IMG/VR virus record: IMGVR_UViG_3300026533_000006
Location: 1 to 45,643 of that record
DNA: 45,643 bases
Strand: one strand, 5' to 3'
Source of the DNA: a virus
Numbering within the stretch: position 1 is the stretch's first letter; every line of letters begins with the position of its first letter. Shown here piece after piece: positions 1 to 45,643 of this stretch. Under the pieces are notes generated by a model, which worked only from the letters and a program-made list of their open reading frames with translations, was not told where the DNA came from and did no database searches. Both the position numbers and the translations under genes were made by a program.

Positions 1-172
1 CTTCCGCTGTAGACTCTCTAAGAATAGGATAAATAGCAGCATAAGCATCTTTTTTTAAAGAAGTCCATTCACTACAATTAAGTTCTTTAAAATGTTCGTT
101 TAAAGATGAATATACTAAGCCTTGGTTTTTTAGAGCAGACATTTGTTGTCTTGCTCGTTTTAAATTAGTCAT
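1..172 (-). CDS. Tail-fibre-associated chaperone-like protein A, truncated by window edge
   Basis: The ATG at 172 overlaps the end of tail fibre A (fibre stop TAA at 167-165). The readable 57 residues begin MTNLKRARQQMSALKNQGLV and run open to base 1, so the 3' end is missing. They align with the start of the 244-aa protein at 44302-45036 (MSNLKRAYDQMKAKKSQSLV; both continue with a SSL.EHFK segment). The two are therefore paralogues, each directly downstream of a fibre gene. By analogy with the full-length copy, this is probably a fibre assembly or attachment helper. Its function is inferred from position and paralogy only. Confidence 0.7.
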   Translation of the reverse strand, partial: MTNLKRARQQMSALKNQGLVYSSLNEHFKELNCSEWTSLKKDAYAAIYPILRESTAE

Positions 173-3100
173 TTTTGAATACTCCTGTTCTTGTAAACCC
201 TACATAACTCTTAGCTGTGTTACCATTTAAGTCTGTAAAAGTTCCATTAGTTAAATTGTCATACTCTCCATTATCTCCATCATAAACACCTGCATTAGAT
301 ATAAGCTCTTCACCCATAACTTGTACTACATACTCATTATTTGTATCTACTGCTAGTGTAGGAAATGACTTAGCTGTTGGAGATACTTCTGTGTCTAGTG
401 TGATTGTGCTGTGTTTAGGTGTAGTGCCTATAGAGGATATCTCAATTCTATCAACTACTTTCCCTGATACATAGCTTGTACCACTTCTATAAAAATCTAT
501 TGTAGATGAATTTGTCTGAATACCTGTAATATCCACTTTTGTTCCATCAGTAAAATATGCTGTACCAATTTTATTATTATAATTATTTTGGATATAAACA
601 CCATTTCCGACTTTAACTTGAAAAACATAATACCCACCTGAGTTTACATACCCTTCTGTTTCAGTTGTAAATTCTACAATCTCACTATTCTCTAAAGTAT
701 GACTCTCTAAACCATTACTACCATTACCTACTGCAACCTTATCAGTGACAGTATTAGTTATCATAGCTCCTTTATAGATACTATGACTATTAGATGCTAC
801 TGTTTTTGGTAGTACCATTTCTATAGGAAGTGGAGTTGATTTAGATAGTGGTTTGTTTTGAGATTCTGCTTGATAAATCATTACCCTAGATACTGGAGTG
901 TCTTCAGTATACCTATAATTATATACTTCTCCATTATTGGTTGGTAGTACTGCTGCTGTCCAAGAATCTCCATTTGTATCAGTAAATATTCTTGGAGTAC
1001 TACCTAAGATATTTATTATTTTGTTTTTAAATGGTGTGTATGCCTTAGATGAACCTTTAGGTATTAAATCTTCACCTTCCTCTCCAACTAATAAAGGATT
1101 TATGTTAGCACTCTTACCACTTGCTAAATGGTTTAACCAATCCTGTGGATAGTTAGCAGGGTCTCCTATAATATCATTGCTTAGTGATGTTCCTTGTGTA
1201 AGTAGTGAGTTACTAGAAGTTGAAGTCATTAGATAAGGCTCTTGTATATTACTTCCTGACATGTTCAGTGTTCCATTCTTATGTAATGATGAATATACAA
1301 GCCTAATTATTAGTCCACCCGCATCTAATTTAGTAGAGTCTATATACCCTGTTGCCGTTGCTCCTGATACACCACCAAAGAATGTATATCTATTACCAAC
1401 AATAAAGTCAGTATTCTTTCTGTCATCACCTTGTCCTATATAAAAAGCAAATGATGAGCCGTCATCATATCCATTTGATACACTATTATTTCTACCTAAT
1501 GACCATTGCCAAGCTTCTACTCCAACATCTTCACTCATATCTAAATCACCACTGACCATATCACTATATGTACCACTAAGTAAGTCATACTGATTAGCTT
1601 GTTCTGTGTAAGTTGGTTTAAATATTAATCCACCATCAGACTCAAAGTATGCTTTGTCATAGAATTTAGGTTCTTCTTCTGGTCTACCTGATGGATTTCC
1701 ACTAGATATAGCACCCGAATTACCATAGTATCCACCATCAGTACCATCAACTCCAGGTCTAAGGTTATCATATACAGATAAATTAACATCATGGTTATAC
1801 CATTTTTGATATGTATTATTGGAGTCTTTCCAATTTGCTCTACAACCAAAACTATTATAAAAAGGATGATAAGCACCTGCATTTAATCTATCAAATAAAC
1901 CTGATATAACAACTTCTTCTACCTCATCATGATAAAGTCCATTACCTAACTTACTATATCCATAAGCACTAGCTATAACATCATTAGAAGTATTAGGAGC
2001 AAAGTCATGTAAACCTTTAACTGTCTTATAACCTGTCTTAGTAATTAACACTAAATCTTTTCTAGTTACATTAGTTAATACTTGAAACTTACTAGATGTT
2101 ACTAGTTCACCTGCTGTTGTATCTTCTGTAGCTTGATGGATATTGTCTACTGCTGTAATGCTCATACTATAATTTACAGTCACATCATTAGCATATAGTG
2201 TTAGATTAATTGCATTACTGTTTGGTGTTATTGTAATAGTCTTACTTGTTGTGTCTCCCATTCTTGGAAATGTTTGCCTATTAGTATTATCTATATTTTG
2301 TGCAAAACAAGAGTATGCTGATGCAGATGGGGGAGCATCAATATCAGGTTTAATTGCTATTGAGTATTTTACATTAGGGGAGACAGCCAAACTTATTGAT
2401 AAATATCCATCAGCACTGCCACTCTCGTCTTCTAGTGTAGCATTACTATCTCCATTTACATATATGTAACTTAATAGTCTACCACTTGCAATTACTGTTC
2501 CACTATCTACCAACTCATTCCCACTAACAACTATATCACCCTTAGTTAATGCTACAGGTAATACAGAACCATGTACTTTATCATCCATAAGGTAGTCTGT
2601 ACTTGTAGGGCTAAATGGAGCATCAGGTAATACTACTTGTGGTAGTTGTTTAGCACTTACTGTATCAATCTCTATTACTCCACCAGTTCTTACAGATATA
2701 CTAAAACCATCGGTATTAGAAGAAATAATATTAAATTCATAGTCACCAATACTTAGTAAAGATATAGTTCCATTATATAGCTGAGTTCTTCCATATTGAA
2801 TTGTAACATTAGCAGAGGAGTCAATTTTGCTTATAACAGAAAAACTAACTTTATAAATATTTCCAATTATGCTATTATTTATCTGTTTTACTTCAGCATA
2901 ATCTCCGTGCCCATCTAGGTATTTTAGTGTTTGCTTTGATGTATCTATAAACCCAGTTGCTGATGAGTTTACTACCCATCCAGTAGTACCATTACTAAAA
3001 TCACCATTAACAACTTCTTCATCACCTAGTCTCTCAACCAACCCATCACTAAATCTTACACTATCCCCTACTTTATCAACTATAGTGTTAGGGGTATCTC

Positions 3101-3563
3101 CTTCTAACCATCTATCTGCTTTCTTTACTTTCTTAGTGTATCCATAAGCATCAAAGTTAGCATTGTTCTGTAGTACAACAGAAGCTGTATGGTTATCTTG
3201 TAATGCTAGTATATCATCATCGTTAGAAGCTATATTTATAGCATTAGTTGATATATTAGTTTTGTTAGTGTTTACTTGTGTAGTAAGATTGGTTACATCT
3301 GTTTCTATATTAGTTATGCTTTGACTGTTGCTTGTTATATTTGCAGTGTTGTCACTTATAATAATATCTTGTGCATTGTTCTCACTATCTACATATGTTT
3401 TATCTGCCTTTCCGTTTATCACTATATCCTGTGCAGTATTTTCATCATCCACATATATTTTATCTGCTTTTAAACCTATCTGTATATCTTGTAGCTCATT
3501 TTCGCTATCTACATAATCTTTATCTGCTTTGTTTGCTGAACTAAAGTCTAGTACCTGTTTCAT
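165..3563 (-). CDS. Tail fibre A (receptor-binding protein)
   Basis: 1132 aa. Residues 9-75 hold three imperfect ~21-residue repeats of the type KADKxYVDSENxxQDI, common in phage fibre shafts. They are followed by a heptad-like N/T/I/S-rich coiled-coil stretch (about 76-130) and a segment beginning VNGDFSNGTTGW, typical of carbohydrate-binding-like jelly-roll modules. The long remainder is T/S/G/N-rich and beta-like. The last ~180 residues match fibre B (45036-45643) at both ends, with an unrelated middle, so the tip is modular. The start ATG overlaps the stop of the 85-aa gene upstream, and its own stop overlaps the next gene. No endosialidase or pectate-lyase catalytic motif is recognisable. 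Fibre role is confident; receptor unknown. Confidence 0.85.
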   Translation of the reverse strand: MKQVLDFSSANKADKDYVDSENELQDIQIGLKADKIYVDDENTAQDIVINGKADKTYVDSENNAQDIIISDNTANITSNSQSITNIETDVTNLTTQVNTNKTNISTNAINIASNDDDILALQDNHTASVVLQNNANFDAYGYTKKVKKADRWLEGDTPNTIVDKVGDSVRFSDGLVERLGDEEVVNGDFSNGTTGWVVNSSATGFIDTSKQTLKYLDGHGDYAEVKQINNSIIGNIYKVSFSVISKIDSSANVTIQYGRTQLYNGTISLLSIGDYEFNIISSNTDGFSISVRTGGVIEIDTVSAKQLPQVVLPDAPFSPTSTDYLMDDKVHGSVLPVALTKGDIVVSGNELVDSGTVIASGRLLSYIYVNGDSNATLEDESGSADGYLSISLAVSPNVKYSIAIKPDIDAPPSASAYSCFAQNIDNTNRQTFPRMGDTTSKTITITPNSNAINLTLYANDVTVNYSMSITAVDNIHQATEDTTAGELVTSSKFQVLTNVTRKDLVLITKTGYKTVKGLHDFAPNTSNDVIASAYGYSKLGNGLYHDEVEEVVISGLFDRLNAGAYHPFYNSFGCRANWKDSNNTYQKWYNHDVNLSVYDNLRPGVDGTDGGYYGNSGAISSGNPSGRPEEEPKFYDKAYFESDGGLIFKPTYTEQANQYDLLSGTYSDMVSGDLDMSEDVGVEAWQWSLGRNNSVSNGYDDGSSFAFYIGQGDDRKNTDFIVGNRYTFFGGVSGATATGYIDSTKLDAGGLIIRLVYSSLHKNGTLNMSGSNIQEPYLMTSTSSNSLLTQGTSLSNDIIGDPANYPQDWLNHLASGKSANINPLLVGEEGEDLIPKGSSKAYTPFKNKIINILGSTPRIFTDTNGDSWTAAVLPTNNGEVYNYRYTEDTPVSRVMIYQAESQNKPLSKSTPLPIEMVLPKTVASNSHSIYKGAMITNTVTDKVAVGNGSNGLESHTLENSEIVEFTTETEGYVNSGGYYVFQVKVGNGVYIQNNYNNKIGTAYFTDGTKVDITGIQTNSSTIDFYRSGTSYVSGKVVDRIEISSIGTTPKHSTITLDTEVSPTAKSFPTLAVDTNNEYVVQVMGEELISNAGVYDGDNGEYDNLTNGTFTDLNGNTAKSYVGFTRTGVFKND

Positions 3564-3820
3564 TATACTATACCAAAAGCTTCAACATGTATTGCTCTGC
3601 TTCCTGTTTTTAGATATATTGTTGTTGTTGAACTTGACATTATCAATAGTCCTTTCCCACATAATATCCCTCCTACTTCACTATCCGTTATTGGTTCAAA
3701 ACTATATTTTAGTTCGTCATCTGAGCAGTTCTGTATCTGTTTACAGTTTCGTATTTCTGAATACTCATTTTCTGCCATCTGAACTGTCTCTTGTTTTTTT
3801 GTCAATGTTATTATTGCCAT
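3563..3820 (-). CDS. Small putative virion protein between giant RNAP protein and fibre
   Basis: 85 aa, starting MAIITLTKKQETVQMAENEY. It lies between the giant virion protein and tail fibre A, and its stop overlaps the fibre's ATG, so the two are probably translated together. The predicted content is mostly beta strands (SSTTTIYLKTGSRAIHVEAF), with two cysteines in NCKQIQNC and one in LCGKG. There is no membrane segment. The small beta-rich form fits a fibre-attachment, neck or decoration protein, but I do not recognise the family. Confidence 0.55.
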   Translation of the reverse strand: MAIITLTKKQETVQMAENEYSEIRNCKQIQNCSDDELKYSFEPITDSEVGGILCGKGLLIMSSSTTTIYLKTGSRAIHVEAFGIV

Positions 3821-3835
3821 TCTCTATCTCCTCTT

Positions 3836-6800
3836 TTAATTCTTCGTTAGGTCTAACAATTTTTGAGTTGCACCTCTTCTGTCTGCACCTTTACCTTTCG
3901 GTTCTTTTTTTGTATTAGTTTTCAATGCTTCACCTACTGTCTTCTTTCCTTCGTATACATCATATCCTCTCTGCATATATGCGGGTATTACCGTTGATAT
4001 TGCAGTTCTTATTAAATCCTCATCACCACTTAATATATCTGGTACTTTTGTTATATATTGCTCTAACATGTCTACAAATTGTGTTGTAGGTGATTGTGAT
4101 TGAAAGTCTTTTCCAGACTCTTTTGATAATATGTATATACCAACCATCATAGCCATTGCTTTTACTGGATTTTTCTTTGCTACTTTCAATGCCATTGGTG
4201 CTGACAACGAAGCCCATTTAACAAATGGTAATCCTAAGTAACTATCCATTCTCTCTATCCAAGGATAAACCATTCTATTCATGTCTGCAAATAACCCGTT
4301 GGCTGTGTCTACTGCTTCATTCATAGGTTTTCCATTCTTTAGTTCTTTCTTTGCTATTACATATCTACCAGTTGTATCTATTGCTGTAAATACTTTGTTT
4401 ACTGCTTTCCCTGCCAATGAACCTTGGTTTAATAAGATGTTGTTAGCTACTGTTCCCACATGTTTAGGTGTTACTGACCCTACCATATGTTGCAGTAAAG
4501 GCTTAGACGAATCAACCACTCCTTCAAGCTTGTTAGTAGATAAGCCAGATGCTTCTAGTTCTTGTAACAGCAGTGCTTCCTCAGAGAGAGTGTTCTTTGG
4601 AACTCTTTTCCCTTTTGTCTGTGCTTGGTTCACTTTAGTTTCATAAGCTCTAAGCTCCATCATTGTTGATACTGCTTCTTTTTGCCATACTGCTAAGTCT
4701 TTGGGATTAACTCCATGTACTAGTGCTGTTGTCTGGTTTACCACTGTTGCATTTACATACGATGGTACATTCTTTAGAACTACATTTTGTTTGAACATTG
4801 TTCCTAGGTTTTTAAGAAGTCTATCTGCTAGTTGTACTGCTTGATGTGATTCATCGTTTGCAAACAGTCTTACTTCTTCTCTTCCTAATATTTGTTCTTT
4901 TAAATCTTCATTAACATATTTTAATCGTTTCTTTAATATTTGTGGCAAGTGACCCATTTCTTTCTTTGATAATTTCACCATTCCCTTTTGAGGCTTTGTG
5001 CTATACAGTTCTGATTTTCCAGTTGCTAGTTCAGACAATGTTTCATTGATATTACTTCTGTTTGCTTGTTTGATAGAGTTTGTTTCAAATGTTCTTGACA
5101 GTGTTTCTGCTAAGTTTTCTGTCTTACCTGCTTTCACTCTTGTTTCTTCATCTACAATTTTAAAGTATTTGTCACCAGTCTGTTTTAGTCTGTTTCTTTG
5201 CTGATTAGTTACATCTATTGGCTTTTCAGATTTAACTTCTGTACCTAGTCTACCTTTTTCCCTCTCTCTTGGTATAACTCCATTTTCATCTTTTCCGAGA
5301 CCATCATATACAGCTTTACCTTTCTCATTTATTCTTTTACCTTTATTAAACACTTCCCCCTGATATCCTTTGATAGCTGATGTGTCTGTATCCGTTCCTA
5401 CAAAATTAGCTTTGTTCTCTTTATCTATCTGAGTTAGCATATCCATTAAATTGTCAAAGTCTTTGTCCTTAGACATCTTCTCTATTGACTTCCATGAGTT
5501 ATTTTGTTTAATTGCTTGTATTGTAATAAGTGAGTCTATTAGCTCTTCTGCTTCTGTTGGAAAACCATGAGTCTTTGCTATTTGATGTGCATTGTTTTTG
5601 AAGTAACCAAATTGCTCTGACTTAACTCCTATACCTCTAGCTGTCTGCTCAATCTCTTTACCTGCTCTTTCTAATATAACTTTTGTTTCTTGACTTTCCC
5701 ATACTCGGTTTGCCTTAGCTTCTGTATCAATCCCTTTTCTGAATATAGATTGGTAATCAGTTTGCACTATGTGTTTTGGTGCTGATGATTGAAGTTCTTT
5801 ACTCCAAGATTTAATATCTTTAGTTACATCCTCTACAAGTTTAGCTATGTTAGCTTCTCTTACTTTAGTAGTAGTAAATTTATTTCTAAAGTCTGTTGAC
5901 ATTTCATTGCCCTTGAACCACTCCTTAAATTTAGTCCACTTACCTTTCGGTGTTAATGTATCTACTTGAGTTTGTTTAACTAAATCTCTGGCTTGTGTCT
6001 CTGCAACATTAAGTCTCTTCATTTTGGCAGGTTTCCAACTATATACAATTTCTTTTACCTCTTTGTATGTAGGTGCTACCTCTTTCTTAACTAGTGAGTA
6101 TTCAGTTGTTTCCATTCTCTTCTCACCTAACTTTCTCTCTTGTCTGATTAATTGTTTCTCTGTAGGAGAGAAATTCCCAACTGGTGTTCCATCTTCATTA
6201 GTGTAAAGTCTGTTACCCTTTATCTCACCATCTTTTCCAAGTAGTGTGTTAAATTCTAACTTTCTTCTAGCTTCTTCAAATAATTCCATCTGAGTATCTT
6301 TCCATACTTTTTCGTTAACTCCTTTCGGTGTTTCCCCAATCATCTTCTCAGTAAATCTTGGACCTTTCTTTGCAAAGTAAATTGCTCTCTCGAATGGAGA
6401 GTTAAGGTCTAGGTCTAATGAAGAGTGCATTTGCTCATTTACTATTTCATCCAATGTTGAACCTGCATTTGTATCTCTATGGTCTAATGATGTCATATAG
6501 TCTCTCATAAGTTCACTTTTGTTTTTGACTCTGCTATCATCATGTACAGTCTTCTTTATTAAGTTAGGCTTACCCTCTGGATTTAGAGGACCTTCTATGT
6601 GTTCAAGCTCCATTGAGTTCTTTGCATTTTTAACTTGTTCTGGCTTCAAAGTCTTCTTCTGTAAAGATTGTCCTTTGTATCCTAAGTCTTTCATTATTGA
6701 ATGTAATAAATCTTTTTCTAGTATCTCTGATAATATTTGGTTATAAATCTTTTGTACCTCACTAGATACACCCTTTTGAACTGTCATTGCATCGTGAATA

Positions 6801-9800
6801 GTCTGGATTGGTTTTCCTAATCTCTTCGCTATCTCTCCAACAATGTATCCATCAATTGAGTGCACTATGTTTGGCATAAGTCCTCTTGAACCCATATCAG
6901 CTTTACTTTCGTCTGTAATAAGAGCATCTGTCTTTTTATCTAACTTTCCCTCTATCTTTGCATTTTCTGTATACTTAACTACTCGTCCATTTGGTAGTGT
7001 CCAAGTAAAGTTTCCTTTTGTGCCTTTTTGTAAAGAGTAGATAGCATCCATAGCTTCTATTACTAACTTAGCTTTATTTCCTAGTGCATTTGTAAATGCT
7101 TCTACGACTACTTCTGATTCTTGTATAGATAACTTATTTGTCTTTGCAAATTCTTTTACTGCTGACTTGGTACCTTGTCCATAAGATTTAAGCATGACAA
7201 GTGGTTTAACATGAGCTTTCTCTATACTACCACCTAACTTATCTTTTATAGACTTTGGTAAATCCATCTTGTTCATTTCATTTGCTATTACAACTCTAAG
7301 GTCTGCACTTGCATCATCAATAGTTTTAGTTATACCTGCTAGTTTTGCATCACCAGTTAGCATAGTGAAGATTTGATATGCTTGTGAACTTGCATCTATT
7401 GTTTCATCTTTGAAATGTATTCTCTTAGTTTCATCAACCTTTGCTAAATTCTCTATACCTATATCTTCTCTCATAATCTTGTTCGCTTCTGCTTTACCTT
7501 CTGCTCTTATTGCTTCATCCGATGAACTTAGTTTTCCAACTGTTTCTGGTGAAACTCCTGCATCTAACAAGTCCATTTCATCTTCTCTAAGAGTGTTCTT
7601 TCCAGTAGTCTTATTTCTAAATGTCTTCTTTGAACCAACTTCATAGTTCTTTGCTATAGACTCTTTAGTTATTCTAGTGTTGTCCACTTTTTCATTAGAC
7701 TCTTTCTCCTTAGTACTAACACCTTTCTTTACATCTTTAGGAGTAAACTCTCTCTCCTTCTTTGTAATTCCAATAGCTTCATACTTAGCAACTTTCTCTT
7801 GTTCTGCAATCTTTACTTCTTCTGGTGAGTTGAACTCTGTCTTCTGCTCTTGTGCATCTAATCTTTGTTCTTCTCTGTATCTAAGTTCATGTATATCAAT
7901 GTCTCCATTTTTATATGCCTTTACATCTGCTCTTCTTTCCAATGCTGTCTTTACTAACTTAACATCATCTGGTTTAGGTTTAGCACCTGCTCTCTTAGAT
8001 TCTTGTATTCCTTTGTTAGCTCTAGCTACTGCTGACTTCTCTGCTAATCCGTTATTGATTATATTTGACTCAATCTCTAATTCGTTTACCTCTTTATCAG
8101 TATGTCTAAAACCTTCACCTCTCGACTCATTACCTTTTAAGAATGTCTTATACTGTTCCGATATATCTTTCTCTCGTTTAGTAGTTTCTCTCTTGTTTTC
8201 TTTAGGTTTGTTTGCTTCTTCAATCTTTGCTTTAGCTTTTGCTATGTTACCTTTTGGTGCTAGTTGTTCAGTTACTTTTTTACCTTTTAATTCAGCTAGT
8301 TTCTGGTGTGCTACCTTTTTAACTTCTTTTGGCAAGTTCTTATCGAAAGCTATTGACTTATACTGTTCTCTCTCAAATGCTATTCTATCTGCTTTAGCTT
8401 CTGCACTGTTTGGTGTATAGTCTCCTTTATATCTAGCTTGATTCTGCCCATAAGTTCTTCTTATTTCTTGGCTATCGTCATAGATTTTAAGTCTTCTTTC
8501 TACTTCTATTTGTGCATCTTTTGCAATAGTCTGTTCAAGTTTCAGTGTAGCTTTCTGAGTATCCCCACCTTGTGCTGATAGAAGTGAACTTTCTTCTGAG
8601 TACTTTCTTCCCCTGAAATCTTCATTCCAATTCTTTACTAGTAGTCTTTTGACTTTAGTTTGGTCTGCTTTCTTTAAAGGATGATGTACTGATAACTCTT
8701 GACTTGACAATATGTCTAGTCCTTCCGTATCCTGTATCTTGTTTCCTTTCTTGTCAAATCTTTGTTTGCTTCCCGTACTTATCTCTCTAGTTTCTACTTT
8801 AGGTTTACCTTTTACAGTAGTCTCAACTAGTTCTAAATCTGACTTCGGAGGGTTTGCTTTAAAGTCATTATGCTTCGCTGTTTGCCCATCTTTAACTTCT
8901 TTAAGCAAACTGTACACTATCTCTTGTTCTTTAGGAGTAGCTTCTTTGAACTCTGTAGTCTCTACTACTTTCTCTGGAGTTCCTACTTTCATAAACTTAG
9001 ACATAATTGCACCCATAGCTGAACCTAGCCCACCTGCCATCACTACTGTTTCTGGGGTTGCTTCTAGTCCAATCTTATTAGACTTTGAGAACATCTTTAT
9101 AGCTTCTGGAGCCATTGCTGATAGTCCTTGTGTGATTGCATCATAAGCTATCTTACCTTTGACAGTTGGATTGATTAATAAATCTGGTACTATTTCACCT
9201 AATGCTTGTGAAGCTCCATCTTTGTTTTTTACAGCTTCATAATTTATATTAGCTCTTTCTTCCCAAAATTTAGCTTCATCTTCAAATGAATTATTTGTTG
9301 CCTTATTTAGTAATCCAGTAATTCCACCTAACACTTTGTCTACTGCTATTGAAGCTCCTAAACCAAAGTCTTTTATACCATCACCCGTAGGTACAGTTGT
9401 TACTTCTTCAAGTAATTGAGAACCTGCTTTCTTATATGTATCTAAGTCTAACAGTGAAGGCTCACTCTTTTGATTAGCTTTCGATATTGCTATATTCTTC
9501 TTTGTTCTAGCTGATATGCTATCTTGCAATTCTTGTAGAGGTGCTGATACATTTGTTCTTTCTATTATTCTATCAGTTTCTCTCTTTGCTACATTCATAG
9601 ACTTTTGTGTATAGATTTCTGTACCACCTGCATTTAATGATGCATCTTTTGCATGACCATAATCATATGCTCTATTGTCTAATGAATTTCTGTTTCCATG
9701 AATTAGTCTTTCTGCTTTGGCTACATCCTTCATTCTTCTTGCTGATTTTACAGTCCAATTTTGTTGGAATTGCATATCATTCTGGTATCTTTCCCATACA

Positions 9801-10150
9801 CTTCCACCTGCTCTACCATATTTAGTTTCACCAGTATTAGGGTTGTAAAGTTCGTATAATGTTCCGTCTGCTTCATCTTCATTGTCTGCTACAAGACTGT
9901 CCACTTCTCGTGTCAGTTCTTCTGATGATAGGTTATTGAAACTTTTATTGTTAGTCTTTAAAGTTTTACCCTTATAATCTGTCACTGTTTCTGGTTGATA
10001 CCAAGGTGATTTCTGAGTTGTTCCTCCAAATATTCCTTGTGTTGTATCTCTGAATGGTTGTGCTATCTTGTCATTATACCCTTTCTCTAGTCGTTCTGTG
10101 AAAGTTTGTTCAGTGTCTATTCCTAGTAAACCTAGTAGTCCTCCTGCCAT
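3836..10150 (-). CDS. Giant virion protein with embedded T7-family RNA polymerase (N4 vRNAP-like)
   Basis: 2104 aa. RNA polymerase signatures occur in order. DxxGR is at 511-515 (DFRGR), followed by SAQGGDTQK, equivalent to T7 NPQGNDMTK. Motif A has Asp919 in ETIDASSQAYQIF. Motif B has Lys982 eight residues before Tyr990 (KPLVMLKSYGQG), the T7 K631/Y639 spacing. TWTLPNGRVVKY lies at 1049-1060. Motif C region is RGLMPNIVHSIDG with His1119-Asp1120 in TIHDA. About 400 residues separate DxxGR from motif A (112 in T7), much of it Lys/Glu-rich insertion. Residues ~94-182 resemble a GIY-YIG/T5orf172 domain. Residues ~1780-2060 look like podovirus ejection-protein sequence (NGLFADMNRM, PWIERMDSYLGLPFVKW), with hydrophobic helices near 253-285, 360-385 and 1985-2008. 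N4 vRNAP (gp50, ~3500 aa) is the known parallel: packaged, ejected, transcribes early genes. Position after capsid and lysozyme genes supports a virion protein. Packaging and activity are inferred. Confidence 0.88.
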   Translation of the reverse strand: MAGGLLGLLGIDTEQTFTERLEKGYNDKIAQPFRDTTQGIFGGTTQKSPWYQPETVTDYKGKTLKTNNKSFNNLSSEELTREVDSLVADNEDEADGTLYELYNPNTGETKYGRAGGSVWERYQNDMQFQQNWTVKSARRMKDVAKAERLIHGNRNSLDNRAYDYGHAKDASLNAGGTEIYTQKSMNVAKRETDRIIERTNVSAPLQELQDSISARTKKNIAISKANQKSEPSLLDLDTYKKAGSQLLEEVTTVPTGDGIKDFGLGASIAVDKVLGGITGLLNKATNNSFEDEAKFWEERANINYEAVKNKDGASQALGEIVPDLLINPTVKGKIAYDAITQGLSAMAPEAIKMFSKSNKIGLEATPETVVMAGGLGSAMGAIMSKFMKVGTPEKVVETTEFKEATPKEQEIVYSLLKEVKDGQTAKHNDFKANPPKSDLELVETTVKGKPKVETREISTGSKQRFDKKGNKIQDTEGLDILSSQELSVHHPLKKADQTKVKRLLVKNWNEDFRGRKYSEESSLLSAQGGDTQKATLKLEQTIAKDAQIEVERRLKIYDDSQEIRRTYGQNQARYKGDYTPNSAEAKADRIAFEREQYKSIAFDKNLPKEVKKVAHQKLAELKGKKVTEQLAPKGNIAKAKAKIEEANKPKENKRETTKREKDISEQYKTFLKGNESRGEGFRHTDKEVNELEIESNIINNGLAEKSAVARANKGIQESKRAGAKPKPDDVKLVKTALERRADVKAYKNGDIDIHELRYREEQRLDAQEQKTEFNSPEEVKIAEQEKVAKYEAIGITKKEREFTPKDVKKGVSTKEKESNEKVDNTRITKESIAKNYEVGSKKTFRNKTTGKNTLREDEMDLLDAGVSPETVGKLSSSDEAIRAEGKAEANKIMREDIGIENLAKVDETKRIHFKDETIDASSQAYQIFTMLTGDAKLAGITKTIDDASADLRVVIANEMNKMDLPKSIKDKLGGSIEKAHVKPLVMLKSYGQGTKSAVKEFAKTNKLSIQESEVVVEAFTNALGNKAKLVIEAMDAIYSLQKGTKGNFTWTLPNGRVVKYTENAKIEGKLDKKTDALITDESKADMGSRGLMPNIVHSIDGYIVGEIAKRLGKPIQTIHDAMTVQKGVSSEVQKIYNQILSEILEKDLLHSIMKDLGYKGQSLQKKTLKPEQVKNAKNSMELEHIEGPLNPEGKPNLIKKTVHDDSRVKNKSELMRDYMTSLDHRDTNAGSTLDEIVNEQMHSSLDLDLNSPFERAIYFAKKGPRFTEKMIGETPKGVNEKVWKDTQMELFEEARRKLEFNTLLGKDGEIKGNRLYTNEDGTPVGNFSPTEKQLIRQERKLGEKRMETTEYSLVKKEVAPTYKEVKEIVYSWKPAKMKRLNVAETQARDLVKQTQVDTLTPKGKWTKFKEWFKGNEMSTDFRNKFTTTKVREANIAKLVEDVTKDIKSWSKELQSSAPKHIVQTDYQSIFRKGIDTEAKANRVWESQETKVILERAGKEIEQTARGIGVKSEQFGYFKNNAHQIAKTHGFPTEAEELIDSLITIQAIKQNNSWKSIEKMSKDKDFDNLMDMLTQIDKENKANFVGTDTDTSAIKGYQGEVFNKGKRINEKGKAVYDGLGKDENGVIPREREKGRLGTEVKSEKPIDVTNQQRNRLKQTGDKYFKIVDEETRVKAGKTENLAETLSRTFETNSIKQANRSNINETLSELATGKSELYSTKPQKGMVKLSKKEMGHLPQILKKRLKYVNEDLKEQILGREEVRLFANDESHQAVQLADRLLKNLGTMFKQNVVLKNVPSYVNATVVNQTTALVHGVNPKDLAVWQKEAVSTMMELRAYETKVNQAQTKGKRVPKNTLSEEALLLQELEASGLSTNKLEGVVDSSKPLLQHMVGSVTPKHVGTVANNILLNQGSLAGKAVNKVFTAIDTTGRYVIAKKELKNGKPMNEAVDTANGLFADMNRMVYPWIERMDSYLGLPFVKWASLSAPMALKVAKKNPVKAMAMMVGIYILSKESGKDFQSQSPTTQFVDMLEQYITKVPDILSGDEDLIRTAISTVIPAYMQRGYDVYEGKKTVGEALKTNTKKEPKGKGADRRGATQKLLDLTKN

Positions 10151-10165
10151 AGTCTTTCTCCTTTT

Positions 10166-10660
10166 TTATTTTAGTTTTTGTATTGCTTTAATAAAGTCAT
10201 TTGCTCTCTTTGGAGTTTGTTTCATCCACAAAGATGATTTTACTTCCTCAATTGCTGTATCATAATCTTCTTCTAATAATGCATCCCAAGTCTTGTTATG
10301 GTCTTTATTCCATGATGTCCCTAATTGGAAATTTACACTTTCTAGTACTCTTTCAAATTGTGTATTGTCTAATCTTAACTCTTGTATCTGTGATTTAGCT
10401 GATTGCTTTGATTTTTGTGTATCTTGCTTCTTCCAGTTGTCTGTTACTTCTTTGGGAATATTAGTTCCTTTTGGATATCGTAGCTTCTCTGCATCTGTCA
10501 GTTTATGTCCAGTACCACCAGTTAAATTACCTTCTGTGTCTACATAAGATGTTGGTTTGAATCCTTCTCTTCTCTCTATTAAAGTTTTAGTTCCTCCTGA
10601 TTCAGAAGGTTCATTAGGGTGCATTGAGAGCATTAACACCACTACTAATTCCGATATCAA
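10166..10660 (-). CDS. T4-type lysozyme (GH24) / virion-associated muramidase or endolysin
   Basis: 164 aa from a TTG start, chosen because AGGAGA lies 6 nt upstream; ATGs at 10633 and 10624 have weaker sites. The catalytic triad of T4 lysozyme is conserved with exact spacing: Glu32 (ERREGF), Asp41 (YVDTEGN) and Thr47 (LTGGTGH), matching T4 E11-D20-T26. The C-terminus has the usual W..TPKRANDFI signature. It hydrolyses peptidoglycan between MurNAc and GlcNAc. Residues 4-11 are hydrophobic (ELVVVLML), too short for a clear signal. It sits between internal virion proteins and the giant RNAP protein, away from the holin-like genes at 43.5-44.1 kb. It may therefore be packaged and act during entry rather than lysis, or serve both. 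Confidence 0.85.
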   Translation of the reverse strand: MISELVVVLMLSMHPNEPSESGGTKTLIERREGFKPTSYVDTEGNLTGGTGHKLTDAEKLRYPKGTNIPKEVTDNWKKQDTQKSKQSAKSQIQELRLDNTQFERVLESVNFQLGTSWNKDHNKTWDALLEEDYDTAIEEVKSSLWMKQTPKRANDFIKAIQKLK

Positions 10661-11450
10661 ATTTGTCTCCTATTAATGTCTCTGTATTTCTTATCTGAGA
10701 GTCCATTTTTCTTATTTTATCCACTTCCATTAGTTGTTGCAATTTTCTTATTGATACTTGCTTTCCGTCTAATGTCATAGTACCTGCACCATTTCCTACT
10801 TCTTTCCCTTCTTTATCCATAGAAGGTTTGAATTGTATATTGTGTGAACCATCATTAAAGTAATCTAATACTCCTTGACCTTGTATTCCTGCTCTCTTAT
10901 AGAACTTTTGAGCAGGTCCAGTATATCCACCAAACTTTGCACTCTTGGTTTGTTTACCAGTTCCTGAATAGTTACCTTCTATAACTCCAGATGTTCCATC
11001 ACTGTACACCGCTGTTAGCTTACCATCTTTATCTACAAATGTTTTGTGTATGTTTTTGGTCTTATCTCCTAATCCATTTATTAAACTAGCTGAACCACCT
11101 CTAGCAATAATCTCTGTTTTGATTGCTTGTCGTTGTTTCTTATCTGTGGCTCCATTAAATTGAGCCATCAACTCTGATATGCCTTCATTCTTTGCATTTT
11201 TAACTTCGACACCTCTTTCAAAAGTATTGAGTTCGTCTACTAGTCTGTTGTCTCTCTTTACTTTATCTCTTTCAAGTATTCTTGTTTGAGCTTCGTCTGC
11301 TCTTAGCCTGTCCTGAAATGGTGTTATTGCATCAGACAATCCGCTTATTCCATTATTCAACGAAGATGATGCACCTTGTAACAAACTTGCTATATTTGCT
11401 TGTGGTAATCTGCTTACTGCTGATTGTGGATTAAATGCTCCTAATCCCAT
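10614..11450 (-). CDS. Internal virion protein, putative
   Basis: 278 aa from ATG at 11450, preceded by AAGGGAG at good spacing. A longer reading to 11666 is open but overlaps the upstream gene and lacks this site. The sequence starts MGLGAFNPQSAVSRLPQANI. A helical charged region (about 45-115) is followed by a glycine-rich middle (GKQTKSAKFGGYTGPAQKF) and a helical end. No enzymatic motif is visible. Its place between a small glycine-rich membrane-active-looking protein and the lysozyme/giant protein block matches the internal core (ejection) proteins of T7/N4-like phages. Family not recognised. Confidence 0.65.
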   Translation of the reverse strand: MGLGAFNPQSAVSRLPQANIASLLQGASSSLNNGISGLSDAITPFQDRLRADEAQTRILERDKVKRDNRLVDELNTFERGVEVKNAKNEGISELMAQFNGATDKKQRQAIKTEIIARGGSASLINGLGDKTKNIHKTFVDKDGKLTAVYSDGTSGVIEGNYSGTGKQTKSAKFGGYTGPAQKFYKRAGIQGQGVLDYFNDGSHNIQFKPSMDKEGKEVGNGAGTMTLDGKQVSIRKLQQLMEVDKIRKMDSQIRNTETLIGDKFDIGISSGVNALNAP

Positions 11451-11532
11451 ATATTCTCCCTTGGTGCCTTTTATAAGGGTGATACTCCTGCACCTCTCTT
11501 GATAATATCCTCCTAAGAGGACACTACAAAAG

Positions 11533-11805
11533 CTAAAATCTAAGATTTCTTCTTCTTTCTGCTGATGCTTGGTCTTGTGCAAAAGCTTGTTCTTGCATGT
11601 TAATCTGTCTATTTGCAAATTCATTTTGTTTCTTAGCCTGTTCATTTTGTAGGTATAACCCACCAATTCCAGTTGCTAATTTTCCATAGTCTGCAAAGTT
11701 TGTTCCTACTTCTTTCCCTATTGTTCCAAGTCCAGAACCAATAGCTCCTAAGCCATCCACTACTCCTGTTCCAATAGTACCAAGTAATGATTCTTCTACT
11801 GCCAT
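11533..11805 (-). CDS. Small glycine-rich internal virion protein
   Basis: 90 aa. The N-terminal 45 residues are glycine-rich and apolar with GxxxG-like spacing (LLGTIGTGVVDGLGAIGSGL), a pattern seen in small podovirus core proteins that insert in or cross membranes. The rest is a Gln/Asn/Glu-rich amphipathic helix (NEQAKKQNEFANRQINMQEQ) ending in RRR. The 82-nt gap to the next gene contains a small hairpin (TCCTC-TTAG-GAGGA on the minus strand, about 11509-11522). Probably an ejection-complex component; inference from composition and position. Confidence 0.6.
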   Translation of the reverse strand: MAVEESLLGTIGTGVVDGLGAIGSGLGTIGKEVGTNFADYGKLATGIGGLYLQNEQAKKQNEFANRQINMQEQAFAQDQASAERRRNLRF

Positions 11806-11815
11806 CGTTTACTCC

Positions 11816-12256
11816 TTATAAGTATTTGATGATATAGTTAGGTTTAATCTCATGTTTATGTTCTCCAACATTACCATTTACAGTAATTGCCTTTTCATCA
11901 TAATAATGGTTTGACACCCCTGATTTCTCTAGGAATTCAATTGCTTTCTTTGGTAACTCAACTGGTTGACCAGATATAATATCTGCTGAATATATTCCAA
12001 TCCCAACATATATGTCTGTAATTCCATCTAAAGCATGTACTTCTACACGATGATATTTTCCTAGTTGTGGATGAACTCTTTGCTTAGCTTTCTTTGTACC
12101 AACTACATAATTCTCATTTGCCTTAATTGCTTCAACTAATGCTTCAACTGAGTTTCTTTTATTAAACCCTTCTATATCTAAAGCTTCAATAAGTTCCATT
12201 AACTCATCTTTGCTTCTTTCCTCTAGTGGTGTATGTTTCATATCGCTATAACCCAT
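11816..12256 (-). CDS. Capsid-region protein with HeH/SAP-like N-terminal domain
   Basis: 146 aa from ATG at 12256, preceded by AAAAAAGGAT; an upstream ATG at 12307 has no such site. Residues ~12-45 (SKDELMELIEALDIEGFNKR followed by NSVEALVEAI) have the helix-extended loop-helix/SAP-like pattern found in phage head-completion and DNA-binding proteins. The remainder has a beta-like segment and HxH-rich end (GNVGEHKHEIKPNYI). It lies just downstream of the major capsid gene, where head-tail joining or head-decoration proteins are often encoded. Specific role unknown. Confidence 0.6.
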   Translation of the reverse strand: MGYSDMKHTPLEERSKDELMELIEALDIEGFNKRNSVEALVEAIKANENYVVGTKKAKQRVHPQLGKYHRVEVHALDGITDIYVGIGIYSADIISGQPVELPKKAIEFLEKSGVSNHYYDEKAITVNGNVGEHKHEIKPNYIIKYL

Positions 12257-12343
12257 TATAATCCTTTTTTGTTTGTTTTGTTTTAATTTTCCGACCAACC
12301 AACCCATATTGAGTTAGTAGTCGATATAAATATTAGTCACTGT

Positions 12344-13357
12344 TTAAGTGAAGTCGTAGTGGTGCTTAACATCTGCATCTTCAACTGATGCTGTTGCTTC
12401 TGTACGAATTAACCATTTTTGATTAACAATCGCACAACCAGAAATTGCTTTCCAACCAACTGTACCAAATTGGTTTAATGGGTCGTTAGCTCCTGCTGAA
12501 CCAACATCATGTACGATAGTTTGAATTGTTTTATTACCACGAAGTGATACTGTTACATATGAGTCCATTGCCATCCATAGTCCAACATAAATGTTTGTTC
12601 CTGCTTCGTCAATTGGGTCATTGTTAGTAGACTCAATTACACGGAAATCTCCAATACGACCTACTTCATCTTCTAATGCTTTAGAAACATCTGGATAATC
12701 TTCCATATCTTGCCAACCTGCTAACTCACGAAGGTCCTCCACTTGTGATGGGTGAACAATTGCAATGTAAGCTGAACGAACTGGTGCTGTACCAATTTTA
12801 GTAGAACCAGAGATTACTTTCTTGAACTTCTTTCCTGCTTGGTTTTTAAGCTTAACTGCCATTAGTGAAATGTCTGCTTTAGTAATCTTCTTAGCTCCAG
12901 ATGCTACTGTTGCTCTATCTGTTGCTCCATCTGCAAATACTACATTAGTACCTGAGCGAAGAACATCTCTACGAATAGTATCTAGTGTTAGTGAAGCTTG
13001 GTCACCTAGTACATCTAAAAAGTCTGTCTTAATTGTACGGAGGTCGTACTTCATAAGTTCGTCTGTAAGTGTAATGTAGTCACCATAGTGTTGAACACCA
13101 AACTCTACTTCTTCACGAATAATCTTATTTCCTGTTTTGATGTTTGAACCATTGTACTCTGCAATAGGTGTAGTTGCAGGTAGAATATTTTTATATCTAT
13201 AAGCAAATGATTTTTTAGTATTTGAGTTTGCAGGAATAGTTTTAGCCATACCAAATCTATCAAATACTTGTGTATCTGTTGCTCTCATTAATAATGCTCT
13301 ATCGAATGTTGCTAAAATCTTTGCTGATAGGAAATTTCCTGTACCTTGTACTGCCAT
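12344..13357 (-). CDS. Major capsid protein, N4-gp56 family
   Basis: 337 aa. The pattern fits the HK97-fold N4_gp56 capsid family: an N-terminal helix with FDRALLMRATDTQVFDRFG, a segment EEVEFGVQHYGDYITLTDEL where the family has a conserved quality/tyrosine-glycine-aspartate stretch, a long central helix, YIAIVHPSQVEDLREL, and a terminal beta domain (GTVGWKAISGCAIVNQKWLI). It assembles the icosahedral shell. It lies after scaffold and portal genes with a 114-nt gap upstream, one of the few real intergenic gaps in the late block, suggesting its own promoter or RNA processing site. Assigned from remembered family pattern, not a search. Confidence 0.85.
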   Translation of the reverse strand: MAVQGTGNFLSAKILATFDRALLMRATDTQVFDRFGMAKTIPANSNTKKSFAYRYKNILPATTPIAEYNGSNIKTGNKIIREEVEFGVQHYGDYITLTDELMKYDLRTIKTDFLDVLGDQASLTLDTIRRDVLRSGTNVVFADGATDRATVASGAKKITKADISLMAVKLKNQAGKKFKKVISGSTKIGTAPVRSAYIAIVHPSQVEDLRELAGWQDMEDYPDVSKALEDEVGRIGDFRVIESTNNDPIDEAGTNIYVGLWMAMDSYVTVSLRGNKTIQTIVHDVGSAGANDPLNQFGTVGWKAISGCAIVNQKWLIRTEATASVEDADVKHHYDFT

Positions 13358-13471
13358 AATTTGTTCCTTAAATGAACACTTGTATAGGTCTTTTCCTAGT
13401 TATTATTCTTCTTTATATGTCTCTCTTGTTGTTAGTTTACCGACTTTAACCTACTCGGTCAGTATAACTAT
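13358..13471 (-). promoter_or_regulatory. Intergenic region upstream of the capsid gene
   Basis: 114 nt without a gene, unusual in this tightly packed block. On the minus strand an inverted repeat ACCGA/TCGGT (13439-13443 with 13555-style spacing excluded; arms at 13439-13443 and 13455-13459) has an 11-nt loop, followed by an AG-rich leader and AAGGAAC just before the capsid ATG. A dedicated promoter or processed leader for the most abundant virion protein is plausible. No consensus sigma70 promoter is clear. Confidence 0.35.
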
Positions 13472-14500
13472 CTAATCAAACATTGCTTCAAAATCTGAGT
13501 CTGACATTTGCCATACATCATCTGAATCTACTTCTGCTCTCTTACCATTCTTTGAATTTGAATTGCTTCTCTTTCTTAGCTCGTCTATATCTTTATTTGC
13601 TTTTCTCTGTCTTTGAGTAGTCTTTTTTGGCTCTTTGTCTACTTGCTTGGAGGCTTCGCTGTTTGCCTTACTTCTCCCTACATCAATATAGTGGTCCATA
13701 AACTTCCCACCTTTCATCATCATCTGCTTCATAGCTTCTGGTATGATTTCTTGTGCTAGTCCAGACTCTAGGTGTCCTTTAAAGTGTCTAAGGTCCTCAG
13801 CATTAGCTGTGATAGCTTGTACGAAGTCTTTCGGTACTACTGCTACTGCATTGGTGAATTTCTCATGCAATCCTTTATCTGCCATAATCTCATTTGCTAC
13901 TATGTCTGCTTCTGTTGGCATGTTGTAATTCTGTGATTGTTTATAAGCTTCTGCTTTTGCATCATAAAGAATATCTTTGTCTACATTTGCTCTTCTAGCT
14001 ATTTCTGCAATAGCTTCTGGAGAGCCATTTTGAGCCTCTACAAAGAGTTTTAAATCATCACTTGATAGTTTGCCTTGCTCCATAATAACTTCGGCTTCTG
14101 ATGGCATCTTTGTTGATTTCTTTCGTTGAGCTAACTGCTTTAATTCGTCTATAGAATTTGCTGTTACCTTTGTTCCATCAATAGTTATTTCTATCGGTTG
14201 GAATCCACTCTCATCGCTTTCTTTGCCATCAACATGTTCGTCCTCATGTCCGTCTCCACTGTCCCCATTGTCGTCTTTGGTTTCAATATCTCCTTTTTCA
14301 AGTTCCGTATCTGAATCTTCATCATCCGATTTTCCTTCTTCAGCTTTATTGTCTTCTTCTTCATTATTGAGATTATCATCTTCGTTATCGACTTCTTCAT
14401 CACCTTGTGACTCCTCCTCTTCTTCGCCTTGTATATCCTCCAATGAACCATCACCTAGCTCATCGAACATGTCCTCTAATTCTTCCCATTCGTCTTTCAT
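13472..14500 (-). CDS. Scaffolding / head assembly protein
   Basis: 342 aa. The N-terminal ~110 residues are extremely acidic (runs such as EGEEEEESQGDEEVDNEDD), followed by a helical middle (SIDELKQLAQRKKS, KLFVEAQNGSPEAIAEIARR) and a basic C-terminal segment (KKTTQRQRKANKDIDELRKR) before an acidic end. Acidic-helical-basic architecture between portal and major capsid genes is characteristic of podovirus scaffolding proteins, which drive procapsid assembly and then leave. The stop abuts the intergenic gap before the capsid gene; the start is one base from the portal stop. Confidence 0.75.
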   Translation of the reverse strand: MKDEWEELEDMFDELGDGSLEDIQGEEEEESQGDEEVDNEDDNLNNEEEDNKAEEGKSDDEDSDTELEKGDIETKDDNGDSGDGHEDEHVDGKESDESGFQPIEITIDGTKVTANSIDELKQLAQRKKSTKMPSEAEVIMEQGKLSSDDLKLFVEAQNGSPEAIAEIARRANVDKDILYDAKAEAYKQSQNYNMPTEADIVANEIMADKGLHEKFTNAVAVVPKDFVQAITANAEDLRHFKGHLESGLAQEIIPEAMKQMMMKGGKFMDHYIDVGRSKANSEASKQVDKEPKKTTQRQRKANKDIDELRKRSNSNSKNGKRAEVDSDDVWQMSDSDFEAMFD

Positions 14501-16462
14501 TTATTGTCCTTGTGTTTGTTGTTCTTGTCCAGTTTCAACTGTCTTTTTCCAACTGTCTACTTCTATATCTTGTGATTTGGCTCCATCTACTCTAGCTTTA
14601 CTAGTAGCTGATATTCTACCGTTTGTAGCACCTTCCATTGAAGCTTGTGCTTTAATCATTATAGCTTGTCCATCTGATTGTATTTTCTGTATCTCTACTT
14701 GAAGTTTAGATAGCTCTAATTGAGCTTTTTGCATCTCTATTTGTTGCATCATTAATTCCATTTCACTTGGTTGTGGTGGCTGTCTATTTCTAATCTTTTC
14801 AGCTAAATCTGGCTTATTCATAAGCTCAAACATTTCTGCTTCTAGGATAGTCTTAATCTCGTAGTCGTCACCAGTTTGTTGCATGAGTAGATTTAATTCT
14901 CTTAGTCTTGCATCTGTACTAGTTCTTGACCCTACTGTAACAGTAACATCGAAATCTCCATCTTCAAATACATCAAGGAATTCCATTTCCTCTTCTTTTA
15001 AATAAGACTCTATCTGCTCGTTTTCTAGGTACATAGAAGCCATCTTTAACCAGTCGGAGAAGATTTGCTTGTATAGCTGTGAAATCTTCCTTACTAGGTC
15101 CTCAGTACGATTCTGTGATGTACTAGATTGTCCACTGTCGAAGTCTGCACTGTCTATCTGCTTATTCCCTATTTGGCTACCTTGATTGACTCCTGCCATA
15201 TCTGAGCCTTCTTTATCCACTAAAGCTACTACTTGGAATACTGACTGAGGTATGTTGTTATATGAACCATCAGCTATCCCCTTAGGGTCGCCATTAACTA
15301 TTACTGTACTATCTCCATTCTGCATCCTCTTAAAGTTTACATAATCTAATGTTCCTCGCTTAATGAACTTTTGTCCGTTGTTTGCTAAACTCATATTATC
15401 TAAGATGCCTTGAATAGTACCTGCTTTAATCGTTTGTAAATCTCCAATAAAGAAAGCCAATGGATTACCCCATAAGCTGAATGTTACTGAGCTATACACT
15501 TGTCTATGGAATGGTATAGTACCTATATTAAATTTGTTCTCTTCTAGTCTAAGATTCACATTGTGACCTTCTACCCAAGTAGCAATTATAGGCTCTGCTA
15601 TACCGTCATTATTTACATCATAATAACCCCAGTACTCAATTATATCTATCTTCTGTCTAGATTTATCCAATACATTAAAATACTCGTCTTGACCATACCC
15701 TTTACCTTTTGCTTCTCTATCCGTTTGTAAAGCTGAACCCTCATCATCATTATACACTTTTCTTTCTATCTTTTGTAAATCTTTTTCTTTGTATAGTTTT
15801 GACTCTCTTAGTTCTGAAATAGTTTGTGTTCTACGAACAGCCAAGAACCTAATCTCGTCATCTGATTTAGCCTCTGGGTCTGGATATACATGTTCATTTC
15901 TCCATACTGTAGCTATTGGATTGTTGTTTATAATCTTAGTTTTTGTTACTTTATAATTATATGTTCCATCTTTATTCTCCACTAGGTCTTCAATCTTCTC
16001 TGCTTCTAAAGCATCTTCTAATTCTACATTCTTAAAATTCTCAGTCTCTGTAATCTCTCTGAAATCCCATCCGGAACGAACCCAAACAGTTCCTTCTCTC
16101 GACATTACATCAAGTACATCTTCTGTGAACTTCTGTCTATTGAACTTCTGAGTAAACATCTTATTTAGATATTGTTCAGCAACCCTTGATTTTAGTCCAT
16201 CTTTTCCTGATACTCTAATTGGTTTCACTTGGTCTACAAATGGTTCTATTACACTAGGCTTCTGATTCTCAATAAATTTAGCTACTTCTTTTAGCACTAA
16301 GTCTTTATCATTATCTTTATCCTGTGTTCCATCATAGATTCTATTACTCTCAGCCATCATTTCATCTACTTCCGTTTTAGCTTTCTTTGCTGACTTTACA
16401 TCTGCTCTTAGGTGCTTGAATATAGCTGACTTGCTCAACTTTTCATTTTCTATATGTTCCAT
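14501..16462 (-). CDS. Portal protein
   Basis: 653 aa. It has an N-terminal helical region (HLRADVKSAKKAKTEVDEMM), a portal-like core with RSGWDFREITETENF, FNIGTIPFHRQVYSSVTFSL and FFIGDLQTIKAGTIQGILDN, and the wing/crown helix (GQSSTSQNRTEDLVRKISQL). The Gln-rich C-terminal helix (MELMMQQIEMQKAQLELSKL) is typical of podovirus portals of P22/N4 type. The dodecameric portal is the DNA channel and terminase docking site. Size is within the 500-760 aa range of podovirus portals (N4 gp59 is larger). Gene order terminase...portal-scaffold-capsid supports the call. Confidence 0.82.
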   Translation of the reverse strand: MEHIENEKLSKSAIFKHLRADVKSAKKAKTEVDEMMAESNRIYDGTQDKDNDKDLVLKEVAKFIENQKPSVIEPFVDQVKPIRVSGKDGLKSRVAEQYLNKMFTQKFNRQKFTEDVLDVMSREGTVWVRSGWDFREITETENFKNVELEDALEAEKIEDLVENKDGTYNYKVTKTKIINNNPIATVWRNEHVYPDPEAKSDDEIRFLAVRRTQTISELRESKLYKEKDLQKIERKVYNDDEGSALQTDREAKGKGYGQDEYFNVLDKSRQKIDIIEYWGYYDVNNDGIAEPIIATWVEGHNVNLRLEENKFNIGTIPFHRQVYSSVTFSLWGNPLAFFIGDLQTIKAGTIQGILDNMSLANNGQKFIKRGTLDYVNFKRMQNGDSTVIVNGDPKGIADGSYNNIPQSVFQVVALVDKEGSDMAGVNQGSQIGNKQIDSADFDSGQSSTSQNRTEDLVRKISQLYKQIFSDWLKMASMYLENEQIESYLKEEEMEFLDVFEDGDFDVTVTVGSRTSTDARLRELNLLMQQTGDDYEIKTILEAEMFELMNKPDLAEKIRNRQPPQPSEMELMMQQIEMQKAQLELSKLQVEIQKIQSDGQAIMIKAQASMEGATNGRISATSKARVDGAKSQDIEVDSWKKTVETGQEQQTQGQ

Positions 16463-16473
16463 TTTTTACCTCC

Positions 16474-16719
16474 TTATGGTTGATTTTCAAGAATTGTAAC
16501 TCTTGCTTCTAAATCTGCAATTTGCTGTTGCAATAGTGATATATCTATTTCATCTTGTGTTAATCTATCTTGTACTGACATTAGGTTTGCTTCTACTATT
16601 GTTATCTTCGCATCTATCTCAGCCTGAGCTTCATCTACTGGTCCATCTGGGTTATCCAATAGATATGGATATATTGTGTCCCTTATTTCTCTTAGCTCTT
16701 GTATAAAATCCTTTGCCAT
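16474..16719 (-). CDS. Small coiled-coil virion protein
   Basis: 81 aa, almost entirely predicted coiled coil: TIVEANLMSVQDRLTQDEID followed by ISLLQQQIADLEARVTILEN. It is preceded immediately by the stop of the 188-aa gene (shared base 16719) and followed by the portal. Short coiled-coil proteins here may trimerise tail or neck parts. Family unknown. Confidence 0.55.
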   Translation of the reverse strand: MAKDFIQELREIRDTIYPYLLDNPDGPVDEAQAEIDAKITIVEANLMSVQDRLTQDEIDISLLQQQIADLEARVTILENQP

Positions 16720-17285
16720 TATATAACTTCCTTACTTGCTTCTACTTGGTCTATATGATATCCTGTTGTCTGAATACTTGAATCTGATGTAAAATTTATT
16801 GTCACATAGTCTGAGTATACCCATTCTGAATAAAATGGTACTGTATAACTTCCATGTAAAGTCTGAATTGTATTTCCTAAACTGTCTTTTATTCTTACAA
16901 AATCATAATCAGGCTCTGTTCCAAATACATCAAATCTTACTCTCGTCTTTACTGCACCTTCCATTGTGTCTGTGTAATTTGTCTCGTTCATATTTGGATT
17001 ATAATTACTAGGATATGTACTTAGTGCTATATCTTGTACTTTTATTGGAACAAATGGTTCTAATTCTGCAATTCTTAATGCTAGACTATCTATATCTACA
17101 CTTGCTTCTATTATAGTGTCTGATAGATTTTGTTCTCTTACATCTTCTTCTTGTACTTTCAAACTTGTATCATCTATACCTCTATCATTCAGTATTACAC
17201 CTTTCACTGAGTTCTCATATCTTTCTTTTAACTCTGGATAATACTTTTCTTCTGTCTTATTTATTAAGTATTCCAGTTCATACAT
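16719..17285 (-). CDS. Putative tail/neck structural protein
   Basis: 188 aa. A helical N-terminus (YELEYLINKTEEKYYPELKE) leads to a beta-sandwich-like C-terminus (VRFDVFGTEPDYDFVRIKDS ... YSDYVTINFTSDSSIQTTGY) that resembles a CUB/jelly-roll-like domain. It sits in a run of structural genes and its stop overlaps the next gene's start region. Not recognised beyond structural role. Confidence 0.5.
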   Translation of the reverse strand: MYELEYLINKTEEKYYPELKERYENSVKGVILNDRGIDDTSLKVQEEDVREQNLSDTIIEASVDIDSLALRIAELEPFVPIKVQDIALSTYPSNYNPNMNETNYTDTMEGAVKTRVRFDVFGTEPDYDFVRIKDSLGNTIQTLHGSYTVPFYSEWVYSDYVTINFTSDSSIQTTGYHIDQVEASKEVI

Positions 17286-17286
17286 T

Positions 17287-17985
17287 CTATACTACTTCTG
17301 CTATTATAGTATTTGATTTTGCTGACTCTGTTCCACCTAATCTACTTGAAATATTTACTGCATACTTACCTGCTGTCAATCCAGTTGTTGTATATGTTGG
17401 TGATGTTGTTACTGATGTTTGTAATCCATCTATATATACTACATAATCTGTAGCTGACATATCATCCCATGTAATTACAAATCCATCTGCATTTACACTT
17501 GGTATTGCTACATTTGTAGGAGTCTGTGCTACATTCTCATATACTATTCCATCTGGTTCAGTTGAACTTAGCTTATCTGTCCTATGCTGTAGTCTTCCCA
17601 TTATCAGTTTAAGACTATCAATAGCTCCTTGTGCTGATGTACTATCACTGTTTACTGCAAATGATGTTACTCCACCTTGTTGTTCTGCTACCTTTACTAA
17701 CATATTGTCATCGTACCCTTGTGTCTGTCTTGATATTTGTTGTATTCTGAATATACCCTCTACACTTCCCATCGCATCTTTATTTATCTTATCAATTAGT
17801 GTTACATATGACTGTGCTAGTAACTCTGACTTTTTCTCTGGGTCTAATGAATAGTTGTCAAATTGTACCTCTAACTTTTCTAACATTATTCCCATTACTG
17901 AGTTTTTTGCTGTCATTATGGAAGATGAGGACTTATATATTTCTTTGTATTCTTCTTTGAAATCACTCAATTTCATTTTAGGCAT
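17287..17985 (-). CDS. Structural protein with C-terminal fibronectin type III-like domain
   Basis: 232 aa. The N-terminal ~145 residues are helical, probably assembling with neighbours. Residues ~150-232 match an FN3-like beta sandwich: PTNVAIPSVNADGFVITWDD, TDYVVYIDG, YTTTGLTAGKYAVNISSRLG. FN3-like domains are common on phage tails and capsids, where they bind surface carbohydrate weakly. The start shares its first base with the stop of the 567-aa gene. Confidence 0.6.
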   Translation of the reverse strand: MPKMKLSDFKEEYKEIYKSSSSIMTAKNSVMGIMLEKLEVQFDNYSLDPEKKSELLAQSYVTLIDKINKDAMGSVEGIFRIQQISRQTQGYDDNMLVKVAEQQGGVTSFAVNSDSTSAQGAIDSLKLIMGRLQHRTDKLSSTEPDGIVYENVAQTPTNVAIPSVNADGFVITWDDMSATDYVVYIDGLQTSVTTSPTYTTTGLTAGKYAVNISSRLGGTESAKSNTIIAEVV

Positions 17986-19688
17986 TATTCTATACCTCCT
18001 TTATTTAATTCTTTATTATATTTTGTACCTTTGTTATATGGTTCTTCTATTGCAGTTTTTAAATTATCTAACAAATTATATTTCCCATTAAACATTAAGT
18101 CATTCTCTTCGTTAAAGTTCTCTGCATCCTTGGTAACCATCGCTTTTACATCTGGTTCATCTGGCTCATTATCTGTCTTTTTTTCGTCTTCTTCTAATGG
18201 TTTAGTTCCAACATCGTATAATGTATATGCTAGTGATATTACATCTATAATCATTTCTATAATTAGTGTTGTCAGTGCTGAACCAGTTGCTCCTGCTATT
18301 CCAGTTACCCATCCTGTACCACCACTCGCCAATCCTAATAGTATGACAAATACAAACTTTATTACTTCTACCAATCCATTTTTTACTCTTTCTAATATCT
18401 CTTCTTTTGACTTGTCCGAGAATAGACTTATTATCCATACTAGCAAATCTATCTGCCATCTGAACATTGGAAATTCATACAGAAAGTCGACTAGCTTTCC
18501 TAACTGTTCTGTTAGCTTTTGCATTGCTTCTATAAAGAAGAATAGCATATCATATAGCACTCCACTTTTTTGAATAGCTTTTATCTCTATGTAGTTTCCT
18601 AATATCAGGCTTAGTTCTTCTCGCTTCATCTGCTTCATTACTTTTCTTTTCAGATATAATGTTTTATCTACTGGATTTCTTACAAAAAACTTTGAGGCTA
18701 ATGCTGACCTCTGAGCTTCCATTGTAGCCCATACTATCTGCTGTGAACTTGCTCCAGTATCTATTACACCATAATCACTCCAATCCCAAAAGTCTTCCAA
18801 GTTATCATAGTATAAATGGTACTTTTCTCTTAACATCAATGTCGCTCCATCTGTATATGAATTCCAGTTATTAGACATATAGTCTGATTCTATTACCATG
18901 TTGTACACTGTTAGGCTCTGTGTCTGTTCATATGTCACTGTCTCATGTACGAATGTTCTATGCACTGTCCCCTTAGATATCACTGGACTATTTGCTATAT
19001 ATGATGTTGTTGTTATCATCATTAGTAGCCAGTCCTTCTCTCCATGTGTTAACAAACCTGTTATTTCTGCTCCACTTGTATCATATACCCTTGAAACTCT
19101 ATATTTCAATCCTGCTTCTATTATTGAGCAAGTTGCTGAGTCTGGTGTAGTAGTAGCTGTTATATCAAATGTATCACCTTCATAGTAGTACACTGGTAGA
19201 TTCTGTCCAAATATATTTTCAAATGATTCTGGTATCCTATCTGCTTCCAACACTGTATCTGTATTGTATGCTTTACAATAGCTTTCTATCTCTACTTTTC
19301 CAATGGTTTCCATTTTTGCTCTAACAAAAGCATAAGCTCTTATTAGTGAATTCTCCTCAATTACATCTGGTCTTTTGTAACTCCAGTTATGCTCTATTCT
19401 CTCTATAGCAAAAGAGTCAACTGCATCTGCAATATCTTGCCTTTCTTGCTCCGTGGTATTGATAAACTCCATCCATGCACCTTGTCCAGAGTTTACATCT
19501 GTAACTGAGCTGTTAAAGTTAAAACTTCCATATACCTCATTCCCATTAATTATTGTTAGCGGAAATGCATTATTCATAATTTTTATCATCTGACTTTTAA
19601 AAGAACCAAATGCTATAGCATCTTTTTTCATTATTTGCAATTGTGTTTGTTGATTTGGATTGTATGATGGTATAGTTATTCCTGCCAT
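17985..19688 (-). CDS. Large tail protein with hydrophobic C-terminal segments
   Basis: 567 aa. The first ~370 residues look like a mixed structural protein (EQERQDIADAVDSFAIERIE, beta-rich middle with YEGDTFDITATTTPDSA). Residues ~405-500 are strongly hydrophobic: FRWQIDLLVWIISLF, VIKFVFVILLGLASGGTGWV, SALTTLIIEMIIDVISLAYT, enough for three membrane-spanning helices. The tail end is acidic and soluble. Membrane segments in a tail-gene cluster suggest a protein that penetrates or stays in the host envelope during DNA delivery. Inference only; no family recognised. Confidence 0.55.
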   Translation of the reverse strand: MAGITIPSYNPNQQTQLQIMKKDAIAFGSFKSQMIKIMNNAFPLTIINGNEVYGSFNFNSSVTDVNSGQGAWMEFINTTEQERQDIADAVDSFAIERIEHNWSYKRPDVIEENSLIRAYAFVRAKMETIGKVEIESYCKAYNTDTVLEADRIPESFENIFGQNLPVYYYEGDTFDITATTTPDSATCSIIEAGLKYRVSRVYDTSGAEITGLLTHGEKDWLLMMITTTSYIANSPVISKGTVHRTFVHETVTYEQTQSLTVYNMVIESDYMSNNWNSYTDGATLMLREKYHLYYDNLEDFWDWSDYGVIDTGASSQQIVWATMEAQRSALASKFFVRNPVDKTLYLKRKVMKQMKREELSLILGNYIEIKAIQKSGVLYDMLFFFIEAMQKLTEQLGKLVDFLYEFPMFRWQIDLLVWIISLFSDKSKEEILERVKNGLVEVIKFVFVILLGLASGGTGWVTGIAGATGSALTTLIIEMIIDVISLAYTLYDVGTKPLEEDEKKTDNEPDEPDVKAMVTKDAENFNEENDLMFNGKYNLLDNLKTAIEEPYNKGTKYNKELNKGGIE

Positions 19689-19689
19689 T

Positions 19690-20019
19690 CTATGCTCCTG
19701 CTATGAACTCATTCAATTGGTCATTGTATTGAATCATTCTTGCATTTACTATTGGGTCAATGTTTCCATTAGCTCTCCAGTCTACGAAAGTTACATACTC
19801 TGCTAACTCATTTAGACTCATTTGACTTTTATCTTCTGTTGAATCTGCAATGGTTGTTAGTTCTAAAAATCTTTTTCTGTACTCATATATGTCCCAGTTT
19901 ATATTTCTATAATATGTATATGCTACTGCTTCTTTATATGTAGAACCTAATTCTTTTACATTTGAGTCTATTGAATTTAAATCTCTCTCATTAATAAAGT
20001 CCAATTCTACCTGTGTCAT
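19690..20019 (-). CDS. Small structural protein
   Basis: 109 aa, mainly helical (INERDLNSIDSNVKELGSTY; MSLNELAEYVTFVDWRANG). It is transcribed between two tail genes, with its start sharing a base with the stop of the 244-aa gene. The segment on linear order of helices gives no enzymatic clue. Likely a tail or appendage assembly component; unassigned. Confidence 0.5.
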   Translation of the reverse strand: MTQVELDFINERDLNSIDSNVKELGSTYKEAVAYTYYRNINWDIYEYRKRFLELTTIADSTEDKSQMSLNELAEYVTFVDWRANGNIDPIVNARMIQYNDQLNEFIAGA

Positions 20020-20753
20020 TATGGTCTACCTAATATTAGTAGTTCTGACATTTTCTGTATTGGTTCATAATGTGATGATGGGGACAATCCTTTAAACACT
20101 GCTTTTATTTTCATATATTCTTTTCCATTATTTGTTGTATTTTTTATTATTCTTGTACCATTTGCATAGTCATCGTTTGTCTCATGTATTCTTCCTATTT
20201 CTTCCCATATTGAACTATCGTCAACATTTCCTGCAATGTTATTCGTCCCAAATAATAAGAAATTCTCATATACCACATTTCCACTTCTATATTCAATCCA
20301 TCCCCATTGTTCTATTACCACTGGCTGTTCCCAAGTATAATACACCTCTTGGTCTACTTGCATCCTTACATGTCCTCCAAAAGTTTTGAAATATAAATTA
20401 GGATAGTTTATATTAAAGTAATGAAATCCTTCTACCGAATATGTGTACGATGTTGCTGTTGGTCCTAACTTTGCTAGTGCTTCTCCGCTTGGAGTATTTT
20501 GTCCAGTCATCATTGGTATTAAATATTGTACTAATTGTACTGTTACTCCTGTACAAGCTAGACTTTCCTTTCCAAATATATCGTATGCTACTACTTTATA
20601 ATTAGCTTGTGTCGGCTGATATGATGTTGTATCATCATCGTATGTCTGAATTAGTCTATCCAACTCTGCTCTTAACTCTCCATCTCTGTAGACTCTAAAT
20701 CCTACAATTGTTGTAGTATCTCCATAATCCCAATTTAATTTTACATAAGCCAT
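20019..20753 (-). CDS. Tail/appendage protein with FN3-like N-terminus and beta-sandwich C-terminus
   Basis: 244 aa. Residues ~4-75 read as an FN3-type fold (KLNWDYGDTTTIVGFRVYRD, YKVVAYDIFGKES). Residues ~100-240 have Trp/Tyr-rich strands (YTWEQPVVIEQWGWIEYRSG, FLLFGTNNIAGNVDDSSIWE) similar to discoidin-like binding modules, as in the neighbouring 674-aa protein. Probably a host-surface-binding appendage subunit. Neither domain call can be confirmed without profile comparison. Confidence 0.55.
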   Translation of the reverse strand: MAYVKLNWDYGDTTTIVGFRVYRDGELRAELDRLIQTYDDDTTSYQPTQANYKVVAYDIFGKESLACTGVTVQLVQYLIPMMTGQNTPSGEALAKLGPTATSYTYSVEGFHYFNINYPNLYFKTFGGHVRMQVDQEVYYTWEQPVVIEQWGWIEYRSGNVVYENFLLFGTNNIAGNVDDSSIWEEIGRIHETNDDYANGTRIIKNTTNNGKEYMKIKAVFKGLSPSSHYEPIQKMSELLILGRP

Positions 20754-20769
20754 TTGCTTCCTTCTATTA

Positions 20770-22794
20770 TTAATTTCCCCATAATTCCAATCGCCTTATG
20801 TGTACTCCATGCTCAATAACTACTTGACCTTCGCCCTTTGTTACTTCCATTCTGTAATAAGAGTATCTTGTTGAGTTTCCAACTATTTTGAATTCTCTCC
20901 TTTCGTTTCTCCACCATTCTATTTGTCCAATCACTGTATCTATTATTGTCCAACTTATACCATCATTTGATGCCCACATTGTCCATTCTTCTGCTTCTAG
21001 GTATCCATTTGGATTAGTTCTTGAACTTACATAATATCTGTCTAGCAATGTATCTTTGTTTTTTAATTGTAGTTGTAAATACTCAGATGATACTGCATTC
21101 GCAACTCCCCTCCATTCCCATATATCTCGGAATGCATTGAATGGGTCCCCATTCACATCTCCTTGTGTAGTAGATGTAGATGCTAGTGCAAAAGTTTCAT
21201 CGTTTTTACTCATTTCTGGTACTTGGTTCACAATTGCAGGTCCATCTGTATGTGCTATTATAAATCCATCTAAATCATCTTCAAAAATATTTTTGAATTT
21301 TATTCCAAATTTATGAGTTCCTTCTTCTGCTTCTTTGAATATATACAGTCCTCCTGAGTCTCCACTTATTGTATCTATATGTATATCGTCTAAAAATATG
21401 TCTGCATACTCTGAACTTCCTTCTATATACCATGACATTATTCCATCTGGAGTGAAGTCTAATTTTAATATTCTTACTGCTTCCCTTACTGAATTTCCAA
21501 TCAAATTTTTTGTTTTTAATGGTGCCTCGAATGCTTCCTCTATTCTTGTTCCAACTATATTTGTTACTGATGCAAAATCTTTCAAATCACAAAACTGTTG
21601 TGTCAATATATTTGTTGTTGATTCTGGTAATAGTACTCCATTTAATAATACTATCTTACTTCCTGCATCATTCTTATATACTCCTGTATTGTTTCCAATC
21701 ATTCGTATTCTAATCTTGTCATACCATCCTCTATTCTCAATCAGGAAGTCTTTAGTCTCTCCATCTTGTGTCCATACCCAATTTACTTGTCTGTCCAATA
21801 ATACCCAAGCTTGTTTTTCTTTGTTCCAAGCTGTTACCATCCAATCATTCATTGTGTCTGCTACAAGGTCTATAGTTATCCTATACCTGCTTATTAGTGT
21901 AGGTTCACTAGTTTCTGCCTGAATCCAATGTTCTTGCTGTATATCGTCTGCTAACCACTTTCCTGCATCATTAAATAGATATTCTGGATTAGCTCCACTA
22001 CTTGCTGAGGTTGCTGTTATTGTCCATAATCCGCTTGTTTCATTGTATTCATAACAGTTATTCACTATCCCCTGTAGTCCTACTGGACAATGCGGATTAT
22101 AGAATGTATCCGTTGTTTGTATATTGTGGTATTCAAAGTTCCTTATATATGTTACTAGTTTAGATTCTTCTCCATATCCCAGTGAGCCACTTGTAGCATC
22201 ACCTGTAGCTGTCGAATCATCCACTGTATAACTTATATCGGTTGGACATTTTATTGGCTCTCTAGGTATCTCATAATGAGTTTTAACTAATGGTGTATCT
22301 TCATCTATTAAGCTTATCATTAGTTCATCTAGTGACTGAAACCTTATTCCATCATCATGTGATAGGACTGTATCTAATGGACATGTTCTGTAGTCCACAA
22401 CATCATTTTCATCTACTAAGTAAGCATAACCATTAATGTCTGGTTCTGTCACTCCTACATAGTTCCCTGTAACTCTTAGGTTAGTCCGTTCAACAAACAG
22501 AGTGTAGTCCACCCAAAACTTGTGTTCTTGGCTTGATAGATTCGGATTCACTACTCCTGATATATAGTCTCTCATGTATTTTATAACATCGGTATTCCAT
22601 ATAAAAGCAGTTCTCAGTCTTCCTCTTCTTTCTATATCTAAACTGTCCATTCTTTCTTGTTCTGATAGATTGTCCGTATAGTATAGCTTCCTCTCTCTAT
22701 TTAGTTGTTTATACTCTCCATCTGAGTTTTTTACTTCTGCTAGTGTCTTAGTGTCTACCTCAGTGTTGAAGTAGTCCCATACATTAGAAGCCAA
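20770..22794 (-). CDS. Tail appendage/adhesin with discoidin (F5/8C)-like domains
   Basis: 674 aa. The N-terminal ~170 residues appear to be an anchoring domain. Two later regions fit F5/8 type C-like sandwiches: about 230-375 (NDAGKWLADDIQQEHWIQAE ... YRITIDLVADTMNDWMVTAW ... WYDKIRIRMIGNNTG) and about 545-672 (FNAFRDIWEWRG ... WTMWASNDGISWTIIDTVIG ... YYRMEVTKGEG). The repeated W-x-A-x-N-x-x-x-x-W/Y pattern with position of 'difference from normal' strands is typical. Such modules bind glycans. Its ATG overlaps the stop of the 146-aa connector gene. Role: tail needle side-fibre or appendage; inferred. Confidence 0.65.
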   Translation of the reverse strand: MASNVWDYFNTEVDTKTLAEVKNSDGEYKQLNRERKLYYTDNLSEQERMDSLDIERRGRLRTAFIWNTDVIKYMRDYISGVVNPNLSSQEHKFWVDYTLFVERTNLRVTGNYVGVTEPDINGYAYLVDENDVVDYRTCPLDTVLSHDDGIRFQSLDELMISLIDEDTPLVKTHYEIPREPIKCPTDISYTVDDSTATGDATSGSLGYGEESKLVTYIRNFEYHNIQTTDTFYNPHCPVGLQGIVNNCYEYNETSGLWTITATSASSGANPEYLFNDAGKWLADDIQQEHWIQAETSEPTLISRYRITIDLVADTMNDWMVTAWNKEKQAWVLLDRQVNWVWTQDGETKDFLIENRGWYDKIRIRMIGNNTGVYKNDAGSKIVLLNGVLLPESTTNILTQQFCDLKDFASVTNIVGTRIEEAFEAPLKTKNLIGNSVREAVRILKLDFTPDGIMSWYIEGSSEYADIFLDDIHIDTISGDSGGLYIFKEAEEGTHKFGIKFKNIFEDDLDGFIIAHTDGPAIVNQVPEMSKNDETFALASTSTTQGDVNGDPFNAFRDIWEWRGVANAVSSEYLQLQLKNKDTLLDRYYVSSRTNPNGYLEAEEWTMWASNDGISWTIIDTVIGQIEWWRNERREFKIVGNSTRYSYYRMEVTKGEGQVVIEHGVHIRRLELWGN

Positions 22795-23224
22795 AAGTCA
22801 CTCTTCTTGGATTTGCAAAGTCACTAGGATATTCATTCGTTGCTACTGATACATGAGTCTCTATTAATCTCTCATTGTTTGTATCAATCTCTTTCCAGTA
22901 TAATCCCATGTGAGTCTTAGCTTTTGCTCTTTCTAATCCTGCCATTATATATAGTGCTACTGCATCTTCCAGTGCTATATCTGTATCTATTATTGATACT
23001 CCGTTTGTTGGCTTCTCTGGTACTCTTACAAAAGTATCTTCATCAATTCTTCTGAGTATCTGTCTTGAACTTGTTGTGTTCTCTATTAATACCAAAGGCA
23101 ATGTATCTAGTGCTACTCTTTTTAATGCTGAATATATTCTCTCATTAAAGTTTGCATCATCTGGTAAACTCACTTTTGCTGTACTCTTTGTTGATACTAA
23201 TATTCTTAGTTCTGTTTGTGTCAT
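22784..23224 (-). CDS. Head-tail connector / adaptor-like protein
   Basis: 146 aa. Helical N-terminal half (NFNERIYSALKRVALDTLPL), a beta segment RRIDEDTFVRVPEKP and the end helix DTDIALEDAVALYIMAGLER match what is seen in podovirus head-to-tail adaptor proteins that gate the tail tube. It lies immediately downstream of the large terminase (10-nt gap), a usual location. The assignment rests on size, fold impression and position. Confidence 0.5.
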   Translation of the reverse strand: MTQTELRILVSTKSTAKVSLPDDANFNERIYSALKRVALDTLPLVLIENTTSSRQILRRIDEDTFVRVPEKPTNGVSIIDTDIALEDAVALYIMAGLERAKAKTHMGLYWKEIDTNNERLIETHVSVATNEYPSDFANPRRVTFGF

Positions 23225-23233
23225 TTAATCTCC

Positions 23234-24751
23234 TTAATAGTATCTTCTTCTAGTTGTATCTTCAAAATCCCAATCTTCTTCACCACCAACCTCTGAGCCA
23301 GTTGCTCCTGCAGGTGGTATTACAAAGTTAGGGTCTAAGAAGTTTGCTAGTGCATCTATTACATCATCATGTGCTGTTGTTGCACCTTCTTTTGTAAAAC
23401 CTTTATATTCATAGACTAATTCAGCTATTGATTCTGCATACTTGTTATCTGGGATTCTTATTTGTCCCATCTTAAACTTTGGTTGTAGTGCAGTTATTCT
23501 AGCTTCTTTGCCTTGAATACTATTTAATTCTAATGCTCCATAGTTAAAGTATGTATTAGTTCTTGTCATTTCTAATTCAATGAAGTGGTCTAATACTTGC
23601 TGTAATGATGCTTTCTCTACTCTAGTGTCAATCGGTCTGAACTTTCTTATCTGTTCAAACATAATTTCTATAATCTCACTTGGATTAAACTTACCGACTT
23701 CAATGGCTACTAAGAACCAATTGTTGTGTTTGTCTACTCCAATTGTCATTACTACTGAGAAATCTGATGCTGTTCTTTTACCAACTGCAATATCCATAGT
23801 AGTAAAGAAATTCATCTCTGAAAACTTATCTTTCAATTCATCATAGTCATAGTATTTTAACCATCTATCTTTAAAAACTCTCATTTCTTCTGAACTTGTC
23901 TCTAACATATACTCTCTGTAAAATGAACCTTCTTCGTCCATTTCTTTTGCACCTTGATAGAGTTCCCAAATTTCTTCTTTCGTGAATCTATCTCTCCATA
24001 CTGATACTATATCTTCTTTTCTTGGTACTGGAAATTCATTACAAACTGGCAATATTAAAGTTGAGTATTGTCTACCTAACTTCATCTTATTCAGAATATC
24101 GTCCTCTGCAAATGGTGTTCCTACTACAATCATCTTGTAATGTGAAATATCTACAGCAGGTCTAATTGACGACATAAACCACTTTGTTACTTTCAATCTT
24201 TCAGTCTTACTAAATAAAGCATCATCTGATAGAATATCATCAAATAACAATAGCTCTGGTCTGACTCCTGCTCGTTTAGTTCCACGAAGACTCTGTCCTG
24301 AACCCTTTACTTGTATATATACTTTAACACCATTCTCATTAATGAACCTAGCATTTTTCTTGGTAGAGTGGTCTAGTTTCAGTGTCTTCTGTAGTTCTTC
24401 GCTGTTTTCCCACAAGAAGATTATCTCTTCAAGTAGTCCTATTGCTTGGTCTTCACTACCAGAAAATATCATCAGATTAGATACCTTACCAAAGTTTGGC
24501 ATATACCCTTTCGATAATACATATAGTGCTAGTTTGGAGTTCAGTACTGTTGTCTTCCCTAATCCACGACTTGCAATCACTTGCTTAAATTTACCCTCTT
24601 GTAACACATGGTCTACCATTTCGTAGTGTGCTCTAGGGGTCATATTTGACTCTTCAACCAAATTTATATTACACCAAGACATGAACTCCAATGATAGGTT
24701 CAGTGGCTTGTATGGTATCGTATAGTCTGGTTTATAGTATCTCTTGGACAT
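23234..24751 (-). CDS. terL: Terminase large subunit
   Basis: 505 aa. ATPase motor: Walker A SRGLGKTT at 61-68 and Walker B LLLFDD with Asp171-Asp172, then the coupling motif MIVVGTPF at 208-214. Nuclease domain: first catalytic Asp320 in FFTTMDIAVG, and the late acidic pair in TAHDDVIDAL near the C-terminus. It packages DNA into the procapsid and cuts concatemers. The Gly/Glu-rich tail (GSEVGGEEDWDFEDTT) is variable. The start overlaps the end of the small-terminase-like gene by 20 nt. Confident. Confidence 0.93.
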   Translation of the reverse strand: MSKRYYKPDYTIPYKPLNLSLEFMSWCNINLVEESNMTPRAHYEMVDHVLQEGKFKQVIASRGLGKTTVLNSKLALYVLSKGYMPNFGKVSNLMIFSGSEDQAIGLLEEIIFLWENSEELQKTLKLDHSTKKNARFINENGVKVYIQVKGSGQSLRGTKRAGVRPELLLFDDILSDDALFSKTERLKVTKWFMSSIRPAVDISHYKMIVVGTPFAEDDILNKMKLGRQYSTLILPVCNEFPVPRKEDIVSVWRDRFTKEEIWELYQGAKEMDEEGSFYREYMLETSSEEMRVFKDRWLKYYDYDELKDKFSEMNFFTTMDIAVGKRTASDFSVVMTIGVDKHNNWFLVAIEVGKFNPSEIIEIMFEQIRKFRPIDTRVEKASLQQVLDHFIELEMTRTNTYFNYGALELNSIQGKEARITALQPKFKMGQIRIPDNKYAESIAELVYEYKGFTKEGATTAHDDVIDALANFLDPNFVIPPAGATGSEVGGEEDWDFEDTTRRRYY

Positions 24752-25271
24752 CTATAATGTCTCCGTTTGTTCCTATCATCTTATTCTCCTCAGCTAAAGA
24801 ACTAGCTATTTCTAAGAACTTATCCATTTTAGACTCTTCTTTAGTGTCTATTGTTAGCTTATGCTCAACTATCTGTTGTTGCTGTTTAATGTATGGCTGT
24901 ACTGCCTTCATTGCTTCTGTAACTTCTCTAGGTGAGCTTCTTGTGTCCATAATGATTTTCATTGCTGTTTTTACTATTATATTAATCTCACCGACATATA
25001 ATACATCATCATCTGGTCGCATTGCCCTTATAAGTTCTTGAACCCATTTTCTCAACATAAATGCTGACGACCTCTTTTGTGCAATCTTTCTCTCACAATC
25101 AAAAGCTCTAAAATATGCTTCTGTCTTTGTGTGACCTTGAAGTATTGCTTGTGCATATATGTACCCTTTGCCGAACATATCATTATCTATATTGAAGTAA
25201 TTCTGAACATTCTTAAATTCATTTATATCTTCTACCACTACTAGTTCGCTGTCTTTTGGAACCATATTCAC
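24732..25271 (-). CDS. terS: Terminase small subunit, putative
   Basis: 179 aa. The region 35-85 (GKGYIYAQAILQGHTKTEAY, then FRAFDCERKIAQKRSSAFML) has the helix-turn-helix arrangement of small terminases ('xA..il.G.s.teAy..a'). A helical oligomerisation section follows (REVTEAMKAVQPYIKQQQQI), then an acidic end. It recognises packaging sites and regulates TerL. It directly precedes and overlaps TerL. A 110-nt untranslated gap with a 7-bp hairpin lies upstream, after the thyX block, consistent with the start of the late operon. Confidence 0.78.
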   Translation of the reverse strand: MNMVPKDSELVVVEDINEFKNVQNYFNIDNDMFGKGYIYAQAILQGHTKTEAYFRAFDCERKIAQKRSSAFMLRKWVQELIRAMRPDDDVLYVGEINIIVKTAMKIIMDTRSSPREVTEAMKAVQPYIKQQQQIVEHKLTIDTKEESKMDKFLEIASSLAEENKMIGTNGDIIDVQEIL

Positions 25272-25381
25272 ACTCCTTGTTTTATTTATTTATTCTGTTC
25301 TTTCAGAGAAACATACTCCTTTACCAACAATCCTTAGATTGTTCCTTTACCAGTATGCTTCCATCAAAGCTTTGGTAAGTA
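25272..25381 (-). promoter_or_regulatory. Intergenic region before terminase genes with hairpin and direct repeat
   Basis: On the minus strand a perfect 7-bp hairpin (AACAATC, loop TAAG or CTTA by strand, GATTGTT; 25326-25343) is flanked on both sides by the direct repeat GGTAAAGGA. Further down come an AT-rich stretch (AATAAATAAATAAAAC) and the ribosome site AAGGAG for the small terminase. It separates the nucleotide-metabolism block from the late block. It may hold a late promoter, a terminator or a processing site. No T-run follows the hairpin, so a simple intrinsic terminator is not supported. Confidence 0.4.
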
Positions 25382-25813
25382 CTATTCGTACCTACCTTTG
25401 TTATATTTTAGTATTTCATCATCAGACATCATTTGTCCAGTCATGTCGTACACCTCAGTTCTCATTTGTTTAGTTACTTTTTTCACTGTATCTACTAATA
25501 GATATTTATGGTCTTCTGGTATCTGCTCATATACTGCACAAGCTAGTTCTCTAATTTCCCATAAAGCACTCTTATCTGTCCGTAGAGACATAAAGTTTCT
25601 TAGTGACCTAAGATTAACTGTCCAGACTAAAGATGTCTTGTAAGCTTCTACTAGGTTGTATTTGCTTATATCATTAGCTGTACCTCTTATCACATTCTGT
25701 CTTAACATTTCTAGTATTACTACTGATTGATAGTCTGTAAAATCATCTCCAGTTAACACTATATACTTACTTGCTCTTTCTTTTTGTTTGTCTGTTAAAG
25801 TCTGTGTTTCCAT
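25382..25813 (-). CDS. thyX: ThyX, C-terminal half (split flavin-dependent thymidylate synthase)
   Basis: 143 aa. The body matches the C-terminal half of ThyX: ASKYIVLTG near residue 14, NLVEAYKTSLVWTVNLRSLR (53-72) and NFMSLRTDKSALWEIRELAC (73-92), which carry the conserved N-x-R, the LR and the WEIR substrate-binding positions. It lacks the RHRx7S motif, which lies in the separate gene at 26185-26469. It has its own ATG (25813) with a strong AAAAGGGGA site inside the end of the HNH gene, so it is made as a distinct polypeptide. The first ~12 residues (METQTLTDKQKE) are probably derived from the junction. Confidence 0.85.
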   Translation of the reverse strand: METQTLTDKQKERASKYIVLTGDDFTDYQSVVILEMLRQNVIRGTANDISKYNLVEAYKTSLVWTVNLRSLRNFMSLRTDKSALWEIRELACAVYEQIPEDHKYLLVDTVKKVTKQMRTEVYDMTGQMMSDDEILKYNKGRYE

Positions 25814-26192
25814 TTATAAATCCCCTTTTACTCATGTCCATTGTGTAATGGTCCTTTCTTTGTGTTTCAACTGCATGACAATTTGCACATAATACTCTGC
25901 ATTTTTTTATTTCTTTTTCTATATCTTCTTTTTTTCTTTTCATATCCAACGATATATTAAATTCTTTTTCACTTGGAACTTTGTGGTCGAAATGTAATGC
26001 TACTGGATGTTTATTATATCTACAAATTTCACATCCTTTTTGTATTTTATACTCACTTATCCAAGTCCTATTTTTTCTTCTTGTGTTTTTGTCTAGGCAT
26101 TTTTTAGTACAAAATGTATGAACTGAGTTTCCTTTTTTAAACTCTATATTACATTCAGGACAAATCCCTATACCATGATTTCTACTAGACAA
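25767..26192 (-). CDS. HNH endonuclease inserted in thyX
   Basis: 141 aa from a TTG start at 26192, overlapping the end of the thyX N-terminal half by 8 nt. An N-terminal zinc-finger-like CPECNIEF ... FCTKKC is followed by CEICRYNKHPVALHFDHKVP and KKCRVLCANCHAVET, giving the paired CxxC and His-Asn-His arrangement of HNH homing endonucleases (HFDH and CANCH). No ribozyme-sized intron sequence surrounds it: the gene itself fills the whole interruption. It resembles free-standing homing endonucleases that split a phage gene, for example mobE within nrdA of phage Aeh1. Likely a selfish element; cleavage site presumably in uninterrupted thyX. Confidence 0.88.
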   Translation of the reverse strand: MSSRNHGIGICPECNIEFKKGNSVHTFCTKKCLDKNTRRKNRTWISEYKIQKGCEICRYNKHPVALHFDHKVPSEKEFNISLDMKRKKEDIEKEIKKCRVLCANCHAVETQRKDHYTMDMSKRGFINGNTDFNRQTKRKSK

Positions 26193-26469
26193 ATTTTTCT
26201 TCTTTTTTTAATTCGTTTAATGTGTATCTACTCGATTTTACACTAAAGCTTGATATTCTATGTCTGCTCAATTCTGCCAGACATGCTCTACTAATACCAT
26301 CAATGTCAAAGTTATAGCTAACATGTTCCAATGTGGAGGCATGTTTAAATTTAACTCCAACTCTTTTGATTCTCTCATAATTTATATCCTCACATTCTTT
26401 ATCCCAACACTTAGCTATTGCTTTGTCTGCTATATCTAAAGGAGTGTTGTGTAATAATTTAACTACCAT
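26185..26469 (-). CDS. thyX: ThyX, N-terminal half with RHRx7S motif
   Basis: 94 aa. KHASTLEH at 42-49 is the ThyX dUMP/FAD-binding segment, and RHRISSFSVKS at 69-79 is the diagnostic RHRx7S signature, followed by RYTL. The sequence ends LNELKKEEKFV and then stops where intact ThyX would continue into the block found at 25382-25813. ThyX makes dTMP from dUMP with methylene-THF, FAD and NADPH. Split halves might reassemble into a working tetramer; not proven. The overall sequence strongly recalls Campylobacterota ThyX as I remember it. Confidence 0.88.
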   Translation of the reverse strand: MVVKLLHNTPLDIADKAIAKCWDKECEDINYERIKRVGVKFKHASTLEHVSYNFDIDGISRACLAELSRHRISSFSVKSSRYTLNELKKEEKFV

Positions 26470-26663
26470 AGTTCTTTATCCCATCCTCTTGGTGACTCAA
26501 TATATATTACTTCTTCTGCTTCTTCTGGAGCTATATATCTATCTTCTGATGATTCAAAATTCATTCCATTAAAGTATGTTAAGAAAGTATTACCATCACT
26601 TCTTACCCAATAAGCTCTGTTGTATATAAGTTCAGTTCCTTTCCATTTCTTTACTACTGACAT
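26463..26663 (-). CDS. Small protein between nrdB and thyX
   Basis: 66 aa from ATG at 26663, chosen over the one at 26672 because GGGGA sits at correct distance. Sequence MSVVKKWKGTELIYNRAYWV, with a beta-like core and PEEAEEVIYIESPRG near the end. It overlaps nrdB upstream and thyX downstream, so it belongs to the nucleotide-metabolism transcript. No family recognised. Confidence 0.55.
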   Translation of the reverse strand: MSVVKKWKGTELIYNRAYWVRSDGNTFLTYFNGMNFESSEDRYIAPEEAEEVIYIESPRGWDKELW

Positions 26664-27808
26664 CCTACACATTCCCCACTTCTATCTTCAGTTTCAGTCA
26701 TTGTTGTATCCTTGTTTTTAACTGCTTCTCTGTAGTCTGGTTGTTTAAGATGTGTCCAATTCATTTCTGTATCACCCATACCTGTAAACTCATCCCAATC
26801 TAATTCTTGTTTAGAATAGTTTGATACTTTTCCTTCAAAGAAGTTTGTCTTAGTATCATTTGCGACTTCTCTTTTGAGTAGTGCATTTACTAGTGGTGTT
26901 CTATATCCATATCCATATTTATCTTCATGTTCATCGTACATTCCAATTGCTTGTTGCCTCTTCTTTACGAAGTATGCTACTGTTGCATCTGTTATTTCTT
27001 TGTCGAACTGATACCCTAATATGTAGTTCATCCAACTAGACTCTAGTTCAAATGCTTTATCAAATAGTGCATTAGTTTTTGCTCTAATCATAAACCAAGG
27101 TAAATCTGGATTCTCTCTCTGAAACTCTTTAATTATGTTCTCAAACAGTTTAAGGTGATGTAACTCATCTTTGTGAATTTCCTTTACCATATCTGCACTA
27201 GCTACCATCGTATTACCTAAGTAATATATAGTTGCAAATCCAGTCTGAAAGAAAATACCTTCTAATAGTTGGTTAGCTATCAGTGCATAGTATATCTTCT
27301 CTTGTGTAACTTCACCATTAGTTAGTTCACTAAACATTTTATATACTTCTGTATTCTTTGCATTAAGTGTTAAGTCATGTTTATACAATTCAAATACCTC
27401 ATCTGAGTTATCAACTGTATCTGCTAGTAAAACAGCATAGGACTTAGAATGGAGTACCTCTTGTGCACTCTGTTCTATTATACAAGCATTGACTACCTTA
27501 TTAGTTATATATCCATTAAGGTTATCTGCTAGGCTGTCTGCTATCATACTATCTAAGAAGCTTATCTGAGCAAATACTCTATCATAAGCAAACTTCTCAT
27601 TATCATCTAATTTAGAATAGTTCTTTGATTCACTAGCTGTGTTAACTGATTCTGGAGTCCAGAAACAATCTCTCATTGACTTATATAGTTTACCTGCCCA
27701 ATCATATCTACTCTTATTAAAGTTAAGTAGTCCAGATGGATTAGCTCCTATTATAGTTTCTTCAAGACTATCACAACCACTAGGATTGTATAGTACTTTT
27801 TTATCCAT
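26654..27808 (-). CDS. nrdB: Class I ribonucleotide reductase small subunit (NrdB)
   Basis: 384 aa from ATG at 27808 (a TTG two codons earlier is also possible). All diiron and radical features are visible: the helix EKFAYDRVFAQISFLDSMIA, EVLHSKSY (Glu, His and the radical Tyr with the E-x-x-H-x-x-x-Y spacing of E. coli E115-H118-Y122), and DELHHLKLF for the second Glu-His pair. The C-terminal tail TEDRSGECVGCQ would contact NrdA. It supplies the tyrosyl radical for converting NDPs to dNDPs. No nrdA is in the window, so the partner is either outside it or the host enzyme. Confidence 0.93.
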   Translation of the reverse strand: MDKKVLYNPSGCDSLEETIIGANPSGLLNFNKSRYDWAGKLYKSMRDCFWTPESVNTASESKNYSKLDDNEKFAYDRVFAQISFLDSMIADSLADNLNGYITNKVVNACIIEQSAQEVLHSKSYAVLLADTVDNSDEVFELYKHDLTLNAKNTEVYKMFSELTNGEVTQEKIYYALIANQLLEGIFFQTGFATIYYLGNTMVASADMVKEIHKDELHHLKLFENIIKEFQRENPDLPWFMIRAKTNALFDKAFELESSWMNYILGYQFDKEITDATVAYFVKKRQQAIGMYDEHEDKYGYGYRTPLVNALLKREVANDTKTNFFEGKVSNYSKQELDWDEFTGMGDTEMNWTHLKQPDYREAVKNKDTTMTETEDRSGECVGCQ

Positions 27809-28820
27809 TTGCAATACTTACTAACAGATTGGCTCTATTTTCTTTATGTAATATAGACTTCCTACCTCTTGACCATGAACCACAATTACCACATTTGAAT
27901 CTAGCAAATCTAGATACATTAGTAGTTGAATATCCTTTTCGTTTCAACTTATGGCTACCACAAGTAGGACACATAGATTCTGAATCTGTTGCTCCAGTTG
28001 TAACATTTGGATGGGACTTAGCCCAAGGTCTTAGCACTAGGTATAGTTCCTCAGTCGAGATTACATCTTGCTTGTTATAGAACTTCATTTCTGCCCAAGC
28101 TTCTTCATTACCTTTCATACATTCTGACCATAAAGCAAATCCTTTAAACTTACCATGACCAGACTTCTTCTCTTTACATAGAGCACCAGTTAAATATTCC
28201 AGTGTGTTCTGCTCAAATGAAAACTCTTTTTTAGCGATTAACATTGTGTCAATCACTCTATAAGGTGATGGTGGTTTTAACCCATTCAACACTGCATAAG
28301 CATTAATCTTCTTCATATCAAATCTCTTAGCATTGTGACCTATAATCAAGTCTGCTTCATGTAAGAAATCTAGTACCTTTTCAATCAGTTCAGAGTCATC
28401 TTCTGTTCTTGTTTCAAAATAATGTACTTCATCTTCTCCTAGCCATTTCATAGCAATAGACATCATGTAAGAACGATTCTCTTCAATTCTCATAGGTCTA
28501 CCAATATTCTGTTTCCATAGTCCCCAATGGTATGACATCATAGGTGCATTTTCAATGTCAAGAGTTAATATTCTCAAATTGTTTTTGTACACTTTGTTTG
28601 GTGAACTAGGTTTACCACTAGCTACTAGGGATACTGGTTTTAACTTGCATCCATCTGGTGCTTTAGGTCTAGGAATATATATACCTGCATCTTTCAATGC
28701 TTGACGAATGCTAGTGTCTGGTATTTCCCATTTATCACTAATCTCTATCCAAGTCATTCCACCTTGTCTGTTTTCCCAAATTGCTTCTAATATTTCTTTT
28801 GTAAATCTGTGTTTATACAT
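27801..28820 (-). CDS. DEDD-type 3'-5' exonuclease with HTH and zinc ribbon
   Basis: 339 aa. Residues 5-48 form an HTH-like domain (TWIEISDKWEIPDTSIRQAL). Residues 83-268 are a DnaQ/RNase H-fold exonuclease: Asp88/Glu90 (LTLDIEN), Asp168 (GHNAKRFDMK) and Asp252 (FYNKQDVIS). Residues 284-313 form a zinc ribbon CPTCGSH ... CGNC. Proteins of this type occur in phages as stand-alone polymerase-proofreading or DNA-processing exonucleases. Its end overlaps nrdB; its start overlaps the MazG-like gene. No polymerase palm domain follows, so this is not a complete DNA polymerase. Confidence 0.85.
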   Translation of the reverse strand: MYKHRFTKEILEAIWENRQGGMTWIEISDKWEIPDTSIRQALKDAGIYIPRPKAPDGCKLKPVSLVASGKPSSPNKVYKNNLRILTLDIENAPMMSYHWGLWKQNIGRPMRIEENRSYMMSIAMKWLGEDEVHYFETRTEDDSELIEKVLDFLHEADLIIGHNAKRFDMKKINAYAVLNGLKPPSPYRVIDTMLIAKKEFSFEQNTLEYLTGALCKEKKSGHGKFKGFALWSECMKGNEEAWAEMKFYNKQDVISTEELYLVLRPWAKSHPNVTTGATDSESMCPTCGSHKLKRKGYSTTNVSRFARFKCGNCGSWSRGRKSILHKENRANLLVSIANG

Positions 28821-29259
28821 GTAATTTGCATCCTCTAAAATCTGCTTTCAACCAGTTCTCTTTAGCTTCTGGTGATAAATCTTTCTCAAACTTTCCATTA
28901 ACAAAAGTTCCAACTCTACTGTTTATTTCCATTGACACTTGTTCAAGTACTTGCTCTGGTTCATATCCTAACTTCATAATCTCTCCATGTGCAAATACTA
29001 TTACATCTGCATATGCATCAACTTTTTCTTCTATTGGTGTAGAATAAGATGCTTCATATTTTTGTACAGCTATGCCTTCTTCTTTCAGTTCCTTTACAAA
29101 TCTTAATAACTTATCTTTTAGTTGCCCTCTTTTTTCTTTAGTAATATCTAACCCAATACTTTCCATTAGTTCTTCAATTATATTTGCATGTGCATCTATA
29201 GCCAAATATTTATTTAATTGTAGTCCTCTATCTGTTTGAAATTTTCTTAGTCCGTTCAT
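28813..29259 (-). CDS. MazG-like / all-alpha NTP pyrophosphohydrolase
   Basis: 148 aa. The pattern EELMESIG (residues ~30-37) and EKVDAYADVIVFAHGEIMKL (~78-97), with acidic residues spaced as E-x-x-E...D-x-x-D, fits the MazG/HisE-like superfamily. The C-terminal SPEAKENWLKADFRGC is common in phage MazG-like proteins. It would hydrolyse non-canonical or signal NTPs, perhaps dUTP or ppGpp-related. It lies with nrdB and thyX. Preceded by the intergenic hairpin region 29260-29316. Confidence 0.78.
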   Translation of the reverse strand: MNGLRKFQTDRGLQLNKYLAIDAHANIIEELMESIGLDITKEKRGQLKDKLLRFVKELKEEGIAVQKYEASYSTPIEEKVDAYADVIVFAHGEIMKLGYEPEQVLEQVSMEINSRVGTFVNGKFEKDLSPEAKENWLKADFRGCKLHV

Positions 29260-29316
29260 TGTTTTCCTTTGTTTTTTAACTCTTATTAGAAGAGTCGAGA
29301 GACCCCTCTTAAAAAG
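29260..29316 (-). promoter_or_regulatory. Intergenic region with two mutually exclusive hairpins
   Basis: On the minus strand the segments AAGAG / CTCTT / AAGAG can form either hairpin 1 (29290-29294 with 29306-29310) or hairpin 2 (ACTCTT with AAGAGT, 29279-29295, 5-nt loop). They share the middle arm, so only one forms at a time. This resembles an attenuator or a processed leader before the MazG-like gene. A real regulatory role is unproven. Confidence 0.35.
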
Positions 29317-29670
29317 TTATATCTTCTTATAAGCTATCTTTAACTCTTCTTTAAATTCTTCAATAGCTACTACAGCTACTAAACCTTCCTCTTTTGTTCT
29401 TTCCATGAAGTCAACAAGATAAGCTCTTGCTTTCATTCCATGTACAAAGTTAGTTGTCTGTTGGATATTAAAGAGTGCACAATTTGCTTGTGCTGTCTCT
29501 CTATAGCCATCAATATATACTGCTTTGAATACTTTTTTATAAACATCAGACTCTAAGAAATCTTCAATTAACTTTGCTTTTTCTAAGTCATTTTCGTATC
29601 TCTTTAACTCGTCTTCCATCTGCTTAATGTCAAACTCTACTTGTGCTAGTTCTGATTTATCCTGCGACAT
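29317..29670 (-). CDS. Small coiled-coil protein
   Basis: 117 aa, N-terminal coiled coil (KSELAQVEFDIKQMEDELKR, EKAKLIEDFLESDVYKKVF) followed by a helical domain with AQANCALFNIQQTTNFVHGM. The sequence recalls small phage helper proteins with a conserved terminal fold, but I cannot name it. Overlaps the small membrane protein upstream by 14 nt. Confidence 0.5.
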   Translation of the reverse strand: MSQDKSELAQVEFDIKQMEDELKRYENDLEKAKLIEDFLESDVYKKVFKAVYIDGYRETAQANCALFNIQQTTNFVHGMKARAYLVDFMERTKEEGLVAVVAIEEFKEELKIAYKKI

Positions 29671-29848
29671 AGTAAACTAATGCTCCCACTGGTCCAACTA
29701 AAACTCCGATTGCTCCCACTATTGTTTGTGCTAGTGTTTCGTAACCTGCACCTAATAATGTTAGTATATTCATAACCCATCCAAATAATACTGTAACAGC
29801 TAATGATAACCAAGCTATTAATGCTCCAAATACTAGAATTTTTTCCAT
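29657..29848 (-). CDS. Small membrane protein (two TM segments)
   Basis: 63 aa, two hydrophobic helices: about 3-28 (ILVFGALIAWLSLAVTVLF) and about 40-62 (TIVGAIGVLVGPVGALVYYV). Almost no charged residues. It overlaps the SSB-like gene by one base. Holin-like size and topology, but its location in the replication block argues for another envelope function such as superinfection or host interference. Unassigned. Confidence 0.5.
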   Translation of the reverse strand: MEKILVFGALIAWLSLAVTVLFGWVMNILTLLGAGYETLAQTIVGAIGVLVGPVGALVYYVAG

Positions 29849-30522
29849 TAGTCTAGTCCTAGGTCCGAATCATCAACTTCTGGTTCTTGTTTATCTTCAT
29901 TCGTATCACCTGACACTTCTGCTGAACCACCATTTGCTATATGAGCTTTAAGTCGTTTAGTCTTCTTATCTGAAAGACGACCATCAAGTTTGCCAAGTGC
30001 TTCTGGGTCTAGTGAGTTGATTTTCTCATTAGCATTTAATCCTGCTTCTGTGAATGATGCAAATACAATGTTGTCTTCTGTAACTTCACCTTTGTAAAAA
30101 TCTAGTTCTTTTACAATTGCAAGTTTACATTTTTTACCATCAAGCTCTTTAACTGCATTAAGTACTACTGGTTGACCATTTTTCATTACTGGTGAACCAT
30201 CTTCTTTAACTAGTGGTTTGTTAAAAGTAGTGATACCTTTAAGTCCCATAACTACTGCAAAAGCCATCCAGTCTTTATAACCATGATTCACTGAACCAGT
30301 AGCCCATTTTTCATCTAGAATAAATGCTTGATAGATAGTTTTCTCATGTCCATCTGCTGTAACTAGTGAAAGGTCAATACAGTTATTCTTACTCTTAGTT
30401 TTACCTAGTGTTGCAGTTACAATTGTTACATCATATACTCCAGTCTCCATAGTTCCAAAAGAACCTCCACTTCCACCTGCTGTACTTGCTACTTCTGTGT
30501 CTAAATTAAATACGAAATCCAT
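29848..30522 (-). CDS. Single-stranded DNA-binding-like protein
   Basis: 224 aa. Residues ~25-155 have the phage SSB/DUF669-like OB pattern (GVYDVTIVTATLGKTKSKNN, IYQAFILDEKWATG, DGKKCKLAIVKELDFYKGEV), and the tail is acidic, ending DDSDLGLD, as in SSBs that recruit partners by their C-terminus. It lies three genes from the Sak4-like ATPase, the usual association. It would protect single-stranded DNA in replication and recombination. Confidence 0.72.
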   Translation of the reverse strand: MDFVFNLDTEVASTAGGSGGSFGTMETGVYDVTIVTATLGKTKSKNNCIDLSLVTADGHEKTIYQAFILDEKWATGSVNHGYKDWMAFAVVMGLKGITTFNKPLVKEDGSPVMKNGQPVVLNAVKELDGKKCKLAIVKELDFYKGEVTEDNIVFASFTEAGLNANEKINSLDPEALGKLDGRLSDKKTKRLKAHIANGGSAEVSGDTNEDKQEPEVDDSDLGLD

Positions 30523-30872
30523 TATACTAACTCATCTTCTGATTCTTCATCAATATCAAGACCGAAATCATCTGTCTTTACTGTTTCACTGATACCACGA
30601 ATAGCATCAATTTGTGCTTGTAATGTTGCTACTTGTTGTTCTAGTAGAGTCTCTACATCTGCAATCTCTTCTGCTAACTTGTCCTTACGACCTTGTACAC
30701 CATCTGTTGTTGCTGTAATCTTAGTTGTGTGAGCTTCATTTAAAGCCTCAATTCTTTCTTCATGTGCTTTATTAAGTGCAACTACTTTAGTTGCTGTTGT
30801 TTCTTCAATCTTCTCTAATTGAGTTGATAATCTTTCTTTCTTTGCTGTTAATTGTGTAACCGATAATGCCAT
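30522..30872 (-). CDS. Coiled-coil protein with acidic tail, partner of SSB-like protein
   Basis: 116 aa. Residues 8-95 are continuous coiled coil (KKERLSTQLEKIEETTATKV, EEIADVETLLEQQVATLQAQ). The end is acidic (TDDFGLDIDEESEDELV) and echoes the DSDLGLD end of the adjacent SSB-like protein, with which it shares a stop/start base. Possibly a recombination or replication mediator; unassigned. Confidence 0.55.
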   Translation of the reverse strand: MALSVTQLTAKKERLSTQLEKIEETTATKVVALNKAHEERIEALNEAHTTKITATTDGVQGRKDKLAEEIADVETLLEQQVATLQAQIDAIRGISETVKTDDFGLDIDEESEDELV

Positions 30873-30874
30873 TT

Positions 30875-31108
30875 TTATTTTCCTTTTAATTTCTTCAAAA
30901 CTTCTGTTAATTTGGGTAATACCCCTAAGTCTGAATAAGTGATTAATAACATGAACTCTGCTGGGTTCTTGCTAATTGCCTCTAGGTTATCTCCTAATGG
31001 GAAACCTATCTCTTTACATCCATCTGCTAATAACTTTACTCTAGTTCTATCTCCATCGAAATATCTTAGTAGTTGTTGTCCTAGCTCCTGTTTAGTTAAT
31101 GTTGCCAT
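30875..31108 (-). CDS. Small hypothetical protein in recombination block
   Basis: 77 aa: TKQELGQQLLRYFDGDRTRV ... LPKLTEVLKKLKGK. Mostly helical; no cysteines or TM helix of note. It lies 2 nt from the coiled-coil gene and overlaps the 67-aa gene upstream. Family unknown. Confidence 0.5.
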   Translation of the reverse strand: MATLTKQELGQQLLRYFDGDRTRVKLLADGCKEIGFPLGDNLEAISKNPAEFMLLITYSDLGVLPKLTEVLKKLKGK

Positions 31109-31295
31109 ATATGTTCGCTAATAAACGATATGCAGTTCCATTTTCTTCTTCTTTTTCTGATATTACTGTATCAAGTCTTTCTTGTTCTTGGATTGCATTT
31201 GACATCTTTTGATTGTTCAGTGCGATTCCATCTTCAAGTTCTTTCTTGAAAGACAGTACTTTCTCAATTGTTTTTGTAAGTGGGTTTTTAAACAT
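31092..31295 (-). CDS. Small coiled-coil hypothetical protein
   Basis: 67 aa, helical (KTIEKVLSFKKELEDGIALN, NAIQEQERLDTVISEKEEEN). Its start shares its base with the stop of the Sak4-like ATPase, implying translational coupling. Not recognised. Confidence 0.5.
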   Translation of the reverse strand: MFKNPLTKTIEKVLSFKKELEDGIALNNQKMSNAIQEQERLDTVISEKEEENGTAYRLLANIYGNIN

Positions 31296-31984
31296 TATTT
31301 CTCCTTGTTATAGAATTTTATAATTGATTCACTAATTGCTAGTGCATCGTTTGTTGGCTTAGTCTTAAATAGACCTCTAGGTGCTTTTGCTGAATTCTTC
31401 TTGTTCGGCTTATATGACATTAATACATCAATCATATCACCTTCTTCAATTTCCTCTTTTGGTACATCTTCCTCTGCATATACTGGTGATGTGTATAATA
31501 CAATAGCTAACTCTTTTTCAAGAAATCCATATTTTAACTCTTTACCTTTCACTCTTGCATACGATTTTGTTTCTCCATAAGCTTCTGCTTTTTGTTCCGG
31601 TATAGCTACAATAAATACTTGCTGAGGTAATACTTTAATTTTCTTTACTAAATCAGCAATCAATAAATTATATTGACCCCACACTTCGTATCCATCAAAT
31701 GCTATATTACAGTACTTATCAACCATTTCTGCCAATGATGTGAAACTATCTAATACAACATAATCATATCTTTTTACATAGTCTTCTTTAGCTAAAGCAT
31801 CTAGTGTTTTATCTAGTTTCTTGTAAGCTGTAATCATAATGTTTTTGAACTCATGGAAATTAGCCATTGGCAATTCTTTGTTCTCTGTGTTTAGTATAAT
31901 TGTTTTCTCTGGTGGTAATGTTTCAAACATTGAACTCTTACCTGTCCCTGATTCCCCAATTATACCTACTGTTGGTTTAATCAT
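31295..31984 (-). CDS. Sak4-like RecA-fold ATPase
   Basis: 229 aa. Walker A GESGTGKS at 10-17; Walker B YDYVVLDS ending Asp79; PQQVFIVAIPEQ is the sensor-like strand. The size and layout fit the compact AAA_24/Sak4 group of phage single-strand annealing or recombination ATPases, which act with a cognate SSB. The SSB-like gene at 29848 is close by. Probably recombination-dependent replication. Start ATG overlaps the stop of the 47-aa gene. Confidence 0.78.
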   Translation of the reverse strand: MIKPTVGIIGESGTGKSSMFETLPPEKTIILNTENKELPMANFHEFKNIMITAYKKLDKTLDALAKEDYVKRYDYVVLDSFTSLAEMVDKYCNIAFDGYEVWGQYNLLIADLVKKIKVLPQQVFIVAIPEQKAEAYGETKSYARVKGKELKYGFLEKELAIVLYTSPVYAEEDVPKEEIEEGDMIDVLMSYKPNKKNSAKAPRGLFKTKPTNDALAISESIIKFYNKEK

Positions 31985-32124
31985 TTTTCTTCTCCATATC
32001 TTTTTATTAATCTTAAATCGTATAAGAAATCTTCTAACCCTAGTTTCCTAAAAAATAGTGCTATCCTATTATATGATTCCTCTGCTTGTTCTCTGGTTAT
32101 GTCTCCGTACTTGATATATCCCAT
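31981..32124 (-). CDS. Short hypothetical protein (47 aa)
   Basis: Reads MGYIKYGDITREQAEESYNR and ends LIKRYGEEK. Its ATG lies inside the end of the FEN-like gene, and its stop TGA overlaps the ATG of the Sak4-like gene (ATGA), the coupling pattern seen throughout this block. It fills the otherwise empty 112 nt between those genes. Function unknown. Confidence 0.6.
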   Translation of the reverse strand: MGYIKYGDITREQAEESYNRIALFFRKLGLEDFLYDLRLIKRYGEEK

Positions 32125-32867
32125 AACTCTAATTCTCCATTCTTAAATTGGTCCAATCTCACTAGCCTCATGTTCAACTCAGCTTCTTCGCTGTTTGTAT
32201 ACAGTTCTTGCCAAGTTTCATAAGTCCATTCATCTATCATATTGTTTGTAAATGAGTCTGCAAACTTTTCACCTTTGCCTTTTGCACCCTTGATATTGTC
32301 TGTTGAGTCTCCCCATATAGCTTGATGTATATAGTTCTCTTCAATCTTAGTCTCATCTAGTCCTGATGTCCATTCCCATGTATTATAGTTGATACAGTCC
32401 ACTGGTGAGTGTTTATAGATGTCTTTGTCTATACATGCTATATAAGTGTTCTCCACTTCATATGCTTGTGTAATGACCAAATCATCTGCTTCCATCAATG
32501 GTATCTCAGTATAGCCTAATCTCTCGTATACGAGCTGTTTCAAGTCTCCTATACCTACGATGTCTGTAGGCTTACGATTAGCCTTATATAGCTCGGAGAG
32601 GTCATGCCTGAATGTGTGTTTAGGACTCATATATAGGTTGAATACAATGTTCAATCCTTTGTAAATAGGTTTGCCATGATAATACCTATCTATATGTTCT
32701 TCCTTGTGTTTATTCCAAACTGTTGACTTAATTCTAGCTATCTTACTACAGAAATCCATATAAGCCATTTCTAGGTCTAAATCTACTTTATCATCTATTT
32801 GTACCTGATTCCTGTAACAAGCTGTATATAGTATGCTATCTGCATCTATAGCTATATTGTATGTCAT
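32097..32867 (-). CDS. FEN-like 5'-3' exonuclease
   Basis: 256 aa. Metal ligands: Asp8/Asp10 (NIAIDADSIL), Glu126-x-Asp128-Asp129 (LMEADDLVI), Asp147/Asp149 (ACIDKDIY). The helix-3-turn-helix DNA-binding loop is GDSTDNIKGAKGKGEKFA at 186-203 with Asp187 and Asp190. Overall layout is that of T5 D15/T4 RNase H-type flap nucleases, which remove RNA primers and process 5' ends. It neighbours the recombination ATPase. High confidence in family; precise activity unknown. Confidence 0.87.
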   Translation of the reverse strand: MTYNIAIDADSILYTACYRNQVQIDDKVDLDLEMAYMDFCSKIARIKSTVWNKHKEEHIDRYYHGKPIYKGLNIVFNLYMSPKHTFRHDLSELYKANRKPTDIVGIGDLKQLVYERLGYTEIPLMEADDLVITQAYEVENTYIACIDKDIYKHSPVDCINYNTWEWTSGLDETKIEENYIHQAIWGDSTDNIKGAKGKGEKFADSFTNNMIDEWTYETWQELYTNSEEAELNMRLVRLDQFKNGELELWDISSTET

Positions 32868-32953
32868 TTTACTTCCTCTCTATCTAACATTGATATTTCA
32901 TCGTTTGTCTTACTTAATAATAAGTTTAAATTTCCTAGTATTGTGTTATCCAT
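32864..32953 (-). CDS. Very short ORF (29 aa)
   Basis: MDNTILGNLNLLLSKTNDEI and a short end. ATG is within the end of the 100-aa gene, stop TGA overlaps the ATG of the FEN-like gene, and AAGGAA lies ~9 nt upstream. It may be a real mini-gene or a coupling leader. Low confidence. Confidence 0.35.
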   Translation of the reverse strand: MDNTILGNLNLLLSKTNDEISMLDREEVK

Positions 32954-33237
32954 TCGTGAGTTTCCTTCCAATCTATTATTTTAGCTGTCTTATACTTCTT
33001 TATTAGAGCTATAGAAGCCTTATTATACTGTTTACCTAGTTTACCTAGTGCAGTTATCTTAGCCTTTGTTAGAGAGCTTATGTCTACTACATTGAGCATC
33101 ATTTGATGATTTGCTTTGTCTATTGTTCTTTCCACTTCTAACCATCTTGTAATTGCATCCCTTTTATCTGGTGAACAAACAGCGATGTGCTTCACTGGTG
33201 CCATCCAGCTTGGTTCCTGTGTAGACTTCTTAGCCAT
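32935..33237 (-). CDS. Hypothetical protein (100 aa)
   Basis: Starts MAKKSTQEPSWMAPVKHIAV. Helical and basic, with the unusual SPDKRDAITRWLEVERTIDK, and a KTAKIIDWKETHEWITQY end. It contains a near copy of the AACAGCGA word on the plus strand (33174-33187). Family unknown. It belongs to a compact operon of small replication-region genes. Confidence 0.5.
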   Translation of the reverse strand: MAKKSTQEPSWMAPVKHIAVCSPDKRDAITRWLEVERTIDKANHQMMLNVVDISSLTKAKITALGKLGKQYNKASIALIKKYKTAKIIDWKETHEWITQY

Positions 33238-33238
33238 G

Positions 33239-33367
33239 TTATCGTTCCTCTACATGAGACACATAGTCATAGTATAAGTCTGCTCTCTCGAAAGCTGTCT
33301 TTGCATTAGGAGCCATGATTATTTCTGTATGTCCATGATGTGTAAAGTGTATTATAAATGCTGTCAT
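33239..33367 (-). CDS. Short hypothetical protein (42 aa)
   Basis: MTAFIIHFTHHGHTEIIMAP then NAKTAFERADLYYDYVSHVE. The start overlaps the stop of the 60-aa gene (TAATG), and its stop TAA is followed by the ATG of the 100-aa gene. The form FxxHxGHTEIIMA.NAKTAFE resembles small phage proteins seen beside replication genes. Function unknown. Confidence 0.6.
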   Translation of the reverse strand: MTAFIIHFTHHGHTEIIMAPNAKTAFERADLYYDYVSHVEER

Positions 33368-33549
33368 TATACTTCTCCCATTAACATATCTAAATCTTCG
33401 TCTTTCTCATTTGCAAATGTTCTCATTTCAGTTATTGTCTCGCCAAACCTGTCATTGAATTCTTCACATATTGAGTCCCACTCTTCTTCATTTCTTGCCA
33501 TTTCTTCTTCATACTTGTTTAAAGCTTCTGTGTTTGCACATCTATCCAT
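33367..33549 (-). CDS. Small acidic hypothetical protein (60 aa)
   Basis: MDRCANTEALNKYEEEMARN, strongly acidic (many Glu/Asp) and helical, ending EDLDMLMGEV. Overlaps the nuclease-like gene upstream by 8 nt and the 42-aa gene downstream by one base. Small acidic phage proteins are sometimes DNA mimics; that is only a possibility. Confidence 0.5.
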   Translation of the reverse strand: MDRCANTEALNKYEEEMARNEEEWDSICEEFNDRFGETITEMRTFANEKDEDLDMLMGEV

Positions 33550-33949
33550 GTTCTCTCCATTTTATTTTCTTTCTTCCGATGTTCTTAGCATAAAATTTAC
33601 CACTAATGTTATCGTTAAGACAATCAAGCTTGAATAGAACTCGTTCTGTAACCAGTAGTTCCACTTCTCCATATGTAAGTGCTCCTTTTGTCTTGAATAG
33701 TTTTAGTATAGTTTTCTTTTGTACACACTTCAATTTTCCATGTTTACTTGAACCTTTGTACTTTCTCCAGTTGCTTTCTTTTACAACTTTCCTTTTCCTC
33801 TTGTAACCTTTGAGTGGTGGTAATGTTGTTCTTGAAAGAAAGTTCTTTTTACCGTAGTAGTAGCTACCATCAGTATAGTCAATCCTATAAGTGAATCCCT
33901 CATTGCCACTAAAATCTGTTTCATTTGTTTCATTGTGCCAATCCTGCAT
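33542..33949 (-). CDS. GIY-YIG-like (SegE-type) endonuclease, putative
   Basis: 135 aa. FTYRIDYTDGSYYYGKKN (residues 19-36) corresponds to the GIY...YIG strands and NWRKYKGSS (60-68) to the SegE-type 'Y.GSS' segment. The C-terminus carries GEVELLVTERVLFKLDCL, which could hold the catalytic Glu, and NISGKFYAKN. It resembles short free-standing GIY-YIG nucleases of phages. Its start overlaps the primase-helicase gene, so it may be a homing endonuclease or a recombination nuclease. Profile-level check not possible here. Confidence 0.6.
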   Translation of the reverse strand: MQDWHNETNETDFSGNEGFTYRIDYTDGSYYYGKKNFLSRTTLPPLKGYKRKRKVVKESNWRKYKGSSKHGKLKCVQKKTILKLFKTKGALTYGEVELLVTERVLFKLDCLNDNISGKFYAKNIGRKKIKWREHG

Positions 33950-36155
33950 TTCTTACTTCCTCCACCCAATTCTTATATTCCCTTTCCACTTCAATCATTC
34001 TTTTTTTTAATGTGCTTACATAGTTAGGTCTTGGTTCATCATCAATATAATCTACTATATCATCTAATAGTGCCAATCCTTGTTCTAATGTAAATCCCAT
34101 ATCGTGAGCCTTCACTGTTGCATACCATAGGTTATTGTGTAGCCCTTTGTCTGCTGTAGCATTGTAGGCATTACTAAATGTATACATTCTTTCATCCCAA
34201 GCATCATCAATCTGGTGTCTCTTTAGTTGCTTGACCTTTACTGGTTTTACATCTATGTTCTTCACTAAATCACTTGCTTCAATGTTTTCTCCATCTTCGT
34301 TTACTAGTATCTTTCGACCTTTGTATCCAAAGTAAAATTGTGACATTGGTAGTAAGTCAATAGGTATTCCTAAATGTTCACTTACTTTCTTCATAAATGG
34401 TTTCCACTTATTGTTGTCAATCTCAATCTCAACATCTGTTGGTAATAATACTCTGTATTTGAAAGGATTGTGTTCATCACTACCTAATGCAATTGCACAA
34501 TTATAGTCTGATAACATATCGAAACATTCAGTCCAAGGCACATCAGTATCATCTACATCTAGTACTAGAAAGTTACAACCTCCTAGAATATAGTCTTTAC
34601 CTCTAATTCCACCTCTTAATTCAAATGGTATGTATGCTGTATCGTTTCTCATTACTTTGATAGCATCTGTCCACTTGTCTACTTGATAATATTTAAAGTC
34701 TGTAGCTGTCTTACTTGCTAATCTTCCTTTTGCTTCTTTGCGACCTACACCTTGAAGTATTAGCTGTTCTAAACTCTCTGTGTGCTTATAGCTAAATCCA
34801 AATCCATCTTGTTTCCTAAATGAAGTATATGTTACTGCACCTCGTTCATGGTCAAATTCTAACATACCACTAGCACCAGACTTGCTGTTTGCTAGTTCTA
34901 GTATTCCTTTAACATCATTAAGTTTGCCTATTAGACCTTTCTTAACCATATCATGCGGTGTTAAATCTTCTCCTCCATCTACATAATGAGCCAACAATAT
35001 CTCATAAGGTAATCTACTAGCTTTGTCAATGAATATTGATAGGTCTGAACCTACTGCTTCAACTACATATATTGCTTCTTGTAAATCACTTGCTTCAACT
35101 ACAGTATGTCTATTCCATACAGAATAAACACCTGCTAATTTCAATGCTTTCCAATGTCTGTGCTGTTGTTCTAAGATAACTGCTTCATTACCTTCTTGTA
35201 CCTTTGCTTCACAATATAACATGTAAATATCATATAGTGTTTGACACTCATCTGAAAGTTTAACCAGATTATAATCATTGTTAATAGCTGTTGATGCTAC
35301 TTGCTTTGATAGCAAATTCAACTCTTTACTCATGCTTACACTTGAACCTTTTTTGCTTCTTAATTCTAATACCATCTTGTCTACATCATCCTCATCATCT
35401 TCTACAAATGGGAAGTTTGGATAAACTATAATCCCTCTTCTCGCATACTTTGATATGAACTCAACCATAAACTTACTAAGTAATGCTTTGTCCTCCAATA
35501 TACCATGTTCTGAACCAATAAATAGTGCAGTCATTCCCATACCAGTAACCTCTTCTGATTGATTCTTTCTATCTTTTAGAGGTTTACTCTTAAACTCTCC
35601 AACATCAAATAGCTGTGCTACTAGTTTCATGTTAGGTATCATATCCGCGTTACTTGCTAACTCTGTACTAATCTCGTCTACATATAGTGCAGGTAATCCT
35701 ATTCCTTCTTTACTAAAATCGTTTAGTCTTTGAACCATTCCTTCTAGTGTTGCTAGTGAATTTGACAATGGTGGAATGTATGGCATAAAATCCAACTCTT
35801 GCTCCTCCATAGTCATTCTAGCTTTCTCTTGTCTGTAACTATCTATATCTTCATATCCTAATTTGATTGATGCCTCTAGTTTCAACATACTACTTGTTTT
35901 CTTTGCTCCAGACTTAGCTAGTACAAATATAATTACATTCATAGGTACTAAGTTGTTCTCTCCTAAATCTAGCTTGTAGTGAAAATGACCAGTAAATGTA
36001 GCCATTGTATAATTGGCAATAGCTATTGACATTGAGTAAGGTACTTCCTCTCCCAACATTCTAGCCATCTTGTCTGCAACTTTGTTTGGTTTACTATCAA
36101 ATGCTCCCATCTGTTCTAGCCTGTTTGTTAATGCTAATAGTTTCTTACCACTCAT
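33930..36155 (-). CDS. ATPase (DUF3987-like) fused to AEP-like primase
   Basis: 741 aa. The N-terminal half is a DUF3987-like P-loop protein: VLAKSGAKKTSS at 79-89 (Walker A with Ala-Lys-Ser-Gly-Ala-Lys-Lys-Thr) and LYVDEIST at 157-163 (Walker B). The C-terminal ~500-640 looks like an archaeo-eukaryotic primase-type catalytic domain: FLVLDVDDTD (Asp532/Asp534/Asp535), LGSDEH at 556-561 and YRVLLPTD, then DLLPMSQFYFGY with Asp599. Order is ATPase first, primase last, opposite to most primase-helicases. Likely the replicative primase-helicase; N4 encodes related functions as separate proteins, as far as I recall. Confidence 0.7.
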   Translation of the reverse strand: MSGKKLLALTNRLEQMGAFDSKPNKVADKMARMLGEEVPYSMSIAIANYTMATFTGHFHYKLDLGENNLVPMNVIIFVLAKSGAKKTSSMLKLEASIKLGYEDIDSYRQEKARMTMEEQELDFMPYIPPLSNSLATLEGMVQRLNDFSKEGIGLPALYVDEISTELASNADMIPNMKLVAQLFDVGEFKSKPLKDRKNQSEEVTGMGMTALFIGSEHGILEDKALLSKFMVEFISKYARRGIIVYPNFPFVEDDEDDVDKMVLELRSKKGSSVSMSKELNLLSKQVASTAINNDYNLVKLSDECQTLYDIYMLYCEAKVQEGNEAVILEQQHRHWKALKLAGVYSVWNRHTVVEASDLQEAIYVVEAVGSDLSIFIDKASRLPYEILLAHYVDGGEDLTPHDMVKKGLIGKLNDVKGILELANSKSGASGMLEFDHERGAVTYTSFRKQDGFGFSYKHTESLEQLILQGVGRKEAKGRLASKTATDFKYYQVDKWTDAIKVMRNDTAYIPFELRGGIRGKDYILGGCNFLVLDVDDTDVPWTECFDMLSDYNCAIALGSDEHNPFKYRVLLPTDVEIEIDNNKWKPFMKKVSEHLGIPIDLLPMSQFYFGYKGRKILVNEDGENIEASDLVKNIDVKPVKVKQLKRHQIDDAWDERMYTFSNAYNATADKGLHNNLWYATVKAHDMGFTLEQGLALLDDIVDYIDDEPRPNYVSTLKKRMIEVEREYKNWVEEVRNAGLAQ

Positions 36156-36875
36156 TTAATTATCTTTCTCCATATCATATAGATTCGGTCTTCCAAATCT
36201 TTCATAGTTCCACCTATTTGGTGCGAATTCATCTCTCCATTCATATACTTCTGTTACAAGGAATCCTTGCTTATTGTAGAAATCTCTTAGGAAATCTCCA
36301 GTACAAAATAGATGTAGCTTATTATCCTCTTCTTTATCTTCCTCTGCTATTTGCACTCTCATCTTAAAGAATTGTTCTCCTGCTCCTTTTACTAAGGAAA
36401 AGAAACCAGTCATGTATCCATTACTGTTAGTACCAAACCCACCTAGTACTTCCCAAGTATCAATATTCTTTATAAAGTAATAGTTATCAGCTACTACTTC
36501 TTCATCTATCATACCTCTCAAATCTGTGTCTAGTTTCTCTAATCTCTCATTGAATGTCTGTTTATTTACCCTTGTAATGTTTGAGTTTACTGTTTTGTAT
36601 CTCACATTGATTTCTTTTACTTTATCTAACTTATCATAGACTCCCATAACACATCTATCAAAACTTGACATTTGTTTCTTGAATACTTTACTATTAGCCA
36701 TACTCTCTGCTAATGCTATCAAGTTTAAATCCATACTAGACTCTGTTCTTACACCACCTGCTGTTATCATCTTCTTGTTTTCAAATATCAAGTTTATAAC
36801 TGAGTCTGTTTCTAATATTCCCATGTATATATATTTATACTCAAAAAAGTACTTTAATTTTAATCTATCAGTCAT
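36156..36875 (-). CDS. Hypothetical protein of replication block (239 aa)
   Basis: Starts MTDRLKLKYFFEYKYIYMGI (an internal ATG at 36824 is the alternative). Its TAATG overlap with the upstream 55-aa gene argues for the long form. Features: VRTESSMDLNLIALAESMAN, a helical middle, and a beta-like end with FFSLVKGAGEQFFKMRVQIA. Ends one base before the primase-helicase, so it probably acts with it. Might be a DNA-binding partner; I do not recognise the family. Confidence 0.55.
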   Translation of the reverse strand: MTDRLKLKYFFEYKYIYMGILETDSVINLIFENKKMITAGGVRTESSMDLNLIALAESMANSKVFKKQMSSFDRCVMGVYDKLDKVKEINVRYKTVNSNITRVNKQTFNERLEKLDTDLRGMIDEEVVADNYYFIKNIDTWEVLGGFGTNSNGYMTGFFSLVKGAGEQFFKMRVQIAEEDKEEDNKLHLFCTGDFLRDFYNKQGFLVTEVYEWRDEFAPNRWNYERFGRPNLYDMEKDN

Positions 36876-37042
36876 TATCTGAATACCGATGTAATATCAT
36901 TTGTTTGATACAACCCACTTTTGTTTTTAACTATTATTTGTTGTATCTCATTTATTTCCCAATCTAGGTATTCTACTATTTCTACTAGCTCTCCTATCTT
37001 AAAATCACTACATTCATCTTTTTGCACTATTCTGTACCACAT
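36875..37042 (-). CDS. Short hypothetical protein (55 aa)
   Basis: Starts MWYRIVQKDECSDFKIGELV, beta-rich and acidic. GAGGAG lies ~9 nt upstream of ATG 37042. It is the first gene after the exactly repeated 19-bp sequence at 37063-37081, and its stop overlaps the 239-aa gene, so it would be the promoter-proximal gene of the replication transcript. Confidence 0.65.
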   Translation of the reverse strand: MWYRIVQKDECSDFKIGELVEIVEYLDWEINEIQQIIVKNKSGLYQTNDITSVFR

Positions 37043-37062
37043 ATCACTGCTCCTCTATGTTG

Positions 37063-37081
37063 CTTCGCTGTTTGTTGGTCA
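37063..37081 (-). promoter_or_regulatory. 19-bp repeat, candidate phage RNAP promoter (copy 1)
   Basis: Minus-strand TGACCAACAAACAGCGAAG occurs exactly here and at 44185-44203, both in intergenic gaps just upstream of genes with strong ribosome sites. Upstream bases are also similar (A-rich, then TAG..TGACC). The next gene's ATG is 21 nt downstream. Size and placement suit a T7-family RNAP promoter. The 3' part (AAACAGCGAAG) recurs inside several genes. Confidence 0.45.
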
Positions 37082-37142
37082 CACTAGATATTTTATATCC
37101 ACTTAATATTTTACTCTCTCTCTCTCTCCACTTATTCTTACT
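37082..37142 (-). promoter_or_regulatory. Intergenic region with (CT)n run and TATAAAAT box
   Basis: Upstream of the 19-bp repeat the minus strand carries GGATATAAAATATC and, further upstream, a pure GA-dinucleotide run (plus-strand CT run at 37114-37128). TATAAAAT could be a sigma70 -10 box but no good -35 is visible. Probably a promoter region. Confidence 0.35.
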
Positions 37143-37520
37143 TTACTTTAAGGTTAGAATACTTGCTTTAAAACCTAGCTCATTAAAATAATGTGCCACC
37201 TCTATTTTCTCGTTTTCGTCTAAACACTCATTTGCTACATTTACTGTACTTACTATTAATGCAGGTAAATTTATATGTAACAGTTGAGGACTCTCTGGTA
37301 TATTTGACCAATAGTTCAATCTCTCTTCTACCAAATCTTTAATCTTTATCCCTCGTTCTTCCGATGGTACTTTGTTATGTACTGGTAATATTGTTTCCAA
37401 TGCTAATCTATGTATACTATCGTCTGGCTCAAAAGGATTAAATCTAGCTATTCTGACTTCCCATAATCCCGCTTTTGCATTAGCTTGATTCTTTCTAGTT
37501 GTAGTACTTCTTCTTCTCAT
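37143..37520 (-). CDS. Hypothetical protein (125 aa)
   Basis: Basic N-terminus MRRRSTTTRKNQANAKAGLW followed by VRIARFNPFEPDDSIHRLAL and a helical/beta domain. No enzymatic motif is visible. The ATG directly follows the stop of the 51-aa gene (TAGATG). A DNA-binding role is suggested only by the basic start. Confidence 0.5.
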   Translation of the reverse strand: MRRRSTTTRKNQANAKAGLWEVRIARFNPFEPDDSIHRLALETILPVHNKVPSEERGIKIKDLVEERLNYWSNIPESPQLLHINLPALIVSTVNVANECLDENEKIEVAHYFNELGFKASILTLK

Positions 37521-37676
37521 CTATTTATTTTCTTCTATATTTACTACATTTACACTTTCTATTTCAATCATTGCTTTAGCCATTTCTTGTGCATCATCTA
37601 GGAAATTTGTAAAATATACTTTGTGTGCATATTCTAGTTCTTTCCCACCTCTTACTACATACTTGTAATCTTCCAT
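37521..37676 (-). CDS. Short hypothetical protein (51 aa)
   Basis: MEDYKYVVRGGKELEYAHKV, with a strong AAAGGAG ribosome site and an 18-base palindromic segment about 17 nt upstream of the start (37693-37710). Small acidic alpha/beta protein, first gene after a ~236-nt regulatory gap. Function unknown. Confidence 0.65.
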   Translation of the reverse strand: MEDYKYVVRGGKELEYAHKVYFTNFLDDAQEMAKAMIEIESVNVVNIEENK

Positions 37677-37912
37677 TTAATCTCCTTTAATTTATGTATC
37701 AAAATACATACATCAAAAGTACCCATTATTTTATAGTCTCTCTGGGTTCTCGACTGTATAAATAGCTTCCTCTATTTGACTCGTTTGTATTGACCAAAGT
37801 GAGTCACTCTCGGTGTAAGTACATGTTTTTTTACAGGATTGTATTGTCACTACTCACTTGTACAACTAACCATAGTTCTTTACTTATGTGTACACTCTAT
37901 GGATTTTTTTTA
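37677..37912 (-). promoter_or_regulatory. 236-nt regulatory gap with candidate promoter and palindromes
   Basis: No ORF. On the minus strand TTGTAC and TACAAT are 16 nt apart, a fair sigma70 -35/-10 pair. An 11-bp odd palindrome AGTGACTCACT and a hairpin TATGTAT-TTTG-ATACATA (37693-37710) lie downstream; the latter sits just before the ribosome site of the 51-aa gene. The word TACAGTCGAGAAC is also present. Likely a promoter/operator region feeding the small-gene operon; not proven. Confidence 0.45.
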
Positions 37913-38557
37913 TCATAACTCTGATAATCTCTGTATCTCAAAGTTTGCATAGTCTATAATCTTTTGTAAATCTTCAAGGTCTTGACCTTTGTCTCTACAT
38001 GCATATTTAACTACATTACCCATGTTAAAGTTTAGGTTCTGTGAATTAATCAAATGTATTGGTTGTACCAAACCTTTATTGTAGTGTTCTACATCTGGTA
38101 ATTTTATTGTTCTTTGCTCTTGTCTATTCATCGTCTCGTCTTCCTGTTCAACCGATGGCATTGTAACAGCTGTGTCTTTCTTACCGAGGAACTTTAGTGA
38201 GTTATGCAATAGACATGTATTGCAATCATCCTCTATTTCGATTGTTTTTCCTCTTAATTCTACTATTTTGTATTCTTTACCATCTGTGAAGTGTGGTTGT
38301 TCTGCTCCATTTACTGTTACCATATCACCAACTTTGTATTCTTCTCCATTGTGATTAAATACTTCCAACTTCTTGAACAGGTCATCTTCTGACTTACTGT
38401 TTTGCCACATTGTTCCATTTCTTGTATAAATATCTACAACTTCTGTTTCAACATCTAATATTTCCATCGGAAATTTAAACCCTGGGTCCTCATTAATATT
38501 TACAATTTTTACTACTCTTCCTGCTACTGTTTCCCACTTGTCTCCAACTTTAAACAT
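37913..38557 (-). CDS. DUF3310-domain protein with N-terminal KOW/SH3-like region
   Basis: 214 aa from ATG at 38557, which has AAAGGAG upstream; a longer reading to 38593 does not. The C-terminal ~65 residues (HYNKGLVQPIHLINSQNLNF, NMGNVVKYACRDKGQDLEDL) match the DUF3310 family of phage nucleotide-kinase-like or unknown proteins. The N-terminus has repeated beta segments (FKVGDKWETVAGRVVKIVNI, YKVGDMVTVNGAEQPHFTDG). Role unknown; early or middle expression likely from location. Confidence 0.72.
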   Translation of the reverse strand: MFKVGDKWETVAGRVVKIVNINEDPGFKFPMEILDVETEVVDIYTRNGTMWQNSKSEDDLFKKLEVFNHNGEEYKVGDMVTVNGAEQPHFTDGKEYKIVELRGKTIEIEDDCNTCLLHNSLKFLGKKDTAVTMPSVEQEDETMNRQEQRTIKLPDVEHYNKGLVQPIHLINSQNLNFNMGNVVKYACRDKGQDLEDLQKIIDYANFEIQRLSEL

Positions 38558-38711
38558 TATAGACTCCTTTATCTGTTTCATTCTTACTTGCATCTATTCT
38601 ATCTACTTCTTGTAGAAACTTAACTTTCTGTATTGCTCTTGCTCTTGCTTCTATTGGTTCCATACCTTCTTTAATAAAAATACTTGTCCATCTAATTACT
38701 TTATCCGACAC
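38550..38711 (-). CDS. Short hypothetical protein (53 aa, GTG start)
   Basis: GTG start at 38711, with AAAGGATT upstream inside the end of the 30-aa gene. Reads MSDKVIRWTSIFIKEGMEPI then EARARAIQKVKFLQEVDRID. It ends overlapping the start of the DUF3310 gene and carries that gene's ribosome site. Helical; function unknown. Confidence 0.55.
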   Translation of the reverse strand: MSDKVIRWTSIFIKEGMEPIEARARAIQKVKFLQEVDRIDASKNETDKGVYNV

Positions 38712-38793
38712 TTACTAATCCTTTTACTATTAATATTGCTAATACTGCTGTGAGTACAACTAAGTTCCAATATGCTTTTTGTGCTTCTTTCAT
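38701..38793 (-). CDS. Single-membrane-segment peptide (30 aa)
   Basis: MKEAQKAYWNLVVLTAVLAI then LIVKGLVSVG: one strongly hydrophobic helix (residues 9-27) after a short charged start. Overlaps the 53-aa gene. Similar tiny membrane peptides occur at 41941-42159. May act on the host envelope. Confidence 0.5.
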   Translation of the reverse strand: MKEAQKAYWNLVVLTAVLAILIVKGLVSVG

Positions 38794-38797
38794 TGTT

Positions 38798-39070
38798 CTA
38801 TACCTCAAACTCTGATGGGAACTCTGTTCTACTTGCTAATGACTCTTTGATGATTTCTTTCTTTACTGCTATTAAATCACATGGTTGAATGTCTAATCCT
38901 AGTAACTTGTTTAGTCTAACTATGTCATTCCATGATTGCTTTGCATAAGTCTTTGCTCCTGCATTGATAGCATCTTCTTTTGTTGGGAATTGTTGTCCCT
39001 TAAATACACCTTTATTGTAATCTGTAATCGGTGTTTTTCTAGCTGTTGTTTGTTGTGCGAAATCTGACAT
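38798..39070 (-). CDS. Hypothetical protein (90 aa)
   Basis: MSDFAQQTTARKTPITDYNK, with GQQFPTKEDAINAGAKTYAK and LLGLDIQPCDLIAVKKEIIK. Basic N-terminal part, helical remainder. AAGGAG precedes the start at the end of a 230-nt gap below RNAPII. Unrecognised. Confidence 0.55.
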   Translation of the reverse strand: MSDFAQQTTARKTPITDYNKGVFKGQQFPTKEDAINAGAKTYAKQSWNDIVRLNKLLGLDIQPCDLIAVKKEIIKESLASRTEFPSEFEV

Positions 39071-39300
39071 ATTATGTCTCCTTGTTTTAGTGGCTTCCGT
39101 GTTGGTTCTTCACTGTTCTTTATAAGCCCATAGGCTCAACTTCTAACTGCTTCGATTATCAATCTACTAATAGTCCCACTCTGGGGTGTCTGTGTGTAGT
39201 TTGACTTAAATCATTGGAGAGAGGAGCCTAAGCGACTAAATATTACAACTTTCACAACAAGTATTTATCGTTAGGAGAAAAAAAAATACCTATACCTCGG
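39071..39300 (-). promoter_or_regulatory. 230-nt gap after RNAPII with T-run and 3-nt-loop hairpin
   Basis: Just past the RNAPII stop the minus strand has a T9 run (39269-39277 region) without a strong stem before it. CCCA-GAG-TGGG (39175-39185) is a 4-bp stem with an all-purine 3-nt loop. AGCC-TATG-GGCT lies further downstream (about 39127-39138). CAATGATTTAAGTCAAACTAC separates them. The gap probably ends the polymerase transcript and starts the next; the 3-nt-loop hairpin recalls N4 vRNAP promoters. Confidence 0.35.
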
Positions 39301-40347
39301 TTAAGAGATATGGTAAATTGAAGCTTGTATGTCTGCTTCCGTTAGTGTGTTAGACTTAGTGAATGGGATAAATCGTTCAGCTATGTCTGTTAACAAGTCT
39401 TGTAGTAAGTTTGACTCATTTATTTCAATAAGTGTCTGTGTATATACTTCTCTAAGCTTCTCGATTTCATTTGGATGTACACTATAAGAGTCATGTATTG
39501 TTGTGATGAATGAATTTCCCATCTTTCGTACAACTTCTCTTAGGAAGTAAGCATCAACTGAGTGTATCAAGTTGGGAGCCATACCTTTATTGTGTGCTGA
39601 TGGAGCATAAGTCTCACTAGTTAGAGTAACTGAGAATGTTTTACCACTCTTGCTAGTCTTTTGTAAGTTCATATCCATGTTAGTCTTAACATCATACTTA
39701 ACTTTAGCACCATCAGGCATTGTCCAAGTGTATGTACCTATGTCTTTGTTGTTTAGTGACTGTATAATGTCCATTACATTCATACAATATGGCACTAACT
39801 TCATCATTACTTGTCCAAATGCCTCTTCTATCTCTAGTGAAGAGTTAACTTTAGCTAGGAACTCTGCTTCTGACATCTTAATGTTTTCCAATAGTTCGTT
39901 ATGTCCATTGCTTGAACCATATAGAGTAACCATTAGTGGCTTCTTACAGATGCTTCTATCGAATATATCAGTCTTGTATAGCTCATTTAACTCTTTAGCT
40001 AGTTCACCATACAAGTCAATTCTTGTTTCACCAGTAGATATACCACCCATTGATGCTGTCTTCTTGTCACTTGTTAGTACACCATACATTTGAATTGCTT
40101 GATTAGATGCATCCATTGGCATAATGTAGTGTACTTCTTCATCTCTTTGGTAACATCTAAGTGCTTCAACTGCATTACTATAACCAAATTTATTATCTGC
40201 TCTGTGTATCTCTTCTTCAAGTGTATCAATATGGTCATTCACCCACTGTGCTTGACAATTATATGTCTCTTTGTCTAACCCATACTCACTTGCTATGTTT
40301 ACTTTTAGCCAATATAGACCTGCTGTTGTTAATTTTAATGATTTCAT
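39301..40347 (-). CDS. RNA polymerase II-like C-terminal subunit (T7 family; motifs A, B, C)
   Basis: 348 aa. GLYWLKVNIAS at 10-20 matches T7 'GYYWLKIHGAN'. Motif A: IMPMDASNQAIQMYGVLTSD, Asp79. Motif B: SICKKPLMVTLYGSSNG with Lys135 eight residues before Tyr143. TYTWTMPDGAKVKY at 205-218. Motif C: KGMAPNLIHSVDAY and TIHDSYSV, His285-Asp286. With the upstream 312-aa subunit the total is 660 aa. N4 RNAPII is likewise a two-protein T7-like enzyme. AAAGGA lies 5 nt before the ATG, inside the end of the upstream gene, so it is separately initiated. Confidence 0.92.
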   Translation of the reverse strand: MKSLKLTTAGLYWLKVNIASEYGLDKETYNCQAQWVNDHIDTLEEEIHRADNKFGYSNAVEALRCYQRDEEVHYIMPMDASNQAIQMYGVLTSDKKTASMGGISTGETRIDLYGELAKELNELYKTDIFDRSICKKPLMVTLYGSSNGHNELLENIKMSEAEFLAKVNSSLEIEEAFGQVMMKLVPYCMNVMDIIQSLNNKDIGTYTWTMPDGAKVKYDVKTNMDMNLQKTSKSGKTFSVTLTSETYAPSAHNKGMAPNLIHSVDAYFLREVVRKMGNSFITTIHDSYSVHPNEIEKLREVYTQTLIEINESNLLQDLLTDIAERFIPFTKSNTLTEADIQASIYHIS

Positions 40348-41286
40348 TTAGTTTCCTTTGTTGTAATGTACACCTTCGATGAACACTGGTTTAATCATTG
40401 ACTTCTGGTATGAAGCACCTTGTATATTTATATCATATCCTACTGAATATGCTCTTAGTCTAAAGTCATACTTCCATGCAAATGAGAACTGTTGTCCTTC
40501 CATCGCTAGGTATGACTCTTGCATTGTAGTGAATAACACTTGTGCTGACTTTAAGTGAGCTGATTCTTCTGACTTCCAGTTCTTTGATGCTATTCTATTG
40601 AGTGCATAGTTAAACTGCTCTTGTAGATTGTAGCTTCTAAGTGTAAACTTCTGGTCTTGTAACTTGTTTAATATGTCAAGTACATTCTGTGGTTGGTCTT
40701 TCTCACCCTTATTAAGTGTTACCTTACCAGTATCAAGATGATATCCACCTTCATTTGAGCCTCTTACCCAAGGTATTGGTCTTTCAATTAGCGGTAGTTT
40801 GAACCTTTTGTAACCTGATAGCTTCTCTGCATCACTTGATACTTCAAAGTCAACCACAACTGTTGTAGCTGTATACCAATTACCTTCTTCTGACATCTTG
40901 TGCTCTTGGTTTATGTCCCAAAATACTGTGTCTAACTCTGCAACTATGTCCATTGCTATAACATAAGTCTGATTCTTGTCAACATTTGGTATCATTCTAG
41001 CTATTGACAGCACCATTTGCTCTGCACTGAACTCTCTGATGTGAGGATAGTCTTCACTTATTGCTAATCCATTGCTTCTTGTACCTATCATAGTTATTAG
41101 TTCAACCATGAATACATCAACATCATCAGTAGACATTGATGGTACTATGTTGCCTACTGTATCATAAATTGATTGAGGTAGTTTCTGAATGAACTCGTTA
41201 ACTGCTAATGCTAACTCTTGGTTGTAATTCTCGTCTGAGAACATTTCTTCTATCTCTGATTGTGTCTTGTTGTTGATGTCTAACAT
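40348..41286 (-). CDS. RNA polymerase II-like N-terminal subunit (T7 family)
   Basis: 312 aa. The middle has PIPWVRGSNEGGYHLDTGKV (171-190), matching T7 'PKPWTGITGGGYWANG', and residues ~240-300 match the T7 region around DxxGR: FAWKYDFRLRAYS with Asp274 and Arg278 but Leu277 in place of Gly, then INIQGASYQKSM, like 'FNPQGNDMTKG'. The stop TAA is immediately followed, in the same frame, by the ATG of the C-terminal subunit. Role: promoter recognition and upstream half of the core, as in N4 RNAPII small subunit. Start two bases from the stop of the 71-aa gene. Confidence 0.88.
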   Translation of the reverse strand: MLDINNKTQSEIEEMFSDENYNQELALAVNEFIQKLPQSIYDTVGNIVPSMSTDDVDVFMVELITMIGTRSNGLAISEDYPHIREFSAEQMVLSIARMIPNVDKNQTYVIAMDIVAELDTVFWDINQEHKMSEEGNWYTATTVVVDFEVSSDAEKLSGYKRFKLPLIERPIPWVRGSNEGGYHLDTGKVTLNKGEKDQPQNVLDILNKLQDQKFTLRSYNLQEQFNYALNRIASKNWKSEESAHLKSAQVLFTTMQESYLAMEGQQFSFAWKYDFRLRAYSVGYDINIQGASYQKSMIKPVFIEGVHYNKGN

Positions 41287-41287
41287 G

Positions 41288-41503
41288 TTAAAACCTTTGT
41301 GATATGATTGATTTAGCTATTGCAACCTTGAACGATTCAATAACTTCTGCCGTCATGTACTCTCTATGGATATGTACAACTCTGTTTAACTCTGACCTTG
41401 CTCTCTTTAACTCATTAGGTTGGAGCATACCTCTTAACTCTGTCAAACTATCTGACTCTGTAACTGATACTATTTTTGGTTCTTTGTTAAATATACTAGC
41501 CAT
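41288..41503 (-). CDS. Small protein upstream of RNAPII (71 aa)
   Basis: MASIFNKEPKIVSVTESDSL ... RARSELNRVVHIHREYMTAE. Helical and basic. Its stop is one base from the RNAPII N-terminal subunit, so it is co-translated. It could be an accessory or N-terminal remnant of the polymerase, but no match to the T7 N-terminal domain is evident. Confidence 0.55.
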   Translation of the reverse strand: MASIFNKEPKIVSVTESDSLTELRGMLQPNELKRARSELNRVVHIHREYMTAEVIESFKVAIAKSIISQRF

Positions 41504-41618
41504 TGCACTTCTTCATACTAATGACTATTTTCTTTCCAATAGGTTCTAATACCCAACTATGATATGCTATTGCTCCAAGTGCAACTAGCATGATGCTTGC
41601 TAATGTCAACTTAATCAT
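41496..41618 (-). CDS. Short membrane peptide (40 aa)
   Basis: MIKLTLASIMLVALGAIAYH then SWVLEPIGKKIVISMKKCNG: an N-terminal hydrophobic helix or signal-like segment (4-19), then a basic tail. Overlaps the start of the 71-aa gene by 8 nt. One of four or five tiny membrane peptides around here. Confidence 0.5.
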   Translation of the reverse strand: MIKLTLASIMLVALGAIAYHSWVLEPIGKKIVISMKKCNG

Positions 41619-41621
41619 GTT

Positions 41622-41936
41622 CTATCCTACTTGTTCGTTAGTGAAGTTCCACATATCTGTATTGATAAGTGCTTTACTTTGTATTCTTTTTACCAGTCTT
41701 TCAACTGACTCTAACTCATTCCCATGTTCACTTAACCATTTAAGAGATAATGGTGTGCTTAACTCATTACCATTTAAAGATACTATTGTAGCATATGCTT
41801 CTATAAAGTATGAGTCTTTATTACCTTCATCAAAATCACCTGCATGTCTAAACACTTGTACTGTGTTAACCTTTGCTGTCTGACTTCTATCAAACATTTC
41901 TACTCTACCTTTGTTCATTAGTTGTACTAAACTCAT
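41622..41936 (-). CDS. Hypothetical early protein (104 aa)
   Basis: MSLVQLMNKGRVEMFDRSQT, then VNTVQVFRHAGDFDEGNKDS and LKWLSEHGNELESVERLVKR. Ribosome site AGGATAG 5 nt upstream of the ATG. Mixed alpha/beta with no motif. Lies between tiny membrane-peptide genes and the polymerase. Confidence 0.55.
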   Translation of the reverse strand: MSLVQLMNKGRVEMFDRSQTAKVNTVQVFRHAGDFDEGNKDSYFIEAYATIVSLNGNELSTPLSLKWLSEHGNELESVERLVKRIQSKALINTDMWNFTNEQVG

Positions 41937-41940
41937 CGTT

Positions 41941-42018
41941 CTATCCTATTACAGTTAGTACAAGAAGATATGTACCTATTAACCCTAGTCCTAAGACCAA
42001 CTCTTTATCCCAGTACAT
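41941..42018 (-). CDS. Tiny membrane peptide (25 aa)
   Basis: MYWDKELVLGLGLIGTYLLV then LTVIG. One hydrophobic helix. Its ATG is inside the end of the 27-aa peptide gene, in another frame, and its end is 5 nt from the next gene. Third member of an overlapping chain; real translation is likely from the strict overlap pattern but unproven. Confidence 0.45.
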   Translation of the reverse strand: MYWDKELVLGLGLIGTYLLVLTVIG

Positions 42019-42088
42019 TGTAGCATACCCATGCTATATATATTAGTAGACCTATTATAGCAGTTGCTGATGCATTTGCTAAGAACAT
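42005..42088 (-). CDS. Tiny membrane peptide (27 aa)
   Basis: MFLANASATAIIGLLIYIAW then VCYNVLG. One hydrophobic helix. Its start overlaps the stop of the 26-aa gene, and its end overlaps the start of the 25-aa gene. Middle member of the chain. Confidence 0.45.
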   Translation of the reverse strand: MFLANASATAIIGLLIYIAWVCYNVLG

Positions 42089-42159
42089 AGGAATTCCAAT
42101 CCTGTAAGTGATAAGTATGCTATTGCTATTGTTATTACTGTTGTTATTAATGTTTCCAT
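42079..42159 (-). CDS. Tiny membrane peptide (26 aa)
   Basis: METLITTVITIAIAYLSLTG then LEFLCS. One hydrophobic helix. It has a strong AAAGGATT ribosome site and follows, 33 nt downstream, a UUCG-tetraloop hairpin (42192-42205). First member of the chain of three. Confidence 0.5.
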   Translation of the reverse strand: METLITTVITIAIAYLSLTGLEFLCS

Positions 42160-42191
42160 GTTAATCCTTTTGTGTTTAACACACACTGATA

Positions 42192-42205
42192 TAGTCCGAA
42201 GACCA
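42192..42205 (-). terminator. Stable UUCG tetraloop hairpin
   Basis: Minus-strand RNA would read UGGUC-UUCG-GACUA: a 5-bp stem (one G-U) closed by the exceptionally stable C(UUCG)G loop. It lies 33 nt upstream of the first tiny-peptide gene. It could be a transcript 5' stabiliser, RNase site or terminator; no T-run follows. Confidence 0.35.
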
Positions 42206-42733
42206 CACCATCTGTGTTTAGTTAGCCATTATAGCCTTGTTACAGTTAACTACTGATAAAGTGTTCAAAGGTTTATATCGTCTAATGGAATATATCCAAT
42301 GTGAACTCTCGACTGTCTAAAGCTACAACATGTGTAGTCTTACATAATATGTTAGTATTGGATGACCAGTCCAGTTATAAGTCATTAATGGTTTCACTGT
42401 CCATAACAGATGATAGTCTTCTCCTATCAGCCAACCAATGTTATACTCGTAGGTGTTGAGTTTATACAATGCAATGCTTAGACACTGTGCAATTCAGTGT
42501 GTTCTGTTAAGAGTTTATTTAAAGTCGGTCTATACTTCTCGACTTGATATAGTTATACTCTATGCCAAAGAGTTCTTCTGTGAATGAGTTTCACTGAGTT
42601 GGTAAGTACTATGTTATTGACCTGCTGTCCAATGTGTATGCTAATGACCCAAGCATAATGAGGTAGTGTTTAGACTGATTCATGCAGTGTGTGACAATTG
42701 AGAACTTCTCATTCATTATCACTCACCTCTAAC

Positions 42734-42748
42734 CGATACATAGTATCG
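42734..42748. promoter_or_regulatory. Candidate vRNAP-type hairpin promoter
   Basis: Perfect 6-bp inverted repeat CGATAC/GTATCG with a 3-nt loop ATA (TAT on minus). With its neighbour TGAGA-ACT-TCTCA (42699-42711), centres are 36 bp apart. Three-nucleotide-loop hairpins are the recognition element of N4 vRNAP promoters. N4 loops have different bases, so identity is not established. Confidence 0.3.
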
Positions 42749-42855
42749 TGCTCTAGTGTGGATTGACTATGCACCATTGTGTGTAGAGTGTATGAACATG
42801 TGATAGAAGTGTGTGGAATATAGTGTGTATAGATATGACTGGATAATGTACTGGT

Positions 42856-42875
42856 ATGGATGGATGGATGGATGG
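42856..42875. repeat. ATGG tandem repeat (5 units)
   Basis: Five perfect ATGG units (plus strand), followed by TATGGATAC. A short-tandem tract in a gene-poor region; could be a slippage product or part of a terminus. Confidence 0.8.
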
Positions 42876-42914
42876 TATGGATACAAGTGTAGCCTACAAA
42901 CACTACTAAACCCA

Positions 42915-43118
42915 CTAACGAATGCACTTACCTTGCACTATCACTGTCAAAGTGTGTGTATAACCCCTAGCTTGTGCACTTCTGCTAATGTTTTTAGGGT
43001 CCCATTTGTGACTGTATATAGTTGAAGGGGGGGGGGAGTCTGGCTCTGGCTCTTGCTCTGAAAGGTAAGGTGGGAATCCACCTCCTCCTACTTTCTGCAC
43101 AATTATATATGCACTCAA
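42915..43118 (-). CDS. Doubtful ORF spanning a G10/C10 tract
   Basis: 67 codons from TTG, starting MSAYIIVQKVGGGGFPPYLS, with DSPPPS coded by the C10 run (plus-strand G10, 43027-43036) and a basic end ARGYTHTLTVIVQGKCIR. No good ribosome site. Losing one base opens a different ending (LQLYTVTNGTLKTLAEVHKL), gaining one gives an early stop. May be a contingency-type gene or no gene at all. Confidence 0.25.
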   Translation of the reverse strand: MSAYIIVQKVGGGGFPPYLSEQEPEPDSPPPSTIYSHKWDPKNISRSAQARGYTHTLTVIVQGKCIR

Positions 43119-43235
43119 AACACCTAAAACAAGTACTTTGCTATATATTTTTTATATTATTCTCTACTGCAAATCATCTACTATCCATCCATTATCCTAC
43201 CCTTCACTATATCATTCTATTGTCCGAAGTTACTA

Positions 43236-43403
43236 TCACTTACCCTCTGGTATATAATTGTACTTCCATGACCTTTTTAATTCTGCTACTAGAAACTCTA
43301 TTGCATTTTTAGCTTCCTTCTTGTTACAATCCACTCTATTATCTTCATAGTATTTTATGGATGATATTAAGCTCTCCTTAGTTGTCATACACACATTAGC
43401 CAT
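43236..43403 (-). CDS. Short hypothetical protein (55 aa)
   Basis: MANVCMTTKESLISSIKYYE then DNRVDCNKKEAKNAIEFLVA. Helical, with an IEFLVAELKRSWKYNYIPEG end. ATG follows the stop of the CxxC gene (TAGATGG). Last gene before the gene-poor region. Unrecognised. Confidence 0.55.
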   Translation of the reverse strand: MANVCMTTKESLISSIKYYEDNRVDCNKKEAKNAIEFLVAELKRSWKYNYIPEGK

Positions 43404-43553
43404 CTAGCTGTTCGTATACTCTACATGACAATCTTCGTAGAACCCATCATCTTTTGTCAAGCATTTAAAACAAAGTATATCTTCGTTTTGTGTTAAGTGT
43501 TCTCCACAATCTATACATGCACTGTCCTTTGTTTTCTCTGTCTTTTCTCTCAT
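43404..43553 (-). CDS. Small CxxC zinc-finger-like protein (49 aa)
   Basis: MREKTEKTKDSACIDCGEHL then TQNEDILCFKCLTKDDGFYE. Two CxxC pairs (CIDC, CFKC) can bind one zinc. Its ATG overlaps the stop of the holin-like gene (ATGA). Regulators of this form occur in many phages; role unknown. Confidence 0.6.
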   Translation of the reverse strand: MREKTEKTKDSACIDCGEHLTQNEDILCFKCLTKDDGFYEDCHVEYTNS

Positions 43554-43963
43554 TTTGTTTCTCCTACATCTGCTCCAAATAAGAAGCTAATTATTGATAG
43601 TACACTTGCTCTAAGTGTATCATCCATTACTGCACCTTCCACTTGATGAATTATATCTTCATGTGAATATGACATTAGTCCCCAAAAGAAACTTGTATCT
43701 GGTACGGACTCTATTATGTTTGTTGGTGTTGCTCCAATCCCTAGTGCAATAACAGCGAAGAGAGTAAGCATGACAAAGACTGTAAATCTCCTCATCCATA
43801 CCCCTCCTCTTTTATCTGCACTGTCTCTTGACTTCTCTGATTGTGAGTGGGCTTCAAGTAACATCTTCTGGTGGTCTGCCTTGCTCTTTTGTGCATTGGC
43901 AATTAGTTTAAAGATGAACCCTGCTGTTGCAGAGCCACCCATCATTAATAGTGTTTCCATCAT
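43550..43963 (-). CDS. Holin-like / membrane protein (137 aa)
   Basis: A hydrophobic N-terminus (METLLMMGGSATAGFIFKLI), a charged helical loop (KSKADHQKMLLEAHSQSEKS), a TM helix FTVFVMLTLFAVIALGIGAT (about 60-80) and a weaker hydrophobic end (RASVLSIISFLFGA). Topology and the adjacent XhlA-like gene suggest a lysis cassette, but the matching lysozyme is 33 kb away. A structural membrane-protein role is the alternative. Confidence 0.5.
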   Translation of the reverse strand: MMETLLMMGGSATAGFIFKLIANAQKSKADHQKMLLEAHSQSEKSRDSADKRGGVWMRRFTVFVMLTLFAVIALGIGATPTNIIESVPDTSFFWGLMSYSHEDIIHQVEGAVMDDTLRASVLSIISFLFGADVGETK

Positions 43964-44115
43964 GCTATTAGTACTAGTAATATTGATACACCAGTACTTG
44001 CTATAAAGAATAATGTTCCACCCATTACTTTTAGCATGAACTTTTTGTGGTCTTGGAAATCGTCTATTAATATATCTAACTTTTGGTTGAGAAGTTGTAC
44101 TTCCATTGAACTCAT
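43960..44115 (-). CDS. XhlA-like small membrane protein (51 aa)
   Basis: MSSMEVQLLNQKLDILIDDF is an amphipathic helix, followed by QDHKKFMLKVMGGTLFFIAS and a C-terminal membrane helix (31-51). This is the layout of XhlA/hemolysin-type lysis helpers. Strong site TAGGAG before the ATG. Stop overlaps the start of the holin-like gene. Downstream of the second 19-bp repeat copy, so probably under its control. Confidence 0.6.
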   Translation of the reverse strand: MSSMEVQLLNQKLDILIDDFQDHKKFMLKVMGGTLFFIASTGVSILLVLIA

Positions 44116-44301
44116 TTGTTCTCCTATATTTTGTCTAATTTTATGCTAGTTGGAGACTGTAGCCGGAAGGCTCAGTCGTTCCTTCTTCGCTGTTTGTTGG
44201 TCAAGCTACTTAAATTTGCTCACCAATATCTATTGACACTCCACCTATTGATGAACCATCTGGTCGTAATGCTACTACTATGTAATCGTTAGATGTTATA
44301 T
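44116..44301 (-). promoter_or_regulatory. Intergenic leader of lysis-like genes
   Basis: Contains the second exact copy of the 19-bp repeat (44185-44203), then GACTGAGCC-TTCC-GGCTACAGTC (imperfect stem, AGCC/GGCT with a TTCC loop near 44159-44172) and the TAGGAG ribosome site of the 51-aa gene. Also contains the tail of a start-less reading frame (44210-44308). Likely promoter plus structured leader. Confidence 0.4.
44185..44203 (-). promoter_or_regulatory. 19-bp repeat, candidate phage RNAP promoter (copy 2)
   Basis: Exact match of TGACCAACAAACAGCGAAG with 37063-37081, about 70 nt upstream of the XhlA-like gene ATG. See copy 1. Confidence 0.45.
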
Positions 44302-44308
44302 TTATATT
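44210..44308 (-). pseudogene. Start-less open frame, possible gene remnant
   Basis: Between TAG (44311-44309) and TAA (44212-44210) the minus strand is open for 32 codons and reads protein-like: NINITSNDYIVVALRPDGSS then IGGVSIDIGEQI. No ATG, GTG or TTG lies in usable position. It overlaps the end of the 244-aa chaperone-like gene by a few bases. It could be the remnant of a longer gene, or be joined by frameshifting to the upstream gene. Confidence 0.3.
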
Positions 44309-45036
44309 CTATACATTGTCCATAGTCTTGATTGTTCTATTCCTGCTAATCTTAATACTTGTATTAGTTCTGCTTTTGTTGTCTGTACTGCATTATTACT
44401 TGCTAGTACCCAAACTATAGTATCTGTATCTGTCATTGTCGATATTGCTCTGCTTATTCTAGTCTGACTAGTTTCATCACCATCGTATTCTCTTCCATTT
44501 ATTGTTACTCTTATCTCAGAGACTTCTCTTGCTCTTATTATTTTGAAGTATTTTCTATACTCTCTATCAGTTGATTTAAACTCTGCAATTTCTAATGATA
44601 CTGTGAACTCTGGTGGTACTCTATTCCCTAGCCATTGATTATATGTTAATGTACATGAGTTAGGAGTATAGTATCCTTCCTTTGCAGGTGAGACTATTGT
44701 TTCTACTCCATTTTCATCTATTGTCTTTACTTCCTTTACTGGCTCTACCCATTCACAATATTCGTACTCTATCTTTACTTTTGAATATTCATATTCACTT
44801 TCACCAATAGGTATTTCGTCCTCTCTTAGTGTTCTCTTGTATTCTTCATACTCTAAAGCTTTCTCTGAAATACTTTTTGTCCTTTCCAATGGATACAATT
44901 TATTATAGTTGTTTCTTCTATCTGTATGCCATTCGTTAGTCTTTATCTTCTTAAAATGCTCTGCTAATGAGCTATTTACTAAAGATTGTGATTTCTTTGC
45001 TTTCATTTGGTCATATGCTCTTTTTAGGTTACTCAT
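44302..45036 (-). CDS. Tail-fibre-associated chaperone-like protein B (DUF4376-like)
   Basis: 244 aa. The C-terminal ~75 residues (EIRVTINGREYDGDETSQTR, ISRAISTMTDTDTIVWVLAS, KAELIQVLRLAGIEQSRLWT) have the pattern of DUF4376, a domain of tail-fibre assembly-like proteins. The N-terminal 40 residues match the partial paralogue at 1-172. Its ATG overlaps the fibre B stop (TAATG), and the fibre's AAGAGGAG serves as its ribosome site. It probably helps fold or attach fibre B, or decorates it. Family call from memory. Confidence 0.7.
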   Translation of the reverse strand: MSNLKRAYDQMKAKKSQSLVNSSLAEHFKKIKTNEWHTDRRNNYNKLYPLERTKSISEKALEYEEYKRTLREDEIPIGESEYEYSKVKIEYEYCEWVEPVKEVKTIDENGVETIVSPAKEGYYTPNSCTLTYNQWLGNRVPPEFTVSLEIAEFKSTDREYRKYFKIIRAREVSEIRVTINGREYDGDETSQTRISRAISTMTDTDTIVWVLASNNAVQTTKAELIQVLRLAGIEQSRLWTMYRI

Positions 45037-45643
45037 TATTTGCTCCTCTTAAATATACCTGTTCTTGTAAACCCTACAAAACTCTTAGCTGTGTTACCAT
45101 TTAAGTCTGTAAAAGTTCCATTTGTTAAGTTGTCAAACTCTCCATTGTCACCATCATATACACCTGCATTTGTTATGAGTTCTTCACCCATAACTTGTAC
45201 TACATACTCACCATTTGTATCTACTGCTAGTGTAGGAAATGACTTAGCTGTTGGAGATACTTCTGTGTCTAGTATGATTGTATTATGTTTAGGTGTAGTA
45301 ATGATTTGTTTATAGCATTCATTTGTGTACAGTACCCAATTTGGTGAGTCTAATCCTATTTCTTCTATTTTACCCGTGAAGTCACTGTTCTTTCTAATAT
45401 AAGAACTGCCAATAATACCTCCAGAATATGCACCACCATATAAGTATGTATAAACTTCGTCAACCTTGTAAGTAAGCACTACCCCAGTATGCTCAAAGTT
45501 CCTAATCCCAAACTCACCATTCTCTAAAACCTTACTCTCCAACCCATTACTACCATTACCTACTGCAACCTTATCAGTGACAGTATTAGTTATCATAGCT
45601 CCTTTATAGATACTATGACTATTAGATGCTACTGTTTTTGGTA
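45036..45643 (-). CDS. Tail fibre B, C-terminal part (5' end outside window)
   Basis: About 202 residues, open to the window edge, so the start lies beyond. The first ~38 residues and last ~85 residues are near-identical to fibre A (GNGSNGLESxxLEN... and TPKHxTIxLDTEVSPTAKSF), while the ~90-residue middle is unrelated (FGIRNFEHTGVVLTYKVDEV vs fibre A EIVEFTTETEGYVNSGG). It is a second receptor-binding module with an exchanged tip. The final 100 nt of the window (45544-45643) are identical to 703-802. Confidence 0.85.
   Translation of the reverse strand, partial: PKTVASNSHSIYKGAMITNTVTDKVAVGNGSNGLESKVLENGEFGIRNFEHTGVVLTYKVDEVYTYLYGGAYSGGIIGSSYIRKNSDFTGKIEEIGLDSPNWVLYTNECYKQIITTPKHNTIILDTEVSPTAKSFPTLAVDTNGEYVVQVMGEELITNAGVYDGDNGEFDNLTNGTFTDLNGNTAKSFVGFTRTGIFKRSK

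Follow-up and report, generated by a model that had tools for sequence, protein, structure and literature searches.

A single open frame of 2104 aa on the minus strand (3836..10150) of the window, that is, of the whole 45,643-nucleotide stretch of viral DNA analysed here (IMG/VR record IMGVR_UViG_3300026533_000006), probably encodes a chimeric RNA polymerase that is packaged in the virion and ejected. The best reading of its predicted domains is an RNAPII-type catalytic core placed on a gp50-type ejection chassis. The same gene design is found in 10 further phages, with one homologue present as two ORFs, and the host of the phage is probably a member of the Campylobacterota. A preliminary description of this DNA had placed a second T7-family RNA polymerase at 6656-8650, an interval that corresponds to residues 501-1165 of the 2104-aa protein. 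Both this polymerase, in a compact phage of ~45 kb, and its joining to ejection-protein sequence are borne out, the former by matches to PHROG 2051, by phmmer, by the phage's own RNAPII and by PDB fold matches, and the latter by a C-terminal third that is gp50-like (hhalign 99.3%).

The predicted RNAPII-type palm/fingers core spans residues ~906-1175 (6626..7435, minus strand) and was assigned from hhalign to the RNAPII gp16 family, from conservation and from a tree. All of the landmarks named earlier can be found, namely DFRGR (residues 511-515, with GR at 514-515), motif A Asp919 (7394..7396), motif B Lys982 and Tyr990 (7181..7207), motif C His1119-Asp1120 (6791..6796), all on the minus strand, and the blocks TWTLPNGRVVKY and LMPNIVHSIDG. 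The exact T7 spacing claimed for motif B holds, as K982 and Y990 lie 8 residues apart, like T7 K631 and Y639. PHROG 2051 (RNA polymerase) matches residues 918-1111 (E 5e-22), the phage's own RNAPII aligns with residues 902-1159 (E 7e-26), in agreement with the similarity noticed previously, and N4 RNAPII (PDB 6dt7_B) matches the protein with E 1e-3 in single-sequence phmmer. A Pfam search of the 2104-aa protein gave no RNAP match, whereas PHROGs, profile-profile methods and the phage's own RNAPII do detect the core. Structure prediction, which had been proposed as a check, recovered the T7-family fold: a model of residues 479-1181, of modest confidence (pLDDT 62, pTM 0.40, lowest in the GR segment and insert described below), matches T7 RNAP (E 4e-8) and N4 RNAPII (E 2e-7) in the PDB. 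The motif A Asp, motif B Lys/Tyr and motif C Asp are thereby combined with a palm/fingers fold, as in the T7 family.

The relatives were retrieved from IMG/VR by means of the portal and alignments; a scan with the 2104-aa protein alone returned no match, and one with RNAPII returned a single weak contig. D919, K982, Y990, H1119 and D1120 are identical in 11/11 divergent homologues from environmental phages of ~45 kb. In DFRGR, the D varies among relatives (VNGR and EARGR occur), while R515 is conserved. Since the catalytic residues are kept in all 11 at an overall identity of about 30%, the polymerase core is likely to be active. It is very improbable that the module has lost its catalytic activity and survives as a structural component of the ejection protein: such a remnant could account for the long insert in the palm, the missing N-terminal/thumb homology and the low overall identity, but not for five invariant catalytic residues in a core region where only ~5% of columns are invariant among the seven homologues compared. 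An assembly artefact joining two unrelated genes in the contig, which the split of homologue L058 into two ORFs between the core and the C-terminal part might suggest, has a negligible probability and is already refuted, as the same single-frame fusion occurs in homologues from nine independent contigs (IMG/VR and a Helicobacteraceae MAG).

The C-terminal third corresponds by profile homology to the domain that serves ejection/encapsidation in the N4 gp50 family. A domain common to the C-terminal region of N4-type vRNAPs lies at residues ~1385-1605 (approximate boundaries; 5336..5998, minus strand; hhalign 95.7-96.4%, E 1e-8 to 1e-9, collinear). It is followed at residues ~1700-2060 (3971..5053, minus strand) by a domain homologous to the N4-type vRNAP C-terminus (99.3%, E 2e-20), and the two stand in gp50 order. 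An HMM of the latter domain matches the vRNAPs of pYD6-A (1e-12), LIT1 (3e-12) and A5 (2e-9). The study by Iyer et al. (2017; PMC5512222) reports that N4 encapsidation requires a gp50 region that includes the counterpart of this domain.

The gene is located in the head gene block, on the same strand as the portal (phrog_1216), a gp57-like protein and the MCP (phrog_1357), a late-gene neighbourhood with ejection genes as in the gp50 family; N4 gp50 (the Schitoviridae vRNAP, phrog_2206) likewise sits near the portal and MCP and carries a T7-fold RNAP within a giant protein. Amongst isolates, the best portal match is Alteromonas phage V19 (31%). Directly upstream on the minus strand is an internal-virion-lysozyme-like gene (10166..10660; phrog_2083 internal virion lysozyme, E 1e-13; Pfam Phage_lysozyme, 6e-7). 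Beyond it are a probable ejection-cassette gene of ~279 aa from its likely ATG (10614..11453, minus strand), without a PHROG match and assigned by position and size, as a similar-sized gene precedes the vRNAP gene in relatives, and a probable small ejection-cassette protein of 90 aa (11533..11805, minus strand), assigned by position and composition only. Given the gp50-like C-terminal third, the position within the head gene block and the lysozyme-like gene directly upstream, the 2104-aa product is, as judged from sequence and gene order, an N4-gp50-like virion/ejection protein, and virus particles probably contain it.

The catalytic module (GR segment and motifs A-C) is, by contrast with this chassis, assigned to the RNAPII type and not to the N4 vRNAP type. 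In hhalign the core matches RNAPII (gp15/gp16) with 99.9% (E 7e-34) and N4-type vRNAP with at most 15%. A core HMM scores 84-141 bits with own-lineage RNAPIIs, 63-82 with most classical RNAPIIs, 19 with T7 and at most 9 with N4-type vRNAPs. As a positive control, the short vRNAPs of V19 and R22Y (only two sequences) were recognised as N4-type over core and C-terminus (99.3%, 1e-20). With motifs compared by eye, the gp50 motif A signature DGxTNG is absent and DASSQ/DxSNS is found instead. The motif spacing is 63 (A-B) and 137 (B-C), compared with 111 and 281 in gp50, which has 3500 aa. The HExxH zincin-like peptidase that follows the core in 10/10 N4-type proteins, including V19, is missing after the core in all 11 homologues. 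The earlier naming of N4 vRNAP as the closest known design therefore stands for the C-terminal chassis and fails for the core. Unlike the two-subunit enzyme, the protein is one 2104-aa frame, and the phage has a separate RNAPII, encoded on the minus strand by a gp16-like large subunit (39301..40347, 348 aa; Pfam RNA_pol 4e-26, phrog_2051 1e-62) and a gp15-like small subunit (40348..41286, 312 aa; phrog_2166 N4-like RNA polymerase, 4e-23). Both the chimeric gene and the separate RNAPII are found in at least five genomes.

N4 RNAPII (PDB 6dt7; phrog_2166/phrog_2051) consists of two subunits, has an N-terminal/thumb region and acts as a middle enzyme that is not packaged. Its core is homologous to that described here, with similar motif spacing, and the predicted DxxGR palm segment (residues ~500-545; 8516..8653, minus strand) matches the C-terminal end of gp15-type small subunits (hhalign 94.9%, E 5e-8). 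At the point where RNAPII splits into two subunits, all homologues instead carry a Lys/Glu-rich insert (~370 residues, at ~546-905; 7436..8515, minus strand), which has no hhalign match to gp15, gp16 or gp50 profiles. The stretch from DFRGR to motif A is mostly this predicted insert and not RNAP, and the predicted core is fused in one chain around it, with ejection domains attached.

Upstream of the GR segment there is no gp15-type match, and the RNAPII N-terminal/thumb region, which could be diverged, is not detectable at profile level. In place of the RNAP N-terminal domain is a Gly/Ala-rich, weakly hydrophobic, ejection-like segment (residues ~255-390; 8981..9388, minus strand), recognised by hydropathy and without hhalign match to gp15 or gp50; its peaks near 263 and 369 have similar positions in most, not all, homologues. 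Residues 1-500 could conceal a very distant N-terminal domain of the gp50 kind. Residues ~50-182 (9605..10003, minus strand) form a tentative, putative T5orf172/GIY-YIG-like nuclease domain. It has invariant Y99, K110, G112, R121, E147, H151, T177 and E178 in 7 members, its L082 homologue matches the phrog_681 endonuclease (E 5e-5), and its model (beta-beta-alpha-beta-alpha) finds viral folds including T5orf172 and GIY-YIG proteins, none below E 0.01. Pfam and PDB fold searches for such a nuclease were negative, no firm E-value confirmed it, and the domain is absent from homologues L035, L037 and L039.

In a tree from which N4-type vRNAPs were left out because their widely different motif spacing made the core alignment untrustworthy, the core groups with RNAPII (100/100 against T7-like enzymes). 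It is placed as sister of these phages' own RNAPIIs with 87-93% support, and alternatives near RNAPII are not rejected (AU p 0.21-0.22). Because the tree leaves the core between these placements, an in-lineage duplication of RNAPII is only favoured as its source. A shortened, fast-evolving N4 vRNAP that is a gp50 orthologue throughout, with a core likeness to RNAPII retained from ancestry while the N4 enzymes diverged, is fairly unlikely. The collinear gp50-like middle and C-terminal domains, the weak relationship between RNAPII and N4 vRNAP cores (82%, 1e-5) and the incomplete support for the sister placement are in its favour. However, the core profile fails on N4-type cores whereas the equally short V19/R22Y proteins match, the gp50 signature, peptidase and spacing are all absent, and the tree, without N4-type vRNAPs, points to RNAPII. 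A chimera remains the preferred reading. It is conceivable, if somewhat doubtful, that the N4-like lineage evolved packaged polymerases on a second occasion, with a gp50-type ejection protein capturing the phage's own RNAPII core in replacement of its polymerase and working without the classical N-terminal promoter-recognition/thumb region. The insert, flanking domains or a partner would then have to supply the role of that region.

Injected early transcription is the most likely role of the chimeric polymerase, and the virus may begin copying its own genes on arrival. The polymerase would be loaded into the head and, along with the lysozyme encoded upstream and the small ejection proteins, would travel down the tail as domains joined by flexible links. 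It would then stay at the inner membrane and transcribe the genes that enter first, among them the split RNAPII, which would make the middle transcripts; the chimeric polymerase may also help to pull DNA in. Start sites could be chosen with a partner protein, or starts on single-stranded or entering DNA could be non-specific, and the lack of an N-terminal/thumb region might point to low promoter specificity or to a core that works differently. No convincing N4-like hairpin promoters were found in the window, where a few 6-7 bp intergenic hairpins, counted without a shuffle control, share no motif, and sigma-70-like sites at 36-45.6 kb are not above chance. The repeated 11-mer AAACAGCGAAG is truly over-represented, and was not adopted as a promoter because it also occurs inside genes and is absent from relatives. 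A mainly mechanical (DNA-pulling) or replication-priming function is unlikely. Phage DEV, in which the vRNAP is one of three ejection proteins encoded side by side and has been proposed as a genome-ejection motor (PMC10925440), offers a precedent, and neither an early promoter element in the window nor a promoter-recognition domain is recognisable. Yet pulling itself requires transcription, and the separate split RNAPII has been kept, consistent with the N4 cascade, where the injected enzyme gives rise to RNAPII.

The short length stressed in the preliminary description is real at 2104 aa, although size alone is not new, because a virion RNAP of ~2,080 aa is already known in Alteromonas phage R22Y (PMC11705849). 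The vRNAPs of R22Y and vB_AmeP_PT11-V19 (2082-2083 aa) have a homologous C-terminus (94%, 1e-7); they differ in their N4-type core (1e-20 to N4-type), HEIVH peptidase and genomes of 68-71 kb. According to PMC10770324, Thermus phage P23-45 also has an RNAP fused to a structural/ejected protein, but there a cellular-type RNAP with an unrelated core is joined to a tape measure protein. The polyvalent proteins (PMC5512222) are similarly multidomain and ejected, include the N4-type RNAP and recall the possible extra nuclease domain here; an RNAPII-type core fusion was not found in the portion of that account considered. Among the listed titles and abstracts on Campylobacterota/Schitoviridae combinations, none described this protein.

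N4-like phages have been characterised by their injected RNA polymerase, a hallmark associated with a single enzyme type of ~3500 aa. A different polymerase core on the ejection protein of a clade with genomes of ~45 kb would mean that delivery chassis and enzyme are separable modules. It would also provide a much smaller system for the minimal needs of an ejected polymerase (tail passage, promoter choice and DNA uptake), and a natural source of short delivery domains for comparison with N4 and DEV.

The single ORF at 3836–10150 on the minus strand (vRNAP ORF, 2104 aa) contains, by sequence, an RNA polymerase core with intact active-site residues. PHROG 2051 'RNA polymerase' matches residues 918–1111 (5e-22), and the window's own RNAPII, a split gp15/gp16-type polymerase, aligns with residues 902–1159 (32% identity, E = 7e-26). 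A predicted structure of residues 479–1181, built from seven homologues, retrieved T7 RNAP (4e-8) and N4 RNAPII (2e-7) from the PDB. The T7-family polymerase of the preliminary description, its likeness to RNAPII and its motifs are thereby borne out: D919 (motif A), K982 and Y990 (motif B), and H1119 and D1120 (motif C) are identical in 11/11 proteins at an overall identity of about 30%. In its DFRGR landmark, R515 is conserved among the members examined, but the D is not, and G514 is replaced by Ala in the homologue L082.

Profile–profile comparison was run separately for each segment. For the catalytic core, the match is to the large subunit of RNAPII (99.9%, E = 7e-34), and N4-type vRNAP cores reach 15% at most, so that the proposed kinship with the N4 virion polymerase (gp50) does not extend to the core. 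Two other domains, the C-terminal one (about 1700–2060; 99.3%, E = 2e-20) and the middle one (about 1385–1605; 96%, E = 1e-9), match N4-type vRNAPs and are arranged in gp50 order, and an HMM of the former directly retrieves the pYD6-A, LIT1, and A5 vRNAPs. As a control, the vRNAPs of Alteromonas phages V19 and R22Y (n = 2, same length) score as N4-type, not as RNAPII, in both the core and the C-terminal region (99.3%, 1e-20). At the sequence level, the vRNAP ORF is a chimera of an RNAPII-type core and gp50-type C-terminal domains.

Motif spacing in the vRNAP ORF (A–B 63, B–C 137) resembles that of the window's RNAPII (56/150), unlike the wider spacing of N4 vRNAP (111/281). Motif A reads DGxTNG in the nine N4-type vRNAPs compared, and DASSQ or DxSNS, near the DxSNQ of local RNAPIIs, in the vRNAP ORF and most homologues; this signature alone is not decisive, because V19 and R22Y read DATASG. 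An HExxH peptidase motif lies downstream of the core in 10/10 N4-type proteins and in 0/11 homologues; the copy in the most divergent member, L064 (3812–11110; HELNH, peptidase-like), sits upstream.

The RNAPII of N4 has its palm and fingers in gp16, and its N-terminal, thumb, and DxxGR parts in gp15 (PMC4496689). The gp15-like part of the vRNAP ORF is cut down to a GR segment matching the final ~45 residues of gp15-type subunits (94.9%, 5e-8); the Gly/Ala-rich, weakly hydrophobic sequence upstream gave no profile–profile match to these subunits. An insert of ~370 residues between GR and motif A, at the two-gene split point of RNAPII, had no match in the segment-wise comparison. The N-terminal residues ~50–182 show a pattern, conserved in 7/11 proteins, that tentatively resembles T5orf172/GIY-YIG nucleases. 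When trees included T7-like outgroups, all 11 cores grouped in a single clade (100/100). This clade falls on the side of the RNAPIIs (100/100 against T7-like after long-branch removal) and beside those of the same phages (87–93% support); alternative placements are not rejected (AU p 0.21–0.22). We favour, short of proof, an origin in which the phage's own RNAPII was copied and captured.

The homologues come from ten further phages. Nine encode the protein in a single frame, and L058 in two overlapping ORFs. The sources are three 44–47 kb records that also carry RNAPII (G002, G004, G005), six other IMG/VR contigs (L034, L036, L039, L058, L062, L064), and a 43.6-kb contig of a Helicobacteraceae MAG (L082). 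Because of this MAG, and because the C-terminus of the vRNAP ORF matches Helicobacter pullorum prophage proteins, the hosts are probably Campylobacterota. The L058 ORFs (3462–8351 and 8324–11128; 1629 and about 930 aa) break between core and C-terminal part, either by natural split or by frameshift. A 1021-aa T7-type RNA polymerase was also observed in Nitrosomonas sp. Nm51 (L083, NZ_FOGH01000073.1; 345–3410), upstream of genes that by eye look CRISPR type III-related, including a Cas10-like GGDD protein (7469–9124). A tblastn search of three members against 50,697 phage records returned no such fusion among the matches listed, the polymerase matches being annotated as, or within, stand-alone RNAP genes. 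The vRNAP ORF is, as first described, much shorter than N4 vRNAP, but a virion RNAP of ~2080 aa is already known in R22Y (PMC11705849), and this size as such is not new.

All convincing genes of the window, a 45,643-base IMG/VR virus record, are on the minus strand. Terminase (23234–24751), portal (14501–16462; phrog_1216), a PHROGs 'tail length tape measure' family protein (13472–14500; phrog_2120), major head protein (12344–13357; phrog_1357), and a short cassette ending in an internal-virion-lysozyme-like gene (10166–10660; phrog_2083, E = 1e-13) are transcribed ahead of the vRNAP ORF. The separate split RNAPII lies at 39301–41286. Elsewhere, a DNA polymerase exonuclease subunit (27801–28820; phrog_403, 4e-98) was found, with no accompanying polymerase subunit noticed among the window ORFs. 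thyX (25382–26469, minus strand) is seemingly split into N-terminal (26185–26469) and C-terminal (25382–25813) halves around an HNH-endonuclease-like ORF (25767–26192), where no Rfam intron matched at the gathering threshold. The contig end (45036–45641) is a high-identity repeat of the C-terminal part (184–560) of a tail-fibre-like ORF (165–3563), which could reflect either duplication of the fibre tip or an effect of assembly or permutation.

A 1.6-kb interval upstream of the RNAPII genes (41937–43549), with simple-sequence stretches and no convincing gene, is a candidate early control region. No convincing hairpin promoters were found in the window. The 11-mer AAACAGCGAAG has six exact copies, all on the coding (minus) strand (8873, 13654, 24397, 32186, 37063, and 44185), and 8 matches with one mismatch allowed (0.74 expected; 0/100 shuffles); two intergenic copies have 19 nt in common (TGACCAACAAACAGCGAAG), and relatives contain no exact copy.

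The C-terminal region of N4 vRNAP is reported to be required for encapsidation (PMC5512222). In phage DEV, the vRNAP belongs to the ejection proteins and acts alongside two neighbours (PMC10925440). The gene context of the vRNAP ORF is likewise ejection-like, and its C-terminal domains are gp50-type. Its product would be packaged in the virion and then ejected, and could transcribe the incoming DNA to yield RNAPII. The mode of action would be shared with N4 vRNAP, but the vRNAP ORF has neither the N4-type core nor the peptidase and is for both reasons set apart from that family, as an ejection protein that is N4-like but carries a polymerase of RNAPII type.
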